Assembly: GCA_914767715.1 (NCBI GenBank)
Contig: OU612073.1
Span: forward strand, 9,674,001-9,738,000
Origin: Membranipora membranacea
Taxonomy: Eukaryota > Bryozoa > Gymnolaemata > Cheilostomatida > Membraniporidae
Direction: 5' to 3'
Length of the DNA stretch: 64,000 nucleotides
Of the stretch, positions 1 through 64,000 are shown piece by piece. Within the stretch, counting starts at the first letter, position 1. The number at the start of each line of letters is the position of its first letter. A program made the position numbers and the translations under genes. Under the pieces are notes generated by a model that saw only the letters and a list, made by a program, of their open reading frames with translations, had not been told where the DNA came from and searched no databases.

Positions 1-153
1 TTTCTCTTGATTCTCCACCTATTTCTCATCTTACTGATCACTACTTTCCTCCATAGCTGTAGGCTACACTAAATAAAATCTGTATGCAACTTCTGAGGGT
101 CAGCCTTTAATGAGATTTGCGAAGTTTTATTATACTCGTATTATGAATTGCAG

Positions 154-3100
154 GATTGATGTTTGCACCAAATCCCCACTGGAAGACATTGCGCACATTC
201 GCCTTACAACATTTGAGAGAGGACGGAATGGGCAGATCTGCTTTGGAACCGCAAATTATGGAAGAAATCGAACACTATATCAACAACTTCATCAAACCAC
301 ACCATAATCAGCCCATCGATATGACCTTGAGTATAGCGAAAGCGACCTGTAACATTATGTCACAGTTGCTGTTTCATAGACGCTTCGAATATGATGATGA
401 GCGGAACAACATCATGGTCTCCGGTGTTTCACAGGCCACAAAATTGACCATGAAGATTGGTCTGATTTCGAACATCCCATTTCATCAAATTTTGTTTAGA
501 TCAATCTATAAGCTTTACAAACAGAACGCTGCACGCTTGGTTAACCAGATGACAACGCTAGTGGAAGAGTACAACGCTGACTTGGATACAGAAAACCCAA
601 GAGGCTTATTGGATATGTATTTGATTCACTCCAAAACCAAAGAAGGCCAGACAAATTACTGCTTTGCAGGTAAAGCTGTTAATGACCTGATATATATAGA
701 CAGTATGGGAATTCTATCAGCATTTTGATATCTGTATTTCATTCTGTAATACTCACCCCTTCAGAAATGTGGTGGCTTTGCAGGGCTGTAGGAAAAATGA
801 TAGGGGAGGTAAAAGTACTAGGCGAGCAATTTAAGGCATATAAGTAGCAATGGAAGTTGCAGTTGAGCATATTCTGACATGGATTATTCAATTATAGTGT
901 TTTTAGGTAACTGTTTTTAGCTTTCTAGGGGAGTCAGTGCATTCCTGCCTCCCCTAGAACTACAGGCCTGCTTTGTATCCAGATATCTAAATTTAAATGC
1001 TCATAATCATATGGCGCGCCCACAGACCATATGATAATTTAGCATTTTCCTCATTGTAAAATGATCTGTCTGATCATTGTAAAATATCTAGAAGAATTCA
1101 GGTCAAACTTTTGAAACTTACATTTATCATTTTTGTCTACAGAATCCAACGCGCGTGCTTTCATAATTCAGTTCTATGGTGCTGGAACAGAAACGACATC
1201 TACAGCCTTGAAGTGGTGTCTTCTCTACATGTGTAAGAATCCTGCTATACAAGAGAAGGTCCACAAAGAGATCGATGCTGAAATAAGTAAGTTCGTGGGC
1301 AGCTTTGTGCTGCAATACAGGACTTAGTTACAAAGAATCCTATGGATGCTGGAAATGTGACTTTTATCATTGTATTGCAGTCGTATGAGTTTAGCCTTGT
1401 TAAGTGGCCACTTTTTTTCTGGTTCTTTTGTTGTTTTGGTTGTTTTTCAAACAAAACAAAACAATTGGCCGCATGACAAGGCTAGAACTGTATTGATTGG
1501 AATTTGTGAGATTTAGATTGTTCTTGACCGTCTCCAGCTCAGGGTAGATGGTGATGGTGATGGTGATTTGTCAGGAAATAGGCCAACAGCATAAAAATGC
1601 TCACCCTGATGATGTGCATGAGTTGTCCAAAAATACCAAAGTTGCAAGATCAAGCACAAGATCAAATATTGATCCTCTTCGTTTGCATTTTGAGTTGTTC
1701 CCTCTCTACAGCAGAAGAGGAACGACTCCAATAGCTAGCAATTCGGGTCCAGCTCGATCTAGGTCTCCATCCTATATTTATTGACTCTTTTTTTTTCAGG
1801 TGGGAAGCAAGTTACATACAAAGATAGACTGCAGATGCCTTACACTGATGCTGTTCTGCTAGAAACATTGAGATGTGCTAATATGGTACCCGCAGCACTG
1901 CCTCATACTATGGAGAAAGATTTTGTGGTCGACGGGAAGGTAAATTTTAAGCTCCAGACCCACTGATAAAAAATTATATGGATAAGGGGTACATCTGACC
2001 CTGAGCAAGTGTATGGCTATAATTGATGTATGGTTGCTGCACAGCGTTTCTGATTTTTGATTGGTCCACAAGTTCAGAATCTAGAATAGCTGACACTTGT
2101 CAACTTTTGTTAAGCAGATTGCCTGAGTTTTTTGAAGAATGTTAATGGGACGTCGATCAATGCCAAACGTAAAAGCTGCCAGATTTATAGCTTTATTTAG
2201 ATCCTGGCAAAAAGTCTTATACTGATGGCATATCTCCACAAATAGCCACGCTATGTATTTTACCACTGATCCATAAATTCATATCAATGTTCAGACCATA
2301 CAGTAGGAAAAGCAGTTGAGATGTTATAAGTATGAGAGCTTAGATTTTAATATTACTCACTGGATGTAACCGTAAATCAAAAACATAAAGCGATAACGCC
2401 AATTTGAATACTTTTATAAGGTAATAGTGTGTGGAAATCAATGAGACCGGAATTGCCTTTTCAAGCAAAATGGCAACAAAACCAACACGGTTCCATTTCC
2501 CGAAAATGTAATTTGTCATTATCAGTAAAATAACTTGCTGCAAAAATAAAACTATAGCTTTCAAGGATTGTTTTGCCTGCCCAAGTGTTATAAGTCCCTC
2601 TTATTTCCCCTTGAATTGTAGAATTTGAGACTGCTACTTCATATCTTGATATTAGCTACCTGACAGAGTGAAAATGGCAAAAATTTACAGTATGATAATC
2701 TTATTATGCTGTGTCAGGATCATAATCCCCCCTTATCTATTTTGCAGCTCATTCCTGCTGGAGCTGATATGTTACTGAATATGGCTTCGGTTCTACATGA
2801 TGAAAAAGTTTTTAAGCAGCCTCGGACATTTAGGCCAGAACGATACTTTGAAGGTGATGTTGCCATGAAGAAGCAACATACTCTGCCGTTTAGCTTAGGT
2901 AAGGAATGTGTAAACAAATTGGTAAATACTGTCCCAATTGGTGATAGATTGGTCTCAGGCAAACTAATTTCTTATAGACACGGCCTCTAATGCCTACCAA
3001 AACTATGTTTACCTGCTTAAGTAAAGGAACGTGAAGTCTGTGTGTTTTAATATTTCATCATGCTTGCCTTGTCATTCAAATAAGGGAATTTCATGGTCGC

Positions 3101-3514
3101 AACTCAGTTTTAGTGATTACCGAAGAAAAAAGTTATAATTATATATTTATTGATCATTGCTTACTACAAGGGCCTCCATGTTGGGTGATTGATATGGCAC
3201 CTTGACTTTCTACTCTATTCTCTGGGTCCCATAACTTTAGGCGTTATAACTTTTATCAATTAGGAACTTAAAAGTCGAAAGCCAACAGACGTAATAGTTA
3301 CCAACTTTGATTTGTTTCATTTTCAGGTAGAAGAAACTGCATCGGAGAAAGTTTGGCCAAAGTGGAATTCTTTATGTTTTTTGTGACATTTATGCAGATG
3401 TACTCCGTGAGTCTCCCCAAAGGCTCTACTGCTGATCCATCTAAGATCACCTCAGATATTGTCAATGCCCCAAATCCTTACGATATAATATTCCACCCTC
3501 GAAACGCCGAGTAA
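154..3514 (+). CDS. Cytochrome P450, clan 2 type, copy A (exons 3-7; start lies left of the window)
   Basis: A haem monooxygenase, expected in the endoplasmic reticulum membrane; substrate unknown. Five exons join in phase: 154-669, 1143-1286, 1800-1939, 2748-2898 and 3327-3514, all with GT-AG borders. They carry the family landmarks in order: C-helix WKTLR (WxxxR), I-helix [12 protein letters not shown], ExxR as ETLR, the PERF-type segment FRPERYFEG, and the haem-binding loop [11 protein letters not shown] with the cysteine ligand. The two N-terminal exons seen in copies B and E (membrane anchor and PPGP hinge, then a VFTIETGG-type exon) must lie before base 1. No internal stop or frameshift is seen in this part. 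It is more diverged from B, E, C and F than those are from each other. P450 identity is certain; the subfamily is not. Confidence 0.93.
781..970. mobile_element. Short non-autonomous DNA transposon (CAGGGC ends) in an intron of P450 copy A
   Basis: The segment starts CAGGGCTGTAG and ends with CTACAGGCCTG, an imperfect terminal inverted repeat. It is flanked on both sides by CTTTG. An inverted, diverged copy with the same termini and the same internal GGGGAGGCAGGA-like motif lies at 61690-61917. No coding capacity is visible. The superfamily is not decided. Confidence 0.6.
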
Positions 3515-4690
3515 TAATACTAATACTGTTTTCTTATGCTAGTCTCAGTGGTCAGACTCAGGATTAAGAGACTTAAAATTTTTTTTTTTTTATAATTTTT
3601 CAGCATCACTTTGTAAAATGCTTTTCATAATATTGTGCCATGAAACATCTACTGATTTAAGACGCAGCAATCTATCAATGTAATACTGAATAAACAGCCT
3701 ATGTGCAAATGATACATTTGTCGCAATGTCTGCATGGATTGCAGCTAACCCACCACCTCAGAATTAGGAAAAGAAAGATTTGTGAATAATTATCTCTATC
3801 AACCCCTTATTAAAACTTAGTTGATTTATTAATTATGCACAAGCGGTAACGATGAGGTAGCCATCCAGCCCAGCGTGATGAAGCAAAAAAGATTGACTCT
3901 ATAATGGTAAAAAAAAGAGTTGGGGCAGTCATTTTAATAATGAATTGTTGCTGACAATAAAAGTTTATATATATTTTTTGTTGACAACTCCTATACTACA
4001 GAATTTGCCTAACTAATCATTATTCAGAATGCAAAAACTTCCTTGGTCAATTGCTTGGTTTCAGCTTCAGGTTATGCTATTCTAAGTGCATAGACAGCTG
4101 CGATCAAAGTTAGGCACTACCTTACCAACCAGTCGAGAAAATGAGTGGTTGATAATGTAAATGCAACTAACTGGTATCGCAGTCGTCTGAGAACTTAGAG
4201 TAAGGTTATGCCAGACTAATACGCATTCCTGAACACATTCAAGTCTTTGGCAGTCATCATAAACACATAAACATCATAAAGGGCCTAGACCAAACATGCC
4301 CACCATATCCGCTATCCACCACACGCCCAGAGACGCCCGGACATGTTACAGAAGCATTATGTATTGTCATCAATCCTTAATAATAAGCGATTCTACAATT
4401 TCATCATTTTTTTGCCAATAAGATTAGCTATCTGTTGCAAGATGATTTCACTTTAAGATAATTGACGGGAAGTGTAACATTCGGTCAGCTACTTTTAACC
4501 TCGTCACGTCCAACATTTGCAAACAGCATGCGAATCTTGATGACACTGATCACCAAGATCCATATATCATGCAGCACTGTTCCAAAAATACTTCTGCCTA
4601 CGGCTACAAGCCCAGCGTTTGAAACGAAGAATGTAATTGCCAAGCGTATCATGAAACACTACTGTGTTCTATAGAATAATTATTTGGTTT
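3515..4690. other. Intergenic DNA after P450 copy A
   Basis: Contains an AATAAA polyadenylation signal at 3689-3694, about 175 bases after the stop of copy A. Otherwise it is AT-rich sequence in which I see no gene; the 70-codon open frame at 4462-4674 has no splice or family support. Confidence 0.5.
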
Positions 4691-4704
4691 GGTATTGACT
4701 CAAC

Positions 4705-4839
4705 CTGAGGTCAACATGGAGTTAGTGGTATTCATATCCATCGGAGAGATTTGTCCCAATATCCCTTCACCCAAATAATTGATTCTATTCCCTATAGTGA
4801 ATCATCTTCCCTTAGGAAAGAGGAGGACAACTACTTAGC
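4705..4839 (-). pseudogene. Decayed copy of an unrecognised terminal exon (sister of 29158-29455)
   Basis: Read on the minus strand from an AG at 4840-4841, the sequence aligns with the exon at 29158-29455 through a CTCTTTCC-GGGAAGA core and an ATATTGGGACAAATCTCTCC core. The reading frame is interrupted by stops, the first at the second codon. It lies upstream of and divergent from receptor R1, the same position its sisters take relative to R2 and R3. Confidence 0.55.
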
Positions 4840-5159
4840 CTAGTCTTAATATAGAGTTAAATATAACCTGTTCTGGAGATGAATTGTTTCCTTATTTTAT
4901 GATTGATCTACATGCACTTATGTCTTAGTTTCCATCAAGCACTCCCGTCAATGATTGAGATTCCCCATCACTTCAACCAATATCAATAGTTACAAAACAG
5001 TTCTCAGTAGCGTATTCTTATTGTATTGAAACACATTTTGCACTTGGTTGACTAATACTTGTTCGCGCCTTACTCCAAACCAATCCTTCATTTTGTGAGA
5101 GGCTGAAGGTAGTCTTGAGCTTAGTGTTCCTAACCACCATTCATAGTATGGAACCTGCA

Positions 5160-5436
5160 AAAACATCAAGATATAAGATCATATCAGCTGTTGGTTTAGT
5201 TTCTTCTTTTTTTTTAATTATGATGAAAACCTAGACTTCCTATTCATTTGTCAGGATCATTTTGTAAAAAATTTGTGAAGCTGCACTTAAAAACTTGGTT
5301 GAAGTAAAAAAATACAGTTTGGTAGTAATGGATTAACCAGGCAGTGCAAAAAAATTACCAATCAAAATCTCATCATTTGCCATAAAGACAAATGTATGAG
5401 TACTCTGATTTGTCAATGATATTTGCTCATATATAT
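5160..5436 (+). promoter_or_regulatory. Conserved upstream flank of receptor R1 (5' half)
   Basis: This stretch matches the DNA just upstream of R3 (about 43960-44150) and, inverted, upstream of R2 (about 28500-28790): a TTTTTTAATTAT-ATGAAAAC core, ATTCATTT, AATTACCAAT, TTTGCCAT and TCTGATTTGTCAATGA follow in the same order. It presumably holds the family promoter. Here a LINE interrupts it before the start codon. Confidence 0.5.
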
Positions 5437-6603
5437 ATATATACTTTTATTGTCATTCTACATCATCTTTAGGAATGTTTTTCATGCAGTGACAGAACAA
5501 AAAAGAAAAAACTAAAGCGGAGAGAAAAAGAAAAAATACTCAAGTAACAAGAATTAATAGGATATAACGTGCTTTGATAGTTGTTGTTTAAAATGAGTAA
5601 GTTTGGTTGCTGAGCGTATCTGAATTGGTAAAGAGTTAAAAGTTGTAGTGATTTTTTGTCTTTATTGATCAGTGTGATAATGTAATAGGTATTTGTCTCT
5701 AAAAAAGGTTTTAGAGCTAGCTGGAATAAAGCTTCCAAAAGGAAGTCAGGTGCAATCAAATGCAAAATTTGAAAACCAAAAATACAGGTGAAATGACCAG
5801 CAAGAAGAGGAAAAGGAATCAGACCAAGAGATGTATGTAAGTCTCTTGTATGTATTAGATGATATGGTATGTGGTTGACATTTGCTATTAGGCGGAAAGC
5901 CCTCTTTTGGAGCAAGTATATTCTTTCAAGAATATATTGTGGTGATAGGTTGCCATATATGCGGATGCCATATATCATATGACAAAAGATATACTGGAAA
6001 TAAAAGTTACGAGATGATTTACTATCTAGGAATGCCCTGCATTTCTGGAATAATGCCAAACTTTTGTTTATTTTGGTGCAAATCTGGTCTACATGATCGT
6101 CCCATGTCAATGAGTCATTCAAAGTAAAACCAAGGAGTTTGGTATTGGCATTTCGGTTTAGTCTTTTATGGTTAATTTTTAGATCTAAATCTAGAGATGT
6201 GGCTCTATGAGAGGGTTGTACAAGCATATAGTGAGATTTTTTTATGTTTAACAACATCCTATTATTCCTACACCAACTTTCTATCAAGTGTAGATCAGTA
6301 TCACATAAATCATTAAGTGTATCAAAGTTGTCAGATTTTGATACGAAAACTGTATCATCAGCGTAGGCAACTGCCTTGGAATGTAATGTGTAGGTTAAAA
6401 GATCATTGACGTATATGAGGAATAAACTTGGTGCCAGAATTGAGCCTTTGGGGACACCAGCGTCTATTGGAAGAATTTTTGAACTTTTTGTACCTCGTTG
6501 TATAGCTACAAATTGTGTCCTATCTGTTAGGAAAGATTTTATGAGAGAGTGCAGTTTGCCCGTTATACCGTACATAAATAATCTGCCTGTGCGCGTTTTA
6601 AAT
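5437..6603 (-). mobile_element. 5'-truncated non-LTR retrotransposon (LINE) inserted in the R1 upstream region
   Basis: The element carries only the C-terminal part of a reverse transcriptase and ends in AATAAAAG followed by a short AT repeat (5432-5446), as expected for a LINE 3' end. The intact, empty target is visible upstream of R3: GCTCATTTTTTATCAATGCAG around 44165 corresponds to GCTCAT on the left and TTTTAAATCAATGCAG on the right of this element. Boundaries are accurate to about 10 bases. The insertion is therefore younger than the duplication that produced R1 and R3. Confidence 0.8.
5469..6575 (-). CDS. LINE reverse transcriptase, C-terminal part (368 residues)
   Basis: An open frame encoding the palm and thumb of a non-LTR reverse transcriptase. 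Visible motifs are GVPKGSILAPSLFLIYVNDL (motif 4 region), AYADDTVF with the catalytic YADD, and LGFTLNDSLTWDDHV, typical of the segment after the palm in jockey/CR1-like LINEs. The N-terminal endonuclease and the first RT motifs are missing because the element is 5' truncated, so the protein cannot support transposition. The displayed start is simply the first methionine of the frame, and no promoter is expected. The clade is not settled. Confidence 0.85.
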   Translation of the reverse strand: MYGITGKLHSLIKSFLTDRTQFVAIQRGTKSSKILPIDAGVPKGSILAPSLFLIYVNDLLTYTLHSKAVAYADDTVFVSKSDNFDTLNDLCDTDLHLIESWCRNNRMLLNIKKSHYMLVQPSHRATSLDLDLKINHKRLNRNANTKLLGFTLNDSLTWDDHVDQICTKINKSLALFQKCRAFLDSKSSRNFYFQYIFCHMIYGIRIYGNLSPQYILERIYLLQKRAFRLIANVNHIPYHLIHTRDLHTSLGLIPFPLLAGHFTCIFGFQILHLIAPDFLLEALFQLALKPFLETNTYYIITLINKDKKSLQLLTLYQFRYAQQPNLLILNNNYQSTLYPINSCYLSIFSFSLRFSFFFFVLSLHEKHS

Positions 6604-6662
6604 CAATGCAGTAGATTAATAGCTAACTGTGGAGCCTATTAGATTTTCCTCACCATAAAAAA

Positions 6663-9600
6663 ATGACAGAAGTTCTAAGCTGTCTTCTGATCATTATGCA
6701 GGCGGTTCTCGGATCAGGAAAACTACATGTTGAGTAAGTTATAATTAAACTTCACTCATCTTGTCTAAAGTTTTAGCAGGGTAGAGGTACTGGAAAGAGA
6801 TTGTACTGTTAGTTGTGGGTATTGCGGGTGAGTTGAAGATGCTATGAGGGTTGGAAGAATCCAGGGTAAATACTCGGAGACAAATACCAAATTCGAACAC
6901 GGACCTATATAGAGATGTGATCAACTGCACTGTCAAAGATCCTCCTAGTTTATAACAAACTGTGGGAATCTCGATATTCTTTGACACTGCTCAGTATCTT
7001 AGTATAAAAACAACTCCCAATCCTGGTATATTAACCTCTCAGTAGGGGTGAAAGGGTCTAAAGTGGAAAATATACATGTTCATATTCTTCCTTTATATTT
7101 AGTATTACTTGATCAACTTAGACACTAAAACTCACTTCACTCTTAGCATAAGTAAGGCATGTGAAGAGAGGTAACAGAGTGTAAATGGCTTAGGAGGCAC
7201 AACTAATTAATGAAGTTGTGACTTTATTTATTTACAGAGAAGGAATCGTTACAACAAGGTCCACAGCACCTTCCAGTGCAACAAGAATCGGGCTCATAGA
7301 GCCAGATCTCTCAATCAAAGGAAACTTAATGTACCATGTGTACAGTGGTCTAGGATATGAACAGCTATGGAGTACTGGTGGTGGGAACATAACATCCCCA
7401 GTTCTGACAAAACACAGAGAAGGGTTAAGCGTGAATACTAGTAATGGGTATTACACCAACCAAATCAGTTTCAACATGAGAGATTTCCGCCATGTTTCAG
7501 CACACTCGCTGAGACTGGATATTGAGAGTTACCATACGTTATCTAAAAAAGAGAAGCACTTGATATTCCCAAAAAGACAAGGTCAAGGTTAGGGTTGCAT
7601 GGAGGATTACTGGCTGACTCTACTAACAATCATCATCTATACGTCTTGACACGGAAAAGAACTTTTTTTTAGTGTACTTAAAAAACTCCCCAGACAATTT
7701 CACAAGATTGCACCAATTGACTGAGAGCAATGGAACTGTACATCATCGTTCCTTTCTCAGCCAACATAGAGAGTATCTGTACGCTTGTGTCCTGAGTGGG
7801 TTGAAGCAAAACTATGTAGTGTACCGGGTGTTGAAAATTTTGGAAAACAGTATTTCATCTGAATGGAATGTTTTTCGAAAAAGTGTGCATAAATATAATA
7901 ATCATTATGCGTTTGCAACCATTGATATTGATGCTTGCTTTTAGATAATGACGATACACCTAGCATCAATGGAAGCAACAATTTGAGCCTAGCTGTTTTA
8001 GCTACAGAGTACATCTCAACTGTCCAATGGCTACTGCCGTTGGGGTTATCAGTTGCTGGGTTATTGGTCGCTGCAACCCTCATTTTCATAGCTCTGAAAA
8101 TACGGTATGTCAATCCAACACCCTAATAACTAGTGAGCCTTACTAGTACACCATGGGATGACAGCCACCCCTCAATTCCTAGTTGAACACTTGTTAGTTA
8201 GTTAGGTATAGTAACGGTGTCGGTGAATTTTTATAATACCATTATTGTCGGATAGGTAATTTGAAACTATTGGTTATACAAAAAATATTTTTGCAATATC
8301 TTCATCTATTTATTATTTATTGCTAATTACAATATTTACTACAATTACTACGAACACTATGAAACAGAGCGCGAGAAAATTATATATGAATGAAATTATT
8401 CACACTTTGCGCATGACGCAACGAGCTATACCAGCAGTGTGTGAAATCAGCTATCAGCTGGAAATGGTGGTGTAATAGCAGTCTGATAACACAAACAACT
8501 GCTTTGGGCATGGCAATCAGAGGACAATGACAGCATTGATCATGAAACAATAGGATATTTGAATATGACAGAACAGGCTAAAAAATGCACAAAGTTGTCT
8601 TTTCAATGTCAGGAGGAAGACAATTCACTCTGTCTTTTTTACAGCTGATGTTGAAATATCCTGCTGATTCCCAAATTATTGGTCATCAAATAAGGTCAAC
8701 CGGTAACATCTCTGTTTCATTCATAAAAAATTATTATCTGATTACCGAAGTGGAGATTATGTTGTATTATTGGCCACAGATTTGGATAAACATGTCCAAA
8801 CTCGTCAAAAACCATCATAAAACAAAGATGAAATCATAACTCACACCTTCCAAGAAATATGAATATGGAATTCAAAGGGGATAAGTGACAAATTGTGATT
8901 TAAGAGGTGAGTCACCCCCATAGAGCAGATTTGCTTCCTGTGTTCAGTAGGTCAACTTTGAGAGGTGATACAGTTGTTGCTATGGTAGCTAAGTTGAAGA
9001 GCAACATCACGCCGCTGTAATCAGTTGGTTTACTAAAATAATTGGCAATCAATCAAGGCTCAGGCCTTCTATATCTTCAGAAAAATAACTCCATATCATA
9101 CCATGTTTTGTCATTGAGAAAATAACCAAACATCCCCTACTGATAGAAATGAGAGCATGTAGAGCATTAACGATTGTTTATCACTTACACATTGGTCACG
9201 CGTTGTCATGAGGAGTCAATGCATGCAACAGATACAATAAATCATGTCAGGTGCTCAAATTGTGTTAGATAAATAACTAAATGCACAGTTGAGCTAATGA
9301 GCAAATATTACTTTCCTTTACACGGTGGTGTCCACTCCCAAAGTCTATGTAGGAGAATATTTTTTCCATATATATACATTTTGAAGTCCCTAGAATTGTT
9401 AACTAGTGTTTTTTATGCTGTCAGATTAGAATTCAGCTGTGAGGACACCAATAAGAAACCTCATGTCTTGCACAAAATTATGCGTTACTTCATCGTGCAC
9501 AAAAAAGCACTCAGGAGCCAAATTGAAGGAATATGATGATAAATAATTCAACCTCACCTTCTTTATAAACCGCTATTCAAAAATCAAGAAGAAAACCAAT

Positions 9601-10778
9601 TCCATCTCTATGCTACAGCTGCCTGAAAGTTTCCTTTCCAGCAAAATACGTGATTTTCGTGCAGTCATGACGCGACGTCAAAAGACGTTACGTCCTCGAC
9701 TCTCGTAGAAATATACTCCTACCTAGATGGTCTTCCATATATGCCAAAACTTTTTTTTTAGGCGTTACTATACCTTAAAGCTTGTAGATTTGTTAATGTC
9801 CTGCAAATGTTCATGTTGGTCTGAAGAGTGATTGTGCTAGACAGTATCTTGGCTATGTCTCTTGTTGTGAATGTTTCTCATATAAATGTTTGTATTTCAG
9901 CCATTTAGATATAGTTTTTGTGATTTCAGCAAAAGGAGGTCAAAATTGCAGATTAACTCAACAGCCAGGAAATTTCCAGGTGTGCTGCAGAGCAGTAACG
10001 GTAAATCTCTACCAATTCTTCATCTTCATCTACAACAAAGATTAATATTGCCCTCGGTTAGGTCAAGCTAATAGATAGACATTAACTCCGCCATGAGCAA
10101 TTAAGGCATGGCCCGTTTCTGTGCTATATGTCCTTATTCTGAAGCTTTGTGCTAGATAGCACCGCTACCCAGTATATACTATGAAAGATCTATATGATGT
10201 AATTGGTCTGAGTTTTATACTTAGCGTTGTGACTTTAGATATAAGTGAGAGATGCTAGCAACAAGCCACTCCCCTGTTAAGTGTATTATGTATTATGTAT
10301 GTATTATGGAGTTTTTTATTTGGGGGATTGAAAATTTGTCTCAAAGTCATACTAGTATTTTATCCCGAGTCTTATTCTAGTGCTCAGACGACCGCACTGC
10401 GAGTTAGTGGCATTATTTCTTCCCATTGCAGCCGTCTGAGCGCATAGACTACCCAAACCTCTACTGTGAGAACGGAAGCAATCATTGATTAATGCCGTCC
10501 TAATTTGAGCGCTTTAATATTTGGGGTATACATTTTAGAAGAGGAAGACTGATCGAATAACAGCAGCAGATGTGTCACCAGAAGAAGAAATATACAACAT
10601 AATATGTGATGAGTATTATGTACTCAATGTTGACGTAGCGGAGGACTATGCTGATATTAATGTTATACAGCCTCACACTACAGACATACCATCAGCTCAT
10701 GTTCAATCTTCTACAGATGATAATCTTAATCCTGTGTCTGTGATCGATCCAGTTACAGAACAGTCTTATTCAGTTTAA
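6663..10778 (+). pseudogene. Receptor-like gene R1 with ITAM-like tail, broken copy
   Basis: Homologous to R3. Exon 1 (6663-6733, signal peptide MTEVLSCLLIIMQAVLG) and exon 2 (from 7238) splice in phase, and the transmembrane exon (7945-8104) and exon 4 (9930-10000) have the family lengths of 160 and 71 nt. Damage: exon 2 breaks frame near 7590, where about 30 codons are missing; it lacks one T in a T-run at 7663-7670; and it has lost roughly its last 100 codons together with the donor site. Exon 5 (10539-10778) is 240 nt instead of 254, which puts the tail out of frame. The ITAM-like spacing YYVL-x7-YADI survives in the tail frame, but the distal YLNP tyrosine has become asparagine. A LINE sits between promoter and start. 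Intron 3 (8105-9929) holds nothing I recognise. Confidence 0.8.
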
Positions 10779-10917
10779 GCTTGTTGGTTGGTTGTTGAGA
10801 AAATGTTTTATCAATCTAGGGAGTAAGTGAATATTGGTATAGGCTATAAGTAGTTCATTATTTTAATATTTATTTTCACTTGGACCCTGGTGGAATCAGA
10901 AAACTCATGAGTAAATA

Positions 10918-11265
10918 ATTACCGTAATCCCTCACCTATAAGTCACCGGACTTATAAGTGAATCACCCCCCTCAGAAAAAATTAAAATGCTCCAGCTATA
11001 AGACACCCCACAGCTATAAGACACCCCACCGCTCTAAGACACTCACTACACTACGCTCACTAAAAATGAACTAAGTAGTTTTGGGAAAAAAACTGCCCTC
11101 AGTGGGTTTCGAACTCACAACTCCATGATTACAAGGCTCTACCACTGAGCTATTCATCTTCGGTGATTGTAGGAGGTTTTGGTCCAAACTAAATATAATA
11201 ATGCTTCTTTTATAGCCCCCTTCACTTATACGTTGCCCGATCTATAGGTGAGGGATTACGGTAAT
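10918..11265. mobile_element. MITE-like element with 23-bp inverted ends and a tRNA-like core
   Basis: The ends are perfect inverted repeats: ATTACCGTAATCCCTCACC at the left and GGTGAGGGATTACGGTAAT at the right, extending to 23 bp (10918-10940 and 11243-11265). Next to the left end are short CTATAAGACACCCC repeats. The middle (11085-11165, minus strand) resembles a tRNA. No protein is encoded. No clear target duplication is visible. Confidence 0.75.
11085..11165 (-). other. tRNA-like segment inside the MITE
   Basis: On the minus strand an A-box TAGCTCAGTGGTAGAGC is followed, about 20 bases on, by a B-box-like GAGTTCGAAACCC. The 5' side of the anticodon stem is missing, so a functional cloverleaf is unlikely. 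It may be a SINE or tRNA fragment trapped in the MITE. Confidence 0.5.
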
Positions 11266-12354
11266 GCCCTCAATAGATTATTTTTGTGGCAAAAACTGGC
11301 TTTAAGCATTATCGCAAATGTGCATTACATCTCATATTGTCAGATGACATTTTCTTATGTAATCATCATAAAGAGCATCATGTTTTATAACTACCTTAGT
11401 GTATAAGAGCAGCCACATTGTCTTCCGAATGTGCAACGATCACTTACACAACATGGTATCGAAGTATCCTTATTCTCAAATGATTTATTATTAATAAGTG
11501 CGACAGTAAAAAAACTAAAGGTCAATCACATATCATATAAAGACGCAGACCAATAAATAACTAGTTAATATTCAACAAATACATTTCTGTACCAGACCCT
11601 GGGCCGAAACCATACAATTGGTAACAGATCATAACCTGGATTAGAAATCTCATAAAAATATGACACCTGTCAAAACTGATTACCCTTGCACCTATTATTG
11701 GTCATTATTAGTTTCAAAAAGCGGAGAAAAACAATGAGCTTACAAAAGTCAAAAGCTGAGGGTGAACTCTAGGTCACCAGACATTATAACACAAATAGCA
11801 CTGGTTTCTGATTATATTTTTTTTCTCATAAGTTCCATTGTCATCCACATGTTGTCAATTTGAATAGCTATGGTGATCTGTTTCGGCGTGATTATTATAG
11901 GCTTGACCTGCTTGTTGTGAGAGCTTTGCTGCTTGTTCGCTGGCTTCGAATTGATGATATGAGAACCAAAGACTTTAAAGTTATAGATATGAGATGAGTT
12001 CTGACAGTAGTGTGGTAGAGTATTCTTTAGATAATTAAGCTTGCACACTGTACTGTGAAGACAGGGGATCACCATTAACCCACATAATCTGTAAAACAAA
12101 ACAAAGCAAAGTTAGTTTATATTCAATTATTACTAAGAGCTTAAAACTGAGACCGAACGGATACATACTTAGGCATTCAGTGCATGGTGAAGGGTAGTTT
12201 AGGTTAAGGCTTAATCATCATAGGTAATCATTATTGAAATTTATCTAGACACAGGCTATATGGTGATGGAAAATAGTAATATTGTAGTAAATAGAGGGAA
12301 TAATACACTGAGGACGGATTGAAATAATCACAGGGCCATGAGAAATCTGGGCAC
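11266..12354. other. Intergenic DNA, nothing recognised
   Basis: AT-rich sequence with no supported exon. The 95-codon minus-strand frame at 11812-12099 shows no family features. Confidence 0.4.
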
Positions 12355-12690
12355 GTGAAACAACCCGTGGAGAATCACACAACGGGAAAACAATAGAAGT
12401 CACAAAACATCCTCAAAATAACCGCAGAGTCACAAGATCTTTGGATACGTGAATCAACCCTGGAAAGATTGCGAAATTAGAAAACCAATATATTGCACCA
12501 TAGAAAACAAGTGCAGTTGACACCATAAGCTATTTTGAAAATAACGAGCAATAGAAGTCACCAAAGATATTCAAAACAACCCTGGAAAGATTGCAAAATC
12601 AGGAAAACCAACAGATTACACCATGGATAAACAGGTGCACTTGACACCATAAATTACCTAAAAATAACCAAAACAAAAATGAGGGAAGGT
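12355..12690. repeat. Degenerate tandem repeat, about 94-122 bp period
   Basis: Three diverged units share CAACCCTGGAAAGATTGC (12455 and 12577; a worn form CAACCCGTGG at 12361), GAAAACCAA and a TTGACACCATAA tail. No coding potential. Confidence 0.55.
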
Positions 12691-12890
12691 CAAGCAAAGG
12701 ACAGACTAACCATGTTTTGACAGCTAGATAATTAAAACTGACAAAACACGCAAATCAAAAGAGAGTAATGACGAAATTGAGGCTAAAACCAATAACAAGG
12801 TAAACACCTTTATGCCTGTAAATGCAAACGTGGCACAATAACAGGAGAGCAAACCAGCACTATAAAAGCCTGATGGACACTTGTAAAAAT

Positions 12891-13320
12891 CAGTCAGCGC
12901 CAGGAGGCGGGTTCACGACATACAGCGTTACACATCTAATCAGATAACTATCTGATTCACTCAGCCCAAGGAGGCCTATTCTTCAACAAGAAGATAACAA
13001 ATTCAGTCAGTGCCAGGAGGCGGGTTCACGACATACAGCGTTACACATCTAATCAGATAACTATCTGATTCACTCAGCCCAAGGAGGCCTATTCTTCAAC
13101 AAGAAGATAACAAATTCAGTCAGCGCCAGGAGGCGGGTTCACGACATACAGCGTTACACATTTAATCAGATAACTATCTGATTTACTCAGCCCAAGGAGG
13201 CCTATTCTTCAACTAAGAAGACAACAATTCAGTCAGCGCCAGAGAGAGGGTTCACGACGTACAGCATTACAGATTTAATCAGAGAATTATCTGATTCAGT
13301 CAGCCCAAGGAGGCACATCT
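12891..13320. repeat. Tandem satellite, 113-bp unit, four copies
   Basis: Units begin CAGTCAGCGCCAGGAGGCG at 12891, 13004, 13117 and 13230, exactly 113 bp apart. The first three are nearly identical; the fourth is more worn. Each unit contains the inverted pair ATCAGATAACTATCTGAT and a second CAGCCCAAGGAGGC half, so the unit itself looks like a diverged dimer. Confidence 0.93.
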
Positions 13321-13390
13321 ACAGAGAGGAAAATTGTCTAAAAACTTTTAGACACATTCAACCAACAGAGCTTTTGGCAAGATACACAGA

Positions 13391-13745
13391 GATACAAATA
13401 CCGCGATTCACAACGAGGAACCCAGTCTAATATAGCTTAGATATAGAGAGATACAAATACCGCGATTCACAGCGAGGAACCCAGTCTAACATAGCTTAGA
13501 TATATAGAGATACAAATACCGCGATTCACAGCGAGGAACCCAGTCTAACATAGCTTAGATATACAGAGATACTATACCGCGATTCACAGCGAGGAACCCA
13601 GTCTAACATAGCTTAGATATAAGAGATACATATACCGCGATTCACAGCGAGGAACCCAGTCTAACATAGCTTAGATATAGAGAGATACAAATACCGCGAC
13701 TCACAGCGAGGAACCCAGTCTAACATAGTTTAAATACACAGAGAT
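13391..13745. repeat. Tandem satellite, 59-bp unit, six copies
   Basis: Units start GATACAAATACCGCGATTCA at 13391, 13450, 13509, 13568, 13625 and 13684. The core GCGAGGAACCCAGTCTAACA and TAGCTTAGATATA recur in all. Spacing is 59 bp except one 57-bp unit. The array follows the 113-bp satellite by about 70 bp but shares no obvious sequence with it. Confidence 0.93.
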
Positions 13746-14830
13746 ATCACACTGAATATCACACTGAATTTGAGGTCATCTGCACCAAGGGTAAGATCTT
13801 ATTATAAAGATTTTGAATGTTTATGTATTTTTATGACTAAATGATAAATGCCAAGATATTATTGTAAAATTATTGATTGATTTATTGCCTGACGAATAGA
13901 ACCATATTTATATTTTGTTATTATTGTTTAAAATAAATCCTTGAGCAATTCCACCGAGCATTGCACCAAACTCAAATCCAAACCAGTGCTCAGTAGTTGA
14001 GGCTAGCGCACATTGTACGATAGTAGCTCTACTTACCGCTGAGGTATTGTTGATCAACAGTTCAGTTGTGTTTTTGAAGTCTCTCTTTAATAACCGAATT
14101 ATCAGCAATTATAAGTCCAGATCTGCTACCATTGCATTTGCACTACTTGAACCATACATATCGCGGATTCTAAAACAGAAAATTGGAGGATATTTTATTA
14201 TTTGGGATTTCAGACAAGGAGTGAACAATTCCAAAATACAGTCCGATTAATCAAACACAAAATTCATTCACAATAAATATCATATTACATTACATAAAAC
14301 ACGAAGTAAACCTTATTAAAAATTCCATGCTGATAATATTATCTCATTCCAACCGAATCCATTACACAATCATTACATCTCCTACCTCTTCCTAAGCTTG
14401 TTTGTTATTTCACTTCACTTTTTGCGCATAAGATAAACAATGTTTTAACACCTCCATTTATATATAGAGGATTTAAAAGCACTACCAAGTTCAATTTTTT
14501 TGATAAACATTTACTTTTATATCATACAGACAATCCAAGATACAAAGTTTCTGTTACATACAATTCTTTACCGTTACATTTGAGATCTAAAGAGAAGTTC
14601 AGTTCATTCAAAAATTTACTTTTCAACCATTTATTATCGACTTGACCAACATCATTGATGATATTATTTCCATTCTGTTACTCTTTTTTTTGTTTTAAAA
14701 ATTTTTTTCTGGCACTGAGTGCAAAACATTTCGAATGAGATGACTTTGGTTGCCAATAAAAGTATATATATAAAACTTATACAATACACAATATTTCTAC
14801 TGACGAATCTGACTATAGGTGGAAGAGCCG
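13746..14830. other. AT-rich DNA, nothing recognised
   Basis: Low-complexity AT-rich sequence; the two small open frames near 13908-14250 overlap on opposite strands and have no support. Confidence 0.4.
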
Positions 14831-15336
14831 CGCCACGCTCAACTTTCCACCGACATCAGTGTGTTGTTACCACTGACAATATCAATAACAGCTCCCTTGC
14901 AGGAGGTTTTTATTAATAATTCAATATGAGGGTGTGAAGAAGCAACATATTAGCACTAGGTGCATATCTATTTATAAATATTTCCTTCTTTCTCCTTAGC
15001 AATCTGTCATGTCCTGGATTTGATTTGTTGCTCTGAAATAGTTCCTGGTATGCAATCAGATGAATTTGTTTCTAATTTTTTATAACAATGACGGAAAATT
15101 AAAGCAAAGTCCAATTAATCTTAATCTTCATTATTGACAGGATAATTAATTGACTATTGATTGACAAAAAATGGTTAGAGCAGTACAGCAATATACCTGG
15201 CTTATATTATTAGTGAACATACTGTTGTGCAATAATGACAGAGAAAACGAATACATATTGAAGTCCAATTTTTGCCATTAAAGTTTCCAGAAGCCGCAGT
15301 GCAGCTTACTCAGGAATCAGTTCAATTTTTGCCACT

Positions 15337-16423
15337 ATGAAAATGTTAGAAGTTAAACGGTGTCTTTTGATGTTAACAAAGGCAGCCTTGGTCATATCAA
15401 AAAAACTAGAATCAATGTAAGTTAATTTATTTGGTATATTGATCCACCTGTGGCCATCATCCGATCGAAATTGATCGAGTTATCAACAAAAAAAGCTGGT
15501 ATATGAGCTGCAAGTCAATGATAACACCAATTCTACTACACCAATTCGAATGACGTCAGGTTGCCGACAATTAAATGCCTCAGTGCCTCAGTGCTTATGC
15601 TGTCCTGTCTGGGTTTATTATTAAGTCTATATGGGTTATCCTAAATGTGTAGCACTAGACAGCCTCGGTTATCCTAACTTGTGCTATCAGCTGTATGTCA
15701 TTTATTGTTTGTGTTGCAGCAAAAAGAGGTCAAGAGGGCAACTTTAAGTTCAATCAACAACCAGGGAGCTCCCAAGTCTATCAGAGAGTAGTTACGGTGA
15801 GGATCCTTCATATTTTATTATTTTCCATCATTTTCCTTTATCACATTCACTATAAGTGACTACTCTAACAGTGGCTGATGACAATGTGGTAAGGATCAAC
15901 TGCACTACAATCTGCTCCAATCTTACCAGTTGCCACATCATGACGTGAAACTATCTACTTTAGAGTATTGAACTAAAATCATATGGGCTAATTTTTTATT
16001 TTTTGTGATGCAATAATTTTGAGAATCTAATACAGTGAGCGTGCTTTCAAATTAAAATTACTGGCTACATCACGGCTGTGTCGGTACAATCTGCCTAACT
16101 TTGCTTTGTGATTTGTCAAAACATAATCCGAAAGTTTTCATCAATTAGATGAGAGAACTGTGATAGTCTGTGTTTTGTAGAAGGAAGGATTGAAGAAGAA
16201 AACTACACTCAAATAACGGCAGCGGGCATGTCCCCAGAGGAAGTAATATGCGATAGGTGATGGTTATTATGAACTCAGTGTTGACACGGTGGAGGACTAT
16301 GCTGATATTAATGTTATACAGCCTCACTCAATAGACACACCATCCCCTCATGTACAATCTTCTGCAGATGATTACTTCAACCCTGTGTCTATGATTGACC
16401 CAATTGCAGAATCAACTGATTGA
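15337..16423 (+). pseudogene. Receptor-family relic lacking the extracellular and transmembrane exons
   Basis: Three exon relics remain in order. An exon-1-like piece starts ATGAAAATGTTAGAAGTT (15337) and ends at a GTAAGT near 15418. An exon-4-like piece at 15720-15796 begins CAAAAAGAGGTCAAGAGGGC after an AG and is 77 nt, frame-shifted against the 71-nt norm. An exon-5-like piece at 16181-16423 keeps the ENYTQI tyrosine but has a 5-nt deletion at the IYNII tyrosine that shifts the frame; beyond it YYEL-x7-YADI is still readable, and the distal motif is YFNP. Exons 2 and 3 are absent from the short gap. The DNA from about 14850 is homologous to the flanks of the relics at 22.9 kb (minus) and 48.6 kb (plus). 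Confidence 0.7.
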
Positions 16424-17114
16424 TTTAATCTTGCTGTGATCATTTTATGATGATGGTCAATGTAATTAATGCGTGAACAGTCACACATAACACAATTATT
16501 GAATAGTTGGTCACTTTTTCTTCAGAGTTATCATACCCTACAAGAAAGGAAGGCAAATCTTAACCGGATTGAAAATGTAATTATTTGCTCATCAGGCGCA
16601 GTAGTAAACGCACTTATAAAACAAAGATTCTGCTGCAAACTTAAGCTGCGGAAGTTTGATCTACTGTTTCGTAGATTTGATAAGCCAATATTTCGCATCT
16701 CAATAAACAAACTTTAAACGTCAAATCTTGTTGATGACTCGGCCATGATTTCATGCCACAGTGCAATTATAGGAACAAAGAATCAGTGCTGTGCCATGCA
16801 AGATGTCCAGGCTAGTCGAAATGTTTATCTCAATTTGGTTATATAACTGACAACAGTATGCAGGTTGATAAACTATTCTTAGCTACTAAGATAATAATCC
16901 TTATGGATATTTATAGTGATCAACATACAAGACTGATAAAATTATGGGTTAACATCAAAGAGAAATTATGTTAAGAAAACACATCTATGTTAGCCTGTAA
17001 TTCCTCAAATAGACTGGCTGGGATTGTTACGACAGTTGAAAGGTATAAATTTGTTATGTAATCGTCTTTGGTCATAGCAATTTTATTTTTGCCGCACCTG
17101 TGTTGCAGACAGCT

Positions 17115-17124
17115 ACATAAATAG
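17115..17124 (+). promoter_or_regulatory. Possible TATA-like element of P450 copy B
   Basis: ACATAAATAG lies about 95 bases before the start codon of copy B. This is a motif match only; the transcription start is unknown. Confidence 0.3.
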
Positions 17125-17217
17125 TGGGCTGGTTACTAGTCCAAGTGCACAAACATTGCAGCACCTAACCTCGCTAGCATTGTTATCAATTTATCTACCC
17201 ACACCAATCTCACCAGC

Positions 17218-20200
17218 ATGGCTTTTGAGTGGCTTGATATTCCAAATGGGTTGACGGCAGTACTAATTGGTGTCACCATGTTCCTGCTAGGGCCCTACGT
17301 CTATATCACCAGACGAAGAGGACAATACCCTCCTGGGCCACTAGCATTACCAATAATTGGAAACCTGCTTCAAATTGCTCGGTGTGGATCGATGGATGTC
17401 TTCTGTGAGAAGTACAGGAAAATCTTCGGCAACGTAAGATAGAGCTTATGATAGTAACTATTCTTTAAATCTAAATCGCAAGTTTATAACCTGAATGGAT
17501 AAAGGATAATCTTGATCACCCAGTTAACAGTGAAGACCACAAAGTTTGGTTAAAGCTTACGATCATTCAGTAGGCAGAATCACATTCAAATAGTATGGTT
17601 TATGAGTTTACTATCTTGAGCAAAGTTAAAACCCACAAGTTGACATCTGAAAATAACTGAAGCCTAGTCCCCATAAAAATTCATATTGGTGAGTGTTTTG
17701 TAACATCAATATCGGTCTGGTGTATGTTTTGTATCGTTATTATTTGCCACCATGTAGGTATTCACAATAGAGACAGGAGGTTCTAAACGTGTGGTGATAT
17801 CAGGATATGAGAACTTTAGAGAGGTGCTGATCAGACACGCCGGTGTGACGAGTGTCAGAGGCACACAGGGCAGATCAGATGAAGCAAGAGAACGATGCAA
17901 GGACAAACCAGGTAAATATAGAACAATTTCCTCATAAGGCACATCTGTACCCCCCCCCCCCCCCTTCCACCACACCAAACAGGCTCGTAGCTAAAAACAA
18001 CCAGATAAAAGTAAACTTTAACAGCCCAGTGTTTGGGTGCTGCCAGTGTTTCAGCAGTGGTGTCTGCGGCTGTTGTTTTTTCCCAAGTCATCTTCTGGCG
18101 AAAAAAACTTAGCCATTATCTGGAATGACTTGCAAAACCTACACTTTAGTCAGACATATCTAATGCTAATGCTTATGCTTAGAATACACCAGTAAACTGA
18201 CCAGTGACACCGTTTGGCTCTTCTGATACCACAAGGTCAAAATGTGAATACACTCTCATCCAGACTGAATGGCATTATGATTGAATCAGACAGAATGGAG
18301 TGATTGAGAAATGTAGCTATCTTTTTTTCCAAACTATTGCTCATAATTATAAAGAGTAGGTTGCGGCTAAGTTGGTTAGAGCGCCGGTCTTCAGCATACA
18401 AGTGTTGAAGGTCGTGAACCCCTAGATGTGCTCCGACCTGCCTCAAAGCTGAGATCACATTGGCACAGACATTGCGGCCCCTTTTGACCAACCATGCAAT
18501 CACATGTCATTTTGAGCAGTTAATAAAATACAGTGGCAGAATGGATGTAGTGGTAAGGATTTGAGCTATTCAATCTTAGAATCCCAGTTCCCGAGGTCAC
18601 TACCCATGCTGTAAATGGAGGTGCACTCTTCATGTACAACCCTAGCTTGCCCACCCCTACCTTATAAACGGTGCTCTGAATACCAGTTTTCATAGTATTT
18701 ATAATGATTTAATATTAAGTCAATGGCATGTTCTCATTTGCAGAAATGGGTAAAAAGTTCAAATTACATATCGATCAACCATATTTAGAAAATATTTGTG
18801 ACCTGACAAGGCCATTACAATCTAATGTGCATTTTATGTGCTGAGAATGTTTCCATTTTGATTACCAGGCAACAACAGAGCATTTGAGAAACCTTAAAAA
18901 AGTGTTCTGGATTTGACAGATTGCTAGGTGATCACTTAAATTTTACAGAGAACTTTCTATGGAGCCACAGATTCAGCCGAAAATATTTACCTTCTCTTGC
19001 AGGGGCTTATAAAGACACCCCCCTCCTGCTATTGAAAAAAGGAGGTGGTTTCTTGTGTGATTACTAGAGTGCTTTCCTTCCCAGGAGCCAATTCGGGGTA
19101 ACCTATATAAACCCTCAATCTATCAATCTATCCTACCATCTTACATATATCAGCTATAAAAGTTGCAGGCGTAATCATGTGCTCTTTGGATAACCCATCA
19201 AGAATGACACCACTATGAGTAAGATGGCCGCAAATGAATCCCCTGCTCTGAAAATTGTGTTTGTTCTGTTTTCAGGATTATTTTTCGCACCCTACCCTCA
19301 TTGGAAGACATTGCGTACAGTGTCTCTGCACTCTCTGAGAGATGATGGTATGGGACAAGCTGCTATGGAGCCTCAGATTTCTGATGAGATAGACCAGTAC
19401 ATAAAATTCTTTATTGCACCTAATCATGGACAACCTATTGACATGACTGTTAGTCTGCCCCAAGCGACTGGCAATATAATTTCTCAACTTATCTTCAACA
19501 AGCGAAACGAGTACAGTGACTCCCAGTCCAGTAAGCTAGTATGGGCATTCAATGAAGCAGCCAAACTGGTGGCAATGGTTGGGTTGACGGCCAATATTCC
19601 ATTCAATGGTATACTTTTCAAATCCTGGCACAAGCTGAGTCACAAAGTTAATCATGAAATTATTATCCCTACATTGAAAGCGATGATAGATAGAAAAAGA
19701 ATATCTTTGGATGATGATAATCCTCAAGGCGTCATCGATCACTATCTGCTCCACTCAAAGACTAAGGAAGGCAAAGACGATTTTTGTTTCACAGGTAAAT
19801 TCAATTAGGATAAGGTGAACGCTCGACTAAATTGCCCCTATGAATTTAAGTAAATGTGGAGATTTAAACAATTCTAATAGTTTGATAATCAGTTGTCACT
19901 AGCTATTGAGTTTGTTTGGCGACTAAAAATAAATTATACTTCAGTCTACCGACCACTGTGTTGACTTTGACTGGTTGGGTGGGTCAAAGCTATAACACAC
20001 GCTAGAGCATGGGTTGGCAACCTTATTGTGATAAAGGCCACATTTTATGCAGGTCACAACCAATTTTTCCGACATTTTAAAGCTTTCTCAACTCCCATCC
20101 ATTTAACAAAAATATCTAGTCTATCTAATTTACTATTTTTCGTCTGGAACAGTAAATATTTACATAAAAATTCATTGAATGAGAGGTAATCTGGATCATT

Positions 20201-22122
20201 CCAGCCACAATGCTGGATCACTTATAACATGTCAACATTTAGATACAGCTCTGCCTTTCTTGTTTAAAATGACTGCTTTGCGAAAAGTAGTTTGTAGTAT
20301 CAATATCCAAAGGTGAAAGAATTGATAAAATTGCTTTTCTCTCACAATGTTGTGACAATGTCTTCACGGGGGGGGGGGGGGGGGTTTATTTTCAAACAGA
20401 AGCTCTTGAAAAAGAAGTTGGCACCAGTCCAGTTATTATGTTTTTGTGTGGAATGGCTTTGGAATTTACTTAAGTTGGTAACCTGTACGTAGCTCAGCTC
20501 ATGCATGATACAGAATGGCCACTATTTTGATATCCCAAAATTGAATTGTGCTTGCAGAGGGCAATGCATACTTGGACATCCACAAGACGGAACAAGAAAC
20601 AAAACTTTAGTGTATCATTTTCACAGGCATAAGGCCACAATTAGGCCACAAACGATAACCCATTAGGCCGCACTGGGAAAAAGGCCACAGGTTGCCCACA
20701 GCTAGAGCCTACTGACATACATGCTCTGCTTATATACCAGCTTGATTGACATTTCCACATATGTTATTTGTTACAGACAAAAACTTGGGATGGTTTTCCT
20801 TCCAACTTTATATAGCTGGAACTGAAACAACTTCCACAGCGCTGAAATTTTGTCTTCTCTTCATGTGTAAACACTCGAATGTACAAGAGAAAGTATACAG
20901 AGAGATAAAGAAACAGATTGGTTAGTTTTACCTTTACAAATACTTTATATGTAAGAGTGAGAGTCAAAGGGATGACCCTGTATACAAATTATTCCACTTC
21001 ATCCTCCTTTTTTTGTGTTACATGTAGATGCAAAACTACAAAATGTGCCAAAAAGATTTTGGTATTTTTGCATGACATTCTACAGGCTCTTCTAAAATGA
21101 TCCACCCATAGCATAGCTGATGAGTGGTAGATAAGTGCTCCGCAAAATCCACTTATGCAGATAAGCACGCCCGATGTTTCATGCCACAAATTAGTTATTT
21201 TATGGGTGTTTCTTTCATAGCTATTTTCTTATTTTGTAGGTGACAAGCAGGTCGTGTACAAAGATAGACTGTCTTTACCATACACCGAAGCTGTATTACT
21301 GGAAAGTCTTAGGATAGGAAACTTGGTCCCAAATGCTCTACCTCATATGGTTGAAGAAGATTTAATCTTAGAAGGACAGGTAAGTTTCTCTGATCTTTAG
21401 TTATACTGAATGCTCCCTGTATTAAAAACCATCAGAATAAACGATCAGCAAATAAAATATATATTATTATATTATTGTTCAATGAGTCCAAGAAACCACA
21501 ATATTTAGTAGTTATCTTCACATGTAAATAAAAACGATATACTTAACTTCACTGTCAGCTAAATGAAATCAACGACTTCCTTGTTATGTCAGGTTATCCC
21601 GCGAGGCACAGATATCTTATTGAACATGGCATCTGTACTCCATGATGAGACTGTGTTTGAAGATCCACAGGAGTTCAAACCGCACAGATACTTAGAAGGT
21701 GACATTGCACTGAAAAAACAGAGGACAATACCCTTTGGTATAGGTACGTTACTCCTCATATACGTCACATTAACTTGAATCCATCCTCAGACAAAATAAT
21801 TGCAATGCATTCAAAGAAAGTTTTTTTGCCTATTGCATGTTAGTTTTTTGAGCTGGTGCTGTCATGTCACACACAAACATGCATCTGATCATATAGAGTT
21901 TATTGACATTGCATAAATTGTATACATTTTCAAGGAAGAAGAAACTGCTTGGGAGAGAGTTTAGCCAAAGTAGAATTCTTCATGTTTTTTGTGTCCTTCA
22001 TGCAAAGATACTCAGTCACTCTGCCAGAGGGATCAAAAGCCCACCCATCAGATACTGTATCAGATGTGATCCGATGTCCCAAACCCTATGAGATCATTTT
22101 CCAACCGAGGATACAGGAGTAA
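17218..22122 (+). CDS. Cytochrome P450, clan 2 type, copy B (intact, 503 residues)
   Basis: Haem-thiolate monooxygenase, probably anchored in the endoplasmic reticulum. Seven exons join without a stop: 17218-17433, 17758-17911, 19276-19794, 20777-20920, 21240-21379, 21593-21743 and 21935-22122 (1512 nt). An N-terminal hydrophobic anchor (about residues 10-30) is followed by the hinge [14 protein letters not shown]-helix HWKTLR (133-137), I-helix AGTETT (310-315), ExxR as ESLR (366-369), the PERF-type FKPHRYLEG, and the haem loop [11 protein letters not shown] with Cys446. The start ATG is shared with copy E (MAFEWLDIP). Intron 2 carries two tRNA-like repeats and intron 3 a hAT-like element. 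Substrate and subfamily cannot be told from sequence alone. Confidence 0.95.
18359..18500 (+). mobile_element. tRNA-derived SINE-like repeat in an intron of P450 B
   Basis: GGCTAAGTTGGTTAGAGC resembles a pol III A-box and GGTCGTGAACCCC, about 35 bases later, a worn B-box. A unique-looking tail follows. Ends and target duplication are not clear. Confidence 0.5.
18530..18680 (+). mobile_element. Second tRNA-like SINE fragment in the same intron
   Basis: GGATGTAGTGGTAAGG and a downstream CCCAGTTCCCGAGGTCACTACC resemble worn A and B boxes. A related head (TTTAGCGCAGTGGTATGG) occurs at 40990-41150. Borders are uncertain. Confidence 0.4.
20009..20700. mobile_element. Non-autonomous hAT-like transposon with 8-bp target duplication
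   Basis: The element lies in intron 3 of P450 B. Its ends are ATGGGTTGGCAACC on the left and GGTTGCCCACA on the right, an imperfect inverted repeat of the GGGTTGGCAACC type. The 8-bp direct repeat GCTAGAGC flanks it on both sides (20001-20008, 20701-20708). GGCCACA motifs lie just inside both ends. A run of 17 G lies at 20368-20384. No transposase is encoded. Confidence 0.85.
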
Positions 22123-22830
22123 TCGTAGTCTACCCCTACTCGTCATAAACATGGTCGAACACCTTTTTTGTTCCCAAACTTACTTAACTGAGCAGGATCG
22201 AACTGAAAACTGTTCTATAATATCTCCGATGGGAAAACAACCTGTAACCTGTAACCCAACAAAGCTAGGTATAGGATGAATGACTTTTACAGAATTGGGA
22301 TTATTATATTTACTGTCCGAATAATGAGATTATTAATCATTAAGATTAATGATATGATTAATATTAATTATTAATCATTGAGATTAATAATATGATTATT
22401 ACTCCTGGTGAATGTTAATGTTCGTTTATTTGCATTCAACTTTTGTACTGCCTCTGTGACACTTGTATCAAAGGAAAGAATTATTCTGAGAAGTTCTAGT
22501 TTGAATAACATGGAGCGTACACTAACTCGGCATATAAGTGATGATAAGAGGCTTTCCGTATCTGCTAATCTTGTCCCTAAGATATTGCGTTAATAATATT
22601 GACTTGTCAAACAGGTAAATAACCCATCCTACAACCTTACATCCCGCCAGTGAGTAATTGAGATGCCACTGTTCTTCATTTCTGCTGCCCTATCAAACTT
22701 GGTCTGCCCTATTTCAACTACACAACACAGGTAATGGTTTCCCCTTTATTTGATGGCAGTTGTTTCAGATAATACTGAGGGTGTCACAAATGATGGCCAC
22801 TGATGGATCACTATACTATATAAATTATCT
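22123..22830. other. Intergenic DNA after P450 B
   Basis: Contains a very AT-rich stretch at 22331-22399 built of repeated TTAATCATTNAGATTAAT units. No gene is seen. Confidence 0.4.
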
Positions 22831-22839
22831 TATTCAAAT

Positions 22840-22899
22840 TTTAGTTTTTGTGATGAGGACTTTCGGTGCGATCATCAGAAGACTTATAACTTCTGACAT
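22840..22899 (-). pseudogene. Relic of receptor exon 1 (signal peptide exon)
   Basis: Read from 22899 on the minus strand the piece starts ATGTCAGAAGTTATAAGTCT, matching the signal-peptide exon of R1-R3 (ATGACGGAAGTTCTAAGCTG). The hydrophobic stretch and the donor site are degraded. Its upstream flank (22900-23370) is homologous to the flanks of the relics at 15.3 and 48.6 kb, which places it in a second series of receptor copies. Confidence 0.55.
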
Positions 22900-23609
22900 T
22901 TTGATGGTGGTAAAGTTTAACAGATTTCTGCATGTAGGCTGCATATCCACTGGAAACGTTAGGGACAAAAAATGGTCTTCAATATGTAATCCTTCTCTCT
23001 GTCATTATTGCACAACACGAACCAATAGTGTTTTGGTAATTCAGTGAAGTATACTGTAACAATTTTTTTTGTTTATCAATAGTCAATAACTTATCCTGAC
23101 AAATGAAAATAAGATAATTCTGGCTTTAATTTTGCATTATCATTACAAAAAATACAATCAGTTTCTTCTGACTCCATACCAGTAACTGTCTTGTACATTT
23201 CTAAGCCACAAACAAATCCAGGACATGATAGATTGCTTCGGAGTTGAATGACATGTAATAGATTTGCACCTAGTGTTAGTATGTTGCATCTTTGCGCCAT
23301 CATATTGAATTATTTTTGAAAAAACCGCCTGTGGAGAGCTGTTGCATTATTATTAAGATCGTCAGTGAAAACTACACACTGATGTGTGTGGAAAGTTGGG
23401 CATGGCGAGGCTCTTTGACCACGTCAGATTCAACAGATTTGTGTATTGTTTTAGTTTTATTGTGAATGGTGAGAATCCATTTGATAATGAGGTTTCTGGC
23501 TTTACCAGGGTGTATAATGAAAAAATCATACATAAGAAATCATTAATATATCATGACTCACTTACTCCTTTTACTGATAAAATATTTTTCCAACGAATAA
23601 CCAACAGGA

Positions 23610-26600
23610 TTAAACTGGATCAGAGGGTTCTGTAACTTGGTCATTCACAGACACAGGATTGAGATAATCCTCTGGAGAAGGTTGTACATGAGCTGATGGT
23701 ATGTCTGTTATTTGACCCTGTATTGCATTAATATCAGCATATTCCTCCACTCTGTCAACATTGAGTTCATAATACTCATCACCTATTATGTCGTATATTT
23801 CTTCCTCTGATGGTATGCCAGCCGCTGCTACTTGAGCATAGTTTTCCTCTTCATTATCATTGCCTACAAAACGTATCCCAAATTCATCAGCTGCTCAAAT
23901 TTGGACAGCATTGATCAATTATTGCCTCCTTTCACACATTACTATTAGAGGTTGGGGTAAAATGCGATGGCTTGACCCAATCAATATGCAAATTTTTTAC
24001 ACTTTATAGGGGATTGGCAAGTAGCGTGTATCTCCCATTAAAATCTATAAAGTATAAATCTCAGACAAATTACATCACATAGATTTTTTAGGTTTAGGGT
24101 ATATACTGGGTGGCATTGTGTCATGATGTATAGCACAAACACAAAAATTCTCATTGATCATCTAATTTAAAAATCTGTAAGCAAATATAGCTACCCCAAA
24201 GCTTCAGGATAAGGACATAGAGCACAGAAATGGGTCATGCCTTGATGGCTTATGGCGGGATTGATATCTATCCATACGTGTAGATAAAGATTAAGAATCG
24301 ATGGAGATTTACCTTTACTCTGCGGTACACCTGGGAGTTCCCTGGCTGTTGATTGTGTCTGCCCTCTTGAACTCCTTTTGCTGAAATTATAGACACATTA
24401 CTAGTATTTACATGTTTTTGCTGAAATACAAACACTTTTATTCACACGACATCGCTAGATAGTGTATCCTCGAGGCTGTCATATATCATCACACTCAGAC
24501 CAACATGGACACTTCCAGGACATTACCAAATTTACAAATCATATGTTGGACAAAAACTTTTTCAACCAGGACGCCTGTCATACCATGGTGTACTACTAAG
24601 GTCAACAGGTAACCAGCTTATGTGATTGAATGCATACCGTATTTTCAAAGCTGTGAAATTGAGGATTGCAGCAACCAACACCCCTGCAACTGATAACCCC
24701 AATGGCAATAGCCATTGAACTGTGGAAATATACTCTGTAGCAACCTCAGCTGTGGTTGCATTGTTGCTTCCGCTGATGCTTCCGTTGATGCTTGGTGTAC
24801 CGTCTGTATCTAAAAACAGATTGAAGGCAGAACCTGATTTAAATGACAGCAATTTTGTTGCAGTCATCAATGTCAGTAGTAGTTCAATTCAATGCTTTCT
24901 CTCTTCTAGCGATATGATGTGATGAAATCAATTATTGTCAAATTCCATTTTATATGGTTTGAACAGTAACACACATTTGGAATTCATGTAGATATATTTA
25001 TGTACATTGCTCTGATTCCATTACAAAAATTGGTCTAACAAGATGAAAACTCAAGTTCAAACCTGTCGATATGAACTGCCTCTGATAGCAACAGGGAGAT
25101 AGGATGCCTTGGGAAGTTAACTGCAGTAGTTTTTTTATAATTATCTATGTTAGTTCTTAATACCATTAAGCATTAAAGATTGTGGGCAATTATTATACCT
25201 CCGCCATTACGTCATCCTGAAGGGGGATTCCAAAATAAAAAGCTTTCTAACAAATAAAGCAATTACTTCTATTTCAGGTCATTATTCCTCACAGGATGGT
25301 CACAGAGATTAGAAACTTAGACATAGATGCAAAAAGACATGTAGAATCCATATATTAGGTTAGACATACTCCCTGTGTCCTCCCAACACCCGCAATCTTT
25401 AAATTGAGGCATTTGATTGTATATCTAATAAACCGAACAACATCTAGGTTTCTCACACAGTATCACAGGGTATCGAGACTATAAACAAACGTGAGTTTTA
25501 TTGATTGTATATCTCTCAGCAAACCTAGTAGGCGTTTGATACTCTAGAAAAACGTGCTTAGAGAAACATACACAAAAAACCAAGCTAATCCATCCCATAT
25601 GGCGCCCTATCTAGTTTGGGCATTGCCAGTAGGCCTATATTCTGGAAACTAAATATTTCATCATGATATTGTCAAGCAAGCTCGAGACAAACAAAACAGC
25701 CAATAGCCATAACAGAAAAATAAACAATGTGCACATACTGTTCTATACAGCAGTACGAAGGGTGACACCATACAAGAAACGAGTAAAAACCAGCAACATA
25801 GTGAAAAATTCAGATACCAGAGAATATGGAAAGGCCACCAAATGTTTGATCTGAAGCACAGACTATTCTTCCCATCCCCCACCATCGACACAGCGAACAA
25901 TATCCTCATGGCAGTAGATACCATAGTAAATACCTTTCATATTGTGATTTATCTGGATACCCAACTAACAATATTGACTGCAAGCTGTTGATGGCATATG
26001 GCCAAGAAGCTATTGGTGCCTGTATTTGAAAAGATTCTAGCTTAAATTAAGCTTCAAAACAAAATCCCTCATGCCTTCTCTGGTGTTTACCTGATCATAA
26101 GCAAATAGTAGCTAGAAACTGAACTATTTTAAATCCGGTATAATATGCCTTCATAATAACAATACTACTACTATAAGGGCTTCTTTGAGGGAAGGGTTCG
26201 GAATTTGAAGGTGACATTATTTTTGCTCAAATCAGCTGCACTGTTAACCTTTTCTGAATGAAATAATTTTCTTAAAAGATAGTAATTTGTTTTTGAATCA
26301 ACCCAATAAACATCAATAATTTTCAATTGACATTGTTTTCTCGGTTAATCCTTGTTTGAAATGTGATAGTTTCAGGCCCTCTTGTGTATTTCTTTGGATT
26401 AAAATATCTTATAATTGTTTATTGGGTGTATCCCTGGCTCAAACAAATTTTGTTCATATCGCTGGATAAGGTGGGTTGATTCAAGTACCAGTAGATGAAT
26501 TTCGCAACCTCATTTAAACCACCTACTCAAAATCTTTGACCCAATCCAGCAAAAATTAAAATTTAACCAGATTGACACAATTGATTGTTCTGCTTGGTGC

Positions 26601-28441
26601 TTGGTGCTTGGATTTTGAAATAATACCTGTATACAGGAAGAACTTGTATGCTGGTAAAATTTCTGATATTTGGAGATATTTAACTTTTGATTGTAGAGAT
26701 GTCCTAGATTCTTCTTCAGTAAATAATTCTCTCAATCAAGTTTGTATGTTTAGCTAAAAACAAGGACGGGATTTGACAATTCGTGCAAAGTGGGATAATT
26801 TCCAATTCTTAATAAATACGACATTGTATGAAAGTGAAAAGATAACTCTATAGCAACTTGAAGCCAAAATACTTTAAATGAACTGAGCTATCCAGAAACT
26901 TTAAAAGTGTTATATTGATGTTAACTTACCCTTCCATACCAGCTGGACAATCAGATGTTGAGTGGCTATGTAGACATTATCATTGTAGACGGCGAGTGCT
27001 GATTGGTCCCACAGTGAGCATGTGTCAGTTGTCCCCTCGCTGTATAGAATACCTCCGTTGCAAATACTGCTCAGCATTTTTTCCCGTTGGGAATAAAGTT
27101 GTACTCCACTCGACACCAAAAAGGATAATCCATCAAGCACTATGAAGAACCTCAAGCCAGACTTCATAGGAGGTAGCTCAATGTCAAGTTCGGTCACTTC
27201 TGGACCGTCAGATAGGACATGCTCTTTCGTAATTTTCAACATTCGGTACACCCTATATTTTTGTATCAGCCCATTCGGGATACAAGTATACAGATACTCA
27301 TTGTGTTGGTGGAGAAACGAAGGGTTCAAATATGATTGAGTGACTGACAAATTCTCAGAAAAATTGTGATATCTTGTGAAATTATCTGGAGACTCTTTTA
27401 AGTTCACAAAAAACTAAATTCTATGGTGTAACAAGTATAGATGATGATTGTTAGTAGAGTCAACTAAAAATCCCCTAAGCGACCTAGCATCTGCCCAAGG
27501 GTCAGGTTGGGACACACCACCAAGTATAAACGTTTCATTTGTCACCCTGTTAAGATGTACAAGGCTTCTTGTTGCAGTCAACGGTAATGGTGGTTCAAAG
27601 GTGATCATCTGAATAGTCACAATATCCAATATCAGAGCATTTGTGGAAACTTGGCGGTAGTCTCTGAGGTGAGAGCTGGTTTGGATGGAGTGATAAGGAT
27701 ATGAAGTATTATAATCTGGAGTGTTTTCTTTTGAGTATTTTGTCAGAACTGGGGTTGACTTGTTCTCACCACCAGTACTTCTTAGCTCTCCCGATCTTGG
27801 CCCACTGATAACATGGTACATTAAGTTTCCTTTGATTGAGAGGTCAGGCTCTATGTGCCCAATACTTGTTTCATTGGAAGGTGCTGTGAACCATGTGGTT
27901 ACATTTCCATCCCTGTAACTGTAATCAAATTCACAAAATTATCGGTTTTATGAGTGGTGTTTTTCTAAACAAAGCACTCTGTGACCTCACTTCACTTGCC
28001 TAATTAGTAAGAGGTAGAAGTGAGGACCTGGGATTAAATCAAGCTCCCTCTCGGGGGATTTACCCTGGCTTCTACCAGGCTCCATAGTGACTTCCACCCA
28101 CCCAGGCTCCCCAAAACTAACAACCTCTAACAAAAAAATATATCACAAATTCAGACAGATCCCTAACCACAACTCAACTTTTCAGAATACCCCCACCCTA
28201 CTGAGATCATAGATGTGCTCTATCAGTAATAATCAAAAGTTGTATTGTGGTCTTTGAGTCTTTGTGGTGTATTGTGGTCTTTGGTGCCAATCACCTGCTC
28301 TCTGGAGAGTATGGTCTCATTCCAGTACCACTATACTGCTACTACATAAGACAAGACAAGACTAACTTACTCAAAATCGAGATTTCCTGATCCGAGAACT
28401 GCCTGCATAATCATCAGAAGACAGCTTAGAACTTCCGTCAT
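23610..28441 (-). pseudogene. Receptor-like gene R2 with ITAM-like tail; complete except for one in-frame TAG
   Basis: All five exons of the family are present with conserved phases: 28441-28371 (signal peptide MTEVLSCLLMIMQAVLG), 27918-26930 (extracellular part), 24809-24638 (transmembrane), 24380-24313 (basic juxtamembrane, KRSSRGQTQ) and 23863-23610 (tail). The joined length is 1554 nt, divisible by three. The only defect is TAG at 27416-27414, codon 192, where R3 reads a sense codon; the frame continues open on both sides. The tail keeps YAQV, YDII, YYEL-x7-YADI and YLNP. The transmembrane helix carries an unusual Asn (ILNFTAL). Intron 2 (24810-26929) holds nothing I recognise. It may be a recent pseudogene, a polymorphic null allele, or a sequencing error in a working gene. 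Confidence 0.85.
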
Positions 28442-28499
28442 GTTCAATGTGAGGAAAATCAAACAGGCTCCAGTGTGAGCTGTACATATACTGCATTTG

Positions 28500-28790
28500 A
28501 TAAAAAATGAGCATTTATGAACAAATGTCTCGTTGACAATTCAGAAAACGCATCATTTGTCATAATGGCAAAAAGTGAGATGTCAATTGGTAATCGTTTG
28601 CACTGCCTAGATTACCCGATGTTATAACGAAATTCAGCCAAGTGTCAAGTGTAGCTGTCACATTTTTTTGCAATTTAATCCTGAAAAATTAATATGAAAA
28701 TCAAAGTTTTGATCATAATTAAAAAAAGAGGAAACTAAACTAACGGATGATAAATTTTTAATAGATAGTAGATATTTGCTGTACCAGATT
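28500..28790 (-). promoter_or_regulatory. Conserved upstream flank of receptor R2
   Basis: This is the minus-strand counterpart of the flanks at 5160-5436 and 43960-44234. Conserved blocks include ACAAATGATG-like sequence, TTGCCATTATGACAAATGA, AATTACCAATTGACATCTCA and TTAATTATNATNAAAACTT. Conservation across three copies suggests the shared promoter region; no element is proven. Confidence 0.45.
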
Positions 28791-29157
28791 GATTTGCAGG
28801 TTCCATACTTCTGAGTCATATGCTATGAATGTGCTGGGTAAGACCACCTTCAACCTTTCACAACATGATTGATTGGTTTGGAGTAAGGTGTGAACAAGTG
28901 TAAGCCAAGTGCAAAAAATTCCCTGTTACACCCTCATATTTATGATGGATAACTATGCTATGAAGAACTGTTTTTTTATTTTATTTTCATTTTATTATTT
29001 GACCTGTTCTGTCCAGGGATTGGCATACATGAATGTGGATAGGAAACCATGTACTGGATGGAAACTAAAGGCTATAAGTTAGTAGGATTATTCCTAAATG
29101 AGAACATTTATCACCTCCAGACCATTTTTTTCATTTGACTCTATATTTTTTGTATAG

Positions 29158-29455
29158 GCTACATAGCTGTCCTCCTTTTCCCTGAGGGAAGACGACTCAT
29201 TGGCAGCAATAATTATGTTCAATTTCATGGGTACGATGCAATGAGTTTGGGTCAAATCTCCCCGATGAAGGTAGATCCCAATTCAGTTCTCAACAATAAG
29301 GCAGAGACTACTTTATTTCTCCAACTCTGTGTTGAACCCTTCATTCCTTATGTGGACAGGGATATGGATGGACCGAGGTTAAAGATCATTATTGTGGCAA
29401 ACGCAGACATGCAAGCAACCAAGCAGGCGTTTGCCATCCAAACGTTAAATGTGTA
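29158..29455 (+). CDS. Unrecognised terminal exon, divergent from receptor R2
   Basis: After a pyrimidine-rich stretch and an AG at 29156-29157 the frame runs open for about 98 codons to TAG. It begins GYIAVLLFPEGRRLIGSN and ends near LKIIIVANADMQATKQAF. I do not recognise the family. Two decayed sisters lie at 43568-43405 and 4839-4705, each upstream of and pointing away from a receptor copy, so the exon is part of the duplicated unit. Only this copy is open throughout. No earlier exon was found between it and R2, so it could be a non-coding relic that happens to be open, or the last exon of a gene whose other exons were lost. Confidence 0.4.
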
Positions 29456-29930
29456 GGCATAACCATGAAGGAGCTGTATAAACAATATGACTGTTCCCTA
29501 ATCTTCTTTGCCTCGAGCTACCACTAGAGCTGAGTTATTGCCTATGGCTTGCTTTATCGCTACTGCGCTGAGACAATTATTGTCAAATCTGTCTTATCTT
29601 ATTCTGAGGAGGGTCAATTCCAAACATTGACCTGTCCTGACATTGCATCAAATATATCAATTGCTAAGAGATTGCTTATGGATCAGTTCCATTGATTGGT
29701 TGCTATACATCTTGAATTCATAGCTGTTTCTTTGCACATCATGAATGGTCAGATTCATCAGTAGAAATAATGAGATCACTTGTGTATTTTTTTAGTGTTA
29801 TTGTGAATGGTGAGAATCAATTTCATCATGAGGTCTCTGGTTTTACCAGGGTGTTAGTGAAAATATAGCAAAATGAATTTAATATACCATAATGCACTTG
29901 CTACTTTTAAAAAAACAAACAAACTTAAAA

Positions 29931-30148
29931 TCAATCGGACGATTCTGTAACTGGATCAATCCTGGACACAGGGTTGAGATAATCCTCTGGAGAAGGTTGT
30001 ACACCAGATGATGGTGTGTCTGTTGTGTGAGGCTGTATAACATGAATATCAGCATATTCCTCCACATTGTCAACATTGAGTTCATAATAATCATCACCTA
30101 TTATGTTGTATATTTCTTCCTCTAGGGATATGTCTTTAATTTTGCTGC
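29931..30148 (-). CDS. Orphan cytoplasmic-tail exon of the receptor family
   Basis: A lone exon-5 homologue preceded by TTTTGTAG and open to its TGA. It is 218 nt, 36 nt (12 codons) shorter than the 254-nt norm, so phase is kept; the deletion removes the first tyrosine motif. It retains IYNII, YYEL-x7-YADI and YLNPV almost identical to R3. No signal-peptide, extracellular or transmembrane exon lies upstream on this strand before P450 relic C, so it is either a relic or a spare tail awaiting a partner exon. Expression is unknown. Confidence 0.6.
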
Positions 30149-30565
30149 CTACAAAATGCAAACCAAAGTCTGTTCGAATAAGGACTGCATTAAACAACGA
30201 TTGTTTCCTTTCTCACTTTATAGGGTCGATAAAGTACTTCTATCGCCTGAGACAACTCCACGACCCGAAGAAATAAAGAAGTCTGTAATTTTTTGCTAAC
30301 CTACTAATATCTGAAAGTCACAATGCTACGTATAAATCTCAGACCAATAACAGAACACAGATTTTTAGGTTTATGGTAGTATCATAAAAATGATATGTAT
30401 ATTATATTTGTAAGTTTCTATATTATACATATACATATACTGGGTAGCGCCGTATGTTTGGTTGTATAGTACGAACAAGCAAATCTATGTTAGTTCGTAT
30501 TATTTTTGAATCCTGTCAATGATGATTAGCTGGCACAAAGCTTCAGGAGATGGGCTTTGACCATT

Positions 30566-30680
30566 TTTAGAGCACAGTGGCCTTATGACCAGTGGCCTTT
30601 CAGCCAGTGGCCTTATGGGTAGTGGCCTTTTGGCCAGTGGCCTTATTACCAGTGGCTTTTTGGCAGTGGCCTTTTGACCC
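30566..30680. repeat. GGCC-rich minisatellite, about 15-bp unit
   Basis: Repeats of CCAGTGGCCTTATGA / CCAGTGGCCTTTTGG. The same unit in inverted orientation forms the larger array at 56455-56660 next to P450 pseudogene F. Confidence 0.8.
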
Positions 30681-30685
30681 AAAAT

Positions 30686-30835
30686 CAATGGATAGCTATG
30701 CTATGAAGAACTGTTTTTTATTTTTATTTTATTGTTTGAAATGACCTGTTTAGGGAATGGCATACATGAATGTGGATTGGAAACCAAATACTAGGTGAAA
30801 ACTATTGGCTGAAGGTTCGTCGGATAACTATTAAA
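30686..30835. repeat. Duplicated receptor-flank fragment
   Basis: Matches 28945-29110 (ATNGATANCTATGCTATGAAG, GGCATACATGAATGTGGAT, GGAAACCA). It joins directly to the P450 exon-4 relic of copy C, marking a rearrangement junction. Confidence 0.6.
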
Positions 30836-30999
30836 TGAAAACATGTTTTGTATATCTCCATGTACACTCTCTTTTGTCCATCTGGGTATTTACACATAAA
30901 GAGAAGACAAAATCTCAGCGCTGTGGAAGTCATTTCGGTTCCACCTACATAGACTTGTTTTCAGTTTTCAGAACTACTTGTCCCGTCTCAAAAATTCCT

Positions 31000-32080
31000 T
31001 CACTGACACGTTGCCAGTATTCCGGCTTATGTTTAGTATTGCAAATCTTTTTAAACCGCATGTTTCTAACTTGATTAATTGTACATTTACTAAGATACAT
31101 TGAAAACATATAGGCAGCAAAAGGCATAATGATGCAGTAAATTACGTTATGCAAAAGCGTGATGAAATTCTATGCAGTATTACATGCAAAGCACATTGTG
31201 TACAACAATGGATCACCTTTTTTTGGTGATTGTTTTGCATCGAAAGAGAAATGTATATGCTCATAACTTCTCAACTATTGAATTTATCATCAAACGCCAA
31301 TGACAAAACCTCGGAAATACTCTTTAGTTTAATGGAAGCTAGTGTGTATAACATGTTCTTTAACATATTTTAAGTTTTTTGGCTGGAGAGGAGTGCATGT
31401 TTTGGACCAAATAAAGCTGGTTTACCCACAAAAATCCAAATATCTCAAGATGTAAAGCCATAATCAACAATCGCTTCGATCAAAACCTAGACAATCTCCT
31501 GCTGTTCATCATGCTGACAACAAATTTGACTGCCGTCTTTCTGAATTTCTGGATTTTGGCTGGAAAATTTTGACCTTAATTAGTTAAAATTTGGGTTATT
31601 ATCTGTTACAGTTGTGACAACCAGGATCTGTAAGCTGATAAGATTATTGTTGGAACCGACAGTACAAGACCAAAATGGTATAATGAATTGGAAATTTTAG
31701 TTTCTGCATTATTGGGGTCGCATGTAATGAGGGGTCAGAAATGGCCCTATTACTATTGCAAAAATCAATTTCAAGTCTCGAAGACAGGAGGCCTAAAATC
31801 TTAAAAATTTCATTAAAATGTCACTCCTCCAGTTAGTGCCATGCCTCCTCTATATGGTGAAAGCAAAAACTAATCAAATACCTCAAAAACAAGGCACAGA
31901 GGGCTCAATTTAAAAAGGGCACTTTTTGCCTCAAAATAAACTTCCAGAGGTCACTGCGACTCAACATCAAATATTTCAACTTTGAAAATAACTATTAGAC
32001 ATGATCACCAATACCATATCAACACGTTTTAAAAAGCGATATATCACAAATATCATATATCATATATCATAAAAGACAAA
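31000..32080. other. Stretch between C exon relics, nothing recognised
   Basis: AT-rich sequence without supported exons; P450 exon relics flank it on both sides. Confidence 0.4.
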
Positions 32081-33483
32081 TGTGATAACATAAATCAATT
32101 ATACAAGCATAGCATGTATGTCAGCAGGATCTAGCCTGTACTGGCTGATCCATGCCTAGCTAGTCATAGTCAACACATGGTTGGTAGACTCAAGTACAAT
32201 TTATTTTCAGTAGCTTGGGAAAGTGAACGGCTGGTGGTCGATCATAATCAAACTATTAATGTTGTTAAAATTCCAATTTTCTTTAGTTCGTTGGGGTCAT
32301 TCATTCATCATTACATTTACCTGTGAAACAAAAATCATCTTTGCCTTCCTTAGTCTTTGAGTGGAGCAGATAGTGATCGATGACACCTTGAGGATTATCA
32401 TCATCCAAAGATATTCTTCTTCTATCTACCATCGATTCCAGTGCAGGAATAATAATTCCATGATTAACATAGTCACTCAGCTTGTGCCAGGATTTGAAAA
32501 GTATACCATTGAATGGAATATTTGCAGTTAACCCTAACATTGCCACCAATCTGGTTGATTCGTTTATTGGCCATATTAGTTTTTGGAATTGGGCGTCACT
32601 GTACTCGTTTCGTGTATTGAAGATGAGTTGTGAAATTGTATTGGCAGTTGCTTGGGGCAGACTCACAGTCATATGAATAGGTTGTCCATGTTTAGGCGTA
32701 ATGAAGAATTTTATGTACTGGTCCATCTCATCAGCGGCTTGTCCCATACCCTCATCTCTCAGAGAGTGTAGAGACACTGTACGCAATGTCTTCCAATTAG
32801 GGTAGGGTGCAAAGAATAAACCTGAAAACGGAACAAAATAAATCCTCAACTTCCGGAGCAACAGATTTGATTGCAACCACCTTACTTTTAGTCCTTACCT
32901 TACATCATAGTCTTGCTTGAATTGATAGCTGATGATTCGAAAGGCACATGCTTTTGCTTGAAGCTTTTGTAACTGATAAAATGATTTATGACTGGTAAGA
33001 TTGAGGGATTTTAATAGCGATCATGGAATGCCCCCTAATAATCCCAAAAGAAAAATCTTTATTTACTTTAATAGTAGGGAGATTGAATGAGGCTTTCTCT
33101 AAATAAGCCCTGCTGGGGAAGGTTGTTACTATTTACTTAATCTGTGGCGCCAAAGAAAGTAAACTGTAAAATTCAATCCGATTCTCCTAGCAATCTGTCA
33201 AATCCAAAACACTTTATCTGTTGGTCGGTGATTTCCTGAACATCCAGCTATATAAATTGTTGTATTCTGTTTTTATTGCTACTTGGAAATTTCATAATAT
33301 CAATGGTTTCGTCATTTTTGGTCTTACATGCAAGGACATACGAACTTTACGACCTAGCTAAGGACATAAGATTGTCATGTCACAAATGCTTCATGCTGTC
33401 ATTTTTTATTGATTAAAATGAATGTTATTTCTGCAAAAAATAACACATTACATGGTTGCATGGAAATCATAATTAGGGCAGGG

Positions 33484-33570
33484 AGGCCTACAAGCTCGCA
33501 AGCCCGCGAGCCCGCAAGCCCGCAATCACACAATCCCTCAAACCCGCAAGCTTACAAGCCTGTGAGGAGA
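33484..33570. repeat. 8-bp minisatellite (GCAAGCCC type)
   Basis: Tandem CGCAAGCC / CGCGAGCC units ending in CCTGTGAGGAGAGG. A homologous array (CGAGCCTG ending in CCTGTGGGGAGGAGG) sits in intron 2 of copy E at 52085-52140. Confidence 0.75.
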
Positions 33571-33999
33571 GGGGCAGATACCTGCCCAGTCTTTTAAACT
33601 TGCCACACCACAGCAAACACCATACAGACATCAAACTGGCTGATAAAGTTTATAACTTACATTGCCATAGAGCTTCCTGTATTTCGCACAAAAAACGTTA
33701 ATGTTTCCACAAAGTGCCATCTGTGGTAAATTCCCCAGAATCGGAAATGAGAATGGGCCAGGTGGGTATCAGCTCTTCCTGCTCCTCAACACCAGATATG
33801 GAATAACCAAACAGGAAAGAACAGCCAGCAGCGCCAAAGTGATGACATTCTGGAAACTGGAAACAGTAGATCCATCTCTCCAGATTCTTTGGCACTCTCT
33901 GACAAAGTGCTGAGTGAACTATTTAAACAAGAGATTCCAGGCAGAGCTTTATGGGGTTCCTTGTCTTGACCCAGTTTATTCACCACTTCATTGCCTGGT

Positions 34000-34800
34000 C
34001 TGTCAAATGGTCATACCAAGTCCATTCTAAAGATGATTGATTTGATAAACATTGGCTATCCCGGTAAAACCTTGTGTAAGACCTCATTCTAATTCAACAC
34101 CACTTGAATTAGCCTGGAAAGTTTTCAGCCTTGCCAGGTTTTTAGCCTGCTGTGCCAATACATGGTATCGGGAATTTTATGTGTGTGAATGAGGATTTCA
34201 TGTGTACATTCAATCTGCCAGGAAAGTCCTCATGGGGGGGGGATCATAAGAATATTCCTGGTCCTGATCCTGTCCATAATAATTTACATAAAGATCCCAC
34301 ACCCTGACAAAATTTCAACCAGTAGAATGATTGATGGATCGTTTTGACAGTGGTCTGTATTTGATATGTGTGTCTGTCAGTCTGTCTAATATTTATATAT
34401 ATATATATATATATATGTTGGGTAAGTAAGCCCTTTAAATAGAATCGATGATATAAACAAAGCAAATAATTAATGTAATAAATTTCCTGGTAGAACTGTA
34501 CATGTAATATAGATCAGTTTAAGGAATTTGACAGCTACCGGCACACAACGACAGACAGGTTTTTGTTTAGATAATCATTGTAATCTTTTTGACATTCATA
34601 ATAATAATAATGTAATAATAATAAGTGTAGTCTATATTAAGGTAGCCGGTTCAGTTGGCACCAACTGTAAAATATTTGGCATTGTGTATGATTTATCCCT
34701 TCACTTGAAGAACACTACAAATTTGTACAGATTTTGTAATGGTCTATGAATTTTGTAGTGATCTAGAATAAAATATCTTTGAACTATGCTACATAAGTGC
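34000..34800. other. Intergenic DNA between relics C and D
   Basis: Contains an (AT)n microsatellite at 34391-34416 and an ATAATA-rich stretch near 34597-34622. No gene recognised. Confidence 0.4.
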
Positions 34801-37800
34801 ACAACAAAATTTATCTGGGTCTGAATATGATATGATACGGTTTTGGCGAGCATATTATATCCTCGCTGACGTCTGAGGGATCTGCTATTGATCCTTTTGG
34901 CAATTCCACTTTATATCTCTGCATAAATACCACATCAACTTTACTCTAGCCAGGCTCTCTGCAATACAGCTTCTTCTACCTGAAATAATCAGAGTAGAGT
35001 ACAATACAAAGTTACACTGATATATTCATTGATGAGGGATGACTGTGCTGTAAGACAGGAACAGGAAAATTCTACTTCACTATGATGGTCAATTATCTCG
35101 AATTTTTATAATATGGATAAACACTAACCATTGTTTACAAGTATTTACACCATCACGAAGGATTTATTTGGGTATAACTTCTGTCTGTCTGGTCTTATTG
35201 GACGGCTACAAATAAAAACAATTATAGTAAATAACTATAAAATTGATACCTTTCCGTTAATCACCAGCTGCTCATCAACTCTACGAGACAGACCCAGAGG
35301 AGAAATATTAGCAGTTCTGAAAGTCTCCATGAGGACAGTATCGGTGAGCTGCAGAGTTAACCTGTCTTTGAAGGTTACTTCTATTTTACCTGTACGATAA
35401 GAAGTTAGGAATTCTCTGCAGGATGTAGAAACTTGAAGAGATAAATCATACTCTATATATTATACTTATCTATATTTAATTACGATCAAAACATGTATTT
35501 ATAGCACCAACGCACCATGCATTTACTTTTTAGACATTGGTTTTTAATCTTATGTTGATCTCACAGCTCTTTGGTTTTGGTATGGACATCACATCATATC
35601 AATGAAGTCAAATTAAATCAATTTACCATTACTTACCAACATGCTCATCAATCTCTTGGTGAACTTTCTCCTGAATTTACGGATGTTAGCACATAAAGAG
35701 GAGGCAGAACCTTAGAGTGGTGGCAACAGTCTCTGTATCAGTCACATACTTGATGACCGCTCTCGTGTTATCATCTGTAATACATCGAAGGTAAACAGAT
35801 ATTTCAAATGCCAAAATATTTTTGCGGTATTTTGTGACATAAAAGATACTCAGATACCTATTAAATGGAATTTTTTTTTTGGATAACATTAGTAAATGTG
35901 TTTTTTCAAGCAGAAGAAAATGTATTCCGAAACCTCTGATTCCCGATGTTTTTAAACTTTCAGTTGGTCAATTCGAAGGAGGAAAACTATTTTGCTTCAT
36001 GTGTGCTCAAAATTCGAGTTGTGTTCTCCTTTCTTGAATTTTGTTTGGTGCAGACCTGTACAGAGCTTTGTACACAGCGTTGATCGTCGCTTTTGATTGG
36101 AAATGCGTGAAGCGCACCCATATTCTTTTCTCATAGTATTTTGAGTTATAAGAAAGAAGAAAGCTTAGTTTTTGCACTGACCTTAAAACATCAACAAAAT
36201 ATCACATCTTGGTCGCACACCTTTCAGAATGAATTTGTTGAGTAATTACCATCAGGAAATTTGAATACTGTAAAGGAATTTACTCTATATTCATTTCAAT
36301 CGCTACTACAACTACAACATTTGAAAGAAAGAGTCTTACATATTTGGACTGGTTTCCAGCTTGAAATAAATTGGTTTTGCATCCTCGTTCAGTACAAATT
36401 ACAGTTAAATCTCTCACCTCCAAAATATGGATCTGCCAAGCCCGCTGAAGTCTGTGCATGAATTAGTATTTGATCGAGCAGACATTTGGGGTCCTCAGGA
36501 TCCATTGTCTGCTTTTGCTCATCGATAAACTGACTAATTCCCCTCTCAACAGATTTAAAAATATGCTTTCCAAAAGGAACGCTCTCTGCAAGGGCGCTTC
36601 TTGTTATTAGTCTGGTATAATTGTTGATGCCATCAACACATTTGGTGAGCGTAGAGTCATCAAAATCAAATCTATGGCCGAAGATCAGCTGTGACACTAC
36701 ATTGAAGCTTGCCATGGGTAGGCTCAAAGTCATATCAATAGGCACAGTGTGCCTTTTTTTGCGACATATAGACTTCAATGGAGATTAACCCACCTGCGAT
36801 AACTTGACCAGTTGTTGTCCGATTTGGACATTTGAGCTATCATTTGAAAGGTTTTTCAATGGATCATTGTACATTTTGTCTTTCATGAGGGTGGACCCAA
36901 AAAGTTTATCACTTTTGGGGGAAAAAGGGTATATTTAGGGTCAAAAAACATGCCTTTAACCCACCTGATTTAATTTCTTTCCTGTTGAACTTATCACTAT
37001 GGATGTTTCTCAGATGGTAGAAAACATATTTATCTTTTGTACATTTTTAATCTTATGCCATTTGATATAATATTAAATGGGTGAAAGGCTTTCATAGGTG
37101 AGTAACATCCATTTTTCATGATAAATTTTCTAGCCATTATTTGGGCAATGATAATTTATATTGTAGCACGCCTGCCTATCGAATGCGTTATATGCTGTAA
37201 TTGAAGCGGTGTGTTAATTCATGGTCCATTGAGCGCTTGTTGATCATCGTTGATCACGCGTGCAGAGCATGCTAGATGCAGCTAGTAACTGCCTATTTTG
37301 CAAGACTGTCCAGTGGTGATAATCGTTCTACAGTATTTAGGCCGGCTGCTCAGGGAAGAACTTAAATTGCTCCAGCAATCACTGATACTGGATAGGGAAG
37401 TTGCTATAAATTGAGAACAATTGTACTCTGACTTGCTGACATAGATTGAATCGGATTTTACGAACTAGGAAGTATGTATGTTTTGTATGGGATGGCTCTT
37501 CTTACTAAATACAGTACACCACCGGGCAATCATATCGAGTCTCATGATGATATCAGATCAGCGGAGGATGTACCAATTGCAGGGTAAGTACAATGACAAA
37601 CTGAATCAAATGTTAGGACAGTCGTATCGCAGGCCTACTATTAAATTGTATTTTAATATAGAAGTTTCCTCAATTAAACGTTTATTGATAGTCATCATTT
37701 TTACGTGAGCATCGACACCATATAATATGATGTATCCAACTGAGAAGTGAAGCTGTTGCTGCCAGATCGCAATTCCGCATATATGTAGAGAACAAACATA

Positions 37801-39706
37801 AACAGGTTCAAATCCTTGGAACGGAGCCTGCCTTTTTCACAGTGACAGTGCCACTCATAAGCTCTAAATACAAAGTTGCTAAAAGGATGCTTATCTATTT
37901 TATGAGCCTTAACAAATCAATTTGTTTCTTTTTACCGGTATGAACTTGTTGCGGTAGTGTCCATCTTGTTGTTGTTAAGGGCATTGACATCTCCCGGGCA
38001 TCCATGCTATGATGAACATATCGTTGCTCTCTTCAATGTTATCTACATTTTCTCGCTTTTTTTTTCCATTTTTAAATGTTATGATGATGGGTATTTCATA
38101 TATCTTTAGGCTGAGGACATGAGGCTCGGAAGAACTTCTGGCGCAGCTGCAATCACTAAAGATTTCCGATACACTCGGCCTAGCATATGAGGGTAGTTAA
38201 TCAAACTACAAAGCAGAGAACTTCTGTAGAGGTATTTTCTCCTGCAACTTATCTTTTCACATTTGAAATTGGTCTCCATTATAGGAATATTTTGATTTAA
38301 CTTGCAACACAGTTCTCTGGATTTTATAGAGAGTCCAGGTTAATGGGAACATTGTAATTCTGGTAACTTTAGAAAAAGTGGCATTGGCTGAATACTGTTT
38401 ACCACTCCTTTCCAATTTAACTATTGTGATCACCTACATCTGTGGGATGCAGATAGCGGTGTTCTATCCAGATTTCAACTTGATCCCTGCTGTACATTGA
38501 TGTTGTTTACTCTTGTGGAGAAATTGGCTTTGCGTCTGAATATTTCAGAAACCATTTATGCGAATTTGTTTTTGTTTCTTTCAGCAATTGAAAAACTTTA
38601 TTTACATTTCATGAAGCCCTGACACCATTCGTAAATAAGTATTGGTTATCATCTGCGGGAGGAAAAATCATCAGGCATTTGTTTTTTGTGATCAAAGTCA
38701 TCTACGATCCGGTGCTTGTTAATTGGATCTAACATGACATAGATAAACCTCTGTAAAATCCCGACTAAAGCACCCTTATCAGTAATTTGTGGACAGAGGA
38801 ACTCAAAAAAAATTTAATCCAGTTTTCGTTGTACTATGAAAAAAAGCCACGGAGCTATATCTGTCTCAGAGAAGAGAAAAGCACAATCATTTTTTAATGA
38901 TATACACAAATAAAAGAGCCCTCAGGTCTATTTCTGTTAATTAGGGGAGAGTTTGTTGGCATCCTTTGATCGTTTTCCAATAACAGTTTGGCTATTGCAG
39001 TTCAACAGGAATCATGCTGAGATAATATAGTAAATATTTGACTTTCTTTTCATGGTGGTTGCGCAATTTAATAATACCTCTCTGTCAAATAGACACACTA
39101 TCTATTATTTTTTTTGCAGCTACTAAGATTATAAGAAGTTAGGGCTGGGTATTAATTAACTTTGGGTGCTTCACTTACTATTGTTAAGATTTATAAATAA
39201 CTTGACAGACCGCTGGGGAGATTTCTATCATGTTGAAAGCGAGAGGACAAGCACACGAAAACTGTGTGTAGTCCAATGGTCAATGCCCGTGAGAATTTGT
39301 TCTGCATATCTTTTGAATGAACTGGTGAGGAAATTCCTTGTATGATGTTGTTTTTTATAGATTGGGATTTTAGTGGACATCTTATATGACTGGACATATT
39401 GCGTTTTGAAAAAACTGTACTGTGCAAGAGCCAAGATCGATTACTCTATCGCCTAAACAAAGCCTATACAGTGCTTCCCGATGAATGACTTCATCTCAAG
39501 ATGCTGCTCGAACGACTCCCTATGCCTGCCTTGTTGCATAAAAGACACTTCTTCAAGGGATTAGGCTGTGTTTTCTTTGCTCGATGTTAGCTGTCTTACA
39601 AAACTTGTTCAACGAAAATATGAAAATGGTTTTGCAACTTATTATATTACCATGACTTCCTTATTAGCAGGTACTGCCAGTTATTGAGCTAAACTTTCTC
39701 TTGAAG

Positions 39707-39741
<35 letters not shown>

Positions 39742-39868
39742 ATATATAGTTTTTTATCCATATTCACTATTCTATTTTCTCCATATTCAGCAAATAAATC
39801 TTAGTATTATAGAGTCAGACAACGATATTCTCGAGTTTTGATTCAGATTTAGTTTTGTCATGTTAACT

Positions 39869-39990
39869 CTAGAACAAGATTAATCCAATTGTCTGCATTC
39901 CTGTTGCTCCCTTCCACCGGTAACGCCGCAGGCCTGCGGCGTGACCAGTGGATTGGGATCGACTTGGAAGACTGGGTAGGAAGACTGTTT
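39869..39990. mobile_element. Fold-back (palindromic) element, copy 1
   Basis: Long imperfect inverted repeat centred on ACGCCGCAGGCCTGCGGCGT (39923-39942), with arms reading ATTAATCCAATTGTCTGCATTCC and a CCAGTGGATTGGGA counterpart. Related copies lie at 55454-55573 and 60890-61026. Confidence 0.75.
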
Positions 39991-40030
39991 GATTCTGTTT
40001 TGTCCGATCGAAGATTGGTATCTTAGTTAA

Positions 40031-40131
40031 ATGGTCACTGCTTGCTCGTAGTATCATCAGAGACTATAGATAATAGTCTCTGGTATCATACCACAGTTTG
40101 CCAGACAAAAGCAAACATTTTTCAATGTCAC
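40031..40131. repeat. 101-bp direct repeat, copy 1, with short palindrome
   Basis: ATGGTCACTGCTTGCTCGTA through CAATGTCA, containing AGAGACTATAGATAATAGTCTCT. It recurs almost identically at 40715-40815. A related perfect palindrome (31 nt) lies at 40365-40395. Confidence 0.85.
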
Positions 40132-40690
40132 CAATCTTTGGTACTGATTTTAGTAAATCTTGAAGCTGCTGCGATACAACACACATCATTTCCTTGAATA
40201 CATTGCCTGCAATCAGAAACCACAACTTAACCACATAGGCAGTAGACATGTGCTTGCGGTCTGGTAATTGATAAAACTGGTAGTAAATGTTTGATGAACT
40301 ATCATTCAATATCTACAAGCAAGACATGGTGTGATATCATTAGGGAATAAATTTGTTTTACGTCCAGAGACTATAGATAATATCTATAGTCTCTGTTACG
40401 GCTGAAGCTTTGTCTAGCCAATGCTGAGATTTACAACGGCAGCAGCGTACACAATCAAAGAGATTTCAATCAAGCAGCCTCAAAAACTAGCATAGTGTAG
40501 GATTATAACTGATTTGTACCTATCATTGTCTTCAGATCATGAAGAGGTTTTAACTGGGCAACCTCATACTCCAATACTAAATCCCTGTTTCCATCCGGCC
40601 CACAGAGCAATGCAGGCGGTCTTTTGATGCCAGCGAGTTTTTTTTAGAGCCTCAGTTTCATCTCTGGCTTGAGCATTTCAACACAATCGA
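40064..40690 (-). pseudogene. Two-exon coding remnant with an EVAQLKPLHDLK motif
   Basis: A minus-strand segment (about 40690-40520) encodes GIKRPPALLCGPDGNRDL and EVAQLKPLHDLKTMI, with one internal stop, and ends at a GT donor. A second segment (40206-40064) follows an AG acceptor in matching phase and encodes NVFKEMMCVVSQQLQDLLKS to a TAG within the duplicated palindrome. The EPLHD(L/I)K-type motif reminds me of uncharacterised proteins scattered with mobile elements in invertebrate genomes; that is recollection, not a search result. Fragmentary and probably not functional. Confidence 0.4.
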
Positions 40691-40714
40691 CCCGACGACT
40701 TTCCAGCTCAGTTT

Positions 40715-40815
40715 CATGGTCACTGCTTGCTCGTAGTAGCATCAGAGACTATAGATAATAGTCTCTGGTATCATACCACAGTTTGCCAGACAAATGCAAA
40801 CATTTTTCAATGTCA
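40715..40815. repeat. 101-bp direct repeat, copy 2
   Basis: Near-identical to 40031-40131, in the same orientation, 684 bp away. It includes the same AGAGACTATAGATAATAGTCTCT palindrome. Confidence 0.85.
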
Positions 40816-40989
40816 CTGCTCACCAAATATTTCATAGCCTAAGCTTCATATCATTGTTATTCATCGCTATTCATTGCTATAACCATAACCACAACTATTC
40901 ATAGCACTAACCACAATGCCCTAACCACAAGTACTTGTATGGAGATCATCACTTGGAAGTTATGCTGTGTATTTGCTCGTGTGATAGTG

Positions 40990-41150
40990 TGTCAAGTTTA
41001 GCGCAGTGGTATGGCTTTGGCTTAGAATGCACAAGGTCCTGGGTGCGACTCCCAGGTGGGGAAGGTATTTTTGTGTTTGAGGTAAAAGCTTCAAAACTTC
41101 TCGTCTTGGACAACAATCTGACCTTAACTACACTGTGGGTTTATTTTCAT
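40990..41150 (+). mobile_element. tRNA-like SINE fragment at the insertion edge
   Basis: TTTAGCGCAGTGGTATGG (A-box-like) is followed by GGGTGCGACTCCCAGG (B-box-like) and a tail that abuts the interrupted exon 3 of P450 D. Confidence 0.5.
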
Positions 41151-41976
41151 GTGGTTTGATGAAATATTCTATGTAGCTTCTGATCTCTTCAAGTATTTGG
41201 GGCTCAAGGACCACTCGACCCATCCCGTCGCCTCTTAGGGAGTTGAGTGTAAATGTTCTCATTATCTTCCAATGAGGACGCGGTGCATAGAGCAAACCTG
41301 TAAAAATGTACTTTCATGAATGACAACCAATATAACAACCGCAATATTATACTAAAGAACATAATCCATCTTGGGGGATGGCGGGGGGGGGGGGGGGGCA
41401 AGGGTCTGAATTTCATTAAGCAAATGATTTTGATTGTACGTCAAAAAGTAAATTACTACATGCTATAATAGTACATCATACAAAGCAAGATAACTTCAGT
41501 ATCCATCTAATTATAAAAAATCCGGTACACACCTGGTGCAGTTTTGAAGCGTTCTTGAAATGCCTTATCACGACTTTGAATGTTCCTCGTACTTGTGACC
41601 GCAGAGTGCTTTATGAACAGTTCTCGGAAAATCTCATAGCCGGATACAACGACCCGTTTATTGCCCCCTGTCTCTACCGAAAAGATCTTGAAAAAGAAGA
41701 TATACACATGCAATATTATTATCTAACGGTGGTTCTAAAATGTGTGTTCATTATAATATGATAAATTTAAAACTTTAGCTTAAAACCATGCAGTTTTAGG
41801 ATGTCATTTTTTTGTATAAGAGTTTTCTTTTACAAGATTGCCTATCGGTGTTTGAGGTGCTTTGAGGAATTAGGAGTTAAATAAACTGTGATTGATGATA
41901 CAATCACAGTTACATCAACTTATTATAGACATGCATTTTAAAAGGATACTCAGTTCTTACATTTCCATAAACTGTT

Positions 41977-42330
41977 TCAGTTTCAGTTTCAGTTTATTTG
42001 ACATTCAGTATCATTGTATGATAAAAACGAATGTTAACAGTGTAAAGAATAAAAAAAAGTCTATTAGGCAAAATTATCACTTGTTCAGATAAGACATAAA
42101 AAATGGGAAAAAAAGATTTGCATGCAACAGGCCTAAAAATAGTGTTTCGACGAGAGGATATTCTACTGCATGTATTAATGTGTACTCTTCTAAAAAGTGG
42201 ATGCTGTTGATCAGAGGCTATTTTGTTAAAATGTCGTTCGTCAAGAGTAAATATAAAATCACATACAGAAGGTAGCTCTGAAATAGCTAATCTATCATCT
42301 ACATCTCGTTTACATTCAAATCCATCCAAA
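41977..42330 (-). mobile_element. LINE 3'-end fragment
   Basis: A minus-strand open frame contains HINTCSRISSRRNTIFRP and KSFFPIF, the pattern found near the C-terminus of many non-LTR retrotransposon polymerases. It is followed by GACATTCAGT in plus orientation and a terminal (CAGTTT)n run at about 41980-41997, a typical LINE tail. It is the extreme 3' end only. It may be a different family from the element at 5437-6603. Confidence 0.6.
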
Positions 42331-42476
42331 AAACAAACGATTAAAATGGACCAAAAAATAATTTTCTTTTGCAGTAATTTGCTGTATTTTGAGCTGGTAC
42401 TGGCATGACAGATCTGGAAATGCCCGCAATCACATAGAATTTATTGACATTGCATTTCTATTGTTACATTTTCAAG

Positions 42477-42672
42477 GACGAAGAAACTGCCTGGGAGAGA
42501 GTTGAGCCAAAGTAGAGTTCTTCATGTTCTTTGTGTCTTTGTGTTCTTTATGCAAAGATACACAATCACTCTGCCGGAAGGATCCAAAGCTGACCCATCA
42601 GATACTGTATCAGACGTGATCCGATGCCCTAAACCGTACGAGATTATTTTTCACCTGAGGACACAGGATTGA
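42477..42672 (+). pseudogene. Relic of P450 exon 7
   Basis: After TTTTCAAG the haem-loop exon GRRNCLGES is followed at once by a TGA, and an 8-nt insertion (GTGTTCTT) shifts the frame. The end, PKPYEIIFH, and a stop remain. Its closest match is copy E. It stands alone, in the orientation opposite to D and E. Confidence 0.8.
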
Positions 42673-42830
42673 TCAGGGTGTCTGTGGGAAAGTGGTAGAG
42701 ATTATCAACCTACCCCCCCCCCTCCTCACAGAGAGGATCAATTCAGGTACACCACTACTTTACGCAAACAGTTTAACATATTTAGCTGAGCTAGATTGGA
42801 ACTTTCTCGGACACTGTTCAATAGTATCTC

Positions 42831-42910
42831 CGATGGAAAACTGTCTTGAAGAAAGTTTGGCTAATGTGGAATTCTTCATTGTGGTGACTATTATGCAGAT
42901 GTATCTTTAT
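42831..42910 (+). pseudogene. Second P450 exon 7 fragment
   Basis: The frame ENCLEESLANVEFFIVVTIM, then QMYL, corresponds to the haem-loop exon ([20 protein letters not shown]). The glycine after NCL is changed and flanking exon sequence is lost. Confidence 0.6.
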
Positions 42911-43404
42911 CATTATCATATCATATAATATTTTATCATATTTTAAAGCTTGGTGTTTTTTATGGTAAGATTTGTCATTGGGCGACTAAAGTCTTTTTTA
43001 AATTTTTTTGGCATCATTCATGAGGTGCAAAGTAACAGCTATGAATTCAAAATGTAGCAACCAATCAATGGAACTGATCCATAAGCAGTTTCTTAGCGAT
43101 AGATTGATATATTTGATGCAATGCCAGGACAGGTCAATGTTTGGAATTGCCCTTCACAGAATAAGAGTAGACATAATTATTGGTCAATAGTTTGGCTCTA
43201 GCGGTAGCGTGAGTCAATGATGATTAGGGAACAGTCATATTGTTTACACAGCTCCCTCATGGCTATGCCTGCAAATTTAACGTTTGGAAGGCTAACTCTT
43301 GTTTGTTTGCTTGTATGTCTGCCCGACTGCATTAATGTGATCTTTAAACTCACATATCCATATTCCTGTCCACATCAATAAAGAATAAAGAGTTCAACAC
43401 AAAG

Positions 43405-43568
43405 TTAGAGAAATAAAGTAGTCTCTAGCTGAATGTGGGGAACTAAATTGAGAGCCACGTTCATCAGAGTGTTTTGACCCAAACTCCCCGCATCCATACA
43501 AACAAAATTGAACAGATTGCTTCCAGTGAGTCGTCTTCCCTCAGGAAATAGGAGAACAACTTTGTAGC
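43405..43568 (-). pseudogene. Decayed copy of the unrecognised terminal exon upstream of R3
   Basis: Begins after TTTTGTATAG as GYKVVLLFPEGRRLTGSN and is open to a TAA that replaces the LQLC codons of the 29158 copy. Homology continues downstream with frame changes to about 43280. Divergent from R3. Confidence 0.6.
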
Positions 43569-43959
43569 CTATACAAAATAATGTTTTCACTTTATAGTAA
43601 TCCTATGAACCTTTAGCCTATAGTTTTCACCCAGTATTAGGCTTTCCATCCACATCCATGTATGCCCTTCTCCGAACAGATCATTTCAAGTAATGAAATA
43701 AAAAGCAGTTCTTCATAGCATAGTTTTCCATCATAAATATTAGGGTGTAAGGGGGATTTTTTTGCACTTATCTAATACTTGTTCACACCTTTACTCTAAA
43801 CCAATCAATCATGTTGTGAAAGGTTGAAGGTGGTCTTACCCAGCACATTCATAGCATATGACTCAGAAGTATAAAACCTGCAAATCAATCTGGTACAAGA
43901 AATATCTACTATCTGTTAAAAACTCATCATCTGCTAGCTGAGTGTTTCCTCTTTTTTAA

Positions 43960-44234
43960 TTATAATGAAAACTTCGACTTTCATATTCATTTTTCAGGAT
44001 TAATTGGCAAAAAAGTGTGATAGCTACATTTAAAACTTGGCTGAACTTGGTTATAATATCGGGTAATCAAGGTAGTGCAAACAATTACCAATTGACATCT
44101 CACTTTTTGCCATTATGACAAATGACGCGTGTTCTGATTTGTCAATGAGACAGTTGTTCATAAATGCTCATTTTTTATCAATGCAGTATATGAATAGCTT
44201 ACACTGGACTTTGTATGGTTTTCCTTACGTTAAA
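43960..44234 (+). promoter_or_regulatory. Conserved upstream flank of receptor R3
   Basis: Shares ordered blocks with the flanks of R1 and R2 (TTTTTTAATTATAATGAAAA, AATTACCAATTGACATCTCA, TTCTGATTTGTCAATGAGAC) and runs to the start codon. It is the uninterrupted version of the site hit by the LINE upstream of R1. Confidence 0.5.
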
Positions 44235-47200
44235 ATGACGGAAGTTCTAGAGTGTCTTCTGGTGATTATGATGGCGGTTATCGGATCAGGAAAACTAGAT
44301 TTTGAGTAAGTTATTACTAAGTTGGTATTGTCTATCGTGATAGCAGTATATTGGCATTGGAATGAGACCGTGTCTCATGCATGACAAGTTGGTAGACCCA
44401 AAAATCAGGAGGTCTCCGCGGACAAACTTCCAACCCAGAATACCACTCTGCGTCCTGCAGTGCTGGTGCAATTCAGCCCGCGTTTTTCGTATTTCTAAGC
44501 CAAAACTTGAGCTTACATAATATTAATTTCGTCGTTGTATCTGATTTTACATACAAGCAGTAATGGTAATAAGCAATTACATAGGTGTATGCACTGTTGA
44601 GGTAGGAAAAAATAGTTTCCATTGCAAAAAGCACCTTACAAATTGTTCTTGGTAAAGGAAGCTGAAAAAAGGGAGGAAAAAGGGAGATAGGGAGGGGATG
44701 GAAAAAGACCCTAAAAACTGGGAGCCTCCCTACCAAAAAGGGAGACTTGTCAGGTATGCCGTGTCTCCAAGGAATAGGTGATTGACAACCAGCCATCGAG
44801 CATATCTCATCTCATATGTCATCAGAAGGAGTACAAGTTTCAAACAGTATGATGGTCAGTATAGATGTGGTTAGGTTGGCTGTTGAGTTTTATTTGCGAG
44901 GTTGTGACATTACTGGTATGTCAGGTGTGTCTAAGTTACTATGGGAGTAGGGACAACCCAGGGCTAATCCCGTGAATCGAGTCCCTTAATTTGAGTGAAT
45001 CCAAACCAGCGACTTTTCTCATATTAGCTATAGCAGTGATATGTTGCGCCTAATAAGCTCCTATTAGTATATTAGCCACGTGTGGACTCTGGATATTTAG
45101 CTTTCTTTGATACTGCTCGGTATCTTCACAAACAACTCATATTGTTAAAAGATAAAAAGCAAATCATAAGTTGTGGACTGGTCATAAAACACAAAGTGCT
45201 TGGCATAGCACTCTAAAGAAAGGCCAGTAGCCACTCCAAATCCTGATGTGTTTACCTTTCTTGGGGGGTGAATGGTGTAAGGGACGAGTAGTTCCAAGTC
45301 TTCCTGCATATCTACTGTAACCCGATGAACTTGAACACTAAGCCTCACTTCTCTCTCTCTCTCTCTTAGTAATAAGGTAGGTGAAGTGAGGTCACAGAGT
45401 GTATTAGTTTAAGGACCACAACTAATGTTAATAATGATGACATGACTTTTATTTATAATTTATAGTTACAGAGATGGAAATCTATCCACATGGTTCACAG
45501 CACCTTTCAATAAAACAAGAATTGGACACATAGAGCCAGATCTCTCAATCAAAGGAAATCTAATGTACCTTGTTTTGAGTGGCCAGAGTCCTGGAGAGCT
45601 AAGAAGTACTGGTGGTGGGAAGACAAACCCAACTACTGTTTTGACACCAAGCTCAGTATACAACATGACAGAAAGGTTTAACTCAACTCTATTCCCTAGC
45701 CCTCTAGTTTTGGATTTCCGGCAAGTATCTGCAAATGCGCTGATATTGCAACTATATGATATGTTCACAGTTGGGCAAAAAGGTCATCTTGCATATGTCA
45801 GCAGAGAGAATAATGAAATGCTCATACTTGGTGTAAGCCAACTTGGGCCTGTGCCCATGGGGGGATTGCTTGTTGACTCTTCAAGCAGGCACCATTTATA
45901 CTTGATACACAACGGTGCTTTATTGTTCGTTGACCTCTACAACTCCCCAGAGAGTTTCCTGCGATTACACAAATTTTCAGATAAAACATCAACCTATTTT
46001 GACCATCTTCCTCCCATTCTCAGCCAACACGGAGAGTATGTGTACGCATGTGTCCTGGGTGAGCTGACACAAAAATATGAATTGTACAGAATTTCAAAAT
46101 TTACCGATGACCGTATTCCATCTGATGGTGTAGAAGTGACCAGACTCGACATTGAAATCCCACATTTGAGGACTGGCTTGAGTTCATTTGTAATGCTCGA
46201 TGAATCGTCGTTTTTGGTGGGGAGTATATTTCAACTCCTACTTCAGCAAGGAGAAACATTTAAGGGTGTTTGTAAAACAGGCATTCCATTCAGCGAAGGG
46301 ACATTAGACACATGCTCACTGCGGCAGTATGCAGCACTCGCCATCTACAATGACAATGTCTACATAGCTACAGAACATCGAATCGCCCGGCTTGTATGGA
46401 TAAGTAAGTACTAACACCCACCTGTAATAGAGTTAGGCTTTTATTGAACTGAAATAACATTCATCTGCAGCAGTTCATGCAAATGTTCTACTATTGAAAT
46501 GAAACATTGATCAAGATCAAGTTCTACTGATAAGACGCATGAATGCGAGCCATTTGTCTGCAGCAAACGTGTAGAAAGGGAAGCAAAGGCAGATAACTCG
46601 AACTGGATCAAATCTAAATAAAAAAGGAACTATTTGTAAAAGGTTAATATTTTTCTAGTCAATAATTATTTGCCACCATGCATAGTTGTGATCAATCGAT
46701 CTGATTACAGTTATTTTTCTTTTTAGATAACGACGGTACACCAAGCGTCAACGGAAGTGATAATCCACGTATAGCTGAGGTTGTTACTGAGTACATTTCC
46801 ACTGTTCAATGGCTACTTCCATTGGGGTTATCAGTTGCTGGGGTATTGGTGGCTTCTATCCTCATTTTCACTGCTATGAAAATACGGTATGCCGATCCAA
46901 GGAGTTAAAGTTGTCTCTAACTCCTTGATCAATCACATAACCTGTAGACCTGTCAGCCTTAGATGTTGTAAACTTGGTGATGTCTAAGTATATCGTTGGA
47001 GTGTCCTAGATGTATCTATGTTGTTTTAAAGTTTTATGGTTCTGTAGTGCCCTAGTGATGTCATGTGAATTAGTGCCATAAAAATGTTTGTATTTCAGCA
47101 AGAAAAGGATAACAAGGCAGACTCAGTCAACAGCCAGGGAACTCCCAGGTGTACCGCAGAGTAGTAATGGTGAGTTTCAAACAATTCTTCAACTTTATCT

Positions 47201-47970
47201 ACAACAAAGATTTATTTTGCCCTGAAAATAGTTAATAGAAAGACAACAACTCCTCCATGATCCATAAAGACAATCCATTTCTGTGCTCCAAAAAAATCTA
47301 AGTCCATCTCCTGGAGGTTTGTGTCAGCTAAAAAATCATTGGCAGATCTAAAAATTATATAAGCTGACACAGATTTGGTCTTTACAACATGACAAATATA
47401 CTACCCAGTATATATTACCCGTAAACAATAAATACTTATACTAATGAGTTGTATGATAATAACATTAACCAAAAAAATCATATTATGTAATTAGTCTGAG
47501 ATTTACACATGGCACTGTCACATAAGATATTTATAGGTAAGCAACAAACTGATTTGCTGTAAAATGTAATTATGGACTTTTTTATTGTTTGGGTCATGGA
47601 GTTGTCTCAGGCGATACAAGTATTTTTTCCTGACCCTCTCATGTGAGAAAGGAAGCAATCGTTGATCAATGCAGTGCTAATTTGAACAGTTGAAAACTTT
47701 GGTGTACACTTTGTAGGTGGTGGAATTGAAGACGAAAACTACTCACAAATAACCGCAGCAGAATTATCACCAGAGGAAGAAATATACAACATAATAGGTG
47801 ATGATTATTATGAACTCAATGTTGACAATGTGGAGGAATATGCTGATATTAATATTATACAGCCTCACACAACAGAAACACCATCATCTGGTGTACAACC
47901 TTCTCCAGAGGATTATCTCAACCCTGTGTCCAGGATTGACCTAGAAACAGAAACGTCTGATCCAGTTTAA
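44235..47970 (+). CDS. Receptor-like membrane protein R3 with ITAM-like tail (intact, 497 residues)
   Basis: Type I membrane protein, probably a cell-surface receptor. Exons 44235-44305, 45466-46403, 46727-46886, 47099-47169 and 47717-47970 join to 1494 nt without a stop. A signal peptide (MTEVLECLLVIMMAVIG) leads into an extracellular part (about 20-360) with N-glycosylation sites (NLS, NKT, NMT, NST) and few cysteines; repeated short strands such as HHLYLIH, EYVYACV and NVYIATE hint at a beta-rich fold, but I recognise no domain. The transmembrane helix is about 363-387, followed by RKKRITR. Tail tyrosines: YSQI (422), YNII (437), YYEL (444) and YADI (455) spaced x7 as in an ITAM, and YLNP (480, YxN type). 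The start was chosen because R1 and R2 share it. Binding partner and function unknown. Confidence 0.88.
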
Positions 47971-48117
47971 TCCTTGTGGTTAATTCGTGGAAAAATATTT
48001 CATCAGTGAAAGGAGTATGTGCGTTATGATTTATTAATGATTTATAATGTATTATATTTTCATTTACACTGTGGTAGGACCAGTACGCTTGTGATCATAT
48101 TGATTTTCACCATTCTC

Positions 48118-48123
48118 AATAAA
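48118..48123 (+). promoter_or_regulatory. Polyadenylation signal of R3
   Basis: AATAAA about 150 bases after the R3 stop codon, the first such hexamer downstream. Confidence 0.6.
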
Positions 48124-48619
48124 ATTCAACGATATCCAATATGATAATTTCATTTATTTCTACTAATACCAGATGGATGGGTCTCGCCATGCCTGACTTC
48201 CATAGATATCAGTGTCTTGAATTCATTGACTTCGTATAGGAGATTATCAAATCAATTAAGCTCAGATAACATATTTACACTAAGTTATTCCTTCCACCTC
48301 CGAAGCAATATATCATGTCCTGGATTGGCTTTGTGTCTCAGATTGAAAACCAGTAGTCACTGGCGTGGAGTCAGATAATTTGGATTGTTTTTTTTTGTAA
48401 TGGTAATGGAAAACTAAAGCCAGAGCTATTTTTATTTTCATTTATCAGGATTAGTTATTGACTATTGATTAACAAAAAATTGAGACAACAGTGTACTATA
48501 CATATTTACAAGCAAACTGTTGGTTACAGCATTGTGCAAAAAATAACAGAGAAAACTAATACCTAATAGAGACAATTTTTGTCTCTAACATTTCCAGTAG
48601 ATAATCAGCTTACACAAAA

Positions 48620-48690
48620 ATGTAAAAGGTTATAAGCTCTCTTCTGATGATAGCACAGGCTGCCCTCGGATAAAAAAATACAAGAATCAA
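48620..48690 (+). pseudogene. Relic of receptor exon 1
   Basis: ATGTAAAAGGTTATAAGCTC then TCTTCTGATGATAGCACAGG aligns with the signal-peptide exon of R1-R3, but the second codon is a stop and the donor is weak. The preceding flank (48200-48600) matches those of the relics at 15.3 and 22.9 kb. No further receptor exon follows before P450 E. Confidence 0.6.
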
Positions 48691-49026
48691 AGAAAGTTAA
48701 TTCGCTATATATATTGATTCATCAGGTGACAGCTGGGTATTTTTTGACACTGCTCAGTTTCATCTGAAAGAGCTGCCAACGGAAAAAGACAAAAGATAAA
48801 TTGTGTTGTGGAGTTGAAACAAGGCAGAGTGCACTCGACAGGGCGCCAGAAATGTGAACCAGTGCTATCTCAACCACTCAGCGTCAGTGTGGCCGCAGAT
48901 TAGAACTGGAACTACTATGAAGCGCAAACAATCTGGAACAGACTGATCTACATTGTGCATGCTTAGTATGACTGGGAACAAAAAAGGTCTCCAACAGTGT
49001 CTACGACGAGTGAGGGTAGACTACGA

Positions 49027-52000
49027 TTACTCCTGTGCCCTCGGTTGGAAAATGATCTCATAGGGTTTGGGACATCGGATCACGTCTGATACAGTATCTG
49101 ATGGGTCAGCTTTTGATCCCTCCGGCAAAATGACTGAGTATCTTTGCATGAAGGACACAAAGAACATGAAGAACTCTACTTTGGCTAAACTCTCTCCCAA
49201 ACAGTTTCTTCTTCCTTGAAAATGTATACAATATTAATGAAACTTTCATATATCATGCAAGTGCAAGCTCAATAAATAGCATATTACTGCAGAATAAAAT
49301 TGGTTTGATATGCATTTCAATTATTGGTTTGATGGATGGATTCAAGTGAGCATGATATATATGAAGGCTAACGTACCTATACCAAAGGGTATAGTCCTCT
49401 GTTTTTTCAGTGCATTGTCACCTTCTAGGTATCTCTGCGGTTTGAACTCCAGTGGATCTTCAAACACAGTCTCATCATGGAGTACAGATGCCATATTCAG
49501 TAAGATATCTGTGCCTCCTTGGATAACCTGAAATAATGAGCACAAGCTGTTTAATTCATTTAGAGCTGACAGTGAAACCAAAAGAAAGTACATTGTTTTT
49601 ATTTACAAGGTAAGGCAACTACAAAATATTGCTGGTATCTTTCACTCAATTATTCTGAGGGTTTGTGTAATACAGGGCCAGCTTGTCATTCAAACTGAAG
49701 ATCAGAAACATACCTCTCCTTCTAAAACTAATTCTTCTTCAACCATATGAGGAAGAGCATTTGGGACCAAGTTTCCTATCCTAAGACTTTCCAGTAATAC
49801 AGCTTCGGTGTACGGTAGAGACAGTCTATCTTTGTACACAACCTGCTTGTCACCTACAAAATAAGAAACAACCTGTTGCAAACAAGCTGATGAGAAAACA
49901 CCTATATAAAATATGAAACCTACACATCCGAAGATATGAGGATGTTGTAGAGCATCAAGGGTTTGAAACTTGCAGGAAGAAATAGAAATATTCAGATATC
50001 CCCCTCACAAGCTTAACTTCGAGTCAAACCTGTAGCGATCAAACCAGGGTGGGTTGATTAATACACTAGGACAGGTAAACTGTGGGCTCTGAGCAGATGT
50101 GCTCTTTAGAAATACCAGTAGAATATCATCCTGTCAACCGGCTGTATGAGACCAATTTCATACAAATTACAAAATGTGCCAAAACCATAGTCTTTGCTGG
50201 CCAAAAATTTTTCCCTCTTTTCAATGACCTTTTTACAAGGACATTAAACATAGAGTCATGTCTTTTGGATCTATTTTTTCCGGGCGTGATTTTTATCAAC
50301 CCCTATGATTTATTGTAGAAATCAGCTACTTAGATATATATTGTTTGCATATAGGTAAAACTAACCGATCTCTTTCTCAATCTCCATGTAGACTCTCTCT
50401 TGTACATCCGGGTATTTACACATAAAGAGAAGACAAAATCTCAGCGCTGTGGAAGTTGTTTCGGTTCCACCCACGTAGACGTGGAAGGAAAACCACCCAG
50501 AGTTTGTGTCTTAAAAAAAACATGTGACAATGTAAATCAATATAAAAGCATAGCATGTATGTCAGTAGGATCTAGCCTGTACTGGATGTACCCTGCCAGG
50601 CTAGTCATAGTCAACACATGGTTGGTAGACTCAAGAGTCAAGACCAATTTATTTTCGGTAGCTTGGGAAACTGAACGGCTGGTGGTCGATCATAATCAAA
50701 CTATTAGTGTTGTCAAATTCCAATTTTCTTGACTTCGTTTGGGTCATTCATTCATATTACATTTACATTCACCTTATCCTAACTACATTTACCTGTGAAA
50801 CAAAAATCTTCTTTGCCTTCCTTAGTCTTTGAGTGGAGCAGATAGTGATCGATGACGCCTTGAGGATTATCATCATCCAAAGATATTCTTCTTCTATCTA
50901 CCATCGATTCCAGTGCAGGAATAATAATTCCATCATTAACATAGTCACTCAGCTTGTGCCAGGATTTGAAAAGTATACCATTGAATGGAATATTTGCAGT
51001 TAACCCTAACTTTGTCACCAATTTGGTTGATTCGTTTATTGCCCATATTAATTTTTTGAATTGGGCGTCGCTATACTCGTTTCGCTTATTGAAGATAAGT
51101 TGTGAAATTATATTGGCAGTCGCTTGTGGCAGGCTAACAGTCATGTCAATAGGTTGTCCATGATTAGGCGCAATGAAGAATTTTATGTACTGGTCTATCT
51201 CATCAGAAATCTGTGGCTCCATAGCGGCTTGTCCCATACCATCATCTCTCAGAGAGTGCAGAGACACTGTACGCAATGTCTTCCAATTAGGGTAGGGTGC
51301 AAAGAATAAGCCTGAAAACAGAATTAGATTAGAATTTGATTTTTAGTAACACTTCGAAATTTCATCACATCATTGGTTTTGTAATTTTTTTACTTATATC
51401 AAAAGAACATACAAACTTCAACGACCTAGCTATGGACATAACTTAAATTACCCTGTCAGGTCACAAATGTTTTCACAAAGTGGATTTTGATTGATTGATA
51501 TGAATGTTATTTTCTGCTCAAAATAACAAATAGTTGCGTGAATTTTGAAAAAAAAAGAAGAAGAAAACTGTGCATCGCCTAGGATACTAACTTGAGAACA
51601 TACTGGTCCGACTTCCTTGATTTTTTTTTCTAATTGTAGCTATTCCTTGTTTAGCAATTTCCAAACCCTCAATTGTCTTTAATTTAATTGCTTATGTATG
51701 TGATGGCAATTTATAAAATTTAAGCCACTGGTGCCCATGCAAAAGAATAGGAGCTGTCAATAACTGGAAGCATCTGGCTCAGACGCCTCACAACCAGATA
51801 TTCGTATCAAACCAGGATTGTAGCAAGGGGCAAGAGCTGATTATAGCTTAATTGCAGTATGTGATTTAATATAAGCGTCATTCAAACTGGCTGTATGTCT
51901 ATTCACACACTGTCTTTACGGTATCAGAAAAGCCACACGATGTTTGGAGTCGCTGGCCAGCTTACTAGATTCATTCAGAGCCTGAATAGACACATATGCA

Positions 52001-52836
52001 TCTAATGTAGGTATTAAAGCTTTTTCAAGACATTTATGGAAATGGGAAAGACTTGAGAAAAAAATGTATAAGGCAGCAGAATTGCCTATGAGCATACGAG
52101 CCTGCGAGCCTTTGAGCCTACGAGCCTGTGGGGAGGAGGCATAATATAATATGTGAGAGATTATATAATATTATTTTTACCTGGTTTGTTCTTTGATCGT
52201 TGTCTTGCCTCATCTGATCTGCTTTGAGTGCCCCTGACACTAGACACACCGGCGTTTTTGATCAGCACCTCTCTAAAATTCTCATATCCTGATATCACCA
52301 CACGTTTAGTACCTCCTGTCTCGATAGTGAATACCTTTATGGTGGCAGATATTTACATTGAAAAACTTACATCAATATGACTTTTCAAAGAATAGAATAT
52401 CAGATCAACTTGTGGTTTTAACTTTGCCCTATACAATTGAAAGTGATTCTGCCTTCTGAGTGAGCATATGCTTATGCCAAGCTAGGTGGTCTTCACTGTT
52501 ATCTGGGTGTTAAAGATCATCCGCTAAACAAAGATTCAATGCGTTTTCAAGACGTTATCTATCAAAGTAACAACTACCAAAAGTAAAACACCAGAGTAAT
52601 TCACTCAGGCTCTATCTTACATTGCCGAAGATTTTCCTGTACTTCTCACAGAAGACATCCATCGATCCACACAGAGCAATTTGAAGCAGGTTTCCGATTA
52701 TTGGCAAGGCTAGTGGTCCAGGAGGGTATTGCCGCCCTCGTCTGGTGAGATAGAGGTAGGGGACAAACAGGAACATTGTGACACCAATCAGTACTGCTGT
52801 CATCCCATGCGGAATATCAAGCCACTCAAAAGCCAT
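49027..52836 (-). CDS. Cytochrome P450, clan 2 type, copy E (intact, 503 residues)
   Basis: Haem monooxygenase, close paralogue of copy B. Exons on the minus strand: 52836-52621, 52334-52181, 51311-50793, 50509-50366, 49853-49714, 49527-49377 and 49214-49027, identical in length to B, total 1512 nt with no stop. Landmarks: N-terminal anchor after [11 protein letters not shown], hinge [19 protein letters not shown]-helix GGTETT (copy B has AGTETT), ExxR as [13 protein letters not shown], and haem loop [11 protein letters not shown]. The frame is open further upstream to 52920, but the start shared with B is preferred. Intron 2 carries an 8-bp minisatellite. Introns are nearly identical in places to pseudogene F, indicating recent duplication. 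Confidence 0.95.
52085..52140. repeat. 8- to 9-bp minisatellite in intron 2 of P450 E
   Basis: CGAGCCTG-type units (GAGCATACGAGCCTGCGAGCC) ending in CCTGTGGGGAGGAGG; homologous to the array at 33484-33570 in pseudogene C. Confidence 0.7.
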
Positions 52837-52919
52837 GCTGTCTGACCTAGTATTAATCCTAGCAGGCTGACACTGGTGTTGCAGATAGATTGATAATGAT
52901 GCTAGTGAAAGTTGTTGCA

Positions 52920-53670
52920 ATGTTTATGTCTTGGAACTCATCACCAGGTCATTTTTTAGGCCTACTAATTTAGCCTGTCTTTTCCACAATACAATACCGT
53001 ACTACTACATAATATCTTTATACCTAGTCTAGTCTTCTTGATGAATTACAGGCTAAAGTAGGCGTGTTTTATCCACAAAATTTCTCATTGCAGCTGTCAC
53101 ATAATTTTATCAGCATTCTAATGACATTCCTGGTCACATCAATATAAATATCCAAACATTTATTATCAGCAGCTAGCTTAAGTTGGATCAAGTTTGTTCT
53201 AGTTTGCCTGCATTTGAGTGTGCTCCCCTCCTTTCCACTGATAGGCCACAAGCTACGGCTGATCAGTTGAGGAAAGCAACTTTTACATGCAGGCATTCCA
53301 AATAGGTCTAACAACTTGTGAAAACTAAATCCCTCCTTTTGTTTAAACTTTTCTTTTGCTTTTCCTAAATAACTAAGTCATCACATCAGCGATATAGTTG
53401 GCTCATTTTTTCTAGCACAAGTTTTGTAACAATTTTTCGTAACAGATTCTTTGTTATATAACAAGCAGGGCACCGATTCAAAATCTTGATGAACACAATA
53501 GTCAAATTGGCATCCCAGTTGAATTCTCATCTCTTTCAATATATGGTATTAAAATGATGATAAGGGTGTCCAAAAAATTCACCTAGATAACGTATGTTCA
53601 TAGTGCATGAACTTGGCTGTAACTAAGGCTCAATAAGCATCCATGTCTGTAGAGTTAAATAACTACACAG
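52920..53670. other. Upstream region of P450 E
   Basis: No exon recognised. Presumably includes the promoter of copy E; no convincing TATA element is seen. Confidence 0.4.
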
Positions 53671-53674
53671 GAGC

Positions 53675-53910
53675 AAATTCAACTAATTTAAAAAATAAGG
53701 TTAGATAGAATGTTATACCCATCCTCCCTTGTGATACGGCCAGTCTATAGCCTGCATAAGGCAAATAAAGTATTTTCTTAATCCAGTCTAGGAGTTGCCC
53801 CACCTTGTTGTGAGGGATGATAACTCACTAGAAATGGACATATTATAATGTTGTGTCCACCGATTTATTGTGTGTAGGGATGTATGTGACCAAATATGCA
53901 TTTTTTCGGA
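53675..53910. repeat. Duplicated segment, copy 1
   Basis: Matches 57125-57365 in the same order: AAGGTTAGATAG, ATACCCATCC-TCCCTTGT, AGTCTAGGA-TTGCC, TTGTTGT-AGG-ATGATAAC. Direct orientation; it brackets P450 pseudogene F. Confidence 0.65.
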
Positions 53911-54145
53911 GCAAAAATGCAGCTATCCGATGTACTTATGGCCAAGCATCACTTTAAGCATTCTTGATATTGTTTGGAAAACTTTGGTATTATATAGACT
54001 ACGATAATATGATTGCTTGATTCAAACACAGACACAGTTTTCACAAAAAAATGAAATGATATGTTATACCCACCCTACCTCCCTTGTGAAAAACCCTCAC
54101 TGCGAGCAGTGGGGTGGTTGACATTTGGTGCCACAGAGACCCTGA

Positions 54146-56303
54146 TCACTCCTGTGCCCTCGGTTGAAAAATGATCTCATATGGTTTAGGACATCTGATC
54201 ACGTCTGATACAGTATCTGATGGGTTTGCTTTTGATCCCTCCAGCAGAGTGACTGAGTATCTTTGCATGAAGGGTACAAAGAACATGAAGAACTCTACTT
54301 TGGCTAAACTCTCTCCTAAGCAGTTTCTTCTTCTTGAAAATGTGTACAATATTAATGAAACCTCCATAAATCATGCAAGTACCAGCTCAAAAAATAGCAT
54401 ATTACTGCAGAATAAAATTGGTTTGATATGCATTTCAATTATTGGTTTGATGGATGGATTCAAGTGAACATGATGTAGATAAAAGCTAATGTATCTATAC
54501 CAAAGGGTATTGTCCTCTGTTTTTTCAGTGCAATGCCACCTTCTAGGTATCTCTGTGGTTTGAACTCTAGTGGATCTTCAAACACAGTCTCATCGTGCAG
54601 TACAGATGCCATGTTCCATAAGATATATGTGCCTCGTGGGATTACCTGACATAACATGCAAGTTGTTGAATTCATTTAGCTGACGGAGAAACCAAAAGAT
54701 AGTACATCGTTTTTATTTACAAGGAAAGGCAACTATAAAATATTGCTGGTATCTTTCACTCAATTATTCTGAGGGTTTGTGTAATACAGGGCTAGCTTGT
54801 CATTCAAACCGATGATCAGAATCGTACCTCTCCTTCCACGGTTAAATCTTTTTCAACCATATGAGGAAGGGCATTTTAGACCAAGTTTCCTATCCTAAGA
54901 CTTTCCAGTAATACAGCTTCGGTGTATGGTAGGGACAGTCTATCTTTGTACACGACCTGCTTGTCACCTACAAAATAAGAAACAACCTGCTAGAAACCAT
55001 TTGAAGGAAACAGCTGTAAAATGGCTAAGTGTTGGTATGAAATGTACACATCTCGATGGATGGAGTGAAATAAATTTCACCTTTTTCATCTATCCTTTTA
55101 CCTGGAAATTTAACACAGAGCCATCCGTTTTAAACTTTGTAGGCCTTCAGCTACATCAACTCTGATGGTTTAAATTAAATTATATAAAAAAAAAGCTGAA
55201 CATAGTATGCTTGGATATATCTTGTACGTGTATAGCTACAACTAACCGATCTGTTTCTCAATCTCCTTGTAGACTCTCTCTTGTACATCCGGGTATTTAC
55301 ACATAAAGAGAAGACAAAATCTCAGTGCTGTGGAAGTTGTTTCAGCTCCAGCCACAAAAAGGTCCTGTGAAAACCATGCCGAGTTTGTGTCTGCAACAAT
55401 AAAATATGTGGAAACATGAATCAATATAATACAAGCATGTCAGTAGGGTCTACCTAGACTAAGTTTGGTCCATTCGACTGCGTTCCAGTTGCTCCATTCC
55501 ACTGGTCACGCCGCGGCGTGACCAGTGGATGGGAGTAACTTGAACGCAGGCATTTCGATTAAACTTGATCTAGGTCTAGCCTATGCAGGGTATGAACGGA
55601 CAAACAGTCTTAGCCAAAACATTGGTTGGTAGACTCAAGAACAATTTAGTACCTAAGAAAACTAAATAGCTTGAGACAGATCATTACTGAACAATTAGAT
55701 TTGTTTAAATCTCCATATTTACTTGAATTTATAGGGGCAACCCAGTCAATCGCTCACCTTATCCTAATTACATTTACCTGTGAAGCAAAAATCATCTTTG
55801 CCTTCCTTAGTCTTCGAGTGGCGCAGATAGTGATCCATGACTCCTTGAGGATTATCATCATCCAAAGATATTCTTCTTCTATCTACCATCGCTTTCATTT
55901 CAATGTAGGGAGGGCAATTTCCTGATTAAGATGGTGAAACAGCTTGTGCCTGGATTTGAAAAGTATACCATTGAATGGAATGTTTGCCACGTCAACCCTA
56001 ACTTTGCAAATATTTTGGTTGTTCCACTTATTGTCGATATTAGCTTATGGATTTGGGCATCACTGTACTCGTTCAGCTTGTTGAAAATAAGTTGAGAAAT
56101 TATATTGGCAGTTGCTTGTGGCAGACTAACAGTCATATCAATAGGTTGTCCATGATTAGGCGCAATGAAGAATTTTATGTACTGGTCTATCTCATCAGAA
56201 ATCTGAGGCTCCAGTGCGGCTTGTCCCATACCGTCATCCCTCAGAGAGTGCAGAGACACTGTACGCAATGTCTTCCAATTAGGGTAAGGTGCGAAGAATA
56301 AAC
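54146..56303 (-). pseudogene. Cytochrome P450 copy F, broken
   Basis: Exons 3-7 remain on the minus strand: 56303-55778, 55390-55247, 54967-54828, 54645-54495 and 54332-54146. Defects are independent: exon 3 is 526 nt because of a 2-nt and a 5-nt insertion that break the frame; exon 5 has TAA where E reads the codon after NLV; the exon 6 donor is ATAG|AT instead of GT; exon 7 lacks one G at its start. Exon 4 is intact (AGAETT in the I-helix). Exons 1 and 2 are missing, replaced upstream by a 15-bp minisatellite. Very close to copy E, including intron sequence, so a young duplicate that decayed rapidly. Confidence 0.9.
55454..55573. mobile_element. Fold-back element, copy 2, in an intron of F
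   Basis: A 120-bp imperfect palindrome centred on CACGCCGCGGCGTG, with arms CTAGACTAAGTTTGGTCCAT and its counterpart ATTAAACTTGATCTAG. The flanks GGTCTACC/GGTCTAGG look like a worn target duplication. Confidence 0.8.
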
Positions 56304-56454
56304 CTAAAAAACATCTTAACTTTCAGAACAGCAGATTCACTTGTGGCCACATCACTTATAGTGACATCATGGTCATGCTCAATAACCAATTTAAAGGGCA
56401 CATAATTTGCCTGAAACTTTTATAGCTGATATAATTAAGACTGGTAGGATGGTG

Positions 56455-56660
56455 ATCACCCAAAAGGCCACCGCCAAGAAGCCACTGGCCATGAAGCCAC
56501 TGGCCAAAAAGCCACTGGCCATAAAGCCACTGGTCAAAAAGCCACTGGCCATAAAGCCACTGGTCAAAAGGCCACTGGTCATAAGGCCACTGGCCAAAAG
56601 GCGACTACCCATCAGGCCACTGGCCAAAAAGCCACTGGTCATAAGGCCACTGTCCAATCC
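56455..56660. repeat. 15-bp minisatellite, about 13 units
   Basis: Units AAGCCACTGGCCATA / AAGCCACTGGTCAAA. Because the unit is a multiple of three, both strands are open across the array (KPLAIKPLV-like on plus, SGFMASGFL-like on minus); these frames are a by-product, not genes. The array at 30566-30680 has the same unit inverted. Confidence 0.92.
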
Positions 56661-56754
56661 AAGATACTACAGCATAACTGTACTTTATTTTGTAATGTCA
56701 GTATTGTACCGGTTTGCCTACATCCTGGTATGCCCACTGATAAGCCATTCGTTA

Positions 56755-57020
56755 TAGCAATTAGCTCAGTGGTAAGCGCTTCTGCCATTAGACCAACCGG
56801 TTGTGGGTTCAAAACCTTTCTGGGACCAAAAGTCGATTTGACTTTGACTGATACACAGTCCCTTCGGATCAGGACTCAAAATAGTGGAGGTCTTCTGTAT
56901 GTACAACTACATCGTGCATGCAGATTAAAGAATGCTTATGTATGGTATAGCTCTATACATAAGGATGCTGTCATCAACGACTGCAGCTCCGGCTTTGAAG
57001 TTCTTTGCTTCATGCCGAGT
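56755..57020 (+). mobile_element. tRNA-derived SINE
   Basis: Starts with a good pol III promoter pair, TTAGCTCAGTGGTAAGCGC and GGGTTCAAAACC about 34 bases later, followed by a body containing ACACAGTCCCTTCGGATCAG and GCATGCAGATTAAAGAATG. The best-preserved SINE-like element in the window. The family is not identified. Confidence 0.65.
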
Positions 57021-57124
57021 TAGAACCCTAGTCATCACTATAAAAACCTCTTCCTAGCAGCACCGCGGTGCAGTCATCGTCTACATAGACGGACAGCAAC
57101 GTTATCATTATTATATTGTAGCAG

Positions 57125-57365
57125 ATTCACAGTAGCAAGTTCAACTACATTTAAAGATAAGGTTAGATAGGAGGATATACCCATCCTTCCTTGTCATACT
57201 ATAGCCCTTGCGTCAGGTATATAATAATGGTTTCCTAATCCAGGACTAGGAATTGCCTTCTCTTGTTGTAAGGTATGATAACATATAACAAACGATCAGA
57301 TTAAATGTCCATAGATTCAATGTGTGTTATGTGTGACTGATCAAACATTGTTTGAAAAAATTGCA
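57125..57365. repeat. Duplicated segment, copy 2
   Basis: Counterpart of 53675-53910. It ends just before the receptor tail fragment. Confidence 0.65.
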
Positions 57366-57377
57366 TCTTTATTTCTA

Positions 57378-57499
57378 ACTGGGTCAATGGTAGACACGGG
57401 ATTAAGATAATCATCTGGGAAGATTGTACATGAGTTGATAATGTGTCTGTGGTGTGAGGCTGTATTACATTAATATCAGCATACTCTTCAGGGTCAACA
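57378..57499 (-). pseudogene. Fragment of receptor tail exon
   Basis: Minus-strand frame EEYADINVIQPHTTDT, then a shift before the YLNP region. The upstream tyrosines are lost, as is everything 5' of GTTGAC. Sixth exon-5 homologue in the window. Confidence 0.75.
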
Positions 57500-57989
57500 T
57501 TTATGACCGTGAATCCGTTATCTTCTCTAGCAAAAAGAGCCCTTCCAATGCCAAGCAGGGCATTTATTTAGAGTCAAGAGCGACCGAATGGTTCCACATT
57601 GGCAGGAATGAAAACCTGATGAGACCGAATTGTCAATAATAGACGGTAGATTCTATACCATTGACAAAAAGAAGTCAAATTCCTTAATTGTTTCTAACTT
57701 GGTGTTATAGCTGAGTGAAACTGAATATATTACAGCTGGCATTATCTTCAGCTCATATTAGTCCCTTTTTGTCCTTTATTTAACATTTTGAATGGCAGTC
57801 TATTTCATTCCAGTAGCGGAATGTTTTCCTAATAGTACCGAAAATATAAAAGGAAAAGGAAAATGAAAAAAAGAAAATTCCCCTCCCACCTCCCTTTCAC
57901 TAACCTATGTCGTACATTGTTGAAATTCTAACAATTTCCTGGTGATGGTGTTCATTTTTTCGTCAATTCTGCACCAGATTAACAACATC

Positions 57990-58090
57990 TAATACTATGG
58001 CAAGTACCATGTCTGCCAAACAACATATACAGTGGCGTTGATCGTCACTTTCGGTTACAAATGCGTGAAGCGCCCCATATTTTTTCCCCT
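57990..58090 (+). repeat. Dispersed repeat shared with 36050-36150
   Basis: GCGTTGATCGTC, AAATGCGTGAAGCGC and CCATATT recur in the same order near 36080-36125. Nature unknown. Confidence 0.5.
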
Positions 58091-58387
58091 TTAATATGTT
58101 ACATTATAAGAAAGAAAAAAGGAGAAAGAAAAAAAAGAAAATTTGAGAATGAATATAAATTAAAATGGAAAGAGATTATTTGCAAAACTACAAGATTGGA
58201 TGTCTTCATAGGTAGCTGTGGGGTGTACCATAACAAGCTGTTTTACACTGGCAGTTTTACTAGAAATTATATGAATCTCTTGTTGCTGGATGCATAACGC
58301 TACGTCTAAAATTGTTTTCAAACTGTTTGCCAGGTAACCCCATGAGGCGTAGATACCTTACTGATCAAGGCAGGATGAGACTTTATT

Positions 58388-58481
58388 CGTAGATTCACAG
58401 GAGTTCAAACCACAGTGATACCTAGAAGGTGAAATCGCAATATAAAATAGAGGGCCATGTTACCAAACCATTTCGTTTAGG
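58388..58481 (+). pseudogene. Fragment of P450 exon 6
   Basis: CAGGAGTTCAAACCACAGTG, then ACCTAGAAGGTGAAATCGCA, corresponds to [14 protein letters not shown] of copies B/E, with TGA in place of the arginine codon and further damage after it. A GTAAGA follows. No other P450 exon is near. Confidence 0.7.
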
Positions 58482-58499
58482 TAAGACGTAATCAAAGTT

Positions 58500-60880
58500 G
58501 TTTACATTCTCATTCAGGTGCAAGGTGCTATATTCAACCACATAATAATTTTGACCGAAAGAAATTTCCATTTTGAGTATGTTTAGATACAAAATAAATT
58601 TGTTGAACTAGATATAGGCCTACATACTTTCCTCTCAACAACCTTCATTGCCATTCTCATGTTTGAATTCATTATGGTAATTCGGCTAACATAATAAGTC
58701 AATATAGAAGACAACTTATGGTTATCAATCATATAGGACCTATTAATGACTTTTTGCACTTTGATCACATTGGGTGGATGTAAAATAGCTAGAGGTGTGA
58801 AATTTTTAACATGCCTCATTGGGAAAAAGTACCAGTTATTTAATTGCTAAGTAAGGAATGTAAGAATGGAAGATCATTTCACTAAAATCATTTTCCGCCT
58901 TAGCCTGTCTTTTTTTTTGGTGGAACAAAGCCTTTCAAGACAAGCTACTTCCACCTCAATACCAAATCACCACCTACTAAGCCGTATTGACTAGTGTTAA
59001 TCTATTGGCCCAGGGAAATATGCCTTCCTTGTTGGGTTCAATTAGCTTGTCATCTTGATATTAATGACCTAAGTTCTAATAAGCTATAGAATTTGCTCTT
59101 ATTCCACAACAGACTCGTTGCTCACCAATATAGTTTTGATGTGAATTTGTGAACAGACTTTATCCTGTTTTGTCATAAACTCCAAACAGCAGCATACTAA
59201 ATACACAGATCAATTATATTCAACTATTCGCCAGTAAGTTAGTCTCTTCTTGCAACCAGATTAAATTTATATTGGGCAGCTCAAAATAGTTTGTAACCTA
59301 GCGTGCTTTGAACTTTCTGTTTTTTTTACAATATTTCATCGACCGTAATAGCCCTTATACCTTCATATACACTTATATACATGTATATCACTTCAACCAT
59401 GTACTACATTTTGTCTCCTGGTGGTACTATATATCGACTCCTGACATACTTTGTGTTTTATGTAGGTAGATTCTATTCTGATGACAATGAAGAAAACAGA
59501 TCACGAAGTCTCTAAACGTATACTCTCTTTCACTGACATTGGTTTTTCAGTAAGAGCACTGCTCAGATGCATGCAAAACCGCATTTCAATTGCTAATTTT
59601 TTTTTGTGGTTATATATATTATGGTCGTTGCAAGCACTTTTCTGCAGCTTGGAATAATTTTTGTACATGAGGCAAGAAATTGATTGATTTGTGCTGCAGT
59701 ATAAGCCATGGCTATATCCATTGGACTTTGTTCCATTTTTTATGGTATGATAAATTAAAAAATAAAGATAATTACATATTTTCATATATAATATTGAATT
59801 TTTTAAATCATAAATTTATTAAAGAAAGACTTTTTACAAGCATGACAAATGATGTTCATGTTTGAATCCATTGCTCAACCGCCGAGAGTTTATTAAAAGA
59901 ACGCATCCAAAACAGACCACACGCGGGATGTCGGCAAATGGCTTATTTGAGCAGGAAGTTCTCCATTCAGAACTTTGGAATCCTGCACAAAGGTTCGATG
60001 ACCGGTCTTATGTTATCACAAACGGCTTCTGACTGCTTCTGACAGGTGATATCAGCAGAGATTAGGAATTTATCAAGTTGTCATGTTGGTGACATTACAC
60101 CGATTATGCTCTACATTTGTCCGTAGTTACATAAGATTGACATCAGTGGATTTAAATCTTCAGGGGGAGATAAGTTTATGTGATAAAATTACTATCAGAG
60201 ATATTAAATACTCATTGACTATATGATATCTTTGCTTTTTATACACATTCTTGGGCTGTATCCTTAAATGATCCTTAGGTACAGATTAAACTTTGACCTA
60301 CTCTTAATTTTTTTTTTCAGGAATAAAGTTGGATGCTATTTTGCTCAGAATAATTTTATTTTGCCTTTTTTAAAGGTCTTCATATGTGTTATTTTGTCTT
60401 AAGAAATTTGCTCTTAATTTCTGCTTCATCGGTAGTTGCACTGGGCAATCTATCATTTTTAGTAAATTGGAAGAATCCTTCCTGTCTTACCTATGTATGA
60501 TATTCAATTGCAAGTCGACACCTGTCCATCGTCCATAGAGAAAAATAGAAAATATTCTTTCTCAAACAATGCATTTAAGTCTAAGAATTTTTCTGCTATA
60601 AAATGTAGTTGTTTCATATTCATTATGTAATAACGTATAATATTGTTGTAATGTTATGTAGATTAGAGAAGCACTTGAACAGGGGGTGAAAATATAGTAC
60701 AAGACACAAACAAGGACTGGAAAGGGACAATTATTTTACCTTGAAATATTTGGACTGCAACCAGAGTATTAAATTTTAATTATAAAACTATTTTTCAACA
60801 GCCTTACATCACATAACCATGAGCCAATCGTGACATTGATGTTGTCACATGGAAGTAGTTTAAGCGCTTAAACTGTGTCG
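58500..60880. other. Intergenic DNA, nothing recognised
   Basis: AT-rich, with only short unsupported open frames on both strands. Confidence 0.45.
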
Positions 60881-60889
60881 TGACACTGG

Positions 60890-61026
60890 TAGACCAAGCT
60901 TGGTCCATTTGCATGCATTCCGCGTCGCTCCGATCTACTGGTCACTCCGCAAGCAAAGTTTGCCTGCGGTGTGACCAGTGGAAGGTAGCAACAGGAATGC
61001 AGGCAATTGGATTAAACTTGTGCTAG
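60890..61026. mobile_element. Fold-back element, copy 3, with target-site duplication
   Basis: The arms ACCAAGCTTGGTCCATTTGC and (other side) GCAATTGGATTAAACTTG fold around CCGCAAGCAAAGTTTGCCTGCGG. The direct repeat GACACTGGTAG stands on both sides (60882-60892 and 61027-61037), marking insertion. Confidence 0.82.
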
Positions 61027-61039
61027 GACACTGGTAGTT

Positions 61040-61685
61040 TTATTCATTATAAACCACTTTCCCACCTAGTGGAGTTGTCAAGCAATATAAAGATGTCGTA
61101 AACAAAATATATATTATGTCATGGGGTTGTTTTTGGAAATCATATGGATCAGAGACTTATGTTTCTGTACATAAATTGCCAGTAATGTCGGCATAAATCA
61201 CGGGGATTCGACTAGTCTGAGCTCCCCAGAAAATTGCCCCGCCAAACAGCCCCCGGCTGGAGAAGTTGTTCCCCGCACATCGGCCACAAAACGCACTGCT
61301 GGATCTATGGATAGGCGCAAAACTGATTTCGTTACACAAGGTTAGTTCTTCTCGTATAAATAAAACAACAAAATCACAACTTGGAGTGGTAAGTGTACCA
61401 AAGTTGATATAGTAACTGCAAAGCAATTACTCTAAGCCAATAAAACGACTTGATCTGGGTGAACCTTGCTCATTAAAAGATTTGGATGTAAAATATTCAT
61501 TTATGCTTAAACTTTGTTTCGCCTGAAACTATTGAGATGGTTGTGATGATGTTTTGGGAATGACGAAATTCTTCAAACCTTCGAAGAGCCGCCCAGTGCT
61601 TCTTATAGTCATTGTGTCGTCTTAGCCAAATTTTTGTTCTCATAATAATTTTTATGTATAATCAGGGATCAGGTATGTGAATTCT
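61040..61685. other. Intergenic DNA, slightly GC-richer patch
   Basis: An 89-codon minus-strand frame (61426-61157) lies in a local GC-richer patch; no family resemblance or splice context supports it. Confidence 0.35.
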
Positions 61686-61689
61686 GATG

Positions 61690-61917
61690 GATGCCCGTAT
61701 TTCTAGGGGAGGCAGGAAGGCAGTGCCTCCCCTATAAAGCTAAATACAGTGGCTTAAAAACACTTTAATTGAATAATCCATGTTTGAATCAGCTCCTCTG
61801 GGATTTCCATTTGCTTAAAATATGCCTCAAATTCCTCGGGAAGGAGCTTACTGGTGATGCATCTGACTCGCCTCAGACTTTTGCCCCCCCTACAATTTTT
61901 TCTAAACTACGGCCCTG
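61690..61917. mobile_element. Short non-autonomous DNA transposon, inverted relative of 781-970
   Basis: The right end CTACGGCCCTG is the inverse of CAGGGCTGTAG, and TTCTAGGGGAGGCAGGAAGG matches the other end of the 781-970 copy in reverse. No coding capacity. Confidence 0.6.
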
Positions 61918-63860
61918 TACTGTATGTGATAATTATACCTCTGAGAGCCGCAGACTAACTCTCATCACATCAGAAAAAGAATTTGTTTGTAATTCAAAAG
62001 TCCAATCATGTCATAATTGTCTTTGCCTGATGAAACAGTGAAACTTTAACAAAATTTATGTCAAAACAAACCCTGTAATTTGCAGTTCTTGGAGTATTTG
62101 AGAAAATTTGAGCTTTCAATACAATTCACCTTTAACTTCCTCTGTCATGGGCCCAGACACATAACAGACTGTTTAGATTTATGAGTGGCGCCAAATTTCA
62201 GCAGCTCTGCCATTAAAAGATTTTGGCCTTATTTTGATCTTCAGTTCAGCCATTAATAGATTTTGGCCTTATTTTGATTTTCGGAAACATTTTCCATGTG
62301 GTCCAGACTGAAATAGACCACACACAAAAAAGTAAGCTTCTCTCTGAGAAATTTTTTTTTTTGAGAAACATATCAATGATTGCATTATAGGGCATTATAG
62401 GTACACAACACCCTACTCAAGATTATTTTGTAAAAAATTGAAATACTTCATGATTCAACATGAATAAACTCTCTGCTTAGGCACGGCCATAAAATTAGCT
62501 GGACCTTGTCTTACATTTTATCATTTCATTGATGGTCAGACAGCTGACTTCTGCCCAACACAAACGAACGAAACAATACGCAAGCTCTCACGATGCCAAT
62601 ATTAGTGAAAAAAGTTTATGTTTCACACAATGGTTCAGGGTGGGAATGAAAACAAGGAATAATATTTCTGAGAAACGTAAAAAAAGAAAGTCATACAGTA
62701 GACCATAGTAACACAGAATCAGAGCGAAAAATGCCTTTTGAGTTGGGTCAGCAACTGCATTTTTTTATATGTACAGCATAAAGCAGCTCATTACTATACA
62801 AGGCGAGATTCAGATTTGGACAATATGGCCTAACTGAATATTTGGGGAGATATGCAGTGTATTCTGAACCTCTGACAATTCACTTGAAGAAAATGCAGAG
62901 AAAGGTACCCTGAATGCTACAGCGGACATGAACTCAACAAATGTCATCTCCAGACACAATTATTTCTAGTCAGACAGAAACGTCGAGGCTCAGAGTGATG
63001 AAAACGCTTTTAGGATAAGACTGGTTGTTTGTTGCGTGTACAAAGTGTGCAGTGTTGAAGTCATATATATGACCTCATACTTTGGGAGTCGCCCCTCATT
63101 GATCTTAATTGTAGCAATCATTCTAGGCTGAACCACAGAGGATGGTTTTAGGAATCTCAAGTCATGGATTCAGAAAAGTTACTTTGTGTTGACTAGAATA
63201 TTCGTTGATGGATAGAATTTGACTCACATTGAAGAATGTAGAAAAAAATCTTTGAAACAGGATCTATTCTAACCAGTTGTGGTACGGGTGCCATTAGGAA
63301 AAAAAATCAATGCTTAGCCAGACAAATGACATATATATCTTATGGATATGCTTCCTCACGAAAATAGCTCTGTTGATCGATAATCAGTTAGAAGTGAAAG
63401 CTTGCAAACAATGAGTGTATTTTGGGCAGGGAACCATTATAGTATTTTGTGCAATATTATCAATGGAATCCCTTTGAATGACCATTTGCGGTAATGCGGT
63501 GGCTATTTCAGTACCCTGTGAATTGCGTTTTGTGGCCAATTACCTCACCCAATTCAAACATTTCCATTTAATTCTGATCTTGGTCTGATGTTGATAAAAT
63601 ATTCTAGGAATATCCTTGACTATATTATCCTTGACAATGTGCCTATTGATTTATAGAGGGCGCTTTAGAGATGTGAAATCATTAACAGAATTATTCTACA
63701 TCGGCGAGCCTAGATGTTCGGCTAATTATACACGCGATTGTGCTGCCACATTGGGAAGCCACTACTGACGTCAATCCCATAGTTGGCTGCCGTCAGTCAA
63801 CAGGTAACGCAGATATCGAGACAGCACAAAGGTGAAAGATCACGTTCCTTTTCACGGTCA
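61918..63860. other. Intergenic DNA upstream of a possible new gene
   Basis: Contains a 40-bp direct repeat at 62209-62282 (GATTTTGGCCTTATTTTGAT twice) and a TGACGTCA palindrome at 63767-63774, a CRE-type site about 90 bases before the ATG at 63864. No other gene seen. Confidence 0.4.
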
Positions 63861-63863
63861 TGT

Positions 63864-63977
63864 ATGCGTCTCGTGTCATGCTCAGTGATATGCGTTCTAG
63901 CTGTCTGCCCTTGGCTGCTGTGTGGGGAACATTTGAGCCCACCCGAAACGAATACCGAGCAACTGTCCTTTCGTGAT
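63864..63977 (+). CDS. Possible first exon of a secreted or membrane protein (runs off the window)
   Basis: ATG followed by a hydrophobic leader (MRLVSCSVICVLAVCPWLLC), then a polar stretch (HLSPPETNTEQLSFRD) ending at GAT|GTGAGT, a good donor site. The frame is open further upstream to 63783, but this ATG gives a proper signal peptide. The rest of the gene would lie beyond the window. Not recognised; a chance open frame is possible. Confidence 0.35.
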
Positions 63978-64000
63978 GTGAGTTTTTGACAATTGTTTGG

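Follow-up and report, generated by a model that had tools for sequence, protein, structure and literature searches.

A probable orphan receptor gene with an ITAM-like cytoplasmic tail in the bryozoan Membranipora membranacea

A stretch of 64,000 nucleotides from Membranipora membranacea (GenBank assembly GCA_914767715.1, contig OU612073.1, positions 9,674,001 to 9,738,000 of the forward strand; hereafter the window) carries a five-exon gene, R3, which is probably protein-coding and, judged from its sequence, specifies a type I single-pass orphan receptor with a phosphotyrosine-type cytoplasmic tail. The structure of the gene, the layout of its product and the tail motif can be read directly from the DNA. 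The explanation preferred here, tentatively and with slightly more doubt than confidence, is that R3 is a lineage-restricted type I receptor whose tail acts as a phosphotyrosine docking site. In that case, an ITAM-like tyrosine pair would be read by a kinase of the Shark type and a YLNP site by a Grb2-type SH2 domain, while the ectodomain might be an NHL-like propeller. The genome as searched comprises 339 Mb in 18 contigs, the window being part of contig C9.

Gene structure and protein layout

The five exons of R3 (Table 1) are bordered by GT-AG and, once joined, stay in frame through 497 codons plus a stop codon. The same borders recur in paralogues within the window, all of them in R2 and part of them in R1. 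At the acceptor of exon 2, a second AG lies six bases downstream (TATAG/TTACAG/AGATGG), which is also in frame and would result in a protein of 495 amino acids. As R2 contains both of these AGs and R1 only the second one, the true length of R3 may be 495 residues.

Residues 5-16 of the predicted protein are hydrophobic and signal-like (mean KD 2.78 over 12 residues), and residues 366-384 constitute the transmembrane segment, a single strongly hydrophobic helix (mean over 19 residues in Table 1) followed by basic residues. Outside the membrane, five N-glycosylation sequons are present, exon 2 accounting for four of them and exon 3 for the fifth, and the whole protein contains four cysteines, one of them in exon 1. 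The first-pass annotation of this locus had described five exons, a signal peptide and one transmembrane helix, all of which is borne out by the in-frame join, the signal-like start and the single helix. Its description of R3 as an intact copy holds as well, R3 being the sole complete open copy among those read on C9.

Table 1 R3 and its paralogues in the window (positions counted from the first nucleotide of the window)
Feature	Position	Strand	Description
R3 5' flank	43791..44181	+	90% identity to R2 flank; TATAAA at 43870, where R2 has TATGGA
R3 exon 1	44235..44305	+	carries the start codon and a hydrophobic, signal-like stretch MTEVLECLLVIMMAVIGSGKLDF; similar exons: R1 6663-6728, R2 28441-28373
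R3 exon 2	45466..46403	+	extracellular domain in a single open frame of ~312 aa; lead, weak and indirect, towards an NHL-type beta-propeller
R3 exon 3	46727..46886	+	stalk and transmembrane helix; KD 2.46; dN/dS 0.23-0.27 in three pairs
R3 exon 4	47099..47169	+	juxtamembrane start of the tail, basic
R3 exon 5	47717..47970	+	tail with YSQI, YNII, YYEL-x7-YADI and YLNP; includes the stop codon
R3 AATAAA	48118..48123	+	polyadenylation-like signal, with a counterpart at the corresponding place in R2
R1 paralogue, broken	6663..10789	+	exon 2 interrupted and lacking its 3' part; out-of-frame exon 5
R1b, exon 4-5 remnant	15748..16420	+	frameshifted; YYEL-x7-YADI kept
R2 paralogue, all five exons	23613..28441	-	one in-frame TAG in exon 2 (27414-27416)
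R2b, tail-exon remnant	29934..30137	-	85% identity to R3 tail
R4, tail-exon scrap	57383..57513	-	first ITAM tyrosine lost

The cytoplasmic tail

The tail of R3 comprises 110 residues, among them 22 acidic residues and six tyrosines, which are located at positions 422 (YSQI), 437 (YNII), 444 and 445 (YYEL), 455 (YADI) and 480 (YLNP). Hence, the two YxxI motifs and the YLNP motif that had been noted before and after the ITAM-like pair are all found. Within the whole protein, the pattern Y..[LI].{6,8}Y..[LI] is matched solely by YYEL-x7-YADI (residues 444-458), with 11 residues from tyrosine to tyrosine. The first tyrosine of this pair is preceded by Asp at -1 and -2 and by Gly at -3; with acidic residues at -1 and -2 only, R3 thus departs from the strict ITAM consensus, which places an acid at -3. 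The earlier equation of DDYYEL-x7-YADI with the ITAM consensus therefore stands for the spacing and fails for the acid at -3. Some accepted ITAMs likewise lack an acid at this position. Reading the tail as an ITIM was discarded, as no [SIVL]xYxx[ILV] occurs in it.

When the R3 tail was shuffled 100,000 times, the basic ITAM pattern arose in 1.5% of the shuffles, and in 0.7% with an acid at -1 to -3, while at least four YxxL/I motifs were obtained in 0.35%. An acid before both tyrosines, a form of the pattern defined after the R3 tail had been seen, was present in 0.2%. Among 395 other stop-to-stop open reading frames (ORFs) of at least 60 amino acids from 15 loci, eight contain the basic pattern and one carries an acid before both tyrosines. 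From these rates the motif is improbable by chance, yet too common to stand alone.

Candidate signalling partners

Exons of possible partners are observed elsewhere in the genome, in which 44 SH2 exon matches were obtained. On the minus strand of contig C11 (17.330-17.339 Mb), a predicted gene has the exon order SH2, ankyrin, SH2, kinase, a domain order by which it would be classed as a Shark-type tandem-SH2 kinase gene. Eleven ORFs were picked at this locus and ten of them scanned, seven giving the expected Pfam matches: SH2 (7.4e-9), ankyrin (two ORFs, one below the cut-off), SH2 (6.5e-7) and kinase (three ORFs). Among the best 60 of 822 PDB matches of its activation-loop exon, the first row is labelled EGFR, and rows 2-25 are SYK (21) and ZAP-70 (3). 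The N-terminal SH2 exon taken alone finds SHP2 chains, not SYK, as best match. Additionally, C2 carries Src-like SH3, SH2 and kinase ORFs, and on C9, at ~12.13 Mb, a pair of SH2 exons precedes phosphatase exons in an SHP-like arrangement. With Shark-type and Src-like exons in the genome, a candidate writer and a candidate reader of an ITAM are present, and so is a competitor of the SHP type. An SH2 pair on C4 (29.67 Mb) was rejected as a tandem-SH2 kinase, one SH2 domain being confirmed and the motif scan finding no kinase there.

In Shark, or HTK16, the two SH2 domains are separated by ankyrin repeats, and the protein has been described as invertebrate-only (PMC9486129, PMC10253181). In the fly, the ITAM-bearing receptor Draper recruits Shark following phosphorylation by Src42A (PMC5138034), and Syk-type kinases have been reported from sponges (PMC9601881, PMC2820527). 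In the reading preferred here, phosphorylation of the R3 tail at its acidic tyrosine sites would be the work of a Src-type kinase, the paired YYEL and YADI could then engage both SH2 domains of a Shark-type kinase in ITAM fashion, and YLNP would engage a Grb2-type SH2 domain. This ITAM-to-Shark route appears to be the single likeliest mechanism for the R3 tail, at below even odds.

Family searches and the extracellular region

No known family was recognised for R3 in Pfam or in the PDB. A search of 5.8 billion proteins with the full-length sequence (the 7,996 best candidates being scored) and with exon 2 returned only near-identical copies of R1 and R2. The viral contigs searched yielded no relative, and literature searches on sponge ITAM receptors, covering mostly papers accessible without subscription, listed none that deals with the family. 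Weak Pfam and PDB matches to VHL, ICAP-1, Lipoprotein_X, dopamine D3 receptor constructs and cadherin-23 were insignificant or below the cut-off and were set aside, and a phage tblastn match (E 0.4) was regarded as noise. The family thus remains as unrecognised as the first-pass annotation had called it, without a match in any library searched. The extracellular part had been called novel-looking, which fits R3 itself, as it matches nothing, and is qualified by a lead, weak and indirect, towards NHL-type beta-propellers.

This lead runs through an ORF on contig C6, a distant relative whose residues 95-178 match NHLRC2 chains, i.e. an NHL propeller, at 2.9e-6. Against a profile of R3, R2 and a relative on C10, the C6 ORF comes out ahead of all 999 of its own shuffles (E 0.019). 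It aligns with R3 by BLAST over C6 residues 16-97 (6e-5 for the single comparison) and with the family by hhalign over C6 residues 23-154 (E 4.4e-5, probability 69%). A stretch of the form H-[IM]-E-x-D is common to R3, R2, C10, C2 and C6, with Leu in place of His in R1. Taking either alignment, the family-like part of the C6 ORF overlaps only partially with its NHL-like part. Pfam did not find NHL in the C6 or C10 sequences, and no NHL profile or structure match was obtained for R3 itself. In the PDB, a five-row family profile including C6 retrieved no chain and the C10 sequence alone no propeller. Comparison of the family profile with itself gave no internal propeller repeats.

Structure prediction for exon 2 by AlphaFold yielded two models with pLDDT values of 35 and 31, both unusable. 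In Foldseek, the best 50 of 556 matches of the first model, all at E 0.03 or worse, are what we take to be mostly propellers, and the matches listed for the second model are not mostly propellers. The check suggested along with the first-pass annotation, a proteome search and a fold prediction, thus agreed with it on the side of the search, where no known family appeared, and gave poor models of exon 2 on the side of the fold. An NHL-type beta-propeller fold for exon 2 of R3 is, hence, a lead rather than a result.

Paralogues and relatives in the genome

In the window, R3 is accompanied by the five paralogues and remnants listed in Table 1. P0001, a protein of another assembly (source 'lgn'), is 99% identical to R2 and does not have its exon 2 stop codon, so some individuals may carry an intact R2. 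Two others, P0004 and P0005, are 97-98% identical to R1 and share its interrupted form. The 5' flank of R1 that matches R2 stops at 5434 and restarts at 6590, with R2 being gapless there, which points to an insertion. A reverse transcriptase ORF (PF00078, 1.9e-14) lies in this stretch (5469-6602, minus strand).

Several other features were observed in the window. Cytochrome P450 copies occur interspersed among those of the receptor (147-728, 19194-19808, 32301-32894, 50779-51342 and 55900-56322); of these five similar ORFs, three were scanned and all three matched PF00067, as did 3 of 53 other ORFs. An array with a 15-base unit of about GCCACTGGCCATAAA occupies 56443-56672, where two open frames on the plus strand give repetitive basic peptides, and at 12886-13763 there are tandem repeats spaced at 113 and 59 bases, amid strong AT skew (0.25).

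Genome-wide, the tail exon has ten matches: R3, R2, R2b, R1, R1b and R4, plus copies on C5, C3, C2 and farther along C9 (C9:9949). The arrangement YxxL-x7-YxxI is kept in six of the ten and absent from those on C3, C2, at C9:9949 and in R4, all four being partial or broken. Stop codons interrupt exons 2, 3 and 4 of the C5 copy. For the C3 copy, only the transmembrane and tail exons were recognised within 20 kb, and a weak match to exon 4 contains a stop codon; the C2 copy is distant and decayed. Exon 2 has nine matches in the genome, including an intact one on C10 and the weak one on C6 (E 0.14). The C10 exon aligns over its full length (34%, 2.6e-27), its frame is open over 350 codons, and the C10 transmembrane exon appears to share its splice end point with the family. 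No tail exon was recognised in the ~7 kb past this transmembrane exon. An ORF with the ITAM pattern downstream of it was considered as a tail and taken as a chance occurrence, since no likeness to the tail of the family could be detected. Upstream of the intact C10 extracellular exon, at a distance of ~3 kb, lies another relative of it, which is broken (C10:1732563-1733345, plus strand). Altogether, these sequences look like a genuine, small and lineage-restricted orphan receptor family, most copies of which are broken so far as they were read.

Selection and divergence

Between R3 and R2, dN/dS is 0.66 for exon 2 and 0.91 for the tail; over 10 pairs, several of them with broken copies, the tail gives 0.61-1.50. 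The value for exon 3 is 0.23-0.27 in each of three pairs. There is no clear sign of purifying selection on the tail as a whole between copies, and with a ratio near 1 the resemblance among the tails may be due to youth or gene conversion. The eight columns of YYEL and YADI show no difference between R3 and R2 and one over five tails. Across six comparisons that overlap one another, motif columns were somewhat less variable than other tail columns (uncorrected p 0.02-0.06, one-sided Fisher test).

Ten blocks were compared between R2 and R3. Identity is lowest, at 69%, in the ectodomain exon and amounts to 74-90% in the other nine, non-coding ones included, with 90% in the proximal 5' flank. This pattern suggests a mosaic produced by conversion of the ends, by quicker change of the ectodomain, or by both. 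As dN/dS of exon 2 is below 1, diversifying selection is not demonstrated.

Competing explanations

Instead of a docking site for a kinase, the tail could be a set of sorting signals, its YxxL/I motifs being bound unphosphorylated by the AP-2 clathrin adaptor, which would render R3 an endocytic or scavenger receptor with incidental ITAM spacing. All four YxxL/I motifs of R3 fit the YxxPhi sorting motif, their number, rarely reached in shuffled tails, is accounted for equally well as by signalling, and the ITAM pattern also occurs in the eight other ORFs mentioned above. YYEL and YADI, however, are among the least variable columns of the tail, and tyrosine kinases and SH2 domains prefer acidic context and YLNP-type sites, which suits the strongly acidic surroundings of the tyrosines (EEEIY, DDYY, EEY) as well as YLNP; a sorting role is therefore considered unlikely, though not strikingly so. 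Slightly less likely still is a general phosphotyrosine scaffold mainly serving an SHP-type tandem-SH2 phosphatase, Grb2 or PI3K-type adaptors, and not Shark. Six tail tyrosines, the many SH2 exon matches and the SHP-like exons on C9 would all fit such a scaffold, but SHP usually needs a hydrophobic residue at -2, and the tail is devoid of the corresponding ITIM-type motif.

The family might also be decaying, with R3 as the last open copy and the tails alike through recent duplication or conversion, in which case no present function is to be assumed. So far as the sequence around the ten genomic tails was read, that of R3 alone belongs to a gene that is complete and open, R2 having one stop codon and the rest being partial or broken, and the near-neutral dN/dS of the tail points the same way. 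Against this, R3 is open over all its codons with intact borders, exon 3 is held at a dN/dS of ~0.25, the stop codon of R2 is missing from P0001 and the C10 frame is open over its whole 350 codons, and decay is judged the least likely of these three alternatives. A fast-changing family of single-domain beta-propeller receptors, each with its own ITAM, which signal via Shark and act in recognition of microbes, in self/non-self discrimination or in cell clearance, is a long shot; if true, a propeller, rather than an Ig, lectin or EGF domain, would be fused directly to an immunoreceptor tail.

Coming back to the preferred reading, a tail that recruits Shark would make R3 a one-protein ITAM receptor with an unrecognised ectodomain and, thereby, a candidate receptor for the Shark kinase, and the role of tandem-SH2 kinases before lymphocytes would become directly testable. 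If the tail does not recruit Shark, R3 still represents an orphan receptor family outside every library used.

Comparison with known systems

The likeness to NHLRC2 is confined to part of the distant C6 relative, R3 itself being without a match. In the ITAM chains of mammals (CD3 zeta, FcR gamma, DAP12), the spacing is similar to YxxL-x7-YxxI and the chain is usually separate from the ligand-binding one. R3, in contrast, combines an extracellular domain and the tail in one protein, and the acid at -3 is missing. The extracellular repeats of Draper are of the EGF type; for R3, no Pfam match to EMI or EGF-type repeats was obtained even at E 10. Draper is moreover a Nimrod-family protein (PMC5138034). 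Like R3, Draper, CED-1 and MEGF10 have YxxL/I-type sites, which are reported to be phosphorylated by a Src kinase and read by Shark or Syk (PMC5138034, PMC5712531), and a Shark-type gene is predicted in the genome of R3. While the oyster protein CgIgIT2 is an immunoglobulin superfamily member with five Ig domains outside and R3 has no Ig match in Pfam, both would be alike in their overall plan, CgIgIT2 being an invertebrate transmembrane receptor with an ITAM of its own (PMC11999971).
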